Assembly: GCF_029962835.1 (NCBI RefSeq)
Contig: NC_080574.1
Location: forward strand, 22,542,001-22,606,000
DNA from: Magnolia sinica
Lineage: Eukaryota; Streptophyta; Magnoliopsida; Magnoliales; Magnoliaceae
DNA: 64,000 bases
Reading direction: 5' to 3'
The notes under the pieces were generated by a model. That model had not been told where the DNA came from, searched no databases, and worked only from the letters and a program-made list of their open reading frames with translations. Each line of letters begins with the position of its first letter. Within the stretch, counting starts at the first letter, position 1. Shown here piece by piece: positions 1 through 64,000 of this stretch. The translations under genes and the position numbers were made by a program.

Positions 1-191
1 TTTCCACCAAATAAAGCACCCAACCCGTGGTTCATGTCTGATTGCGTACATGCTCGATCGATCGTGCCACGACTGGTCAAGTATGTACTCGACTAGTCGT
101 GTACAGCCCAAAATGTGCAATTTTACACAAAATTTAAAATTTAAACATTTAAAATGACAAATATATACAATATGATACAAAAATACATGAA

Positions 192-1640
192 TTAACAATT
201 CATTTTACACATACCAAGATGAAATTTTAATTTAGAAAATCTGCTTTTGTCGAGCGATTTTGTGAATATGTCAGCTAGTTCATTCTCGGTAGGAATATAA
301 TCTAAGGAAATTGTCTTCTCTTCCATTAATTCACGAATGTAGTGATATCTAATGTCAATATGCTTGGTTCGTAAATGCTTGATTAGATTTTTAAAGATAT
401 TAATTACGCTTGAATTATCACAATATAAAACCATAGTATCTTGCGTAATTCCGTAATCGCTTAGCATTCTTTTCATCCATACAAGTTGAGCGCATGCATT
501 ACCAGCAGCAATGTTTTCAGCCTCAGCTGTTGAAAACAATACGGAACTTTGTTTCTTACTTAGCCAAAAAACTAAATAGTTCCCTACATAGAAACAACCA
601 CCACTGGTTGATTTTCTATCATCAATGTTACCAGCCCAATCAACATCAATGTAACCAGCTAATTGCATACTAGTATCATGTGGATACCAGAGACCAAGAT
701 TAGCTAAACTAGCGACATATCGTAAAATGTGCTTAACAGCAGTTAGATGTAATTCTTTAGGGTCAGATTGATATCTAACATAAATTCCTACGTTAAATGC
801 AATATCAGGTCGGCTTGTAGTTAAATAAAGCAAACTACCTATCATACTGCGATACAATGTAGGATCCACACTCTTACCTGTAGAGTCTTTTGAGAGTTTT
901 AAAGAAGTACTCATTGGAATATCAAAATTTTTTCTACTCTCAAATCCGAACTTTTTAACTAAATTCAGAGCATATTTGGTTTGAGAGATTAAAAAACCAT
1001 CAGGTTGTTGTTTAACTTGCAACCCTAGAAAATAATTCAATTCTTCAACTATGCTCATTTCAAATTTAGACTTCATAAGATCTGCAAACTCAACAGTCAT
1101 GTTAGCACAGGTAGATCCATAAATAATATCATCAACATAAATTTACACTATTAAAATGTGATCATTATGTTTCTTTACAAACAATGTCTTATCAACACTT
1201 CCCATTATAAAGTTATAACTTAGTAAAAATTTAGTCAACTTTTCATACCATGCCCTGGAAGTTATTTCAAACCGTAGAGTACCTTTTTTAGGCGGTAGAC
1301 ATGATCAGCATTCTTAGGGTCTTCAAAACTCATTATTTGTTCAACATACACTTCTTCATGCAAATTGCCATTTAAGAATGCACTCTTTACATCCATTTGG
1401 TATATTTTGAACTTTCTAAAGCATGCAATAGATATAAATAAACTGATTGATTTAAGACGAGCTACTGGGGCAAAGGTCTCATCATAATCGATGCCTTCAA
1501 TTTGAGTGTACCCTTATACAACCAGCCTAGCCTTGTTTCTAATAATATTACCAAGTTCATCAGACTTATTTTTGAAAATTCATTTTGTTCCGATAATGTG
1601 TTTATCTTTCAGTCTGGGAACTAAGTACCAAACATCATTT
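192..1640 (-). mobile_element. copia reverse transcriptase and RNase H region
   Basis: The RT catalytic YVDD box is encoded near 1125-1145. Further on, the RT thumb shows LNYFLGLQVKQ and PYRSMIGSLLYLT-like sequence, and the RNase H shows GYIDVDWAGNIDDRKSTSGG, the TAEAE active-site segment and KHIDIRYHYIRE. It ends with LADIFTKSL, the usual C-terminus of copia pol. Integrase before RT identifies Ty1/copia rather than Ty3/gypsy. Confidence 0.92.
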
Positions 1641-3200
1641 CTGACAAAGTTTTTCATTAATAAGAGCTTCTGTTACGTTAGCCGGTTCTATCTGAGATGT
1701 AAAGCACACGTAATTACACAGATCCTCTAGTTGTTTACAAGTGCGCAAACTAGTGAGAGGGTTTTCAAGAATCTGATTAGTTGGATGGTCTTTAATAGTC
1801 CTCAGTTCAGAATTATTTTGACTTGATGAAGTATCTGGTTTATCAATTAGAAGAACTTCATCATTTTCTGAACTTGAGATAGGTGTATTCAAGTGATCAC
1901 CAATAACCACATTACTGGACTCTTGAATTACACCGGTCCTATTATTAAGAACCCGATACGCTCGACTATTCAGAGCATACCCTAAAAATATCCCTTCATC
2001 ACTTTTTGTATCAAACTTACTCAGATTTTCTCGGTCACGTAAAATGTAGCACTTGCTGCCAAAAACACGAAAGTATTTGACAGTAGGTTTCTTATTAAAC
2101 CACATTTCATAAGCCGTTTTACCATTTGATTTTCTAATAAAAACGCAGTTAATTATATAATAAGCAGTATTGACTGCTTCAACCCAAAGATTTTTAAGGA
2201 GCTTCATACTATTTAACATTACATTTGTCATTTCTTGAAGCACTCTATTTTTTCTTTCTACTATACCATTTTGTTGTGGTGTTTTGGGTGCAAAGAATTC
2301 ATGTGATATTCCTTAATCACTGCAAAACTTCTCAAAACTGCTATTCTCAAATTCTGATCCATGATCACTACGGATCTTACAGACTTGAGATTATTTTTCA
2401 GTTTGGATTACGTTTAAGTACCCTTTTTACTTCATCGAGAGTTTTTGATTTATCTCTTAAGAAGACTACCAAAGTGAACCTGGTAAAGTCATCAACAATT
2501 ACCAGAATGTACTTCTTGCCACCTTAACTCTCCATTCTGGTTGGTCCAATAAGATCCATGTGGAGAAGTTCGAGCGGTTTAGATGTGGCATTGGAGTTCA
2601 CCTTTTTGTGAGTACTCCTGGTTTGTTTGCCAATCTGGCATTCGCCACATATTTTGTCTACTTTCTGTATTTTGGGTAAACCTCTTATTAACTCTCTTTT
2701 GCTTAATCTATACAAGTTGTGGTATTGTACATGTCCGAGGTGCTTATGCCATAATTCTGTCTCATCGGTATGGACCATGTAGCACGATAGATTAGATGAG
2801 ATTGAATCACTCACAATGTAGAAGTTTTCAGACATTTTGCAACCAGTTAATATTATAGAACCATTTTTCTTTAGAATTTCGCACCCTTGGTTAGTAAATT
2901 TTACACTATGATTTTTATCGCATATTTGAGAGATGCTTAATAAGTTGTGTTTTAACCCTTCTACATATAACATATTCTCAAATAAAGGGAGGTTAAGGAG
3001 TTAAACCGTACCTTGGCCAACAATTCTACAGTTGCTACCATCACCGAAAGTGACTGAACCATCAGTCATGTCTTTAAGATTGGTGACAAACCCTTGTCGC
3101 CTGTCATATGTCTGGAGCAACCACTATCTAGGTACCACTTTGAATGGCTCGAAGCTTTGAAAGTGGTGTGGGCAACCAAGCAAGTAACCTTAGGAACCCA
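1640..3200 (-). mobile_element. copia protease and integrase region
   Basis: An aspartic protease active-site motif, WYLDSGCSRHMTG, lies near 3090-3135. Next comes the integrase zinc-binding part with LWHKHLGHVQYHNLYRL and CGECQIGKQTRS (near 2625-2750), then LLHMDLIGP, the start of the integrase core. A more C-terminal stretch with KKPTVKYFRVFGSKCYI and EGIFLGYA lies near 1980-2110. These are standard copia pol motifs. The region is not an open gene. Confidence 0.88.
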
Positions 3201-4029
3201 TTTCATTACAGTCTTGGGTTTAGGAGTATAGTTGGTCTTCATATGTTTGCAGTTGTTATAATACCGACCCATTGAGTTAGATTTTAAGAGCTCCTTAAGT
3301 AAGTCAACAATTTTTTCAGCGAAAGGATTACGATTCTGATTTTTATAGTTGATATGATTGATTTTAGGTTTTAAGGTTTGAAAAGTCTCGACATTTTTAT
3401 AATAGTTTTGATTTAGACTTTTTCTTCTTAAGTTTGAAGACTCCCCTTTTACAAATTTAGGAGGAATATTCTTATCTTTAAGAGGAATACTTTTGTCGTA
3501 GCCCAATCCAAATCGATCGCCATGTTTTCTGGATCCGGATAAAGGTTTTTCTAACTTAGGATCACCTTGGGCATACCTCCAAGTGTCTTTTAAACTCAAA
3601 AGTGAAGAGACTTCTAGTTTTAGTTTTTCAATTTCAGATTTTAGGTTTTCAATAAGGGAGATTTTGAAATCTAAATCGCACTTAGTTTTTTCAAAACAAT
3701 CCGAAATGTGAGATTTTTCTAAAACAAGATTATCAAAATTTTCTTTAAGTTTTGCAAACATTTATTTCTGAAGTTTTAGTTTTACAGGAATTTTACAACT
3801 TTCCTTGTATAGGGCATTATAAGCATCTTGAAGATCTTCTTCAATTTCATGATCACTAGTCAGATTTTCTTCACTAGTTGAATCATCATTATCTGAAAAG
3901 TGAACTTTGGTAAGTCATAAGGGCTTTAACTTTATTACCCGACTCGGTTTCAGAATCTTCTGACTCAGAAGAGGCTTCCAAGCAGGAAGATTCATCTCAA
4001 GTAGCCAACATACCTTTCTTTTTAAGTTT

Positions 4030-4821
4030 GTCCTTTTTAGGACACTTGTTCGCTAGATGCCCATATTCATGGCAGTTGTAACATTGACTGTCTTTTAAAG
4101 ATTTTTAAGTTTTAGATCTAAATCTTTTCTTTTCATTAGGTTTTTGCAAATTAACCCTCTTTTTACTTTTGAAAATCTTATAAAACTTTTTAGCTAAAAG
4201 GGTCATATCATCTTCAGAATTTTCTAAATCAGAATTACTATTTTCTTGAGAAATACTTTTAAAAGATTTAAGGGCAATGGATTTACCTTTAAGAGCTTTA
4301 AAGTTTAACTCATAGGTTTGTAATGAGCCAACTAATTCTTCTACCCTCATATTATCCGTATCACGAAGTTCCTGGATCGTAGTCACCTTTGAGTTGAACC
4401 GTTCAGGCAGTAAGCGTAGTATCTTTGCACAGACTTTACTTTCTAGGATTTTATCACCAAGACCCCACATAGAGTTAACAATGTCATTTAATCTTGTATA
4501 AAAGTCCATGAAAGTTTTGCTTTCTTCCATATGTATTTTCTCAAATTTGGTTGTGAGGATTTGGACTTTAGATTTCTTGATAATTATTGTTCCCTCGCGT
4601 GTCATTTCTAAAATATCCTAGGCTTGCTTTACAATATCATGGGATATAATTCTTTTGAATTCATCCGTTGATAGTGTGCAAATGATTACATTTAGAGCCT
4701 TTGCATTAGTACTACTCTCACTTTTCTGAAGAGTGGTCCAAGAAAAATAAGGTGAGACTTTCATAGTTTTGGATCCGTCGGTACTAGTTACTTCAGTAGT
4801 AGGAGGGGTACAATTAGTCAT
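4030..4821 (-). mobile_element. copia gag region
   Basis: The capsid-like part shows motifs typical of the UBN2/gag family, such as KILRLLPERF and a VEELVGSLQTYEL helix, followed by an acidic/basic linker. A zinc knuckle of the form CX2CX4HX4C (CYNCHEYGHLANKC) lies near 4040-4075. Gag packages the element RNA in cytoplasmic particles. Part of a broken element. Confidence 0.85.
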
Positions 4822-5016
4822 TGTGGCTTGTCACATGCTCTCATCCATGGATTTTAAGAAAATTCTTATCCTGGCTTTCCAATAGGCATAATTGGAGCCA
4901 TCAAATGGTAGAGGCCTAGTGACCGAAAGACTATTAAAATTTGACATCTTAAAAAGCTCAGATCGATTAGCTCAGAAAATTAATCCAAAAGAAATAAGAA
5001 TTAAAACGATCTATTA

Positions 5017-5031
5017 GGCTCTGATATCACT
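5017..5031 (-). promoter_or_regulatory. Primer-binding site of the copia element
   Basis: On the minus strand the bases right after the LTR read AGTGATATCAGAGCC. This closely matches the TGGTATCAGAGC motif that many plant copia elements use to pair with the 3' end of initiator tRNA-Met. It fixes the inner edge of the 5' LTR at 5032. Confidence 0.8.
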
Positions 5032-6098
5032 TGAAAAGGCCAAGCTAAAAGTCCGAGAGGGGGGATGAATAGGACTATGTCAAATTAAAAAATAAACTGT
5101 AAAATTTAAACAAATATAAATAAAGATAGCAATTAAACAATCCCACAATGCAGAAATGTAAAACAACCTCAAATATACAAGTATTAAGAGGTTGATACAG
5201 ATGTTGTTCTAAGGACAACCTTACACCAAAAACCAATGGCTTATGGTAGGACAACCTGATTCCTAGAACGGTCTATGTATCAAAATCTCAAACCGATACA
5301 GAAGAATAAAGAAATAAATAGCAAATAAATAAACCAAGCTATTACAACATTCTCACACTTGCATGAAAAGATTACAACATTCTCCACAAATGCATAAAAG
5401 GAAATTATAACATCCATAAAATGAAATAATCAATCAATCAATGACCACAAGACCAAAAATTATAGTGGTTCGCTTGTGCGTACACCAACTGTTTAGAAAA
5501 ACAGCCACACAACTACTCCACTCCTAATATCCTCACACAGTAGATATTAGTGTTCACTAAGAAATAGGTTTTTCAAAGTTCACCTAAAACCTTCACAATT
5601 GTGTCTTTCATGTGGGCTTACACAATTCAAAAATCCTACACGCTGAGTTTTCTAGATCACCTTAGACAAACCAAAAGAAAGAGATTTTTCTAGCACTATC
5701 TCAAAGAAACCAAAAGAATGAATTTACAAAAACTGTAAAATACTTATCTAGATATTCTCCTTTTTGTTGTAGCCCGGAAGAATCAATTTAGAGTAAAAGT
5801 TCAACGTAAATGTTCAATGTTCAAACTCACTTATGAAATGGTTCTAAGTTCTAAATTGATTTTAAATTAAAATCACCTTGGGCTAGCTTGATTTGATTTT
5901 GATTCCAAGAAATGGAAAAACTTCAATCCCTCTTTCAAATAAGATTGGAATGTAGAAAATCAAAATCAAATACAAAGAAAGCTAATTAAAGAGAATATTA
6001 AATGAGAACTAAATAGCTTAAGAATATCACTAACTTATCTCTTAGAGTGGTGTCTTGATCTTGCTTGAATTGGATATCAAACTCTAAAATTCGTGCTC

Positions 6099-6108
6099 TA
6101 TTTATAAG
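6099..6108 (-). promoter_or_regulatory. TATA box of the copia LTR promoter
   Basis: The minus strand reads TTATAAATAG here, a canonical plant TATA box, inside the 5' LTR and directly downstream (in element orientation) of the CGACYRGTCG array. U3 would therefore be about 6110-6967 and transcription would start near 6070. This is inferred from motif and position only. Confidence 0.6.
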
Positions 6109-6124
6109 TACAGAAATCGCATCT

Positions 6125-6500
6125 TCAACTAGTCTTGAGGTCGGTTCGACTGGTCGAAGGACCAACAAACTTTTGAAAATTTGAGCGCAATAAGATAAGA
6201 CCGTTCCACGATTGGTCGAAGGACTTGCTCGACCGGTCGAGTGGCCTCCACGACTGGTCGAGTCCTATCCACGACTGGTCGTGTGGGACTCATTTTAGTT
6301 GCTGGACTTTGAGTCGAGCCTACAGGACTGGTCGATCACTGTTCACACGACCGGTCGAGCAATCTCCAGGATTGGTCGAGGCAATAACAAAAAATCCCAA
6401 AAATAAGTAACAAACTTAGGACTGGTAGATGATTTCTTGGACTAGTCGAGCCAGTGCTAGGACTAGTTGAATATAGTCTAAGACTAGTCAAAAAAACAGT
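6125..6500. repeat. Array of about 12 palindromic CGACYRGTCG motifs in the LTR
   Basis: Imperfect copies of the 10-base palindrome CGAC(T/C)(G/A)GTCG, often followed by AG, recur every 20-40 bases. Examples lie near 6148, 6207, 6229, 6251, 6272, 6323, 6351, 6372, 6452 and 6488. Spacer sequences differ from one another, so this is not a simple tandem repeat of a longer unit. The array sits immediately upstream of the LTR TATA box in element orientation. Two more copies occur at 80-111. Confidence 0.8.
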
Positions 6501-6967
6501 CTATGCACTTATAAAATGACCCAATTAAATTATGTGTTCAAAATGACCTATCCTATGGTCAATCTAGGGTCATCCATACCTTATAAGCGGTGTATGAACA
6601 TTGAATCTTCTTTTTTGCTTCAGTTGATAGTTGTTCTTTAAAGTTCACGAAGCTTGAGATCTTGAATTTAAAACACATTGAAGCTTGAGCTTGAGGTACT
6701 TGAGTTGTACTTCACCTTGAGCTTTAAGTACCAAAATAAAGACTATTGTCTTGCCTTAAATAAAGCTTTGAAACCTTGAACTTTGAAGCTTGAAAGAGTG
6801 AGCTATCACATGGTGTTATACTTGAACTTGTATATCTCTTGATCTTGCATTTGAAATTCTTGAGGTAAAGACCTTTGATCTTGTACATGAGATGCACAGT
6901 CTTGAATATGTAGATGAGCTACACAAGACACAGATTCCAAGAGGTTTTGGCACTACAAAATTTGACA

Positions 6968-8516
6968 ATCATAGGAGCTAGAAAACATAGCACTTACAAG
7001 GGCAGAGATTGATTTTCAATGGACGGCTAAGATGAACAGAGAGCTCTTCACACAGATTCATCCAGCTATGAGGGAGAATCTCTCTCTTTTTGGAAAGGAA
7101 AGAAACACACATTTTCTCCGTTTTCAGAAAGTGGTTACACATGGCCTAACTACGCTCGTGTTTGTGGTCGCATGAGTGCAAGGCATCGGGTGAAACTGGG
7201 TAGGGTTTGCATGGCTTTGGGTCCTCCAACATGTGAACGGTTTCGATCTTCAAATGGGATGCTGATGGTGGGCCACAACTCGCTGAGAACGAACTCTATC
7301 CATCCGTCTGTTTTGGCGGGAGGAGAAATTTAAAAAAAAAAAAGAATTTCTTTCCTCTTTTGCAGCTGGCGGGTCAACTGAGCTTGACCAGCTCCTACGG
7401 TCCAGTGCACAGCGAGTGTGCACTTGTTGTGCACATGCACCATGTGAAGTGGGGTCCACCATGAGGATTTCAACTAATCCATTCTGTTCATCTAATTTGT
7501 CAGCCCATATTAGGGCCCAATCTAACGAATGAGGCAGATCCAAGTCTTAGGTGGACCATATCATCTGAAACATGGCCATTAAGTGCTAGTTATCATTGAT
7601 TCAGGGTAGAACATGGTACACACCTGTGATAGCACCGTTCATCTAGCTAGTGAGCCACCCAGGGCCACTTTCCATTTTAAATTATATAATAGAAATATAT
7701 ATACATATTTGTTTAGTATAATATATTGATAGTTATTGATAAGTATTTATTTACAATCACTAATACTTATAATGTATGTTTGTGATGCATATATAGTATT
7801 TAAAAACTAACATTATGTGATATATATTTTATATATATGGTATAATATGATAATATATAGTCAAAATTATAAAATGTAAGTGTTAATTAATATACTTCAA
7901 TTATATAATAATGTGTTGGTATACGATTTATTTTATATATAGTTTAAGTAATATAAAATAACTAAGATACATAATTTGAATAATTTAAGTAACATATGTA
8001 TTATTACAAATGATTATAAAAAAAAAAAATCATTTTATATTATAATATATATATATATACACATTTAAAATGAGCTATTATGGATCAACTTTTAGATAGG
8101 CCACCCATATGACTTTGAGTATAGCTTAGGTGGGCCTCATCTGGTGGTCAGTCAGATCATGTTTGTCCTCTAACATTCCCAGATTAATATAGATATACTT
8201 AGACCGACACTCTTAGAATCCAATGGATTCACAGTTGCCTCTGCCTACTGAATGGCGGGTTTTGATGATTCAGCTTTTGATATTGACAACGAACACTTGG
8301 TTTATCTATCATAGTGATTGAATTCTAGAATAGACCTCTCTTGTGATGTGATGCTCTGTTCTGGAACATAATGGATGGATGACATAATATACGAGCGAAG
8401 TTTACCCTTGACGGTGAGGGTAATTGGTCCGCTTAAGCTAGATTTGTACACATACTAAGTAGGGTTACTCGATAGCATCTGAGTACTAAAAATACGAGGT
8501 GTTACAGGATAGTTAT
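6968..8516. other. Gene-free stretch between the two LTR elements
   Basis: No supported gene. About 7445-7590 looks like one arm of the GTGGACCAC repeat family (GGCAGATCCAAGTCTTAGGTGGACCA-type words). About 7680-8065 is extremely AT-rich with TATATA runs. The last stretch, up to about 8503, ends in GAGGTGTTACA, like the terminus of the solo LTR at 12803. It is probably the end of an older, truncated LTR of that family. Confidence 0.6.
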
Positions 8517-9208
8517 TGTTGATGCAAAACTCTAGTTCACCCTCGCCGAGCTCCGAACACTCGCACCGAGCCCTATAAGCCTGCATAGGTGAAGGAAAAA
8601 GGAGACCCTGGCTAGAGCAGGGGACCCTCCGATGCCACAGTTAGGCTAGGAATCTGGGTCTAAGTAGTGTGGGTAGGTTTCAGATGAGAGATTTTGCGTA
8701 CCTATCTCTACACATGAGTTTCCTATTTATACCATTTGATTTGAGTTAATGTGCCTGTCATTCTCGGCACGATCTTTGCCACTACGCGGAAGCTAAGCGT
8801 TTGGAGGTGTGGGCGGTTATCCTTAGATCGCACGCCAGATTTTACTCCATACGTGTGTCACTGGAGTTGATCCCTGAACGTATTCGTAGGCTTCATCTCC
8901 GTCTGAGCCAACCCTATGGTTTGAATCCATACACAGGCCAAGCCTCGCCGCTTGTCGGCAGGGATTGGGTCGGAGCTAATAGTGGAAATGTGTAATGGCT
9001 TCTTCCGGGTTCCAAGCTGATGTGAAAGCTCTACAAAAGAACTTGGAAGTTAAACCTTGGTTATTACCAGACTAGGTTAGACTAGCTGTCGCTGCCGAGT
9101 CAAGGTTCAGCTCATCGGCTTTGGTCGTTCGGCTTGTTATGGTAAGTTCACTTAGTCAGTCGAGCCGAGTAAATTCCTTCTGAGGTCGGTTCATATTTTC
9201 CCATAACA
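8517..9208 (-). repeat. 3' LTR of the Tat element (left copy)
   Basis: It starts TGTTGATGCAAAA and ends CCCATAACA, giving TG...CA ends. It is preceded by the target duplication GTTAT and followed inward by a polypurine tract (minus strand GTATGGGGCTTT at 9209-9220). It is about 80 bp shorter than its partner, which carries an internal duplication. Confidence 0.9.
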
Positions 9209-9509
9209 AAAGCCCCATACTCTCTAAGTTTGAGCTCAGAATCAGAGAGTAAATGTCTGGGGAAGTGAACCGGCACTCTCTTCTTAATGATGAGTCGGCA
9301 AGATTGAAACGAATTATTGTGATCGTTACTCTCTGCGATTAAGGCATTGTACTTCGATGGCGACCTTTCGGGTATGAGCCTGTGGTAGATGAACACGTGG
9401 CGGCAGTTAAGGATTTGAATCATCTGAGCGAGTGGAATGTTGTTGCGTGGATGCCGAGAGATGGAGGGTCACGCGTGCTTTAAATGCCATTCATTGCTGG
9501 CAGCATATG

Positions 9510-12500
9510 TGTAACGTCCTGGATTTTCACTGTTTTGGATTTCCAAAAATCCTTGAATTTTTTTAATATAATTAACTTATATTATCACTTACTGACCATT
9601 AATACTCAATGTTAGTTTATACATGGGTGGTACCAGTAAAGAATCGCACAAGTCCAATTAATCAACAGTAGGAAGCCAATGAATCCGCCCGATCACTTAA
9701 ACACCGAATTTAGCCACATAATTTACTCACACATAGCCTAAATCTAACTGACCTACCACTGATTAATCAAGACAATCATAACTAAATTAAAGGATCTACT
9801 CGAAGCCGAGTTAGATAAGGCCCGGATCTTGACTAATAGACCAAATCAACCCCGTTACTCTTTTAACTTAAAACCGACAGTTTAGAGTAATCATGACCAA
9901 ATCTCCACTTTCACTAGTTATAAATAGGCCACACTATGAACACAGTTAATCCAAACCCTAATCATTGCTCACAAGAAATCTTAATACCTAATTCATTCCA
10001 AAAATACCCTGATTTTTCAAACAAGCTCTAAACCGCTCATTAGTGGGCCACTAATTCCAAAACTATAGAATAATGCCCGTCTTACTAGGCTTGACATCCA
10101 TCGCCGGAGTCGGACCTGGGTAGTGTTCATAACGGCTCAACTTGGGCCGAAAGCTAAGTGCTTACAACGGGCGAATCCCCTAAGCCGAAATCTGAAACTT
10201 AAGTGAAATAGACATTTTGCTCTTTCGTGAAGTTGTGGCTTTTGGACCGTCAATCCACAACCAAAATTGGAGTACCGATTAATTATATTTCCCTGCTCAT
10301 ATCCGTATAGCCGCGGCCCCAATCGACCATTGGTGACCGTTAAACAGATTTCTAATCATATTCATTGATTGACAAATCCAAATGGTAGGCCAATCAGATC
10401 CATACATAGATCATCATTAGGGCTAATTACCCTACGGTGTATATCGACTTGTACACCCCATAATGGGCCCTAAAGGTTAGAAAAATTCTCCCATAGGGCT
10501 AGTATAGTAAAAACTCAATCATTGGGGCCATTTACACCAAATCTGGCACCATGTAAGGGCTTCATTTGGGCACCCCCTCTTCCCATACGAATTTGCATTT
10601 TCAAAGGAGAAAAAGAGGAAGAGAAAGAAAAAGAGAAGAAGAGAGAGTAGGGTGGGGAAGCTTTAGTGCTTCCCTTCATCGATTTCCTCCAATCAAAGCC
10701 CTAGCATCGATCACTTTCCTCCGCCGAATCCACCCCATTTGCGATTTGGAGGTAAGAAACAAACCTACTTCCTAACCTAGGTTCTTTCTAAAATGGATTA
10801 CATGAATCTCATATAGTTCTTGGTGTTTATATGAAAATTTGTGATTTTTCTCAAATCCCTAACCATACGAACCTTGCATCCCCCACAACAAGAGCAAGAT
10901 TCCCAAGTAATCACCATTCTTCTCCATATATACATTTTGTAAGCTAGGCCCTTGCATGTATCCTAACATGTGGGTGCATTTGACTCAGGACCTCGGAAAA
11001 CCCTCCCGCGAGTCCAACACCCATAGGACGATTCCGTAAGGCCTCGGCAACCTAAAAGTGCGAACCATTATCCCTAGGTGGCCAAGTACCAATTTTACGA
11101 TAAATTTAATGATTATAGATGTTAGATTGATGTACATGAGTAATTTACAAAAAATCTAGCTAAGAACTTACATGCTAGGTCTACCCAACACGCATGCGAT
11201 GATAAATTGATGTTTGAATGGTCTTCAATTCGTTTGTGCATGAAATTAGCATTGCATGTTCACTTCACATCCAATTTTTTCTTGATCTTCTCTATAGCAT
11301 GTATGATTGCCTTATTTCTTGTTGGATTTTTGTACTAAGAGTGGTATGTTATCCTTTGCCTCTTAGGAAATTCGGCACCACACGCACACACGTTTGACTT
11401 ATGCTATTAAGAGTAGTTACATTTATTTAATATCCTGAAATTTTATGCTCGATGTATTGTACGCATAATTCCACCTGTATTAGAAGATGATCTCTTAATT
11501 GCTAGATGTGTTATTGAATACAACCCACTTTCTGGGTTGGTCAAGGAACTGAGATTTGTGAAGGTGGTTCCATTGGTTGGACCACCCTGTGATTAGACTA
11601 ACTGATTTGGGCGGACACGAATGGGCGACAGTAGTGGGACTACATGGGTTGCTTGCACCCGATGTTGTGCGTTACGTGCTCACCTGAACTTAGCAATCTA
11701 GTCCACCAACTGACTAACCATGCTTGTTAACCATGTTTGCTCATGCCTATTTGGAACTTAGAACACCCCTCACCCACTAACACCCACTGACAATAGCTGA
11801 AAACTGATCCATAATCTCGTGAACCAGGCATGGTGGAATGGGACACTGTATCTGAGCTGTCGGTCTACACTGGGGTGATAAGCCTCCCCGTAGTGACCAT
11901 GAGCGATCCTGCTTCCCAGCACTCCCCACGTGCTTACAATCGAGGGTAGGGACCCCGATGGGATCAAGAATCGTGGGGTCCTGGCCGCCTCGTGCGTTGA
12001 GGGGTCCGGGCCTCACAAATGGATGAGGGCATTGATATCGTTAGGGTGTACCAGTTTTTCCAACCTATTGGATAAACAAAATTAACTAAATACTCGGCTA
12101 ATGTTATCCATGCATCGTATTAACTAGGATTTAGTGACTCGGCAGTTGAGGTCGCAATGAGAGAGTGTTGGTCATGCGCGACCGTGAGACGAAGTCGTTC
12201 GAGGGAGTGTTGTGGGTGAGGTCATGCATCATACCATAATTCAAGCATACGCATTTAATAAGATTAGTTAGAGATGTGTGAATTTATGTTTTTCATTAAA
12301 TTCATCATGAAATTGTTATTTGATATAACTTATGGCTGATAGCACCCACTGAGTTAGTTACTCACTCCTACTCTAGGACGGTATTTTAAAACACCAACCA
12401 GACACGTCATTAGATGCAGGTGAGGCGGAGCTCGATGAGCTGAGCGGGGTGAGCATGGATGAGGAAGAGGAGCTTCCCTGCTTCCAGACTTTTGGCGGAT

Positions 12501-12803
12501 CCTTCTAGTCTGAGTTCGGGCTACCGCGGGGTATGGGCCAGGGCTCTAGTCACTTAGGGTCATGTATGGGTGGGACTAGTTCCCTATTTAGATGATTTTG
12601 GATTTGTGGTTTGGATATTTTTATATTTAGTGGCACTTGATATTGCTTTATGACTTACTTATGCTTCATGTCTTGCTAAACTCTCCATTGTTTATGAGAT
12701 CATCCAAATGTAATTAAAATCTGAAGCCCATTAGGGCACCCATGGTACCTGAGAATTTGGGAGATGAGTTCCTACACGGCCCCTGAAAACCCGGGGTGTT
12801 ACA
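9510..12803. repeat. Solo LTR (3.3 kb, Tekay/Del-like ends) nested in the Tat element
   Basis: It begins TGTAACGTCCTGGATTTTC and ends CCCGGGGTGTTACA, forming TGTAAC...GTTACA inverted ends. It is bordered by near-identical 5-mers ATATG (9505-9509) and ATACG (12804-12808), a target duplication with one change. No gag or pol motif is present inside. Very long LTRs with TGTAAC...GGTGTTACA ends are known from Del/Tekay chromoviruses. It has no internal region and most likely formed by LTR-LTR recombination. It is younger than the Tat insertion. Open frames inside are not convincing genes. Confidence 0.8.
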
Positions 12804-12924
12804 ATACGGCTTGGAGGATTTAGGCTTGGACTAATGATGAACCGCCACGTGTACCGTGGAGGTCGACATCCTGCTATTTTACCTTCGGAAACAGCTATCC
12901 GTCATGATTGCAGGTGACAGATTG

Positions 12925-12936
12925 AGGCTATAAAAG
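12925..12936 (+). promoter_or_regulatory. TATA box of the antisense gene in the Tat element
   Basis: GGCTATAAAAGC lies about 140 bp upstream of the first plus-strand ATG (13073) of the antisense gene region. A CT-rich leader (TCCTCTTGCATTTCATTCCTCAG) follows. Motif and spacing fit a plant core promoter. Confidence 0.55.
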
Positions 12937-15298
12937 CTACCCTCCGTTTCCATTTGGATCCTCTTGCATTTCATTCCTCAGAGAGTTTTGCGCCACTAAT
13001 CGTCTTCTGGAGAGCGATTTCCTATGAGTTCTCTCCTTACCAAGCCTTCTTTCATTTTCCTTTAAACACATTATGTCGAACGGTTTAGACGAAGTCCAAA
13101 TAGTCCGAGTAGTGGGTGAGGAATCTGAGTTGGAGAGTACAAACTCCGAGCGCAAGGACTTTGAAGGTCCCTTTGAGGCATTACCTCTCCGGCCTCTAGC
13201 AAAGAAGACTGTGGGCCCAAAAGCAAAGGGTCACGCCCGATGATCGAAGAGAATACCTCAGGATCCGGCTGGAAGGGCCATGGTCGGGCCTTCGGGAGGT
13301 TAATCCGAGGTGGTCGTTCCTAGGGGCTCGGTCTTGGTCGAGTCCCAAATGGATAGAATCTGCATCGAATAATAGATCTTCGACTCGGTGGATATCAGAG
13401 CTCCTTCTCCCCTCGACGCTCCAAGAGATCCAGCCGATGGAGATGTCGTTATCTTCCTTTATGCCCTGTAGTGCAGGCTTCAGTTTCCCATCCACCCGTT
13501 CGTATGTTTGATGACCGCACGTTTGGGGCTGACGCCAGGTTAGCCGGTTCCTAATGCCTGGTGAATTTGGTCTCCTCATACATCATCTGGCATAAACTTA
13601 AGAACCAGGATTTGACGCCGGACGAGTTTTTGTCCATGTACCAAGCTAAACATGACTTGCTCGAGCAGTGGTGGTATTATTTTTCATCAAGGGCCCAATG
13701 TACCCCGGGCCTCATAATCAGACTTCCTTCTTCCAATAAGGATTGGAAGGGCAAATGGTTCTGGGCCTGAGGGGAGTGGGAGGCGTTTGCTTCTGAACCT
13801 GACAACTTGTGGGTCAAAGTGCCCACCAAAATTTTCAATCCAGGTTGAATCCTTTGATATTCGTATTACATCTTATATTTCTAGCTCATTCTTTATTCTA
13901 ATCTGTGTCCTTTGTTTGTAAACTATCCGAAAGGTCCTCCCGACCTATATTCCTTCCTCTGAGCCCAAGTTGTCAGGGCCCGGGTGCTCAAGGAAGATCA
14001 GCTTGTCTTCCACAATATCATTAATCCAGACAACCTCCTTCAGTCTAGATTTTGTATATTCAAGCCCCTCCCCATTGCTCTGGGTGAGTATTGTGACTTC
14101 TTATGTGGTTTGTCTTCTTTGTGAGCATTTTTATGAGCTGATCCTTTTTAGTTAGCTATGGCTGAGGCTTTGAGCTCTAAGAGGAAAAGGGTGTCGATGC
14201 TGCGTCCCCCTCTTAGCGTAATGATGGCTTCTGAGCCATGTGTGAAGATCATGGCGAAGAAGAAGAAGACTACTCCTCATGCGACCAAGCCCGCCGCTAC
14301 TCCTGCCTCAGCCCCCGAGGCTCCTCCAGCTGCCCCATCTCATCCACCTGGGATCGAGAAGGAGGTAGTCGGAGAGACCGCTGTCGCGAGTCTCTCCCAG
14401 GACAGGGACGTCTTGGATGAACCTGTCAATACCAACCTCATTGTTACTGAGGTGGATTTCCTGGCTAACAGGACGGATGTCCTGGTCGGGAATGCCACTA
14501 TGCCCGAGGCCGAGCCTCAAGCCTTAGCTACTAGCGGCGTCGGGAGGGCCGCTGACCTGGTTCCTCTCTCGGGATCAGAGGTGTTTCCGCCCGATTACCA
14601 CATGTCCCTCCTGAACGACTGGGCAGCCAAGCACGCGCCCGAGACGTCATTTGCCAACACTCTCTCCCGCCTTCCTGAGTCATTTGTCAATGACTATGCC
14701 TCAGTCTACTATACAGTAAGCTTTCGAAGTGACTTGCTGGCTCTGATTGTTGCCTTTCTTTTCTAATCCCTTGCTTTTTCAAGCGTTGCCGATGTTTCTC
14801 TTAATTCAAGAGAGACTAAAGGCAATGACCTAGATCGAGAAGGAGAAGGCCGAGCTGGAAGGGCTCCTGAAGGCCTCGATCGCAGAGCAGGAGAAGTTGA
14901 AGGGCCTAGTGGGAGAAGACCAACTAAGGAAATTGATGCTTCAAAGGGAGGTCAATGGGCTTCAGTCTCGTTTAGATTTGACTGAGTCCGAACTTATGAG
15001 TTCAAAAGCTCTTTTCGAACGAGTGGAGAAAGACAATGCTCAGTTGGCAGCTAAGTTTGGACAGGCCAGACGTGACACTGTTGAGGAGCTGGCTAAACAA
15101 CGTGATGAGCTCAAAGCCTTAGCCGCTTCACAAGCTATTGCGGTCGTCGAGGAGTTCAAGTCTTCGGTGGAGAGGTCTGCCGAGCTGGATAGGGTCTACT
15201 ACTATGCATATAACGCCGCTTGCAATGCTTGTTTGGGCGATGTCAAGGGGCTCTATCCAGATCTCGACCTCGACAATCTAGCTACCGATGATGCCTAG
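12925..15298 (+). mobile_element. Antisense gene region of the Tat element (Transposase_28-like, coiled coil)
   Basis: Between integrase and the 3' LTR there is plus-strand coding sequence, opposite to the element. A TATA box (GGCTATAAAAGC, 12925-12936) precedes an ATG at 13073. Coding segments include 13561-13770, with LTPDEFLSMYQAKHDLLEQW and KDWKGKWFW, and 14158-14766, with a Lys-rich then Ala/Pro-rich stretch. The third, 14897-15298, is a coiled coil rich in Glu, Lys and Leu. This matches the antisense ORFs known from Tat/Retand elements (Pfam Transposase_28, putative gypsy type transposon), which are known to contain introns. Function is unknown; this copy is decayed. Confidence 0.75.
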
Positions 15299-15799
15299 GA
15301 TGCTCCTGCTGCTGCTGAGGCTGAGAACGCTCCTATCGTTGCTAAGACCGAAGGGCTCCCAACGCTCAACCTCCCAACTTCGCGGCTGACCCTCCTCCTC
15401 GGAGAGAGTGAATTCATTTTCTTTTTGTAGTGAAACTTTTTGTAGCAAAACAGTGGCGGTTTTACAATTTATAATTTTAATCTGCCTTTTTGAATGATGA
15501 TTTAGTTGGTTGATTGTGGGTCACTTTCATTGGACATGTTGAAATGTCAAATAACGAGCCGACCTCTTCTATAAGGGTCGGCTCGCCGAAGGATCTCATT
15601 TCTGCATGTGAAAAATGGTCTCCCGTAGTGTGCTCAGACGACGAGGCGAACATCTTTTAGATGATCAGCTCGTCGTCGGGATCTTCTTGCTCGACAAAAT
15701 CCCATGTAGATTAACTTGATGTAGAAAAGCATTCTTTATTCAAAATGTAGCTATAACAAGTGGTCCCGACCCTTACATTGTTTCCTTTTACGGATAGTA

Positions 15800-17000
15800 G
15801 ATTTTTAGATGCTCGAAGTTCCAGGGGTGTAGCAACGGTCGTCCTTCCAAGTCCTTCAGGCGATAGGATCCTGGTTTAGCCGAGCCGACTACTCGGTAGG
15901 GCCCTTCTCAGTTCGGGCAAGAGACCCCACCCCAGGTTCTGTAGTATTTTGGAACACACGACGAAGGACGAGATCTCATTGTTGGAATCGCCTTGTTTTG
16001 ACCCTAAAATTGTAGAAACGGTCGACCTGTTGATGCTGAGTTGCAATCCGTAGTTTGACGTCATCTCACAATTCTTCAAGCAAGTCGAGGTTTGCCGCAA
16101 TCAGCTCGGTATTCTGCTCGTCTTGATAGTTCCGCACCCGAGCGATGGGAAGTCTTATCTCGACTGGGACGACAACCTCTGAGCCATATGAGAGGGAGAA
16201 AGGGGTCTCTCATGTGGCTGATTGAGTCGTGGTTCTGTATGCCCAGAGAACAAACAAAAGCTCATTGGCCTAATTGACCTTAGCTTTTTCCAGTTTTGTC
16301 TTGAAATGATGATGGATGACTTTATTCACGGCTTCCACTTGTCTTGAGATAATTCAACCTGTTATTGTTGAATTATTTTCTGTTATCAAACACAATGGTG
16401 CGCGAGATGTCGAACCGATAGATGACGTTCTTCTAAATAAAGTCTGTTATCTTCTATTTAGCAATCTTTGCCACAGGCTTGGCCTCTACCCATTTGGTGA
16501 AATAATGAACCGCTACGATCACATATTTGGTCTGCCCCTTTCCTTGAGGCAAAGGCCCAATAATGTCAATTCCCCACTGAGCAAATAGCCATTGTCCACT
16601 CATGGGGGTCAATGCTTTCATTGGTTGCCTCGGGACAACAGCGAATCTCTGGCACTTATCGCATCTTCGGACGAAGTCCCTGGAATCTTCTTGGATCGTT
16701 GGCTAGAAGTACCCCTGACAAATTATCTTCTGTGCCAAGGCGCGGGCACCAGAGTGATTCCGCAAATTCCTTCATGTATCTCTCGGATCGTGTATTCTAC
16801 TTTATCGGGTCAGAGACATCTGAGGTATGGTTGTGAGTACCCTTTCTTATACAAAGTGTCATCTATGATCGTGTACCGAGCCGCCCTGACTCTCAGACGC
16901 CAAGCTTCCAACCTATCTCAGGGGACCTCGCCGCTCATGAGGTATTTGACTATAGGATCCATCTAGCTCGAAATTGTTCGCACCGAATCAATGATCTCCT
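15800..17000 (-). mobile_element. Tat element integrase region
   Basis: The minus strand encodes an integrase core stretch resembling KYVIVAVHYFTKWVEAKPVA (near 16460-16520), then a segment like YRFDISRTIVFDN. These match the conserved YFTKWVEA and GIPxxIVSDNG blocks of plant gypsy integrases. Weaker flanking sequence fits the zinc-binding and C-terminal parts. Confidence 0.8.
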
Positions 17001-17361
17001 GGTCGGTTCGATTGATGCTCAGCGTATCTAGGAACTCCATAGGGATAATTCTCGGGATGTTTCCTTCAGTCGTCGAGGCCAGCTTCGCAAAGGGCATCAG
17101 CCCTGGAGTTTTTGGTTCTTGGTATTTGACTCACAATGCATTCCTTAAAATTTTTCATTATTTTCTGTGTCTCGCCTAAGTAGGCTATCATTCTCGCCTC
17201 CTTCGCATTGTACTTTGTTGACACCTGGTTCACAATAAGTTGAGAATCGCATCGGACATCGATGAGCTGGACTTTTAGGCTGACGGCAATCTGAGCCCAG
17301 TTAACAGTGCCTCATACTCAGCCTCATTGTTTGATGCCCTGAACCTAAGCCTAATCGCATA

Positions 17362-17580
17362 CTAAACAGTGGCTACATCGGGTGCGACCAGGACGATCCT
17401 CGCTCCTCGTTTTGAATTGGACAACCCGTCCACGAACAGGGTCCATCTTTCAGACTTTATCTCAACTCTAGGGTCCTTGGGGGGTGAAGGAACTGGGGGA
17501 GTGACAAAGCTCGTTGTTGGGTTTGTCAAAACCTCTGAGCTATTTCCTCCAAGTTCGTAGTTCGAAGTCGTGAATTCCAC
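17362..17580 (-). mobile_element. Second (archaeal-type) RNase H of the Tat element
   Basis: The segment WTLFVDGLSNSKRGARIVL lies after the first RNase H and before integrase. An extra RNase H of this kind is a known hallmark of the Tat lineage and is thought to have been acquired separately from the original pol RNase H. This is the main basis for the lineage call. Confidence 0.8.
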
Positions 17581-17699
17581 TATAAAATCGGCTACTATTT
17601 GGCCCTTGATTACAGTCCTTGGTTGATACTGTATGTCGAACTCCCTAAGCTTAATAGCCCACTTGGTCAGATGTCCAGATATTTCAGGCTTCTGAAGTA

Positions 17700-18800
17700 C
17701 TTGTCGGAGCGGCGAATCTGTGACAACGATGATGGAATGTGCTTGAAAGTATGGGCGTAACCGTCATGCGAAGATGACCAAACTCAAGGCAAGCTTCTCC
17801 ATACTCGGGTACCAAGTCTCCACTGGAACCAACGCCTTACTAGTATAATAAACAGGATGTTGTTTGCCCTCAACTCTGATAAGAGTTAAGCTGACGGCTG
17901 ACGCAAAAACTGTTAGGTAAAGGAGCAAGGGCTCTCCTTCTTCAGGTTTGGACAGCAATGATGGTGACCCTAAATATCGTTTCAGCTAATGGAAGGCTTG
18001 CTCGCAATCGGGGGTCCACTCTGCTCTCTTGTGACCCTTCAATTGTCGAAAGAAGGGGATGCACTTATCAGTGGCCCTGGAAATGAAGCGGCTGAGTGCA
18101 GCGACCCTTCTAGTGAGACATTAGATCTCCTTCACTGTTCGAGGCGAGCTCATGTCGAGGAGAGCCTTGATCTTATCGGGGTTTGCTTCGATTCCTCTCT
18201 GACTGACTTGGAAATCGAGGAACCCCAACCCTACGCCAAAAACACATTTGACCAGATTTAACTTCATACGATACCTCCGTAGGATTGAGAAGGTCTCGCC
18301 AAGGTCTGATACGTGATCGGATGCTCTAATGCTCTTCACGAGCATATCATCGACATAAACTTTCATAGTTTGCCTGATCTGCCAAGCAAACATTTGGTTG
18401 AGTAACCTCTGATATGTTGCGCCAGTATTTTTGAGGCCGAAGGGCATGACCCAGTAACAGTATAGCCCTTTGTCAGTAACGAAGGTTGTCTTCTGTCTGT
18501 CGGGAGGGTGCATCGCTATTTGATTGTAGCCGGAGTATGTGTCCATGAAGCTGAGAAGCTCATGCCCAACTGTACTATCGACCAATTAGTCGATCCTGTA
18601 AAGAGAAAAACTGTCCTTGGGACAAGCTTTGTTCAGGTCTGAGTAGTCTACGCAAACTTGTCATTTTCCATTAGCCTTTTTCACAGAGTACCACGTTGGT
18701 GATTCACTCTGGGTAGTGAACTTCTTTGATGAAACTAGCACCGAGGAGTTTAGTGAGCTCATCAGCAATTGCAACATATCTCTCGAGCTTGAAGGCCCTT
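17700..18800 (-). mobile_element. Tat element reverse transcriptase and RNase H region
   Basis: RT motifs are FMDTYSGYNQIAMHP, KTTFVTDKGLYCYWVMPFGL, NTGATYQRLLNQMF and the catalytic YVDDMLVKS box (near 18335-18365). Downstream come the connection and first RNase H segments with KQHPVYYTSKAL and KLALSLVIFA. Order and motifs are those of Ty3/gypsy pol. Confidence 0.9.
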
Positions 18801-19044
18801 CTTTTCTACTTGACTGACTTGTGCTTCGGGTCTACGTCCAGCTTGTGAACCATCACCTCGAGGGCAATGCTTAGCATATCATAATAAGACCAGGCGAAGA
18901 CATCTCTGTGCTGCCTTAGGAAGTTGAGTGTTAGTGTTGGACAGTGACAATCCGAGCTGAACTGTTTTAGTCGGATCCCTGTCATCAAGAGGGAGGACCA
19001 CAAGGTCTTCCATGGAAGATCTCTCTAAGGCTACTTCTCTAGGG

Positions 19045-19400
19045 TCAAGCGTGTTGACTGTAAGGGCCTGTTTTGTCGTGCCCTTCCTGACTGCCACAGA
19101 ATAGCATCGTCATGCCTCTCGTTAATCTCCTCTGAGATACCCAATTCCCCCCCAACGCAGGAAATTTCATCATTAAATGATACGTAGATACTACCGTCCT
19201 CATGGAGTTGAGGGAAGATCGTCCGAGGATGACATTATATGCCGAGGGCATGTTTACTATCAGGAAGTCGACCAGTAAGGTGACCTGATTCCGACCTTCG
19301 CCTGCCGTGACTGGGAGGGAGATCGCTCCCTCTGAAATCACTTTATCACCAGCAAAGTATGCAATGGAGTCCGGATGGGTCGGAGGCATGATCTATCAAT
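19045..19400 (-). mobile_element. Tat element protease region
   Basis: The segment reads VDFLIVNMPSAYNVILGRSS and LNSMRTVVSTYHLMMKFP, the conserved C-terminal part of the retropepsin domain (with the ILGR flap-proximal motif) in plant Tat/Athila elements. It lies between gag and RT as expected. Confidence 0.78.
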
Positions 19401-19639
19401 CCCCATCTTGTCGAATGCTTCTGAATACAAAATGTCGGCTGAGCCTCCGATGTCGATTAAGATTCAATATACTTTATGATTGGCTATGGTCATTGCGACC
19501 ACAAGCACATCGTCATGAGGATGCTGAATTCCTCACACGTTGTATTCCGTGGATGTCAGACTGCATAAGCTCATCCGAGGCTCCTTACTTGGACTGTCGG
19601 TAAGATAAATATAATGCTTGGGGTCGGTGCTACGAGCAT

Positions 19640-21300
19640 AGGCTTTCCGAGCTTAATTCGAATCCCCACCTCCTGATGGTCCCCCATATATCGTTCAGAT
19701 CTCGACAGTATCGTCCGCTACTTGGCTCGACGATTCGTCCTTCCAAGGTTATTTCTCTTCCTTTACATATTGTTGCAGACTGCCCTTTGCAAATGAGAGT
19801 CTCAATTTCTTCTTTCAAGTCGACACAATCGTTGGTGTTGTGTCCATGGTCGTGATGAAAGTGGCAATACTTGCGCTTGTCCCACTGACCTGCTTCTGTC
19901 TTCATACAGCTCAGCCAATGCAGTAGCCTTTTATCCCTGATATCTAGCAAGATTTTCTCTAGTGATGCGTTGAGGGGAGTATACGAGTTGAACTTACTTT
20001 CAGGTCTTCTGCTCGGCCTCCGATCACGGGAAGTACTCTCATCCAACCTCCTTTTGTTTGCTTGTGGTGGTGTCTCATCCTTCCGCCTCTTTTCTTTGGA
20101 TGAATGTTCCGAGCTTTGGTTATTCTTCCACGAGTTAAAGAACTCTTCGACGTTCGTGTAGTTCTGCGCTTAACTTATGAGCTCTCCAAGGGTAGTCGAC
20201 GGGTTCTTCCCTATTGAGAAAAGGAACCTCCCGTCCTTAAGCCCGCTGATCATCACGGTCAGAGACATTTTATCGGAGTAGTCGTCGACCTGCGGAGCCT
20301 CCTCGTTGAAACGAGAGATGTAATCTTTCAGTGACTCTCCCCTCTTTTGCTAAGGGGGGAGTAAGTGAGTTAACGGCTTACGGCTCTTCTTGCCGACGAT
20401 GAACTGCGTCAGGAACGCCATACTAAGCTTGACAAATGTGCTAATTGACCTTGGCTTAAGTTATCGGTGCGAACTCCTCACAGCCCCTGTAAGAGTTATG
20501 GAGAATGCTCTACACATCATCGCCTTTGAGGCCGACCGGATTTGCATCCAAGAGCGATAGGATTCCATCTGTTTGGTCGGGTCTCCAAACCCCGAGTATT
20601 GAATAATGGGGGGCATCCTAAACCTTGGAGCCATCACTACGCCCATGATGTCACTGGTAAACGGGAGTTCGGTCCCCTCCATCATTGCTTCTACTGCAAT
20701 CGGAGTCGATACCTGGTGGCCTTGTTGTAGACTCTTAATTTGGTTTCAAAGTTCATCAAGCTGGGCCTCCCAAGGGTCTCTGTTTTCAGCGACTGTTTCA
20801 CGAGAAACCTCAACCTCGGGTGTTTTACCCCTTCTTCTCTTCTCTAACTCGTGTTGAATGTCAGTTGGGGCTAACGCCAAGGTCTCAGACATGTAAGTCG
20901 GAACCCAAGTTGCTGCATTTCGAACATGATTTAGTGCCCGAGTTGACATGCTTCGAGATGCCTCAGCTCGTGAGCTTACGAGAATGGGTCGCTTTGCTTC
21001 CATTAGAGCGACATCCCCTTGATCGGGGGGTGGATGTTGTTTTGCCGCTTGCTACTGTTTCATCTGGTTAATCTCATTAACCAATGCTTGCACCTGATTT
21101 TGCAACGCCCGATACTTTCCTCATCGACTTCAAGTCCGTTAAGACGGTCCTGTTGGAGCTGATTCAGCATGAAGTATTGAAGATGAACGTCGTTGTCCAA
21201 TAGGCTCAGGTTCCGCGGCTGCTATTAGAAGTGCCTTCTTCTTTCCTCTAACCATTTTCGGTAAAGTTACTAAAAACCTTTCGTTCAACTTCTCACAGAT
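19640..21300 (-). mobile_element. Tat element gag region
   Basis: It contains gag capsid motifs such as FRMPPIIQYSGFGDPTKQ near 20570-20620, a typical plant gypsy gag start, and a nucleocapsid-like finger YCHFHHDHGHNTNDC followed by LKEEIETLI near 19800-19870. This CX3H-type motif is common in Tat/Athila gag. Part of a broken element. Confidence 0.82.
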
Positions 21301-21310
21301 GGTGCCAAAA
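21294..21310 (-). promoter_or_regulatory. Primer-binding site of the Tat element
   Basis: Directly inside the right-hand LTR the minus strand reads TTTTGGCACCATCTGTG. This has the same layout as the TTGGCGCCGTCTGTGGGA-type primer-binding region seen in many plant gypsy elements. It shows that the right LTR is the 5' one and that the element is transcribed on the minus strand. Confidence 0.75.
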
Positions 21311-22081
21311 TATTGATGCAAAAATTTGGTTCACCCTCGCTGAGCTCTGACACTCGCGCCAAGCCCTATAAGCCTGCACAGGGGAAGGACAAAGGAGACC
21401 TTAGCTAGAGCAAGGGACCCTCCGATGCCAAAGTCAAGCTAGGAATCTGAGTCTAAGTAGTGTGGGTAAGTTTCGGGTGAGAGATTTTGCGTACCTGTAT
21501 CTACACATGAGTTCCCTATTTATACCGTTTGATTTGAGTTAACGTGCCCTTCATTCTCGCATGATCTTTGCCACTACGCGGAAGCTAAGCGTTTGAAGGT
21601 GTGGGCGGTTATCCTCAGATCGCGCGCCGGATTTTACTCCATACGTGCGTTACTAGAGTCGATCCTTGAGTGTAATCGTAGGCTTCATCTCCGTCCAAGC
21701 CGACCCTACAGTCTAAATCCATACACAAGCCGAGCTTAGCCTCTTGTCGACAAGGATTGGGTCGGAGCTAATAGTGGAAGTGTGTAATGGCTTCTTTCGG
21801 ATTCCAGACTAATATGAAAGCTCTACAAAAGAACTTGGAAGCTGAACCTTGGTTATTACCAGACTGGGTTAGACTAGCCATCGTTGCCAAGCTAAGGTTC
21901 AGCTCTACAAAAGAACTTGGAAGCAGAACCTTGGTTGCTACCGGACTGGGTTAGACTAGCCGTCGCTGCCGAGCTAAGGTTCAGCTCGTCAGACTTGATC
22001 GTTCGGCTTTCTATGGCAAGTTCACTTAGTCAGCCGAGCCGAGTAAATTCCTTCAAAAGCTGGCTCATACTTCCGATTACA
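21311..22081 (-). repeat. 5' LTR of the Tat element (right copy), with 82-bp tandem duplication
   Basis: This LTR aligns with 8517-9208 along its whole length and is followed outward by GTTAT at 22082-22086. A block starting CTCTACAAAAGAACTTGG occurs twice here (21821 and 21903, period 82) but once in the other LTR, which accounts for nearly the whole length difference (771 versus 692). The duplication therefore arose after insertion or in one reverse-transcription product. Confidence 0.88.
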
Positions 22082-22086
22082 GTTAT

Positions 22087-22957
22087 AATTTTTAGTATTG
22101 CTTTCATCTTGCTCACGGGGTCATTGCTCCTTTTTCTATCTATTCTATTTAACGTATAATTATTGGGCCTCATGTTATATTTGATTTTCAAGATTTTTTT
22201 TTTTAAAAAAAAAAAAAACTCAAATGCGGAAGAAATTCAACTTCCATCAGCCGCCTAATACCGTGCACACTCAACAGTTGGCTGATATTTCTATGGCCTT
22301 GCCGTCATGTCTTTGCGACCTCATCAACATTTTGGATGGGAAGTAAACATTCCAGTAGCCCTTGGAAGTTTTCAATGGTGGGTTTCAATCACTACTGGTT
22401 CATGTGGTATGGTCTACCTACGGTTTGGATCTGCTTCTTTTTTTGGATCGTGCACTGAAATGAATTTTCAAAATGGATGGACGGTGTGGATATAAAGCAC
22501 ATACGTCACAGTAGGCCCCATAGTCAGGAATCCACCGACCTCGGTGGATCCGGGGGTCCACCGAAACCGCGCGCCCGTCTTACTAATTACGCAGTCCGCT
22601 TCCCTGCACCCCTTGCACGAATCGTCATGCAGTTCCCCTGGCAAAAGGACTGGATTCATGTGGTAATGTTGTGCTGCACCATTGGTGGTGAATGGTGATC
22701 GTTCAAACGTACACAACAGACCGCGCAAATCACTGTGGATGAAACAAAAATAAAATAAAAATGGACGGACCAGATAATATGTATAATCTGATTTCCCTTT
22801 CAAAATTGACCAATCAAAATATTGCTTTTAACCATCCATTTGTAGCCATTAATTGGATGGTAAGGATTGATTTTTAACAGTACGATTCTAGAGTTTGCTC
22901 CATCCACTGTGGATGAAACAAAAATAAAATAAAAACGGACGGACCAGATAATATGTC
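22087..22957. other. Gene-free stretch with a half MITE and a 52-bp direct repeat
   Basis: A T12/A14 hairpin-like run lies at about 22192-22219. About 22310-22572 is the right half of the GTGGTCCACCTGAGATTTGGATCTGC repeat family, ending in a small CGGTGGATCCGGGGGTCCACCG hairpin. A 52-bp block (22731-22782) recurs with one change at 22905-22956, right next to the start of the RAD16-like pseudogene. Confidence 0.65.
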
Positions 22958-23907
22958 AGAATGCAGAAGGTAAAGGAAAGACTCTGGTTGTGGAAGGCGA
23001 TGGAACGATTGAAGAAGGTGGTTATGAGAAGGAGGGAATGGCTGTGATTGAAGAAAGCAGGGTGGGTCGAGATATCAGCTTGGACGAGATGATTGAAAAT
23101 GGACCTTCTCTTCATCCCTACCGAAGCCCTAAAGAAATGAAAGACACATGTACTGACAACTGGCAAGGTACAGCGAGGAGAAAAGGTCGACAGAAGGAGG
23201 ATAAATCCCATTTATGGTGGATAGTATGTGAGACAGCGGTACAGTACTGGGTCGATGGCTATAAAACAGATGGTGTTGGTTTGAATGTGTTCAATGAAAA
23301 CTTGGCAGAAGTGGCGGAGGATCCCCAGGGCTTGGCCGTGTCTCTCTATCCAGGCATCAAATGGAATGGCTGGCTTGGGCCTTAAAGCAGGAGGCATTAA
23401 AGATTGCTGGCGGTATCCTTGCTGATGAGATGAGAATGGGAAAGACAATTGAAGCGATTTCGCTCATTCTCGCTGCTCGTATTATTTATCCAATGGGCTG
23501 CAGTTGCAGTACATCTACACCCTCTCCATGGTCTGTTGAATGCACACTCGTAGTTTGCCCTGTGGTTGGCTTGGATCAGTGGAAGGATGAGATTGCTTTG
23601 TCGACTAACGAAAAGAGCACTAAATTTCTGGTTTATCATGGGCCCACAAGAAACTTGCGTCTTGAGCAGCTCTCTGAATGCAATATAGTATTGACAACTT
23701 ATGATACTGTTGCAGCGGATTACAAAAATCACTCACCAAAGGATTCATATGTAGGAAAGGAGCTAGTGAGACTAAAGAGCAGGAAAAAGAACAAACAGAT
23801 AAGGGTGCTACTTCTTCCAATGGCAGTTCGATGGCTGCCGACCAAGGTTCATCACCAATGAAATCAGTTTTGTACTATGTGAAGTGGCACCTATTATTTT
23901 AGACAAG
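22958..23907 (+). pseudogene. RAD16-like pseudogene, segment 1 (N-terminus, helicase motifs I-Ia)
   Basis: The first part (to about 23365) is Gly/Glu-rich and ends with NENLAEVAEDPQ, matching the family's linker before the helicase. The next frame gives MEWLAWALKQEALKIAGGIL and ADEMRMGKTIEAISLILA (motif I), CTLVVCPVVGLDQWKDEI (motif Ia) and NIVLTTYDTVAADY. One frameshift near 23350-23360 separates the two parts. Just before the donor site at 23908 a second frame change occurs, followed by PIILDK, a degraded form of the family's RIILDEA. Confidence 0.88.
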
Positions 23908-24599
23908 GTAAATCTGCATGCCTTTGCCACTTGCCAATTGTAATATCTTAAGTTGATTTGAAAAATGTCTGACGTGAGTATTCTGCCACTTTTACGTCCT
24001 GCATCTCATTGTAACTAACTATGCACATGATTCTGTTTGTTTCAATATGGGTCTCATGGCTGAATGTTGGGCCAATTTTACAATTGCTTTTTGGAATATG
24101 CTTCACTTGTTAAAAGAGACATTATGGAGTCCGAGGAGATTATTTTGTGGAGTTGTGATGATCTTATCACAGGAAACTTTAGCTGCACTTCTATTATATT
24201 TCTCTCTCCCCATATCTATTCAATATATTAACAATTCGACAATGTATGAGGTAAATTTATTGAAGCATCTGAGAAACTAATATAGTAAGAGTAGATAGCT
24301 CTCTTTTTCTTTCTATACATTTTTGTTTTTTGTTTTTGTTTTTTCCTCTCTAGATTTCTTTTAGCATTTCCTCAAAAATGACCTAACTAAACTAGGACAA
24401 GTTGTATCTGACTTGATTAGTCGATTCAATTATGATATGACAGTATCGGCCCCAACTTGGCAATGTTGCATGAAAATGACTGCGCTGTGCTCATGGAATT
24501 AATCCTCACTGGGGCTGTTGGCGAGGAATCTGATTAAAATGTTTCATGAAAAAATAAACCTGTGCATTCATAGTGTTAGTTCTTAGGGAAATGTATCTG

Positions 24600-24960
24600 A
24601 AAGACTTATGGAGACACCATATTCAAAGCAAGGATCAATTTGCTGAAATTCTTACCAAGTCCTTTGGTAGAGGTCATTCTCGGCTTATGTTTGACCAACC
24701 ATGATTGGTTGTTATCCCTATTCAGCTCTGAGGGAGTGTTAATTAATTCTACAGCTTTGTTGTTGTCTATTTCCCTGTTTTATGTATTATTCTTTCTGCA
24801 GTGTTATTAATGCACTTAAAGGCATTTGCCATCAACCCCTAATGTTCTTTTTGGTTTGTCTACTTTTATATTTATAGCCAGTGGCAATGGGGACAACTCT
24901 TATCCAGCAACTTCGATTTGAACTTCCACATATTGTAATATATGAACTTGGTTGTGTTTG
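24600..24960 (+). mobile_element. Copia RNase H end plus LTR relic inside the RAD16-like pseudogene
   Basis: The segment near 24620-24690 reads like SKDQFAEILTKSFGRGHSR, the C-terminal block of copia pol. It is followed by CTGAGGGAGTG (a polypurine tract) and TGTTAATTAATTC, a typical LTR start. The far LTR end was not found. It is a small, old, broken relic in what was intron sequence of the pseudogene. Confidence 0.6.
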
Positions 24961-25181
24961 TGACTTAAGGAATTCCTTCTAGCTCTGTTTCTAGAAAATT
25001 TGCGACTATGTAGGATATTTTTCAGATATATTGAGATAATAGTTCTGAAAGTTAGGTTTCGAGAATGTGTCCATCAAGTTATTGAGTACATGTACTTGTT
25101 TCTCTAAGATTTTTCAACTTACCCAATTCATGTTACTCATTATCCTTTCAAACAACTAACAGTGACCTGTTGTTGATGTAG

Positions 25182-25480
25182 GCTCATTGTATAAAAGGTG
25201 CATGTAGTAGTGGTAAGATTTCAGAGGCTGTTTTTGCTTTGAACTCTTCATATAGATGGGCATTAACTGCCATGCTCGTTCAGAATTGTTTAAAAGAGTT
25301 CGAGTCACTGGTTAGTATACTTCTAGCTTTCATTCCATTGGAAACTAATATTTGGTTTCAAGTCCGATATATAATTTTTTATTTATTTTTTAATACCAGA
25401 TTGAGTTCCTGCGAATATTTCCTTTCTCACGGACCTTCTGTAAGGATTGTGATTGCATATCATCTGAGAGGCAAGCTTGC
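25182..25480 (+). pseudogene. RAD16-like pseudogene, segment 2 (motifs II-III)
   Basis: After an AG at 25181 the sequence encodes AHCIKGACSSGKISEAVFAL, then NSSYRWALTAMLVQNCLKEF. This corresponds to the family's AHYIKDRR...AVFALESSYRWALSGTPLQN, with the SGTPLQNR helicase motif lost. A short intron (GT near 25312, AG at 25399) leads to IEFLRIFPFSRTFCKDCDC, matching the conserved FLRIFPYSYYFCKDCDC. Beyond about 25470 the match stops. Confidence 0.87.
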
Positions 25481-26479
25481 TTTCCTTAATGGTTGTTGTA
25501 TACCTCTTCTCCTTTAATAAGATTAGTTTATGAATAGGCACAAGTTCTTCAATGTGTTCTCTCACATAGAAGACAGGATGGTGGCTTTTTCTTTCTTTAT
25601 TTTGGTAGTCTTTGGTGATTTTACTGCTTCAGGTGCCCCATTATAAATTGAGTCTGAATGTTTATTGTATTCAAATGCCTTAGTTGTTTGTTCCTTCAAT
25701 TTGATTTTCATGATTTATTTTTATATTTTCTGAGCTCTTGCCTCTAAGGTTATTGTGAAGTGATCATTAATAGCAGCCCTATATCCTATTGGCCTTTCCA
25801 GTCCAGGAGTCACCTAATCACTCTTGTTGTTGACAACTAAGAGGCAATGTTTCTGATGCCTGTGCTATTTCCAAAATCACAGGGCCAAGTTGGGTTCCAC
25901 ATAGCACTTTATTGAAAATTGGACGACCCAGTATATGGACCTAAGGGTCCAAAGAATGTGTCTGATAGGCCATTAAGGGAATGAGTTTGTTTGTGGCCAC
26001 ATGGTACCACATGCTTGGACTATTAGACCAACTGGGGCCCCCATGTCCCCTGCAAACTAATGTAGCATGGACCACGCATCAGTCAATCTAGACTGGCCAT
26101 TACATGAAACATACATTTAAATGTACCATGAAAAAAAAAAAAAAAAAAACACACCAATCAGACCATTCTAACCATCTGTATAATTAAATGGATTCAACAA
26201 ACAATTTGATAGGTTTATTTATTGGGCCCATCATGGATTGCTTTTGGTTATAAAACATCACTTTCAGAGGTCAACCTAACCATCCCATCCATGGCATGGT
26301 AAACAAATGGCTATAAGAAAAAAGGCCATCTGGATGGGTTTGAGCACCCAGTCGGTGTGATTATTTCATTGTAGCCTGTGAAGTATATGTTGTAGCTAAT
26401 GGATGCTTTGGATCAATCGATCACCCAAGCAATCCCAATTGAACTATGACTCCGTAGGTGCAGTAGAATCAACTCCATG

Positions 26480-28830
26480 GTAGGGCCCATGTGGTTTGTT
26501 TATGCATCCAACTCACCCGACATGTACATCCAATCATATTCATTCCGCATGAGTTGCTGATTTTTCATTGAACTGATGAAGCCAGCTACCATTATAAACC
26601 ATACTGTCCAACCTGGATCTAATACACCCACCTCTGCTTTGATTATTACATCAATGAAGCCACAATCACTGATGACATCACAAATTTCCTGCATTTCTAT
26701 CCAGTTCACTGACTTGCCTCCCAATTTTCTCATTTTTGGAAGCAACTGTATTTAACTCCACCACCCTACCAGTCATGAACCATGACAACTGCCAGAAAAG
26801 GGTATAAACTCATTTCATAATTCCCCTCTGTCCATGTAATTAGAGGCAGCATGCACAATTGACACAAAACCCAACCTATCATCTCTACAGCAACAGTTAC
26901 AAACTGATTATCTGCCTACCCAAGAAACCAAGAAACCGATAGATCAGAATTCCAAAACAACCAAATTTTAGAATTAAATAATTGTTGGACCATGAAGCCA
27001 ATCATATTAATTTTCCAACCATTGGTTCGAGAATAACTACAGACTTCAATCCAAATTGATGAATCAAAGACTTTAACTGATGAACAGAAAGGGAGTTCCA
27101 ATGTCCCTTATGTTCCAAAAAAATGCCAGAAACAATTACCAACCAGCCTTTTGCAATCTTGTAATACTCCTGGCACATTCATCATTTTCCTGTTCTTCAT
27201 AGCAGATTTAGATTTTCGTTGAATGTATATTTTAAGATTTTCACTGCTACTAAATGATGGATCTAAAGTCTAAACCTCTTCAATCAGACAGAGCACCCTC
27301 CAAAGATATTTCCTCAAAGTTCCACCTGGGGGAACCTTCTTCTTGCAGCCTTAATCTTCTGATGATCCAACTCTGTAAAGGGAACTTCTTGAGATCTGCA
27401 AGAATACTTAAGTTACCCACCAATGAGAATCTTTGCAAAGAATTTCCTGTATTCACCTTAACATTAGCATTTGATATGTATCTATCATCCCCATCATCCA
27501 TCAAAATTGAAACATTACTAAGTCAACTGAACCTGTTTATTTGAACCATTTGTATGTTCTTCTAGGATACGATTTTCAACATTGAAGTCCTCCCTGGTAT
27601 CATCCCGACTTGGCAGAGCAGTCGTTTCATCAGGATCATGAGCATGAAGTTCCGAAATATGTGGCATTCTTAGTTAAACATACCTCTTACCCATTTCAGT
27701 GAAAACATGATCTGAACCTTCATTCATCTGCACAATTGGATCCAGAGATCTCTCCAATAATGCATTATCCCCATCGGAATTAAGATGAGTTTCCAGCAGT
27801 TTCACATCTCTTACGGAAAGATTATTTTCACCTTGCTAATTGTGATTTTGATCTTTAACAACCGCATTCTCATGGCTGTCATGAACATGATTCTCATCTG
27901 CATGCTGAGACTGCTTGTACCTTGCATCCTCATAATCAGATTTAGATTTATCACCTCAATAAAAAGATTTTTACTTACCAATTGCTTTGTTGTTTTTGGA
28001 CATCATATAATGATATTTGTTCATATTGTTATTCAATTCTGAGTTGAATCAGCACCTGGCTGTGTCGTGACCTCTAACCGTACAAGTTCTGCAGAAAGAT
28101 GGAACCCGTTCATACACAATCCCAATCCATCTGGATTTTGACCCCATCATTGTCAAGACACCCTTAGGCAGTCATCTTTTTAGATTTAACTCTAGAAGCA
28201 TTCAAGGATGGAGTATCAATCTTCACAATGTTACTAATTGCCCCCGCAATTGATCTCAACCAGCCTTCATTGTACAGATTCAATGGCAAACTCAGGAAAC
28301 CAATCCACAGCGAGGCATATGAAGAATCTTGTCCTTGTATGAGCCAAGTGCTCCATCAAAAAACCTGATTAGGAAATCCCATTAATGTCTGAAGATCTCG
28401 GAAAGAACATTAATGAAATCTTTTTCATGAGAAAACCTAGCAACAAAGCATCTTGACCCAAAACCCAGCTGACTGATGTTTGTCTCCCTTAACACCACAA
28501 GCCATTCTCACCGCAACCCTAGTCTACTCAAGTGGTGGACAATCAACCAAGGACCAGCTGACGATTGCCAATCTCCAAGATTTTGATGATTGCGACACTT
28601 CCTCTTCTGAGGAAGTTCTCAGCACATTATCCTTCCATACCACTGGCCTTACCGGAATATGGACAGATTGATTAAGGGAAATAGATGTTGATTTCAAACG
28701 ATCAGCAGAAATTTTAGAACCTGGCTTTGGATCCAGAGGATAGGATGAAGAGCAACCTTGGAAATCAGCATCCTCCAATGTAGGATCACCAAAACTGATC
28801 TCCTGCATTTTCCTTCACAGTCTCGTCTTC
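26480..28830 (-). mobile_element. L1-type LINE fragment
   Basis: On the minus strand, the right part (28050-28500) encodes an ORF1-like protein of the DUF4283 type: DLPLNLYNEGWLRSIAGAIS, KIDTPSLNASRVKSK, and WIGIVYERVPSFCRTC just before a zinc-finger-like end. The left part (26500-27100) encodes endonuclease pieces: SKIWLFWNSDLSVSWFLG, then LGGKSVNWIEMQEICDVISD with CGFID, matching the GGRPVN...DCGLIDLG block of plant L1 endonucleases. No reverse transcriptase or matching poly-A end follows, so the copy is incomplete. Stops and frameshifts are frequent. It sits between RAD16-like segments 2 and 3. Confidence 0.8.
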
Positions 28831-29460
28831 ACGTTGCTAGCGCTGGATTTGATGTTTGTACCTGTGCATTTACCTCTCATCAATGGTTCCCATTAGCATG
28901 CATGGCAAAACTCAGAGGTTCAAATATATAAAAGATGGAAGTTAACAAACATAATGAGTACCAGTTGAGCAATAGCTTGGTGGGGATATGGATAAGATTA
29001 TAGGAATCTGGATTCATCCCCCAAATCCACGAGTAACAATCCACAGATACTGATAGATGCAGAAATGAACAATACTGTCTAAGAACATCAAATGAGTGGA
29101 AGATAATCTAATCACGTAAAACCATCAAACAGTGAGAATTTTGACTCACTGAGGTGAAAACCCCACTCTATTCTCTAAAAGGAAGTTTCAAAATTAAATC
29201 TGAGAATAATCTAGCTTCTATTTTTAGAAGAAGCTTTCTAAACTAACCTCAAGATCCTACAAAATGACACTTCTCAGCCAATTAAGTGTCCTTTTAAAGG
29301 GAAATGACCAAAATCACCATACTTTTTTTTTATTTAGTCTCGCCTCAGTTTTTTGCATTTCTTCCATGCAGATCTGAGGGGAAACCTTGTTGCAATTTTC
29401 AGTTGTTTTATAGCTATCTTATTGGCCACCACTTCATTTGATTAATTCATCAAACTTCAG

Positions 29461-29893
29461 GCAATTTATCATCCATCACTTGTGGACTACTGTAGAACCG
29501 CACCACGACCTAATCTACATAAATCTGCTTCTACTGCGAAATGTCAGAGATGTGATAGTCCAGCAAAGGCAGTGAGATACCGTTGTTGACCCGGATTTAA
29601 GCTGACCTTGTGATTCTTTACCAATTATCCTAGAGTTTCCTTTTTAATCATATGATCTAATATGGCACAGTGCAAACCCTTGATTCCTTTGTTTCATCCT
29701 TCCCTTGATTCTTCAGGTTTGCTCTTATGGGCACGCATTCTGCGAGGATTGCTTACAGCCTAAAGATCCTTTTTGTCCAGATTGTCTAGTTCAACGGATT
29801 CTTTACCACACTACCAAGGGTTCTTAGCATTCACGTGATCTAGAACGAATCAATGTTGACAACTTTCCGGCAAGCACAAAAATGAATGCTTTG
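29461..29893 (+). pseudogene. RAD16-like pseudogene, segment 3 (RING region)
   Basis: An AG at 29459-29460 precedes QAIYHPSLV, matching RQAVDHPYLV. CQRCDSPAKAVRYRC then stands for the first half of the RING finger. After an intron (AG at about 29716) come YGHAFCEDCLQPKDPFCPDC and, past an in-frame stop, LERINVDNFPASTKMNAL. The last matches the family's NRIKLDDFQTSTKIEAL. The segment ends at a GT donor at 29894, at the family's usual intron position. Confidence 0.85.
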
Positions 29894-30040
29894 GTATGCA
29901 TAATCCAAATCTTTTCCTTTTTCTTCTCATTCTAGCTGCTCAAGCTCTGGTCTTTATTTCTCTTTCTATTGGTTTCACGTGGAGCACCAATGCTCACAAC
30001 ACAATTAATGGATTTTGGCATGATTTTTGCGAAATATTAA

Positions 30041-30429
30041 GGCCCTGTTTGGTAGACACCTAAAACTAAGTTCATCTCATTTTAGTTAATAGTAGTTATG
30101 TATTAGAGATCTTCTAATACATAGTTACTCTTAACATGAGCTCAGAGTATATTTCTAAGAGATTGAACAATTTATCATGAATACTTTCAAAACCGCAACA
30201 ATTTCAAACATTTATCTTTTTCTGAAAAGACTCAGAACCTGTTTGGTAGACACCTAAAAACGAATTGATCTCATTTTAGTTAACAATAATAATGTATTAG
30301 AGATATTGATCTCTCTAATACATAATGAGTTCATGTTAACAATGATTACATATCAGAGAGATCAAGTTCACATTGTTACTGTTAACTAAAATGAGATTAA
30401 CACATCTTTAGGTGTCTGCCATACAGGGT
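30041..30429. mobile_element. Two PIF/Harbinger-type MITE copies side by side
   Basis: At 30041 a copy starts GGCCCTGTTTGGTAGACACC after TAA (30038-30040), the target duplication typical of PIF/Harbinger. It runs past its palindromic centre (about 30115) and is then cut off near 30150. A second, complete copy (about 30235-30429) starts CCTGTTTGGTAGACACC and ends GGTGTCTGCCATACAGG. Its two arms (TTTAGTTAACA / TGTTAACTAAA) form an almost complete palindrome of about 195 bp. Confidence 0.75.
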
Positions 30430-30644
30430 TGGGCCATGAAGTTTTTGTGAAAAGATAATAAAAAAGACATTAAGTACAAGGGAAATTATTATTTTTTAAA
30501 TAATTCTAGATGGGAAAATGATCAAGAAAAGTCCACCTGGGTCATTTCCTTGACCAGTTTAAATTTCATACAAAACCATTTAGCCCCTTGACCTCACAGA
30601 AGAATCGTTTATATAATGTTCACAACCTTTTCCATAACCTACAG

Positions 30645-30882
30645 CAACATCCTTGGATTTGATCAAGCGCTCCCTCCAAATGGTAATATAAAATATTGGA
30701 TTTTTGCTCATAGTAGATTACAATGACAAGGTTGCTGAAGTTTTATGTGTTTGAACCTTTTCCTGTCTGACATAAAGAGTGTGCAGTTGGTTGGAAGTAT
30801 GACTGCTATAAATCATGCTGAGAGATATTTTGCCAATGATCCGGACTGCAAGATTCTCCTTGCAACCCTCAGGGCTTTGGAG
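30645..30882 (+). pseudogene. RAD16-like pseudogene, segment 4 (C-terminal helicase lobe)
   Basis: Two short exon-like pieces are present. 30645-30682 (AG before, GT after) encodes TSLDLIKRSLQM, matching FTSFLDLINYSLQK. 30780-30882 encodes VQLVGSMTAINHAERYFAND and PDCKILLATLRALE, matching the family's VQLVGSM...FKEDPDCRVFLMSLKAGG; the conserved LKAGG is degraded to LRALE. Confidence 0.85.
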
Positions 30883-31469
30883 GTTTGATCCACAATCTCA
30901 TGATGGCATCCCATCTGAGCAACCAATTTAACTTTATTATTTGTCAAGGTTTGCTAAGCCACGTGTGTGGAGTGTTGTCCATGCATGCCCAAACGCAGAT
31001 GCCTGCATGGCACGCGTGTGCAAGATCCAAGCTTCCTGTCAGGTGGGATATGCTATTTTTTATTCCCATGCATAGAGATCATGCTGTTTTGCTCCTTGGT
31101 CCACTGTTCAAGTCAAACAGATGGCAAAACAATCTTTTATGACCATCTTTTTGTACATTGTGGCCCACCTGACGAGTGAAATGTCCTGATTTTTAGGCCA
31201 GAAGAGCTAAGCAATGTCGCCCAACTGAAAGCTTGTATCTTCCACATTTGTGCCATATTGGCTTACATGCTTGCGCGCAAATTGGCAGGCTTCCGCACGC
31301 ATGTGTGCTGCACAAACTTCTTGGTTCCATCGAAGTTTGAAAATCAGTGCTACAAATCTTTTAAAAAGACGGAAACAACGGAAAAATCATTCACATTAAG
31401 TGGTCACTCTATTTTTGTCCCTTTTTTTCCCCTCGCATTTGTTTCTAATTGATTGGTTATGCTATGTGG

Positions 31470-31570
31470 GGCCGAACTTCACTTTTCTTGATAGAACCTT
31501 GCCAGTATCCAGCTTTGGAGCAGCAGGCACAAGATCGAATTCACTGTATTGGACAAAACAAACAGACTAG
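31470..31570 (+). pseudogene. RAD16-like pseudogene, segment 5 (helicase motif VI)
   Basis: It encodes PALEQQAQDRIHCIGQNKQT, clearly helicase motif VI of SNF2 proteins (PAVEQQAQDRIHRIGQ), with one of the conserved arginines replaced by cysteine. A GT follows at 31571. The family's last C-terminal block (VEERILxLQ) was not found with confidence downstream. Confidence 0.85.
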
Positions 31571-34500
31571 GTGCCACTTGTGCTGCTGCTCTTTTGCTCC
31601 CTACAATCATCTATTGCGTAGCTTCTACAGTACAGTAACCTTATTCTAATAGTGTTTGGTTGGTAGGGTCGTGAAATTCAGACACTGTCGATTAGAGAAT
31701 TCTGAGTTTGCAATAGACGAAGCCAGTACATCAAGTGATTAGTTCACTTGCTAGCATCTGAAACCCCAAATCGCATTTGTAAGTTTCTCATTTGCCTCTT
31801 GTTGTATGGTTTATAGGATTATGTTCGGTACTTCAAAAGATCTGAAAGGATTAAGAAAGTGCATTTGAAGTTGATGTTCTTCAAATGAGATACAGCTCTC
31901 GTCTGCTCGCGGGTATATGAATCCATGGAGCTCTCTCTCTCTCTCTCTCTATTCATTTGGAATCCCAGCTTGCGTTACAAAATCGGATCAATCAAGAAAG
32001 GTGTGTCTGTGTTCCATGTGCACTGAAGTTGGATTGTTTTTAACAGAGAGCAAATGCATTGCCTCCTACACTCAAAAGTCCAATGATCCAGACCGTCTGT
32101 TTGACGCAACCCACATTAGATGCCCACAGTGATGAGATGATCCTAAAATGTCCGATTCTCAGCATCATCCCACTCCAACATTTGCAATATGGCATGTGCA
32201 CTATTACAACTAGTTGGATAATCAGTTCCATCCAACCAACATAGACATCTAAGAGATTGGATAGAACAGATTCCGAGTGTAGTCCAGGAGACCTTCCATT
32301 ATCCGTCAAAATTGTGGGCCTCACCGTAGATGGGCCATGACCATAAAATCACATTGACTGGAAAATCCCTTACCCCAAAGATCAGATTGCTTGATTCAGA
32401 CCATTGACTAAAATCATTTTAAGCATCCATTAGATTGGCAAGATCCTTACCCCCACATAGTAGTGGATGCGCTATGGCCCAAAGGATTGCCAAGAACCAG
32501 AAGCAGAGTCCTGTGTTAGTTTCGCACCTGAGATTTGGATCTACTTTATTTTTGGGCACGTCCTAAGATGAAACGGCAAAACGGATAGACAGCGTGGATA
32601 TACAATACATACATCAGGTGGTAACATGCTATGCTTATAAGGTAAATACAAAATAGATTCCATGCCCATTCGTGCTAGTGTTAATTGCCCACGTTATTCG
32701 TACAGCTCGATTCCATGAAAAACTGAGAATCCAGCTATTTTGATAAGGATTACTTTAATGCGTAGCCATGTGGAGTGGGGAAACGTGAATTAGATCCAAA
32801 CCGTCCATCAGGTTGGCCACCTCATATTAATCCAGGGGCCCAAGAATCAGGCTCATCGAAAACTCGGGTTTACCACACCACAAGGAATAAACAGTTGGGA
32901 TGGTCCCGCCTACCATTAGTTGTGTGGGGAGCCCACCATGGTGTTTATAGTCCATTCAATCCGTTCATTTGTTGTTCCCTCTCAGGATGGACTCCAAAAA
33001 TCAAGCCATTCAGAAATTAAGGTGGACCACACCATTCAAAACTGGTGGCTTTAGGCATAGTTTTACACTATTATGGTTTATCGCACTTGAGTTTTTGATC
33101 GGTCTGATTTAATGGGTGATGTGAATCTTATGCTCATGAGCCATTTCCCCACGTCAGCATTAGAGGCGATGTGATGCCAAACCCGATTTATTGGACAGTC
33201 CATCTGGTTTATCCTCTTGTGGATGGTAAACCATTCAAAATGAATTTTGATGTGATGATCCTATCCATCTGATCAGTGTCCTCCAAAGGGACGGCAGAAA
33301 TTTTTAAAATAAAAGGATAATGAAGAAATCGTGAGGAATACGATCTGGACGTTACGTTATTTTTGAGAAAGAGGTTGTATATGATAGGTCCCACATTAGA
33401 CCTAATTGTTACATAATTCTTCCACTTGGAATAGATACCGTTCTTAACATATATCTGTTCTGAGGCTCCAATTGCACCCGGAAACAGGGATATATGACGA
33501 AAAGAGTAAACGGTTAGGATCTTTTCCCGGACTTTTCGGCCTTTGGAGAAACGCAGTTGTCCACTCACCTTTTTTACCGGTAGCTTTGGAGGATTGGCGC
33601 CTAAAACACCCAACTCTGTGGGGCCATCATGCTCTGTGTAAAATCAACTCCGTCCATCTTATGGTACCCCCAATACTAGGCCCTGTGACCAAAAATCAAC
33701 CAGATCGACAGCTTTGGTGGGCCACAAAACTGGGAACAATGGTGATGGGATTCCAGCAATAAGTCTTTGTGTTGGGCCACCATTGCGTGTTATCTTTCAT
33801 CAAACCCGTTAATCAGCTGTATGTAGATGTGTATAATATTCTTACTTGTACATTTGGAGGTTAAGATGCTCAGATCACAAGTATAGGCATGAACCATCAT
33901 CGCCAGGGGTGAGAGATAAGCCTATATTTCATAGGGCTATGGATACAAAACGGATGATCTAGACAGAAGTCTTAAAAATAATAATTTTTTATTTTTCGGT
34001 TTTCCAACATATTTCACAACAGATCCTAAACTCAAGTGGGCCACACTGAATTTAATTTTTTTAGGAGCAATTTTACATTTATTACGTTGATGTGGCCCAC
34101 CTGAGTTTTTATCCGACTGATCTTTTGTATCTATTAAATAATGCTTCTCCACCTTATGGAAATAGAGGATTATATATACGACAAATGATTGGTCCAAAGA
34201 GCTTGAGTGTTTTACGCGCTGCTGCGTAAAACATGAAGCAGGTGTTGTAGACGATTACGGTCCGTATTTGCCTCTGTCGCCCTCCACTGGGGCCGCATGC
34301 GGATGTGTTTGATGATCTGAACCGTCCGTTCTATAGTCCCTATTTTAAACGGAACAATATAAGAAACGTACGCTGAAGGGTGATTGTGACCCACCCTATC
34401 TGTAGATGGAACTTAGAACCATGAAAAGAAAATTCAAATGCTTGCATTAAATTCTAAAAATCAAAGTTTGGAAGAGTATGGACGCTTCAAATCATCGGAC

Positions 34501-34840
34501 TATCTCAACCGTTTACGTGATGAGGCTCCAGTTGGATGGTAGATGGCCGAAATTTTTATTAAATTAAATCTTTCAACCTTGTGATTACACAAAGGTTACG
34601 GTGACCGTCCATTTTCAAAGCAAAAGATCAATGGTTAAAATATTTCAATTTAAGATACTTTATTTACGAGATTTTAACGGTAGAATTACTCAGAAAATCC
34701 GATTTCACGAAATAATATCTCCCGCCAATTCAGGTGCTTTCTCCTGAAGAATTACCGAAATCTCTTTTATTGTAGGCGCACCTGCTCTGTTTATGACATC
34801 CAACCGTACACCCTAAATGGTAATTAGTGACTGCGGACGC
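31571..34840. other. Gene-free, repeat-rich stretch
   Basis: No gene was recognised. A (CT)10 microsatellite lies at 31931-31950. About 32545-32640 is a half copy of the GGACGGTGTGGATATAC repeat family. About 33600-34200 holds more GTGGGCCAC-type repeat words in both orientations. Open frames here lack any recognisable domain and have no splice or promoter context. Confidence 0.55.
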
Positions 34841-35335
34841 GGCTTCAGTGGATCCATGATCCACTAGGTTTTTAGATCACTGACTGTGGGGCCCATCTTG
34901 ATGTATTTACCTTACATCCATGCCATCCACCCATTTTTCCAGATCGATTTAGGTCATGGGGACAAAAATGAATCAGATACAAATCTCAAGTGAACCACGC
35001 CACATGAAACATAATTAATTGAATACACACCATTAAAAACTTCTTGGAGTCTAGGGAATGTTTATTTGCCATCCAACCTGTTGATAAGGCCGAAAAGACC
35101 TGGATGAAGGGACTATTCAAATATCAGCTTGATCCAAGCCTTTTGTGGCCAATAAGAAGTTTTTAATAGTAAATCACCCCTGTTTCTTGTAGTGTGGTCC
35201 ACCTGATATTTTGGATCTGCTTCATTTATGGCATTGTGACTTACAATGAGCTTTCAAAACTGATGGACGGCGTGGATGTAAGGTACATAGATTACGGTTG
35301 GGCCACAGCCGGTGGATCTCAGATCCACCGAAAGC
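34841..35335. mobile_element. Palindromic MITE, family A, complete copy
   Basis: The left arm (TGTGGGGCCCATCTTGATGT ... TACATCCATGCCATCCACC) and right arm (GGACGGCGTGGATGTAAGG ... GGTTGGGCCACAG) are inverted repeats of roughly 200 bp around a unique centre (CCATCCAACCTGTTGATAAGG). Each end carries its own small hairpin, GTGGATCCATGATCCAC on the left and GGTGGATCTCAGATCCACC on the right. Other copies in the window share this plan. No coding capacity; superfamily not assigned. Confidence 0.8.
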
Positions 35336-35389
35336 CCCTTTCGGTCGGTGCGGTTTGGCTGTGACCCAACACCAGCCAGCTGGTGTCAA

Positions 35390-35830
35390 AGCTGTGTGTC
35401 CTACCATGGCACATGTATTTCATCTACAGTGTCCATCCATCTTTTTTAGGGCACCAGCAAGACGAAAAAATTAGATGGCACATGTATTTCATCTACCTTG
35501 TCCATCCATCTTTCCAACTTATTTTAAGGCACCAGCAAAACAAAAAAAGAAATCCAAAACTAAAGCGGACCACGTGATAGAAAATAGTTGGGATTGGACT
35601 CTTGCCATTGAAAACTTATCGAGGTAACAGAAGTTTTAGGTTAAGCATGTTTTCCGTTCATCCGGGTTTGTATCCTTATAAACAGTTGGGATGACAAATA
35701 AACATTACTGTTTTTTGTGGTGTGGTCCACTTAATGTTTTGACGTGTCATGGTAAAATGGATGAACGGAGTGGATAAAACACACGCATCGTATGGAGCAT
35801 TGATACCAGCTAGCAGCCAACTTCGCAGAG
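35390..35830. mobile_element. Palindromic MITE, family A, copy with internal duplication
   Basis: The sequence follows the family A consensus (CATGTATTTCATCTAC...GTCCATCCATC, then GCGGACCAC, CCGTTCATCCGGG, ACAAATAAACATTAC, GTGGTGTGGTCCAC, ATGGATGAACGGAGTGG). A 69-bp block beginning ATGGCACATGTATTTCATC is repeated directly at 35406 and 35475. Confidence 0.65.
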
Positions 35831-36477
35831 TGACCGAAGTAAATTTGGATGTTCTTAGATGGTGTAAATTATTTGACTGGATCCATCCGTTCATCTGATC
35901 GTTATGGTGTGGTGCATCTGTTTGACGCCTTAGATTTCATACACAAGCCAACTGGCACATAATTCCGGACTTTAACACTTTCTAAAGGAAAAAAGGCATT
36001 TAGGTAATTTCACAGCTAGTACGAATTTACAATCGTGGAGCCGAGGATTTTGCCGTAAAAAGCCATTCGCTACCGCACAAGTAAAGAGTGGTGGGCCTAA
36101 TATGGTCCAAGCCTTTACACTCATACACAATCTTATCCATTCAATTTGTGACCAACAAATAGACGGTTGAAATAAAAATCGTCAAAATTAAATCTTAAAT
36201 AGCTGATATTAGAGGGTTAACATCATCCCATCAGTAAGGTGGGCCAGGATAAGACAGATCTTGATTGAGGTCACGTGAACGGTGGATGAAGTCACCACCA
36301 TTTAACAAAGGGTGGAAAATAATCGTAGCTTAAAAGTGAGAAACGTAAGAATCAAGATCCCGTTCGTTCACTCCGCCTCTCTCCCGTCTTTGAAGTCCCA
36401 GTTTTCCCACGCTGAAAGTGTCGCAAAAGCAGCCAATTGGTTATATCGTCCGACCCCACTCCTTTGACGTGCTTCAA

Positions 36478-36480
<3 letters not shown>

Positions 36481-36517
<37 letters not shown>
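36481..36517 (+). repeat. (CT)n microsatellite in the beta-galactosidase promoter
   Basis: An uninterrupted CT run of about 37 bases lies about 150 bp upstream of the TATA box at 36669. CT/GA tracts upstream of plant genes can bind BBR/BPC GAGA-type factors; a role here is inference. Confidence 0.85.
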
Positions 36518-36519
<2 letters not shown>

Positions 36520-36668
36520 CCATTCATCAACTTGTCCACCAATCACTTTCTATTTTTCATCAAATGCAAGAGCTTAAAAGGGGAAAGAAATTACAGCCCA
36601 CATCATAAACCTTCTAGATTAGACTCCCTTTTCCCATATTTGGAGGTTTCACTAACCTTCTACAGGCT

Positions 36669-36676
36669 TATATAAA
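36669..36676 (+). promoter_or_regulatory. TATA box of the beta-galactosidase gene
   Basis: TATATAAA lies 108 bp upstream of the chosen ATG (36777), which would put the transcription start near 36700 and give a 5' UTR of about 75 bases. No other good TATA box lies between here and the ATG. Confidence 0.65.
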
Positions 36677-36776
36677 CAAGACCCACATATGTTCTCTCCA
36701 CGTACGGGTGTCCACGAGCCTTGTGTCGATACCAGATTCATGTGGGTCTGATTTTTTAGTTGGGGAGTCGAGGAAG

Positions 36777-36942
36777 ATGGGTATGTGGCTATTGGCTTGG
36801 TGGGCCATTTTTGTGATTGGAGGTAGACCCGTCGTAGGATCAGACGTGGTGTATGATGGACGGTCACTCATCGTTAATGGGTCGAGAGCAATCCTCTTCT
36901 CCGGTTCTATTCACTATCCTCGTAGCACCCCTCAGGTATGTG

Positions 36943-36984
<42 letters not shown>

Positions 36985-39900
36985 AAACTATATGTATTGT
37001 ACACGTGGCACATTGTTATGATGATCCAGACCATGTAACCTGCGGGATCCGCCCCCTGATTACATAATCCACACCTTACAACTAATGAGCGTTTTGATTT
37101 ATCCGTCGATGTTTGATTGTACCCCACGGTTAGGATCGTCTAAATGGCTTGATATTCGGTCTACGGCTAATTCACTACTGGACCTCTTGAGTGAACGGTT
37201 AGGATGGGTTGATGGGAATATTATCTCTTATGGAAGTATTTTAGCAGAGTTAGAGGAAAACATCTTCGGCAAGTCCGTTAGTTATTGGTTTCTTCTTTTT
37301 TTTAGAAGGAGAGAATAGGTTGGACACCTCCCCAACCGTTTCCTAAACGGTGGTGAATCATACACCGTACACGCTTGTACGGCAATCTAAAATGCCCACA
37401 TTGCTTGTGGATGGACAAGAAATGGAAAATCACGATGATGGTGACCATCTGATGTTTCCAGTATTTTCGTGCCTCTTGGTTGTGTGCCACACACGTGGCA
37501 CGTGTGTATGAGATCTGAACCAGACATCATGTGGATTCTGCCATGGATTGACCACTAAACGAATTTTTCTTTGATTCTACTATCGTAACCATCTAATAGA
37601 TGGGCCTTTTCTCAAACAATAAGAACCGTTGCTGGTTTTTGTTTTCTAGAATTCATTTGTATGCCACCAAGTAAAGGTCTAGAATTTCTATCAACACTGA
37701 TTTTTGGGTCATGGCACAATCACTATTGGAAGCACAGAATGGACGGTTCAGATCTGATCCATGTGAGCCACGTATCAGAACGTCATGGAGGCAAGGGAGA
37801 ATTTGCTCTCTTACTTCTAATCGTTCATTTTACAGCAACTAATTGAATGGATAGGATTGTTTGATCAGAGGGATTTTGGAGATATACTCCACCAATGTGC
37901 CCCACAAATCAGATGGTGTGGATAACTATACCTGTTTACTACATGTGATCAGGATGAAGTATTCAAACCTTATTTCTCAGAGTATGGTAAGCACGTGAGA
38001 TGCACATGGGAGAATTATAAGATTGGCCAATCAAGTTGAATTATGGAGCACGTGCCGTGTTTTCAATTATTATTTTGTGGGGCCACCTTGATGTATGTTC
38101 CTTACATCCATGCCGTCCGTACGTTTTTACAGCTCATTTTGTGGGATTATACCAAAAATGAAGCAGATCCAAATCTCAGGTGAGGAAACATTGGTATTGA
38201 CCATTAAAAACTTCTTGTGGGTCATAAAAGTTTTAGATCAAGATGATGTTTTTTGGGTTCATTCATCCAGATCTTTGTGACATTATCAACAGGTTGGATG
38301 ACAAATAAACATTCCGATGGGCCCCCATGAAGTCTTTACCGGTGGGTATTCAATCACCACTGTTTCCTCTGGTGTGGTCCACCTGAGACTTGGATCTTCT
38401 TAATTTTATATTATCATCCCTAAAATTATCCATCAAAACAGATGGGCGGCGTGGATGTAAGACATATACATCAAGGTGGGCCCCACACTCAGGGATCCAG
38501 CGATCCAAGAAGCCGCCTAATTCAACCACCAACCAACTTTATTTGTCACCTTCCATTTGAAAGCCACCAAAGGATTTGTAGCATTACTATCTTTGCTGGT
38601 TCTATTAACCATACCACCATCCATGGTAAGGTCCACTGTATGGACTGTCCAGATCCACCATCTCTCCTGCCATGTGTACGGTGGATGTTGACCTTCTATC
38701 ATATTATGATAGTCCAGCTCTATCATATCATTTCCCATGTGATGCATGCATGCATGCACTAACTATAATTCAAATGTTGAAAGGTTAATATATGGAATTG
38801 AGAAATCAAAGACAGAAAACAATATCTTTGTTAAGAAATTAAATACAAGTATTTATTTTTCTGGCTACTGTAACATTAATCACTGTGTCCCTTGTGTTTT
38901 ACTTATGACATTTATAACCTTTTGGGCCTTTTAGATTCACAGTCAAAACAGCTGTTTGATGTCCAAATCCTTGTTTCGATTCCAAACTATGGTTTTGAAG
39001 CCTGTTTGGATCACACCCACAATCGTCGAATTGAGGACCCACAAACCAATCTGATTTGTTTTTCAGGAAATGATGATTGCAGTACCCTCCCTCAGTTGAG
39101 AGTCTACGGTTTAGATGGATATGATCATGGGTTTGTGTATATCTTGAATCAATTTCTGCTTCTAGTGGGTCCCACTAGATGGACATTCCTGATTGGAAGA
39201 TAATCTTGCTATGTGTAATGTTGCAAGGTGGCTCTACATTATCTGGTTCTTCTGGTTAGGTCCATCGGGTCCGGGACCAATACTGATTCGGCTTAGGCCG
39301 TAGAAGAGGCCTGTAGATTGGGCCCAGGGCATGGGTTTCTATCAAGGCCCAAGTTCAGCCCAAGAACAGGTCCCATGTTAACTTGTGAATTGGCCCTGAA
39401 ACCAAAGGCTCAATTAATTCAGTTGGATGGACCTGGTTCTGGATTTTAAGCCGAGTTAATAAGTAGGTTGGGCTTAATCTGGACCTGCCTTTTACTCTCC
39501 GAGGGAAGTGGATTGCGTACTTAGCATGCCAGCGTACTAAGTAAACCCTCTTAAGGCCCACCATAGATGTATGTCTTATCCATATTGTCCATCTATTTTT
39601 TCAGTTCATTTTAGGGCACGTGCCCAAAATTGAATCATATCTAGAGATGATCTCCACCGTTGTAACCTTAGGTCCCATAGTGATGTTTATTTGTCATAAA
39701 ATGCAAATATTAGCTTGATCCAAAACTTCTGTGACCTTAAGAAGTTTTCAATTGTAAGCATTTAATTCACAGTGCTTCTTGTGCTTTGGTCCACTTGAGC
39801 ACTGGATATGCTTAAGAGTTCTTACTCGTCCCGTTGGTAAACTCACAAGAGTGCCAACACCAGGTACTCATATGTGGTGAAATTCTATTATGATATAAGT

Positions 39901-42900
39901 GTATGTGAAATTATGCCTTAAAATGAGCCAGAAAAAATGAAATGACAATCTAGATAAGATACATACATCTAATGAGGCCCGGAAAGTTTACTCACTGCAC
40001 AATAACATGCTAGTTACTCAGTATGCAATTCATACTCCATTTTAAGTCAATTTCTTTCTTGTGGTGTGTATTTAGATGTTTTTTGAGAAACCTTGGTTGA
40101 TTCTCCCTTAACAAATTACAAGATAGAGCGTTAAACAAAGTTAATAGCAATTTTGTAATTAAATTCCTTTATAAAAGTTACATCCAAAGTCCAAACACAT
40201 CAAAATGTACTTTTTAAAGAGATACGACCAAACTCAAACCATTTTGTCTATTTTGATTCATGGATTGTAAAGGCACGGCCCGTGGTTGAACAGTTCCAAC
40301 CGTTGATGTTAGGCCCGTGAACTAGGAAACTCATTATACTAGAAAAATCCTACCCCTTCACCAGGTGGGCCACAAATAGGCAATTACGAAATAACGTACA
40401 TCAATTGTTCACATTCACCCAGAAAAGTTCAAAATATTTTATGCAAGGGATCTTTTAATCTGGGCCACTTTTGATGCGTTGACCATCCACAATGAGGTCC
40501 ACCATATGGACGGTGCAACTTCCACTAGCACAAAGTTGAATTTGTCAGAACATTTACTGTTCGAATCATTCAAGGAAGTTACTTGAAAATTAAAAAATTG
40601 AAATTAAAATAAAATATGATCCAAGAAACTAAGTTGGGATTTGCTAGGTTTTAAAAACTAAAAGTTCAATAAATGGCTCTTCTGATACCTTGTTTGTCGT
40701 GCCACATGTCACATGGGGATGGAATTCCTCATGAAAGAAAGGTGGTATGGCCCACCAATTGCCGTGGGATAGACGTTCACGATTCCCTTTGTTTAGGCTT
40801 GGATTTTGGATACAGAGATTTTTTTCTCCCCCACATGTTGGCTTGCTTGCAGGAGTAATCTATCTCGTGGACCCAACGTGTACGCCCGTGGACTGTAAAT
40901 ACAAAAGGCGGCAACGGTCCAGGGATCCACCGACCACCGACTGTGGGGCCAGCTTGATGGCTGTGGTATATATCCATGCCGTCCATCCGTTTTTACAGCT
41001 CATTTTAGTGCATGAGATCAAAAATTAAGCAGATCCATATCTAAGGTGGACCACACCACAGGAAAAAGTGGCAATTGACCGTTAAAAACTTCTTAAAACT
41101 TCTTTTGGACAACTTGTATTTTCCCTTCAATCCAGGTCTGTGTGACCTTATCAACAGGTTAGCCCTATGATTTTTTTTTTTAATGGTGGGTGTTTAATCA
41201 CCATTGTTTCCTGTGATGGTCCACCCGAGATTTGGATCTGCTTCATTTTTAGGCCATGCCCTAAAATGAGCTGGAAAAATGGGTGGACGGTGTGGATATA
41301 CAGATGCAATGGATACAAGTCTTTCAATCCAGAAAATAATGGCCCACCTATGGTGGTACCCGCTGGAGTAGGATTTTGTGCGTGTTCCATACCTCCTGTG
41401 GAGTTACTTTTTTATTATTATTTCACACACAAAGACGCATGCTATATGACACACGTGTGCAATAGCTGACCATTCCATTAGATGGGCCTCACTTTTTAAA
41501 TCTTCTCGCATAAAAATCAAGCCGTTCCACTTCTGAGGTGGGCCACAGCGTACAAAACAAATAGAAGGATTGCCTGTCTATGGATAGGGGTACACGTACG
41601 TGTGAACCTTAATTTATTGATTTTTTGTCGTAGGTGTATTGACTTGTGGACGGTGTATATTTTCAGATGTGGCCATCACTTATAGCCAAAGCCAAGCAAG
41701 GAGGATTGGATGTGATTCAGACGTACGTTTTTTGGAACAAACACGAGCCTGCACAAGGACACGTGAGAGCCTTCCCTTTCTTTCTTCTTTTCTTTACAGT
41801 GATGAATGCTCATCTGGACCGTTCATTAGGTTCAGTCAAATCCTCAAGGGCAAACAGCTCCTTCATTAGGGAAATTTTCATGGTAACTAGTGAAGGGTGG
41901 AGTGATCCAAATGGACGGTACTGATTGGGAATGGCCACATAAGTTCAATTGTTTGATCTGTGGAGCCCACTCTGATGTGAAAGTGCCATCGAACCCGTTC
42001 ATTAGATGTGGTCCCCCATGTCATGCCTAGGTCCAAAACTCCAGCCTGATGCATGGCTCAGGTAGGCCACATCAAAGGAAACATGGAACATGGGGGGGTA
42101 TGGGGACATTGGGAAGGGAGATCACCACCCTACAAACTTCCGAATGGAACATGGATCCACCGTACTTTGAAGATTCAATCCAACCCATTCATCAGCTACC
42201 CCTCACCACTAATGTACAGAAGATTCCCAAACGCAGATGGACAGTCCAAACTGAGTTTTGTATCAAGATGATTCTTCTGTTGTACGGTGATCATGAAGAA
42301 GCATACTAAATCCATGGGTTGGATTCTACATAAACATCACTTATCCGGCCCCACACAGATCTAACGTATGGTAATTACCATGCATTCGAATGCATGTGAC
42401 CATTCCCCCATACGAAGAAAATCCTCGGATCGCGCATGCACTGAAAGGTACGTGAGTGAAACGGGACGTCTTCATTCGGTTCAATGACTATAATACATTG
42501 GGATTGGGTGTGTTTCCTTCTTTCTATTTTTCAGTACAATTTCAAGGGAAGATACAATCTGGTGAGATATTTAAAGGAAGTTCAGGCACAAGGGTTGTAT
42601 GCAACCCTTAGGATCGGTCCTTACATCGAGAGCGAATGGAGTTACGGGTACACCTCATTCCCTCTTTCTTACTTATCAAACCAGTTATGTAGGGCCCATG
42701 GTTTGATGATCCAAACCGTTAATATGGTGGGCCTTACTGTTGATGAGCGATTCCCCAGAGATATTCCTAATTTGAAGTTGGAAGATTTTGGTGCTGCTGC
42801 CTACAAGTAGACGGTAGATAGAAAATTGGAGCATGGTTCCACATTCAACTGAGAAAAAGGCAAATATTAAAAGGTTTGTTGTTTCAGTGGTACATCTGAA

Positions 42901-45900
42901 TGTGGGTCCCACACCCAGGAAACCCCTAGGCAAAATATGGATTTGGGGATAAAGAGGACCTTTTGAAATGCCTCTTCTAGTACCAGAAGTTATGGTACAG
43001 CCGTTCTTTTCCCTACAACATGTCGCCTGTGTACAATATCCAATCGGTGCAAGGTGGGCCACACCATGATGATCATGTGATATGAAAATCAGGCCCGTCC
43101 ATTCGTCAATCGGGATTCAAAATCAAAATCAATAGACAGCCAATGGTATGAATCAATGTACTGTAGTGGACCATCTAATCATTTGATCCCACTGATTTTC
43201 ATTTCTGGTCATCATCATGGTGGAGCCCACCTTTTGCATGTATTGGATATTGTACACATGACATGATAGAGGGAAAAAATGGCTGCATCATAACTTATGA
43301 TCACCGATCATTTCTCTTTATAGGGAGGGACCCACACATCTTCTGGCCTGCTGCAAATACTAATGGACGGCTAAGAAAAGAACGGCTGAAAAGGACAGTG
43401 GGCCACTGAAATAGTACGCCCACCGTGCCACAATTGCTGACCATCGGTTGAAAATGATACCCACCACGTCTGATTAGGATCGTCCGATCTGTGTGATATT
43501 GAGCCGTGCCCCATGCACAGTGGGCCCCACAACATTTGGAATGTCTCGATTCATGGACCATATTCGGGTCTGGCGAGTGAGTTTTTCACCATTTAAAATC
43601 TGGTGGGGAACAACACCTACGTGGTATTGTTATTTCGTTGGATATTTCACCATCATTGGTTTGTAAACATATAATAATTCGGTGGGCCAATGGTGCAGTG
43701 GATTCCCGTTCTGGTTGCACGATGTACCGGACATCATCTTTCGATCCGACAACGAGCCCTTCAAGGTCAGATCCCAACCATTGTTATCCATCATATTCTT
43801 TTGATCCATTGCATTCACTGCTACTATAACCGCTGTAGCTGTTGTTCTATTTCATAACGATGGGAAAGGAAATGGATATGGGCCTGGCCCATTCTGGCTA
43901 AGCACGAGCCCAGACCACTTTGGTCAGGTTTGATCTGGGTCTCATGTCCAGTGGGTTGGACCCATTCCTGAGTTTTAGCCCCTAAAATTATAAATGGGAT
44001 GGAATGCACTTGCATCTTCCTAAAAGCCCAATAAGCTGGCTTAGCCCAGCCATATCAATCCCTGCTCCATCCTAGATTCAGGTCCTTAGCTCATGGGCTT
44101 GTCTGGAACATTCTGGGGCCTCGTCCAGGTCCAGCCCTACCCATTTTTCACCCTACCAGTACTTGCATTTGCATAGAGTGGTAATGGACTGGGCATGGGC
44201 TAGGCTAGACTAGGCCTGGGCCCGGACCGACACTTAAGATTAGGATATATGTCTCGGGTCATTGCGGTACTAAAACATGGTGGACGATCAGTGCTCACCA
44301 ATCCGGTCCACTCCGAGTGTGCCGGCACCAGGAACTAAGGGTAGAGAAGGTCTTACAGGAACACAGATCTTACACTGCACCCCAAGACAGGTGTTTGGCT
44401 CCTTGTTTGATCCTCGTGGAACCTCCTACCTTTAAGGGGGGTAAATCAAATCCCTATTTCCCACCTGAATGTTATTAATCCATCCATTGATCAGGTGGAC
44501 CACACATACACAAAAATAGATATTTTAAAGGAATGAAGCCAACGTTCTACACTCAAGATGGATGGGTTGCGTAACCGAGGATTGGAATGGCATATTCATA
44601 GGATAAAACACATGTATGTGTGAAGTCAGGTTGGGCTGGGCTAAAATGATGTTAGTCGATGCCCAACCCAAAAATTGATCAGGATGCATGCAAGGCCTAA
44701 GCCCGACTCACAGGCCAAGCTAGTAGGTCCAAACCCAGGCCAGGCAGTCTATCCAGCCCATTGACACCCTTGTACTTACATCATTAATCAGGAATTAAGG
44801 CTAATATGAGACACTAATCACAACTACATGTATCCAATCTTCATTAATTGATTGATCGTTATGCAGTTCCACATGCAAAATTTCACGACGAAAATAGTAA
44901 ATTTGATGATGGCAAATGGGTTGTATGCGTCCCAAGGCGGGCCAATCATACTCTCTCAGGTCAATCTAACCTTCAATATCTTAAGTACTTTGATGGCTGC
45001 TTCTAATTCCATTATTTAAATTGTTCTGATTTTGGACTAGAACAACTAAATACATACAGATTGAGAACGAATACCAAAATATCGAAGCAGCATTCCACGA
45101 AGGAGGACCAGCTTATGTTAAGTGGGCAGCGGAAATGGCCGTGGGGCTCAAGACGGGCGTCCCATGGATGATGTGCAAGCAGAGCGACGCTCCTGATCCA
45201 GTGGTCAGTCCCTGCATTTACTCACACCATGATTGATAGATAATGCACCATCTCATTCTGATTTTAGTAATACAAATGTAATATCCACATTTGCAGATCA
45301 ATACGTGCAATGGAATGAACTGCGGAGAGACGTTCGCGGGGCCTAATTCGCCTACTAAGCCATCCATGTGGACAGAGAATTGGACATCTTTGTATGTCTT
45401 CATCAAACTTGAATCCATTTCTTGGATTGAATTTCGTCGAATCGTGTTCTTGCTCTCTTATCTTATAGATTTTCAGATATTGTGATATTCAGTGATATTC
45501 GTACTTACATTCATTCACACATGTAAAGAAATTAAATATGCATAAAAAGAGAAATTTAAAATTGCTTATACATCTTTCAATTTCCATGTCACCGTTCATT
45601 TCTGAATTTGCACATTGCAAATGGCACTCAGTGCTAACAACAGCTAACTCTTTTTTTCTTTCCATCTTTTATTTTTCTTTGTTAATGCAGTTTTCAAGTT
45701 TTTGGTGGAGAACCATACATAAGGACTGCAGAAGACATTGCATTCGCTGTCGCCCTCTTCATTGCGAAGAACGGAAGCTATATAAATTATTACATGGTAT
45801 AGTATTTGTTATATCCGGCATTTGACATTCGACAAAAATAAGAACCCAAAGTCATATTGGTGGCATTCGGCATGCCATATATTAGCCTTAGGCAGATTGC

Positions 45901-48900
45901 AATCTTAGCATTTTTAAAACATAACAACTTATTTCAATACTGTCGATCGTGGCTGTATCTGGTGTCCGATCATGTGAACACCAATGTAGTGGAAGCAAAC
46001 TTGAACCAAGAAATGTATCATGTTAGCCTTGCGGTGGTGACCCGAACAAACTCCAAATCGATCTGTTCTACTAGAGAACGACAAAAGGTTCCACCCCTCT
46101 AGGAACTCTAACCAAGACGGATGGCCCATGAAATGACGAACGAAGGTTGGCCTACCTTGTTAATGGAGGTGAAAAGGTTGCTGAACCTTACCAGAAAATA
46201 ACCTTATGCAAGAGAGATACGATTTTTGAAATACATATGACCTCCTTCACACCGGTTCTAAATATAGGTTTTAACAGCAAGGAGCCTTTAGCCATTGTGG
46301 AATGAAACATTGCCCATCATTAAGGCAAAAATCATTCACGCCCACGCACTTTGGTGGGCCCATCTTTGACTCACCCATGCGCTTTGGTGGGCCCCACAAT
46401 ATGGGGTTCACATCCAACAAATACAAATTCGCAAATACATGATACATATTGCAGATAATTTTAAAGGTCTTGTTTTTTTTCATTAGTCAATGTGGACATG
46501 TTTCTAAAACCATGATCATTTTTTAATGGGATACAGTATCATGGCGGAACTAATTTTGGAAGGACGGGATCCGCATATGTCACAACGAGTTATTATGATC
46601 AAGCTCCTCTTGATGAGTATGGTGAGTTGTTGTATTTGGTTTTATCTCTCTTCTATCCACCATTGGTGCTTCTTCTTCTTCTAGTTTTTTATTTAAGGAA
46701 CGATGTAAGCTTGTTTATTTCAATTACATGTAGGTATGATCAGGCAACCAAAATGGGGTCATCTAAAGGAATTGCATGCTGCAATAAAACTATGCTCCAA
46801 AACATTACTTTCAGGAACACCAACTAATTTTTCCCTTGGTGAACTGCAAGAGGTAAGTGCAAAAATGTGGCACTTTGGTTTCTGTTCTCTCATTTCTCTT
46901 TCTAATAGTAATTGCTTGCTTTCTAAGTTTTGTATATATGGATGAATAACGAATTTGCGTAAATATCATGATTCAGGCATATGTTTTTGAACAAAGCAAG
47001 GGCGAATGTGCTGCCCTCCTATCAAACAGTAACCGTACAAATAGTGCTACTGTGAATTTTCGGAATTCGTCATATGAACTACCACCGAGATCAATCAGCA
47101 TCCTACCGGATTGCAAGAATGTAGTGTTTAACACCGCGAAAGTGAGCTCCATTCTATGCATTTTATCTTCTTCTTTTTTCCACTTATGTTGTGAATTTAT
47201 GTCTAGTGCCATGACATACAATTCGACGGTTGTTTTTCCTTTTGGATCAGCTGTGATTGAATCTGCAACATTGGTTTGATGCCCTTGCATCATAACCACT
47301 GAGGCTTCAAGCTCAAAAAATACTTTCTATTTGTTTGAGATTTATGTTTATTATCAAAGTTCATTATCTTAGATTCTTGAAAGCCTTATTTCGTATTTAT
47401 AAACATTTTTTAATACACCCAGATGTTGGTTAGCATCTGTTGTTATGTTCCAATTTCATGTTTGCGTCATTAGACAATAGCAATTTGAAGCCATTAAAAA
47501 CAATGTACTGATTGCAGATGAGAAAATTGAGCAACTGTTTGGTATATGGGGCCTACAATTGTGAATTTAGAGTCTTTTGAATGGTTGTGAATCATTGGTT
47601 TCTATGTTGGCCTGATTTTTTAGGCATCACATTTTCATGGTAGAGCAACCTGACTATGCGGCCCACACCCAACTAGTAGCTGCATGATTTTCTCATCTAT
47701 ATCAACTGACTTGAAATCACACAAATATTTCTAAACTTTTAATTCATATCCCCCTTTGATCTTCCATAGGTAAGTGTACAATCCACCATCAGATCAGCTA
47801 CAGCTACCAAAAAGTTCGATGGTGCTGGAAGATGGAAAGAATTCAAGGATGCTATCCCAAACTATAATGGAACTTCTCTAAAGGCAGATGAGCTGTTAGA
47901 ACACATGAGTACGACGAAAGATGTATCAGATTATCTTTGGTACACTTTCAGGTAAGCCTCAGTGGAAATGTTTCTCAATGGGTTAATACTACTTCTATTA
48001 AGCATTTAGTGGCAATGTGTAGTTTCATTGCTTTTTTTTGCTCCTTTTATTCTGAATTTTCATTGAATATAACTCGCAATGCAGCTTTGAGCATAATTCT
48101 TCTGATGTTCAACCTGTACTTAATGTGGAGACTCGTGGACATGTCGTGCTTGCTTTTGTCAACAACGTCTTCGTTGGTACTGTATCTATACATTAATTTT
48201 TAAATTTTATAATCTCCGTTTGAGATTCGATCCGTCTGGAGACATGGAATTTCAGATCTCCATATCATGTCCCATATGAAGGGAAAATGGTTATGATGGT
48301 CGAACTTTCCTAATCATCTAATAATTGAACTCTTTCTCAATGAACATGAGTTTTTGGTATGTTTTTTCGATTAGTGTCCATTTCCAGGGGATCGTCCAAA
48401 TGGAGTGATTCCCATTCACATGGGAAAAGTGCTTCATTTTCATTTCTTTTGTTTTGCTTTCCCACTATCCAAACAGGCCCAAATGATTTTCATTTAGGAA
48501 ACTTGGTAATTTTCTCATTTCTCACATTGAAATCTTTCGTTGCTTTTTTTCAGGAACTGCACATGGAAATCCTAAAGTTCAAAGCTTTAATCTCGAGAAT
48601 CCCATATCATTGCAAGATGGGAAGAATGATGTTTCCTTATTGAGTGTGATGGTTGGTTTGCCGGTAATACTTTTAACTCATGCCATAGAATTATAAATTA
48701 TTCATGATCATTTATCTATTATCTGCATGATTAATACAATGCTGAAAAACCCATGTTTCATTTGATTTATTTTTTTTATCTTCACTCATTTGATGTGAAG
48801 GATTCTGGGGCATATCTTGAGCATAAGGTCGCCGGACTACGTAGAGTGACAATTCGAGACTCGGAGTCTCATAATTTCACTAAATATGCATGGGGATACA

Positions 48901-51109
48901 AGGTTCGTTTCCCACTTTTGCTCTAACTGCAAAAAGATCATGTTTTAGAGTGAAATGGATAGGCGTTAAAATATTGTAATTCATTGGAGCTGAATGCTTA
49001 CGATGGATATGTTTCTTACAAATGTAGGTCGGTTTAATGGGAGAAGATTTGAAAATCTATTCACGTTTGGGAGCAAGAGAAGTGCAGTGGAGTGCAGATG
49101 GAAGCTCAACTAATCAGCCCCTTATTTGGTATAAGGTAATAAATAACAATTGGATAATGAGGCGATCGAAATCTTTAACTGAAAAGTGAAATGATTTTGA
49201 TGTGGAGTCTTGATGATACTTGTTCTGTTCTTAGAAACATCCCAACTCATTTCACATTGTCTTTGATTTTATATGGACAGACTAATTTCGCTACTCCAGA
49301 CGGGAGTGACCCTATTGCTTTGAACCTTGGCTCTATGGGGAAAGGTGAAGCTTGGATCAATGGGAACAGCATCGGTCGTTATTGGGTCTCCTTTCACACC
49401 CAGAAAGGAGTACCTTCACAAACACTGTAAGCAACTTCCTACTTTAATTCGGGTTCTGATTACCCTATTATACAATTGATACGCTTAAATACAGAGTTTG
49501 TTTTGGATGCTGATCGAATCAGATTGCAATTTTAAATTTCAATAAAATGGGATTCGGTCATCCTCGACTTGGGTTATTTCCTCTTTATTCAAGTATTACT
49601 TGATTCAGTTCAATCAAGCATCCAAACATGCCCTAATCAACCACTTGATAGACTCTTACCATGCTATTTAATATGGGTATAACCATGGACAATCGTGGAA
49701 AAGAAAAATGAATTCCTCTTATGTGACAGTTTCCTCTGTTTGAGAAACCAAAAGGAGCGGGAAATCGATTTCCTTTTCCTCAAAATGAGTAAAACTATTA
49801 CAACTCTTGTTGTTTGACAGCTGACTTTTTAACATTTCCATTGAAAATGACGCTGAAAAACAAACAATGATAAGGAAATCAAACGTCATTTTCCACTCCC
49901 ATGAGGGTTTTCCGTCCAGGTTTTGGTTTCAACCTATCCAAAGCTTCCTTGTTTGTATAGGTATCACATTCCTCGGAGTTTTCTCAAGCCTTTGCGGAAC
50001 CTACTAGTTCTGTTTGAGGAAATTGGTGGAGACCCTCTTCAAATCACCTTAGAAACCATCTCAATATCTGGAGTATGTGGGCATGTGTCCGACTCCCATC
50101 CTGCATCCTCAGTTCCATTCAGCGGACTCGAGCAAAGCAAGAGGCCTCCAACAGTTCAGCTCAGATGCCCTCCTAGAAAAACCATCTCAACTGTGGAATT
50201 TGCAAGCTTCGGAACGCCTGTTGGTGATTGTGATAGTTACTCCATGGGAAGCTGTCATTCCGAGAAATCCAAAGCAGCTATAGAGAAGGTGAGTCACTTG
50301 ATCGGCATGTGAAATAGTAGGAATCATCAGTCTAAAATGATCAGAGTTTTGAAAAATCAATACCTGAAACCTCATTATGAGTGAATTCTATAGTCACTGA
50401 TTGAGGCTTTATGGCGATGGAATGTAGGCCCCACTTGATCACATTTCTTGCAAAGCAGAAAATTCTAGTGGGACCCACTTCCAATCATCCTCCAATTAAG
50501 ATTATGAGAGCAATTTCATTCGTGGATGGTGAAATTCGGCTTCGGATGTCTCGCTTCCTAGAATAAGAAATTTGATATTGGTTAGGAAGAAGTTTATTGT
50601 TTGTTGTGGATTGAAAGCAGATAGTGATGGAACGTGGGCCTCACTTGATCATATTGCCTGACTAACATCCTATCACTATCCAATATTATTTAGAGGGCGA
50701 TAACATCTGCCTGTGAATAAAGAATAAAGAATTTGATATTGTTTAGGAAGTTAAGAAGTTTATTGTTTGTCACTGATCTGAGGCAGGATGGTGATGCATG
50801 GGCCCCACTTGATCCCATGGCTTGCAATAAAAGCTAGTAGGACCCACTTCCAATCACCATCCAATCTTTTTTGGATGGCGATAACCGTTCTGGAATTCTG
50901 CTATATGGGTGTTTCACAGCCTATACAAGAAAGAATTTGATATTGTTTGGGAAGTTAGCAGTTCATTTCTTATCTAATTAACATGGGTTCATCTACAGGC
51001 TTGTCTGGGGAAGAGAGGCTGCTCAGTCGCTTTGTCGAGCGGAAATTTTGGGGGAGATCCATGTCCAGGAACATTAAAATCTCTGTTGGTTGATGCAAAA
51101 TGCAAATGA
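36777..51109 (+). CDS. Beta-galactosidase, GH35, secreted, with C-terminal SUEL lectin domain (19 exons)
   Basis: It hydrolyses terminal beta-galactosyl residues, probably in cell-wall polymers. Exons: 36777-36935, 41667-41762, 42535-42647, 43699-43765, 44867-44959, 45060-45203, 45297-45391, 45691-45796, 46537-46621, 46734-46852, 46977-47141, 47770-47951, 48085-48176, 48554-48663, 48801-48902, 49028-49135, 49281-49426, 49961-50288, 50999-51109. All introns are GT-AG, every phase matches, and the total is 2421 bp (806 residues plus stop), normal for plant BGALs. Residues 1-22 form a signal peptide and the GH35 domain begins near 25. The active-site signature [13 protein letters not shown] (169-181) holds the acid/base Glu180. 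MWTENW (248-253) holds the nucleophile Glu251. A galactose-binding lectin domain (VQLRCPP...DAKCK) spans about 726-806. ATG 36777 is preferred over an upstream in-frame ATG (36708) because it starts the signal peptide and suits the TATA box. It looks functional; it most resembles the BGAL7/15/16 group (from memory). Confidence 0.93.
36945..36983 (+). repeat. (TC)n microsatellite just inside intron 1
   Basis: An uninterrupted TC run begins 9 bases after the exon 1 donor (36936). It could influence splice-site choice or transcription, as pyrimidine-rich first introns can in plants, but nothing in the sequence proves a role. Confidence 0.85.
38075..38505. mobile_element. Palindromic MITE, family A, copy in intron 1
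   Basis: It starts TGTGGGGCCACCTTGATGTA and ends TACATCAAGGTGGGCCCCACA, so the two ends are inverted repeats. The middle carries the family centre (CAACAGGTTGGATGACAAATAAACATTCC). A GGATCCAGCGATCC mini-hairpin lies just outside the right end. Confidence 0.8.
39555..40010. mobile_element. Palindromic MITE, family A, diverged copy in intron 1
   Basis: The left arm (GGCCCACCATAGATGTATGTC...TGTCCATCTATTTTTTCAG) and centre (GTGATGTTTATTTGTCATAAA) are recognisable. The right arm is partly replaced by other sequence and ends with ACATACATCTAATGAGGCCC. It is older than the copy at 38075. Confidence 0.6.
40905..41345. mobile_element. Palindromic MITE, family A, copy in intron 1
   Basis: The left arm starts GGATCCACCGACCACCGACT and continues GTGGGGCCAGCTTGATG. 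The right arm contains GGTCCACCCGAGATTTGGATCTGC and GTGGACGGTGTGGATATACAG. The centre keeps TGTGACCTTATCAACAGGTTAG. It lies about 320 bp upstream of exon 2. Confidence 0.75.
43880..44770. repeat. Diverged GCCCAGGCCC-type repeat blocks in intron 4
   Basis: Blocks at about 43880-44250 and 44630-44770 are dense in GGGCCTGGGC, GCCCAACCC and CAGGCCAAGC words. Similar blocks lie at 39240-39500 and 63780-63890. They look like fragments of one dispersed repeat; no coding sequence or clear ends were found. Confidence 0.5.
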
Positions 51110-53180
51110 GTTTGTTGGGTTATAATTCATTCTCATTCATTCATATTCTTGTAAAAAACAAGCTCCCATCTATAAGTTGGTAAGAAAATATATATATTTT
51201 GGGTGTTTCTAGTTGTAGCATTTGATGTCAGCCATATGTTGTAGAATCTGCCTAGTTATTTTGGGTGTTTCTAGTTGTAGCATTTGATGTCAGGGGTGTT
51301 AATAATGATAAAGTGAGCTGTCGATCAAGTGGTTAAGATCGTCCCGTTTAGTGAGATTTTTAGATTATGGATAATCCAAGAGATGTCCCATCTATTGAAC
51401 GGTCTAGATGGGAACTCACATTCATGTGGTGATTATGCTGGAGATAGTTACTTCATGTGGTCGGAAGGCGAATGGTCGAGGAATACAATGCAGCATAGCT
51501 GTTCTTGAATGCAAGCTCTAAATGGCTGAGAAATATACAGTGCTTGGCCCAAATTACTGCTAGTTTCAGCTGGACCAGCATTTTGATCAGTGATCCAGAC
51601 CGTTGGTCTGTTGCATCCCACCACTGGTAATCAATGTTACAAAAGAGATCACCTGCGCTACGATCATCTCTGTTGATTTTTCATCTTGGAAGTGGGTGGT
51701 TTTAAAGAAAATCCCAACCAACATTCTGCGTGCATTTGTAAAAGATTCCAGCTGTTGGATGGATGAGATTGTTTGGAGGTCATTTTTGGTCCATCACACA
51801 ATCATGGTGGGGTCCACCAGATGTGTATTGCTAAAAGGTGGGCCCCTTTATGGGATCGGTCTCAATCAAGCAGTGGGCCCAGATATTTCACCCCTATGTC
51901 CAGCCTGCAGGCCTGTAGTCCCAACCCATTCGAAATTGTCAAGCTGGTGGGGCCCACCTGCCACGCAACAATTGCAAAAAAAAAATTTCTTTTTAGAGAA
52001 TATTAGTCTCCTAGAATAACCCCACCTGTTCAAATGACCAAAACATCATCCTAACCGTTGGAATGGATTACACGGCTAATGGTCCATTAGGAATTCTCCC
52101 TTATTCCACTGCAAATTCCCTTGTGGAACCTAGGTGGGCCACCCTTAGATCATGTTGGAACACTTCATACTAGTTGTTCACAATGAATTGTATAAATAAG
52201 CCCATAATCAGTATGATAGGGTGATCAGTGCCGTCCAATTAAGGACCTACCAATTGAACAGGAAACCTTAGCCTCTGCAGACCTTTACTCGGACGGCTTT
52301 GATCATCTAATCCAATCATGTTGATTTTTGGGCCATTATACGCGGTGATGAACCCAACCATCCCAGGTCCATTAGTGATCATTTATCTGGATTACACGAG
52401 TCGGACAGATCCAATCGAAACCATCCAAAGTCTCATGCTTCCATGTTCTAACCATTTGATCAGTGGTCGTGATTTAATGGTCAGAAAAACATCAACAATA
52501 GGCAAAAGTGCCCATTTATTGGGCTGTTGAGATCGTATTGCAGTATTGTTTTTTTTTTTTCCTATACCTGTGGAGCCTACAATTTGAACGGTTTGGATTA
52601 GGAGTACTTTACTAAGAAGTGCGCAAGATCGTAGCCATTCCCATGCATATCACCTGGACCAGGAAATAGGCCGATCCTTTCTTCAGAAAGAAGCCAAGCC
52701 TCATATACCGCCTGGCCTACCCGATCAACGACCCGGATCTCGCACACCCTTGCCATGCTGGCAGACCGACCAGCCTGCGTGTATCATTCTGATCATACTC
52801 ACGAGTGTCGTGATGGGCCTCACTGCAGATGATGGATACCTTGAAAACCCCTCAAATTGAACTAATTCAATCCATCAAGTATTCAAGGCGAAGGAGACCG
52901 TCCAAGCTCAAGGTAAAAGATTCAAATGATAAACGTGTTGAAATATCCTACTAAAAGATATTTATGTCCGTAGAATCCCCCATCAACGTGAGCCCCATAA
53001 TATAAACGGTTTGGATCATTGATATATGACCCAGATCCAAAGGCTGAAGTCTCGACGTACCCTATTTGAATATGTCTAGATGTATTGTAACAGACCTCCA
53101 TTGCCCGCTCTCTCCGCTCTTCACAGACACCCGTTGGGAAGACATGTATTTTCAGTAGTCTTCCTTCCCAACTCAAAAAT

Positions 53181-53183
<3 letters not shown>
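51110..53183. other. Beta-galactosidase 3' flank and gene-free intergenic stretch
   Basis: A 35-bp direct repeat starting TTTTGGGTGTTTCTAGTTG lies at 51197-51231 and 51259-51293, probably within or just past the 3' UTR. About 51760-51965 and 52130-52840 carry GTGGGGCCCACC-type repeat words. No supported gene was found. Confidence 0.6.

Positions 53184-53224
<41 letters not shown>
53184..53224 (+). repeat. (GA)n microsatellite in the PPR gene leader
   Basis: A GA run of about 41 bases ends 69 bp upstream of the chosen PPR start codon (53293). Translated in frame it gives an RERERER stretch, which argues against the upstream ATG at 53080. It may be a GAGA-type promoter or leader element. Confidence 0.85.
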
Positions 53225-53226
<2 letters not shown>

Positions 53227-53292
53227 CTCTACTACCCTTTCTCTACGTTGGATTCGATTTCTGCAATTTCCATAGAATTTCTCGATCGACTC

Positions 53293-55227
53293 ATGTCGCC
53301 ATTTCCTTTCATTCCCACCCTTTCAGTTCGAGTTTTTTCAGCTCCATCGACTCAACTCCATCCTTTCCACAGAATTTCGGTCCTACTCAAATCCCAATCT
53401 CCATTCATTTCACTCTCATTTCCTCACCCGTTTGGATCACCTTCTTCGAGTAATGTAAGCTTACCCAAATCACAATCTCCATCAATCTCACTTCCTCTAA
53501 TTACACCATTCTATTTCTTGTTTTCTTCTCTACTCTCATTTTCAGTTCCACCCCATTGTTCCCAAACACAATTACATCAACCCACGTCGCCGTGTTATAC
53601 TTTCACTTCGATCCCAACTATTCGATCGCAACCGTCAATCCCATGTCGCACTTTCGGTCTGGACTTGAATTTACCCACGTCACAATTCCCATTTACTGGA
53701 ATTCATATGAGCCGGGTTCTTTCGCACTTGTCTTCTTCGGAAGCGGAAACTCTCACTTCAGATCGATGTGGTGATGATAGTTCGAGTCTTACAACCGATG
53801 CTGATAAAATGTACAAATCCATTATGGATAATTGTAATTATGCGGATCTAAGAATGGAGGCTGCCCTTGTATTAGTTGGTGTAAAATTGACCCCTGAACT
53901 AGTCGATGAAATGCTTCAGAGACTCCGTTATGAGGAAAAAGCTGCCTTCAGATTTTTCAGGTGGGCAGGCCATCAAGAAGGCTATGCCCATCAGCCAAAG
54001 GCTTATACCGACATGATCGATATACTATCAAGCACGAAATACAAAGCAAAACAGTTTGGCATTGTCTGCGATATCTTGGATTACATGAAGAGAACGAACA
54101 AGGATTCAGTGCCCATCGAGATTCTCCTCACGATACTGAGAAAATACACTGAAAAGCATCTGACCCATTTGCAGAAATTCACGAAGAAGAAGCGGATACG
54201 GGTGAAGACGCAACCAGAAATCAATGCATTTAACTTGCTGGTGGACTCTCTATGCAAGTGCAGTCTTGTTGAAGAGGCTGATGCCATGTTTATTAAAGTG
54301 AAGGATAGGCTTGGCCCAGATGCGAACACATACAATATTTTGTTCTTCGGCTGGTGCCGAGTGAGAAACCCAATTAGAGGAATGAAAGTCTTGGAAGAAA
54401 TGATTGAAATGGGCCACACGCCGGAGAATTTCACTTACAATGCTGCAATCGAAACATTTTGTAGAGCAGGGATGGTGTCAGAGGCATCCGAACTCTTTGA
54501 GTTCATGCGTACAAAGGGTTCGACCATGTCTTCTCCTACTGCCAAGACATACTGTATTATGATAGTGGCACTTGCTAAGTTTGACCGAATGGATGAGTGT
54601 TATAGGCTACTCGCTGATATGAGAAATAGTGGGTGTCTTCCTGACGTGTCAACTTATAAGGAACTGATCGAGGGGATGTGTTTGGCAGGAAAAGTTGAGG
54701 AAGCTTACAAGTTCTTGGAAGAGATGGGAAATAAAGGCTACCCGCCCGATATCGTTACTTATAATTGTTTCTTGAAGGTTCTTTGCAATCTTAAGAGGTC
54801 CAATGAAGCATTGAGGCTTTTTGGGAGAATGGTTGAATTGGGCTGCGAGCCCAGCGTGCAGACATATAATATGCTAATTACAATGTTTTTTGAGATGGGT
54901 GTGCCAGATGGAGCATTTGATTCATGGAATGAGATGGATAAGAGGGGCTGCTTACGGGACACCGATACTTACTGTGTGATGATTGAGGGGTTGTTTGGTA
55001 ACGATCGAGCAGAGGACGCTTGCTTTCTTTTGGAAGATGTAGTGAACAATGGGCTGAAATTGCCATATCAGAAGTTTGACAACTTCCTGATGCAGCTTTC
55101 GAAGATGGGTAATCTCCATGCTATCCATCGGCTTTCAGAGCATATGAGAAGGTTTTATAACCCTGCCATGGCTAGACGTTTTTCTATTAGTGAAAAGCGG
55201 AAGAGCATGAGTTTGAGAAGGAAGTAA
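53293..55227 (+). CDS. Pentatricopeptide repeat (PPR) protein, P class, probably mitochondrial
   Basis: An intronless ORF of 644 codons. Tandem PPR motifs fill residues about 310-590, for example TYNILFFGWCRVRNPIRGMK, TYKELIEGMCLAGKVEEAYK, TYNCFLKVLCNLKRSNEALR and TYNMLITMFFEMGVPDGAF. No E, DYW or SMR domain follows, so it is P class; such proteins bind organellar RNA in a sequence-specific way and stabilise or process it. The first 60 or so residues are rich in Ser, Pro, Arg and Phe with few acidic residues, as in a mitochondrial presequence. The basic C-terminus (FYNPAMARRFSISEKRKSMS) resembles, from memory, Arabidopsis At1g73400. ATG 53293 is chosen because the frame upstream runs through the GA microsatellite. 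The low-complexity N-terminal 170 residues are longer than usual, so a later start cannot be excluded. Confidence 0.92.
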   Translation: MSPFPFIPTLSVRVFSAPSTQLHPFHRISVLLKSQSPFISLSFPHPFGSPSSSNVSLPKSQSPSISLPLITPFYFLFSSLLSFSVPPHCSQTQLHQPTSPCYTFTSIPTIRSQPSIPCRTFGLDLNLPTSQFPFTGIHMSRVLSHLSSSEAETLTSDRCGDDSSSLTTDADKMYKSIMDNCNYADLRMEAALVLVGVKLTPELVDEMLQRLRYEEKAAFRFFRWAGHQEGYAHQPKAYTDMIDILSSTKYKAKQFGIVCDILDYMKRTNKDSVPIEILLTILRKYTEKHLTHLQKFTKKKRIRVKTQPEINAFNLLVDSLCKCSLVEEADAMFIKVKDRLGPDANTYNILFFGWCRVRNPIRGMKVLEEMIEMGHTPENFTYNAAIETFCRAGMVSEASELFEFMRTKGSTMSSPTAKTYCIMIVALAKFDRMDECYRLLADMRNSGCLPDVSTYKELIEGMCLAGKVEEAYKFLEEMGNKGYPPDIVTYNCFLKVLCNLKRSNEALRLFGRMVELGCEPSVQTYNMLITMFFEMGVPDGAFDSWNEMDKRGCLRDTDTYCVMIEGLFGNDRAEDACFLLEDVVNNGLKLPYQKFDNFLMQLSKMGNLHAIHRLSEHMRRFYNPAMARRFSISEKRKSMSLRRK

Positions 55228-55674
55228 AGCTCGAACGAATTCAAATGAAATTGTTGAAGCATTTCCAGTCTAGAAGGTGGAAACTGGAAAGGACTAACAA
55301 AGACATGTTCTCATGCACCTTTTGACCACCAACTCTGTCGAAAATAGGAATGGTTAGCAGCTTCCTGTTGCAACTAGCACCTTTTGGTTATCTTTTATTG
55401 AAAAGGCAACAGTTGATTGAGCCATATACACTGTCATCAGATAAATTCTGATCTTTCAGCAATCAGTGTTCCTCTGTTGTAACATAGCAGGTAGCGTCTT
55501 CTTCTTCTTCTCTTTTTTAACAAAATGATACTCATTCTGTTTAGGGAATCTTACCTCAATTAGTCTTACCATGCCCAGCCTCTTTCATTTTTTATGTACT
55601 TCATTAGAACTACCATAAGGTAGATCTGAGCCCCTTTGCGGGGATATTTGCAAAGGTTTCCATTATAATTTTAT
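55228..55674 (+). other. 3' flank of the PPR gene
   Basis: It is presumably the 3' UTR and nearby intergenic DNA, with a CT-rich run (CTTCTTCTTCTTCTCTTTTT) at about 55497-55517. No gene or clear poly-A signal was identified. It ends exactly at the palindromic element. Confidence 0.5.
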
Positions 55675-57399
55675 GGGAATTTTACAAATTACTACCTCAT
55701 TAATACGGTATTAACATCCCAGTACCTTTTTCAAAAAGGGTTTCCATAAGCTGCACCATTAATGATAGTAATTATCATCCGATTACCTTCCATTAGACTT
55801 CTTAACCGAAGTTGGGTTGGGTCGTGCGAGCAAGAGGTCGGCAGCTCGGGTGGTCCCCACCATGATGTTTATGTAAAATCTACTCTGACCACTAGGTGCA
55901 TCACCCTATGCTAGGCCTGGGGCCCAAAAATCGGCCTCATCCATGATTAAGGTGGACCATACGATTGGAAATAGTGTATAGGACAACGCTCACCTCCAAA
56001 CTATTTCGCTTTGTGTGGCCCACCTGAATCACGGATAGGTTGGATTTTTGGGCACTAGGCCTAAATTTTGGTTTGGAATCTAATGGTTGGAGTGGTTTTT
56101 ATATAATCATCACGGTGGCCCTATAAAAATCAAGGGTGGACGTCTTTATCCCAACTGTTTCCTTTGGTGTGGCCCACCTGAATCACATTTCAGCCAATTG
56201 TTTGTCTCTGGGACTAATGTGGGATTACACATCTAATTGTCAAAGTGGACCTCGCATACACATTCAGGTGGGCCCCTTGAAAAATAAAGGGTAGGCATCC
56301 CATAAAGTGTTTTTTTTTTCTATTTTTATATTTTAGGAGAATGTATCAAGTCCAACCAGTCAAACCACAAGTTATGGTCCACCAAGTAAACAACTTCCAA
56401 CCTATTAATCAAATGCAAAATCCCACCCTTCTAATAGGTTGGCCCCACAACAAGGATGGCCTATTGAAAAATCATCCCCATCTAATCATCCAGTTGGCCA
56501 GACCATAGAAAACAATTTTTACCACTAATAAATAGAAAAATACAAGTACGATCTAAAAAATGAGTAGATGTGACTAATTTTTGCATGAAGAAATCATCAT
56601 GGTGATTCCAACCTATCGGACGGGTTGGATGTTGCATGCATATGAAAAGTTGGAAAGTATCTTTCAGATGAACCGTAATTTGTGGTCCAATTGGTTGGAC
56701 GTGAGACCATTTCTTTTTTAAATTTATCAGCAAAAATTTAGGAACGGCTAAGAGATGATTGCCCGCCATTAATTTTTTAAGGGGCCCACCGTAATGTATA
56801 TGTGAAATCCACTCTAACCATTGGATGTGTAATCCCACGTTAGGCCCCGGATTTAAGAAAAAAATTAAAAAAATTAAAAAGGTTGACTTGTGATTTCAGG
56901 TGGGCCACACCAAAGGAAATAGCTGGGATAGAGATGTCCACCCTTGATTTTTACAGGGCCCACCGTGATGATTATATGAAAACCACTCCAACCATTAGAT
57001 TCCAAACCAAAATTTAGGCCTAGGACCCAAAAATCAGACCTATCCGTGATTCAGGTGGGCCACACCAAGGGAAACAATTTGGAGGTGAGTGTTGTCCTAT
57101 ACACCGTTTCCAATCGTATGGTCTACCTGAATCATGGATGAGGCTGATTTTTGGGCCCCTGGCCTAACATGGGGTGACACACATGGTGGTCAGGGTGAAT
57201 TTCACATAAATATCACGGGTCCAACCAGAGCTGCCAACCCCTTGCTCACATGGCCAGCACCAACTTCCGTTACGAAATCTAATGGAAGGTACTGGGATGA
57301 TTATTACCTAATTAAAATGGTAGCTTATTGAAAACCTTTTTGAAAAAGGTACCATGGTGTAAATACTGAATTAGTGAGGTAGTAATTTGTAAAATTCCC
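55675..57399. mobile_element. Giant palindromic (foldback) DNA transposon, MULE-like ends
   Basis: The left end (GGGAATTTTACAAATTACTA) is the reverse complement of the right end (TAGTAATTTGTAAAATTCCC). The match continues inward through CCTTTTTCAAAAAGG, CCTTCCATTAGA, GGTGGCCC and GGATTACACATC blocks to a centre near 56540, so the arms are each about 800 bp with almost no loop. Flanking 9-mers TAATTTTAT (55666-55674) and TATTATTAT (57400-57408) agree at 7 of 9 positions, a probable MULE-type target duplication. No transposase is encoded, so it would be non-autonomous. Foldback MULEs of this sort are known in plants; assignment to MULE is inference from the GGGAA ends and the TSD length. Confidence 0.85.
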
Positions 57400-57408
57400 T
57401 ATTATTAT

Positions 57409-58984
57409 CCTAGTTGCCAGTTTTTTTACTTCAGATATTTGAATGTGTATCCCCATTTGACTGTACATAGAGTAGCTTACTGGAGACCTGATAACAGAAC
57501 GTTGCAATCCATCAGTTCAGAGAGCAGAAATCATTGGAATCTTGTTCAGAAGAAATTTGTAGAAATAAAAATACCAGCAATGTTTAGTTTAGCGTGCCGG
57601 TCAAAAAGTGTAGCATAGTTTAGTGTCAATAACCGGCTAGTAGACTATATCAATCATGGTTTCTAGAATTGCCAAGGGACCCTGTGGTTAGTTCACTTGC
57701 AGGGGAAAAAAAAAATTTTAATCGGGGAAACGTAATGTTAGCATATCTTTCAGTAATCCAATTCCCTAGTGTTGATTAATTTGCAATCATCAATTTGTGG
57801 ATCTGAATTTGAGGTTTTTTTTTATTAATTTAGCATAAGCATTTTATGGTTAAGGTTCAAAAATCTTGAGATGCTGTTGCTGCTTGTTGTGCTCTTTGGA
57901 TTTCTTATCATGTGGGAGATGAAAATGTGTGTGGCTTCTCTCCATCTTTTCCATTTTGCATTGGGGAAAAAGGATGGCACTCCCTACAATACCGAATTAG
58001 CTGCTCCCTGGGCCTCCCGCAAGTAGAATGATCAATGATTAGCACTTACTCTTTTAAGGCATGGGTCCCTAATTAAACACCGGTGGGCACCATCGTTTCC
58101 ATGAATATGGGCTTTTTTAGAAATAGCTAATTTAATAATCTTGGGATCCCCAACCTTGAGTTCTTCGATTGATTCCCAATTCAAGATTGGACCAGTGCAA
58201 TTCTCTCGTGAAGGGATTATAGGATAGTAGGATCTAATTACTGTCTTTTAACTCCATCTTATGTGGATCCTAGTTCCTGAATCAGTAGGATCCTACTTCC
58301 TAGCTTTTTTTCTTTTTCTTTTTCTTTTTTTTGATGTATTTCCTTTCTGAATTTGCTTGCTTTGTTTGCATATGTTCCAAAAGGCTATCTTTACACCAAT
58401 CCAGTTGTAGAGACACCACCAACTAAGACATCCCTCATATAATGATAAGGTTGGATCTAATGAATAAAATTAGTTAAAATAAAACTGGAAATGTGTGTTA
58501 ATAAGCATGTGATGTTTCTCCACTCAATAAAGTATAACTCGTAAATCTTTATATCATTGGTGTAATGTTTGAAGGTCTAGGGTTCTAGAAAAAAAAAAAT
58601 CCCAATTACGACTGGAATCACTCTTAATATGTATAAATGTGCATACTTGGGGGCGTGCTATTGATGATTGGTGGGAATGTTAAGTATGATGGCAATGGCT
58701 TGAATGGTGCAACTGGTATTTGCTAATCTCAATCCTAAGCAGAAAGTGGTATCCATTGCCTATGCAATTGGGGTTTGACAGACTAGCTGCCACAGGAGCA
58801 TTCATTCCCAAGTCTAGAGAGGAATAGCACTGTGGAACGAGTCTGTAACAAGATGATGGAATTCAAAGTTCCCGAATGACTAACCAATAAGATATCAATT
58901 GCTTAAGAAATATATGCAGCTTTCCTATCAGCTGTCTTTTTTCTGTTGATCTTACATTTTTATCTGCAATTTATCTGTCACAGT
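57409..58984. other. Gene-free AT-rich stretch
   Basis: No domain-bearing ORF, repeat terminus or RNA gene was recognised. The sequence is AT-rich with poly-T runs (for example 58305-58335). Confidence 0.5.
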
Positions 58985-59291
58985 TGTAGAGAAAAAGTGA
59001 GTTTATCTCATTTTAGTTACTCCTAATTATGTATTAGAAATATATTTGTTTTTGGTAGTAATGATTAAATTTAATCTTGATAACCAGCAATCGTAATTAT
59101 GTATTAGAGATCATGATTGCTGGTTATCAAAAATACTTTTAATCCTTACCAAAAAGTACTTAGAGATCATGATTGTTGGTTATCAAAAATTATTTTTGAA
59201 TCCTTACGAAAAAGAAATATAATCTCCAATACCTAATTACGATTGACTAAAATGAGATGAACTCATTTTTAGGTGTCTACCAAACAAGTCC
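58985..59291. mobile_element. PIF/Harbinger-type MITE (same family as at 30041)
   Basis: The right end reads TTTTTAGGTGTCTACCAAACAAGTCC followed by TAA, the mirror of the CCTGTTTGGTAGACACCTAAAA terminus at 30041. Both arms carry CTCATTTTAGT / ACTAAAATGAG and ATTAGAGATCATGATTG blocks; one GAGATCATGATTG(C/T)TGGTTATC block is duplicated. The left terminus is eroded. Confidence 0.7.
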
Positions 59292-62200
59292 TAAAGGCTT
59301 TTCTTTTTTGCTTTTTTCTTTTCCAACCATCATATTTTCCGAGCAGAATAAAAACAGGACTCTAAAGTTCCTTTAAAATTCAATTGAATTTTATTTTCTA
59401 GATATCTAAGCATGTCAATGCAAATGCATCATGTATGATCTTCTCTTTTTTTTCTTTTCTTTTTTTTGTATGTTCACAAACTCTAACATTATATAGGTAT
59501 CCTTTTGGTCTCACTCTTTAGCAGCTTTCACTGCTTCTCGCTTGTCTTCGTATCTTGGGAATTCCATCCCGCCTTTAATCAGTATAAACTGTTGCTTGTT
59601 CAAAAAAATGATATATTTTAAGAGTAATGCATTCAATGTGTAATTATGGACTGATTGTTTGTTATGAAAGCATGATTGCTAGAGGTGTTGCTGCGCTAAC
59701 TATTTCAAGGCAAATGTTTCCATCTTGGACCGATTCCTTGCAAAATTGATTACTCAAATTTCTCTGATGACAGTCTGTTATTCTGTTGCATCAGAAGCTC
59801 TTGGAGACCTGGCATTGGATGTTGGATTGATGTTGCCTTATCATCATGACTGATATGGTATGACTATCATGTAACAGTCTTTTGTGTTTCTTCCATTCAT
59901 TGGTAAACTGTGTGAAAATGAGTAGAATCAATTCTTTTTGCCTTCAGTTAACATTTTGTTATCTAGAATATGCTCATTTAAAACCATAGATATGTTGATT
60001 GCAGTTAAATATTTCGCTACTTCCTATAAAGGGCCTTAAGCTTTGGCTGGCCTTTATGCATTGGTTTTTTGTTTTTTTTTTCAAAGAAGACAGTACAATC
60101 ATACACATTGGGTGATGCTATAGCTAGGAATAGGAATAACTAGAGTTTTTAATTCTCATTTCACTACCTTATTGGATAATGTGTTGCTTTAACTGCCATC
60201 ATTTGAAAACTTTTCGAAGTTTGGCCATAATGTAGGAAGACTAGTTTGTGATTAGCATTGCACCATGTTAAATTGTTTTTCGTGTCCGACTACAAAAATA
60301 ATCAGGTTCTGTTAATTCTCCATGTTGCTTATCACTTGAAAGGTACCGGAATACCGAAACTTCTGTCGGCCATTGCCATGCAGAGTACGAGGAATGCTAA
60401 ATCGAGCCACTGCACATAGGCCAAAACTGAACTGTGTGTTCTGATTGGTCCACCTAAACAAAGCAAGGGTATTTTGGTCCATGACCCTTGCTTTGGTAGA
60501 CTAATCAGCATATGTCACCTTTTGTGCACAAAAATAGGCATAGGCTTAGCATCCCACGAATCTGGGGGGCACATTTTACAGATGAACATAATTTTTAAGT
60601 ACTGGTATTGATATTTTAACAATCAGATGTTTCTCCGTCTTTGCATCTGTACAAATTTTATTCCTGAGTAGGTAGCATTCAAATGTTGATAACTCCTGTC
60701 CTAAATCCTCTCTCGTATGGAACATGTATATTTGGACATCTTTCTGCTTTGGGGTGTAGGGATACTTGGATTTCTCAGTTTTCACACTCACGCATGCACC
60801 CAATTGCTCATGCACATGCACACCCACAACCACATACATGTGTACCCACACACCAACAGGTGGCGTGTATGCTCACACTTCTTGTCTATGAAATATACAC
60901 ACGCACAGTGCTCATGAACCTTTTCTCATTGTGAGGAATGTGTTTCAGATTATTGTGATCTACAATTAATGGTACTCTGCTTATTCTTTGTTCTATAAGA
61001 CTTCATGCTGCCACAGTACTTAGAAGGTTTATCTTTCATTAAACTGGATTTCATTCTCTAAAATGAGTGTTAAAAACAGATAAATGTTGAAGATGTAAGA
61101 AAACTTAAATGGTATTTCTTCTCTTCAATAATATCGTGCTCGATTTAAGAATACAAAATCAAACTCTACCCACATATCTACCCCTCTGTATATTCTAAAA
61201 GCTTTGACAGTGATTTTCCAGTTTTGTATTATTTTCATTGCATCATTTGCAAAACTTTCACTATACCTGAGTAGGATATGATAAATGTCATTCCTTCTAG
61301 ATACCAATGACACTTAAAGAGGCTAAAATGCAATTTACATTCTATTTAGATGGATAGATTAAAGTCACAAGTGTTTGCTCTTCTTGTTTTAGCTGCACAT
61401 GTGAACTCTGGTGGCCCTTTTGTTTCCAGTCCAAGTAACATTCAAACGGATGACAATCTGTGATGACGAAAGCCTTTAGTGGAAGCTGATGCATTTTTGG
61501 TGTCAAAACCATTCATTCTTAAATTGCTTTGTAAAGCAAGAAGATGGTTATTGCTTTTAGTTCTGCTGTATACTGGTATCATAAATGGGATCAGAGAGTC
61601 GCAAGTTTTGATAGCTTATGTAGTTTAGTTCAATTTTGGTAGGTGCCATATTTCATGAAATTTTGTGTTTGGATGTATCACGTAAATAGATGTGACTGTG
61701 AATGATCACTTCATGAGACCAATTTTTTTAACAAACCTTTTCAATTTTCTATGGCTAGAGTATGAGGGCTGTAAGTTATCCATTTTGTGGGCCATCCATA
61801 GATCACACGGTTGCTGAAACCAGATCAAACCCAACCGTTGGATTCACTAAATGGCATATCAGTGGGGCCTGCAATAGTTGTGGTTGCGTAACATGATTGA
61901 GCTGGCACACCTGATCACATGTATTGTGTGATGCGAGTCCATTTGAGTATGGATAACTTCGAAGCTGTTGAGATTTTAAGCGACAACGAGTTGTTGGTGC
62001 ATGGGAGTTAGAACTCTTTAAGTTCTCTGTATATGGGAGTCTCTTCCCCCTTTCACACTAAACTAGCAAAATACAAGCCTCTCATCTGCTATTGCTGCAA
62101 GGGATCGAAAAAGTAGGAAGATCACATTCATTGAAACAGTTTTGAGTACCATGAATCCAGGTATGTCTTTGCTCGAAATTCTGTGTCGATTAATTCATAT

Positions 62201-62712
62201 GATCCGATGGACTCGAGGTTCTCCATCAATTAAGTCAGATGATCATGTGGGAATATCATCAATCACTAACGAGATCTTTAGATGTTACACGAAAATGTAC
62301 TAACTTCTCCAAGGTCTACTGGTGCTTTGGTTGTGTTTATTGTCATTGATCTCTAACTTGGTCATTTCTGTACTGACATATCAATTGGAATGTTGTGGAC
62401 ATGGCAAGACACAGGTACAGCTGCATATCTATCTGGACACGACAATATCTGGATTCCGAATGCATTGTGTAGATTAAGGAATTATTGGGTCTTGATGTTT
62501 CTTTATGTGGATAATGGCTCATGTGCCTATTTGGCACAAGCGTGCCCCGCTTTTGGTGATCCTGACCGTTGATCGAAAGAACCCCCATCATGGATTGGGG
62601 ATGCACCAAAACTTCTCCAGATTGAAAGATCCTAACCCTGTTGATTGTTATCATATGGATAGTTGAGAACTACAGCGATGGTCTGGATGGCTCGGGTATT
62701 CCAATCTCTTAA
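59292..62712. other. Gene-free stretch
   Basis: No gene was recognised. There is a degenerate CA-rich region at 60775-60910 (ACACTCACGCATGCACC and similar) and GTGGGCCATCC-type repeat words at 61740-61920. Short open frames here have no domain, no splice context and biased simple-sequence composition. Confidence 0.5.
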
Positions 62713-62866
62713 GGGGTCCTTTGGCACCATGGATTTGGGGGAGAGTTTGAGGGGATTTCAAATTCCCTAGTATGTTTGGCACATAAATTAACTAGGGGTT
62801 TCAAATCCCCTCAAAGAGGGGGTTTCAAATCCAAGGTGAAAGCCCGGATTATATCTAAAATCCTTC

Positions 62867-63010
62867 ATATCCTTACCCTTGCTCGGGTGGTAGACTCTCA
62901 GGAGTTCCAACACCCAGTCAAGGGTTCGAGTATCCATAGGTGGTGAAATTCCACCAGTGTGAGTGTGTGGGGTGTGTATGCGGGTGTAAAATAAATAAAT
63001 AAATAAAAAC
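62867..63010 (+). mobile_element. tRNA-derived SINE with 14-bp target duplications
   Basis: The 144-bp insertion has a plausible pol III A box (near GGTGGTAGACTCTCAGG) and a clear B box (GGGTTCGAGTATCC, about 62924). It ends in an (AAAT)n/A-rich tail. Perfect direct repeats ATCTAAAATCCTTC flank it at 62853-62866 and 63011-63024. Perfect duplications suggest a fairly recent insertion into the MITE. Confidence 0.85.
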
Positions 63011-63140
63011 ATCTAAAATCCTTCCAAGAGTTGAATGTGTAACATGTGTGTCACTAGGCTAGGCTATTAATCTATTGGACACATGGCCCATTAATGATAT
63101 CCCAAAACAATCAGATTACTTTAATACGATGATCTGCGCC

Positions 63141-63391
63141 ATCCAAACATTGTCCATGTAAATCAACGGTTAAAAACCGTTGGTTAGTCGCTCGGATGTG
63201 ATCTTGTGCTTGTGGCCCATCCAAACATTGTCCATGTAAATCAACGGTTAAAAACCGTTGGTTAGTCGCTCGGATGTGATCTTGTGCTTGTGGCGCATCT
63301 GAGACTTCAAATTTCATCATTTTCGAGCAAAGTAGATCTTGTGCTTGTGGCGCATCTGAGACTTCAAATTTCATCATTTTCGAGCAAAGTA
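63141..63391 (+). repeat. Two adjoining direct duplications (78-bp and 57-bp units)
   Basis: A unit starting ATCCAAACATTGTCC occurs at 63141 and 63219 (period 78). A unit starting GATCTTGTGCTTGTGG occurs at 63278 and 63335 (period 57). The word GATCTTGTGCTTGTGG also ends the first 78-bp unit near 63200, so it is present three times. Copies within each pair are virtually identical. Confidence 0.85.
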
Positions 63392-63604
63392 TATATTTCG
63401 ACGAGCTTATTACAACCATCATGCCAAACATTACATACTTACATTAATTAAAGATATTAAAATTGATTTAGTAATTAAATTCAAACCCTTGTAAATACAC
63501 TATACATAGCTACTTTTGGATTACAAGGGATTCTAAATCCAGTCAAACACAACAAGAGGATTTCAAATCCAGGGGGTTCCAAATCCACGCTCCCAAACAG
63601 GCCA

Positions 63605-64000
63605 TAAGGCTTTCCGGCGTCCTGTTATTGCTTTGAGCTTTGGCTGTTTCTTCAGGTGGGGATGTTGGTTGCCACAGTAGATTGCGCCATGACATCTCCT
63701 TGAGTTCCTCTTACTTGATTACCTCATAGCTCTAGGGCTAGGGCCCATCAGATCAACAGTCTGGATCAATGAGATTGGGATTTTGACGAGGCCCGATTAG
63801 TAAGCGGGTCAACCACTGCCCGACCCGCTGAACCCGAGCCCAACCAGTTCAAAGGCTGAGCCGAATACAGCCCCAGGCCCGGCCCGTTCACAGCCGTACA
63901 TTTTGCTGGTGATTAATGCATTAATGTCTACTGTCCAACTAAAGTTGTGATGTTCATCCACTGTACGTTATCATACACACGTCAATCCAGACCATACAAA
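63605..64000. other. Gene-free right edge
   Basis: No gene is visible. 63780-63890 is a GCCCGACCCGCTGAACCCG-type repeat block related to those at 39240-39500 and 43880-44770. Confidence 0.5.

Follow-up and report, generated by a model that had tools for sequence, protein, structure and literature searches.

The analyzed stretch of Magnolia sinica DNA (C2:22542001-22606000, 64,000 nucleotides, hereafter the window) carries an open reading frame of 715 amino acids on the plus strand at 53080-55227, which is identified as a PPR gene by its Pfam PPR_2 match (E = 2.4e-62). A palindromic element of 1,725 bp occupies 55675-57399 and starts 447 bp after the end of this frame, so that the gene lies upstream on the same strand, as the first-pass annotation of the sequence had placed it. 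The interval between them contains ATAAAT at 55441 and TTGTAA at 55477, which are candidate mRNA 3'-end motifs. The location of both candidate motifs before the element suggests that the PPR mRNA probably terminates upstream of it. No paralogous empty site was found for the insertion, the 475 bp upstream of the element having one match in the genome. At the other end of the window, open reading frame pieces at 192-4605 on the minus strand resemble, as judged by eye, a decayed Copia-type retrotransposon.

Structure of the palindrome

The left end of the element, GGGAATTTTACAAATTACTACCTCA, begins at 55675 and its reverse complement finishes at 57399; the termini are GGGAATTTTACAAA at one end and the reverse complement of GGGAATTTTACAAA at the other. 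When 55665-57408 is compared with its own reverse complement, a single continuous inverted alignment is obtained (1,798 columns, 75.4% identity, E = 0.0). We call such an alignment unbroken, meaning that it is one continuous alignment with no split. The near-complete palindrome of about 1.7 kb that had been read from the letters is therefore real, with exact coordinates. Alignment of the two halves gives arms of about 820-860 bp and leaves about 60 bp at the center (56500-56556) without credible pairing, close to the 800-bp arms with hardly any loop described earlier. The inversion extends well beyond the outer 100-150 bp, since the inner arms, taken by themselves, are still matched to one another in a whole-genome search (64%, E = 1.1e-16).

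The two arms are unevenly alike along their length. In the outer 500 bp their identity is 76-94% per 100-bp window, with one 50-bp bin as low as 70% when gaps are counted, and from about position 600 inwards it is 56-70%. For the window element, denoted W, the identity of its own arms is 0.87 at positions 101-500 and 0.66 in the inner arm, whose best same-side identity to another element is 0.80. We accordingly distinguish a left outer arm of about 500 bp (55675-56174, plus strand) and a right outer arm (56900-57399, minus strand) from a left inner arm of about 360 bp (56175-56536, plus strand) and a right inner arm (56537-56899, minus strand). The site patterns described below suggest that the outer layer has been re-equalized, with almost no memory of side in the subfamily, and that the inner layer is old and retains such memory.

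Each arm also carries an additional smaller hairpin, at 55857-56118 in the left arm (70% complementary) and at 57014-57167 in the right one. Repeats inside the arms, together with a sequence that consists mainly of inverted repeats and can fold back, are the features of a foldback element. The element is bordered by the 9-bp target-site duplication taattttat (55666-55674) and tattattat (57400-57408), of which 7 of 9 positions are identical.

Family copies and target-site duplications

The genome searched for further copies comprises 1.84 Gb. A 443-bp arm query returned 4,039 first-look candidates, and the 40 sites that were scored, including both window arms, are 75-100% identical over most of the arm. 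The 22-base terminal pattern occurs exactly at 57 genome sites against 0 for reversed controls, and at 604 against 17 when up to two mismatches are allowed.

A set of 36 loci was assembled from the window element and 35 fetched loci. In 17 of them, the window included, the inverted alignment is unbroken over 1 kb or more, and no inverted alignment at E <= 1e-10 was obtained in four (L032, L033, L038 and L043). The 17 palindromic loci include L015, L017 and L020, three copies within 0.35 Mb on C15 that share their left flank letters and are probably local duplicates of one insertion. The earlier remark that such long arms are unusual because they are prone to loss is weakened by these results, as the arms are only about 75% alike and palindromes of this length recur in the family.

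Both ends are recognizable by one rule in 15 of the 36 loci, and these copies span 1,254-3,209 bp. The 9-mers flanking them are 81% identical, compared with 42% in 210 mismatched-flank pairings, and at least 8 of the 9 positions agree in 7 of the 15 loci but in only 1 of the 210 control pairings. At the other flank lengths between 5 and 12 bp the identity is 44-51% (controls 37-41%), so that 9 bp is the only length with a peak. Six later loci show the same peak more weakly (61% versus 38% in the control), and in two of these six the 9-bp flanks are not duplicated (3 of 9 alike). The duplication of the window element is weak evidence when taken alone; the sharp family peak bears out the first-pass proposal of a 9-bp target duplication, and the terminal-motif sites supply copies with shared ends elsewhere in the genome.

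The near-identical copies L014 and L048 might be taken for the outcome of a recent transposition. Their likeness extends through the flanks (89%), indicating a segmental duplication between C3:90.2 Mb and C2:75.5 Mb that carries one palindrome.

Coding capacity

The element encodes nothing recognizable. Its two central open reading frames have no Pfam match, no excess of third-position substitutions is consistent across 12 related copies, and indels break the reading frame among them. A coding center, represented by a frame of 137 amino acids on the minus strand (56482-56895), was rejected for the lack of a Pfam match and of a coding pattern in the 12 copies. Among the larger copies, L013 (2.8 kb) and L029 (2.2 kb) were rejected as coding members, their longest frames being 89 and 100 amino acids; the two-ended copy L035 (3.2 kb) lies outside this check. 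A terminal inverted repeat pair 9.8 kb apart on C16 (L044) was considered as an autonomous partner and rejected: the locus is a palindromic copy with an insert of about 8.5 kb in its right arm (1309-9832 of the locus). As judged by eye, the insert contains apparent LINE-type coding fragments.

No transposase was found in the family copies checked. The genome is rich in MULE transposase domains (1,104 candidates, of which 150 were scored), and 148 of the 150 matches listed were never closer than 94 kb to any of 155 family sites, a comparison that covers part of both sets, the element having thousands of candidates. The assignment to Mutator thus rests on the length of the target-site duplication, about 9 bp, and on the long terminal inverted repeats, both of which are typical of that superfamily. 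The family also resembles MITEs in being noncoding, in having many copies and in having inverted ends. MITEs are usually under about 0.8 kb, a size exceeded by the 1,725-bp element and by all two-ended copies.

Site patterns along the arms

Had the arms evolved independently after a single ancient inversion, the left arms of different copies should group together; equalization of the arms within elements should erase this memory of side. We therefore counted sites supporting the within-element, same-side and cross groupings; the counts are given in this order and are summed over element pairs. Positions 101-500 were taken as the outer layer and 501-862 as the inner arms. Eleven further elements were picked for near-full-length centers from 40 scored sites of a center search, and ten of them were used in the site patterns, L048 being left out as a duplicate of L014; these ten were chosen after the pattern had first been seen. 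L011, which is shorter, and L028b and L043 stand outside the site-pattern sets. Two choices favor same-side counts: all elements were oriented to match the window element, which should act on both layers, and the later elements were chosen by likeness to the center of the window element, which should act mainly on the inner layer. The pairs share members, so the pair counts are not independent.

For W, L009, L014 and L018 the counts are 75/21/16 at positions 101-500 and 19/206/9 from 501 on, with 2/6/6 in the terminal 100 bp; a later count of the outer layer again gave a within-element excess (67/24/17). In the ten later elements (45 pairs) the outer layer yields 443/373/380 and the inner layer 286/1599/197. 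The inner layer is same-side in all 45 pairs, and the majority in the outer layer is within-element in 19 pairs, same-side in 12 and cross in 14.

Across 16 elements (120 pairs), the same-side share of same-side plus cross sites stays at 0.47-0.55 in the ten 50-bp bins up to 500 bp, and then reads 0.79, 0.86, 0.83, 0.85, 0.94, 0.95, 0.95 and 1.00 in the bins beyond. In three of these elements, L049, L050 and L058, the outer arms align poorly (0.51, 0.41 and 0.36 identity between the two arms of the element). A recount with the other 13 (78 pairs) gives 0.47-0.60 up to 500 bp and 0.81-1.00 thereafter. Seven disjoint pairs, of which one contains L048 and one L049, sum to 79/44/40 in the outer and 40/274/25 in the inner layer. 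The seven well-aligned later elements, taken by themselves, give 160/171/141 in the outer layer, a star-like distribution without within-element excess, and 151/789/87 in the inner layer, where all 21 pairs are same-side.

A second subfamily (L021, L025, L027, L028a and L029) behaves differently from the window group. Same-side sites lead in every 100-bp bin (total 79/293/81), and a tree of 62 arms, from which L017 and L020 were left out as sharing left flank letters with L015, places its left and right arms in separate groups with support of 100 each. No renewal of the outer arms is thus seen in this subfamily.

The arms of W and L009 are 0.87 identical within the element and at most 0.84 identical to any arm of 16 other elements. 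Only W, L009 and L011 have mutually nearest arms among 25 paired elements (3/25). In the same 25, own arms are nearer to each other on average than shuffled ones (0.39 versus 0.46; 0 of 10,000 shuffles). The tree does not join the two W arms as sisters and places arms of L031 and L043 among them (support 80).

Interpretation of the two layers

The element is a noncoding, decayed foldback transposon, most likely Mutator-like. In the reading that we prefer, a nonautonomous foldback element, whose superfamily is most likely Mutator (MULE) and which was presumably mobilized by a transposase supplied in trans, inserted downstream of the PPR gene, generated a 9-bp target duplication and decayed afterwards. 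Its palindrome arose once, long ago, with the inner arms then drifting apart, and the outer 500 bp or so had been re-equalized by the time the subfamily spread. To this account as a whole, comprising insertion, decay, an old palindrome and later renewal of the outer arms, we assign a probability of about 0.8. It makes the element ordinary in kind, probably a Mutator-like nonautonomous foldback transposon, and leaves the two-age palindrome as the new result.

Across copies, the left and the right inner arm are each conserved as a distinct sequence, which supports a single, ancient formation of the full-length palindrome. Likewise, the near absence of left/right memory in the outer 500 bp supports the view that the outer arms were made alike again before the window subfamily spread. 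We infer that the arms renewed each other by gene conversion or template switching, a process that may have stopped where they had become too different. The renewal itself, which is deduced from the counts and was not directly observed, need not recur. One founder event would explain most of the data, and a few later events would account for W and its nearest relatives. A stronger version, in which long transposon palindromes persist through repeated arm-to-arm copying that is coupled to transposition by gap or hairpin repair and keeps the ends alike within the limits of sequence likeness, is at present a tentative proposal. If it were true, the outer 500 bp would continue to function as an inverted repeat, the interior would fossilize after falling below the likeness threshold, and the family would show both states, renewed in the window group and not renewed in the L021 group.

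The main rival to arm-to-arm copying is that both ends of the founder were replaced by the same end of about 500 bp, through an exchange of ends between elements; a related possibility is that slow change under selection conceals the former identity of the sides. The change at about 500 bp is abrupt and common to the elements compared, as expected from a single structural change in a founder, and the star-like outer counts of the later elements fit end replacement as well. Those counts, with the recount, made us slightly less inclined to recurrent renewal and slightly more to end replacement. The within-element excess of W, L009, L014 and L018 and the closeness of the W and L009 arms to each other argue against replacement, and the outer layer is rich in variable sites, so slow change by itself would not equalize same-side and cross counts. 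A two-layer pattern produced without arm-to-arm copying is less likely than not.

Comparison with known foldback elements

The comparisons below draw on portions of the papers cited. Assignment to another transposon superfamily (P or others) appears improbable. It would agree with the distance of the family from the MULE-domain matches listed and with the statement, in the part of PMC4079207 concerned, that different lineages may give rise to foldbacks, with some exceptions to a Mutator origin. The same source considers that most foldbacks seem to belong to Mutator, and the sharp 9-bp duplication is that of the Mutator/Foldback element Tm1 (PMC3169594), whose duplications are described there as 8-10 bp long and most commonly 9.

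Tm1, from the nematode Meloidogyne, is also comparable in its foldback form, composite inverted repeats and MITE-like members; it differs in that its repeats are on average 93% identical within an element and in having transposase-coding members (PMC3169594, in part). MuTAnT of Medicago truncatula, as portrayed in portions of PMC4486113, belongs to the Mutator superfamily and ranges from about 200 bp to over 1.6 kb. It has long terminal inverted repeats across a foldback sequence with a predicted hairpin, and a figure legend gives four similar segments in alternating orientation. Its type element is, unlike ours, 292 bp long, targets (TA)n and has a known transposase-coding relative, AutoMuTAnT; for the Magnolia element no coding partner was found, and the layers of its arms differ in age along their length. 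The Arabidopsis FARE elements are likewise plant foldbacks with long palindromic repeats, FARE1 being counted among MULEs in the same excerpts (PMC4486113). Tetris of Drosophila virilis, in the account that PMC4079207 gives in part, is a foldback without a known transposase. In two of the three complete copies its repeats cluster with those of the same element, which is read there as possible homogenization; it is an animal element with tandem subrepeats, and that portion of the account describes no inner/outer split.

The family described here is a large foldback transposon family identified in a Magnolia genome. Among other plant foldbacks, Hairpin elements have long palindromic repeats. The terms Mutator, MITE, TIR and MULE do not occur in the main text of the paper on the M. 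sinica genome (PMC10999834). The sharp two-age structure provides a natural way to test how the arms of very long inverted repeats stay alike, and bears on the persistence of such transposons and on plant sources of hairpin RNAs.

Possible role as RNA

The predicted RNA fold of the plus strand has a minimum free energy of -1021.5 kcal/mol, compared with a mean of -460.6 (sd 10.3) for 8 shuffles; its longest helix is 64 bp, and a strong fold is predicted on both strands. Such folding is expected of any palindrome of this kind. A functional hairpin-RNA locus, in which PPR read-through or an own promoter would yield a foldback RNA and hence siRNA or a young miRNA silencing the family or the PPR gene, could draw on this predicted fold, on the same-strand gene upstream and on the nearest precedent, maize Mu killer, an inverted Mutator derivative that can silence in trans (PMC3440606). 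We regard it as decidedly improbable. The arms, mismatched at about 13% of positions 101-500 and over 30% inside, are too diverged for perfect double-stranded RNA; the window has no Rfam match at gathering cut-offs; and the candidate 3'-end motifs precede the element.

Mu killer is similar, as far as the relevant portion of PMC3440606 describes it, in being an inverted Mutator-derived structure beside a gene with a proposed hairpin RNA. It holds an inverted part of the transposase gene, whereas the Magnolia element is noncoding, its central frames giving no sign of inverted transposase sequence. According to the same portion, read-through sense transcripts from the flanking gene accompanied failure to silence, and short antisense transcripts were present in plants that did silence, which speaks against the read-through route. 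Any RNA role of the Magnolia element would be incidental under the preferred reading of a decayed foldback insertion. The possibility of an isolated inverted duplication with no relation to mobile DNA has nothing in its favor beyond the palindrome itself and can practically be dismissed: copies sharing the ends and flanked by 9-bp duplications are dispersed through the genome, and the sequence just upstream has a single genome match.

Other inverted structures are present in the window. Inverted arms of about 430 bp (73%) lie 2.8 kb apart at 34875-38497, each with an internal hairpin, and possibly belong to another foldback family. Short inverted repeats of MITE-like appearance with CCTGTTTGGTAGACACC ends occur at 30043-30428, and two small palindromes of 278 bp (58993-59270, about 70%) and 332 bp (40969-41300, 69%) are perhaps other miniature elements.
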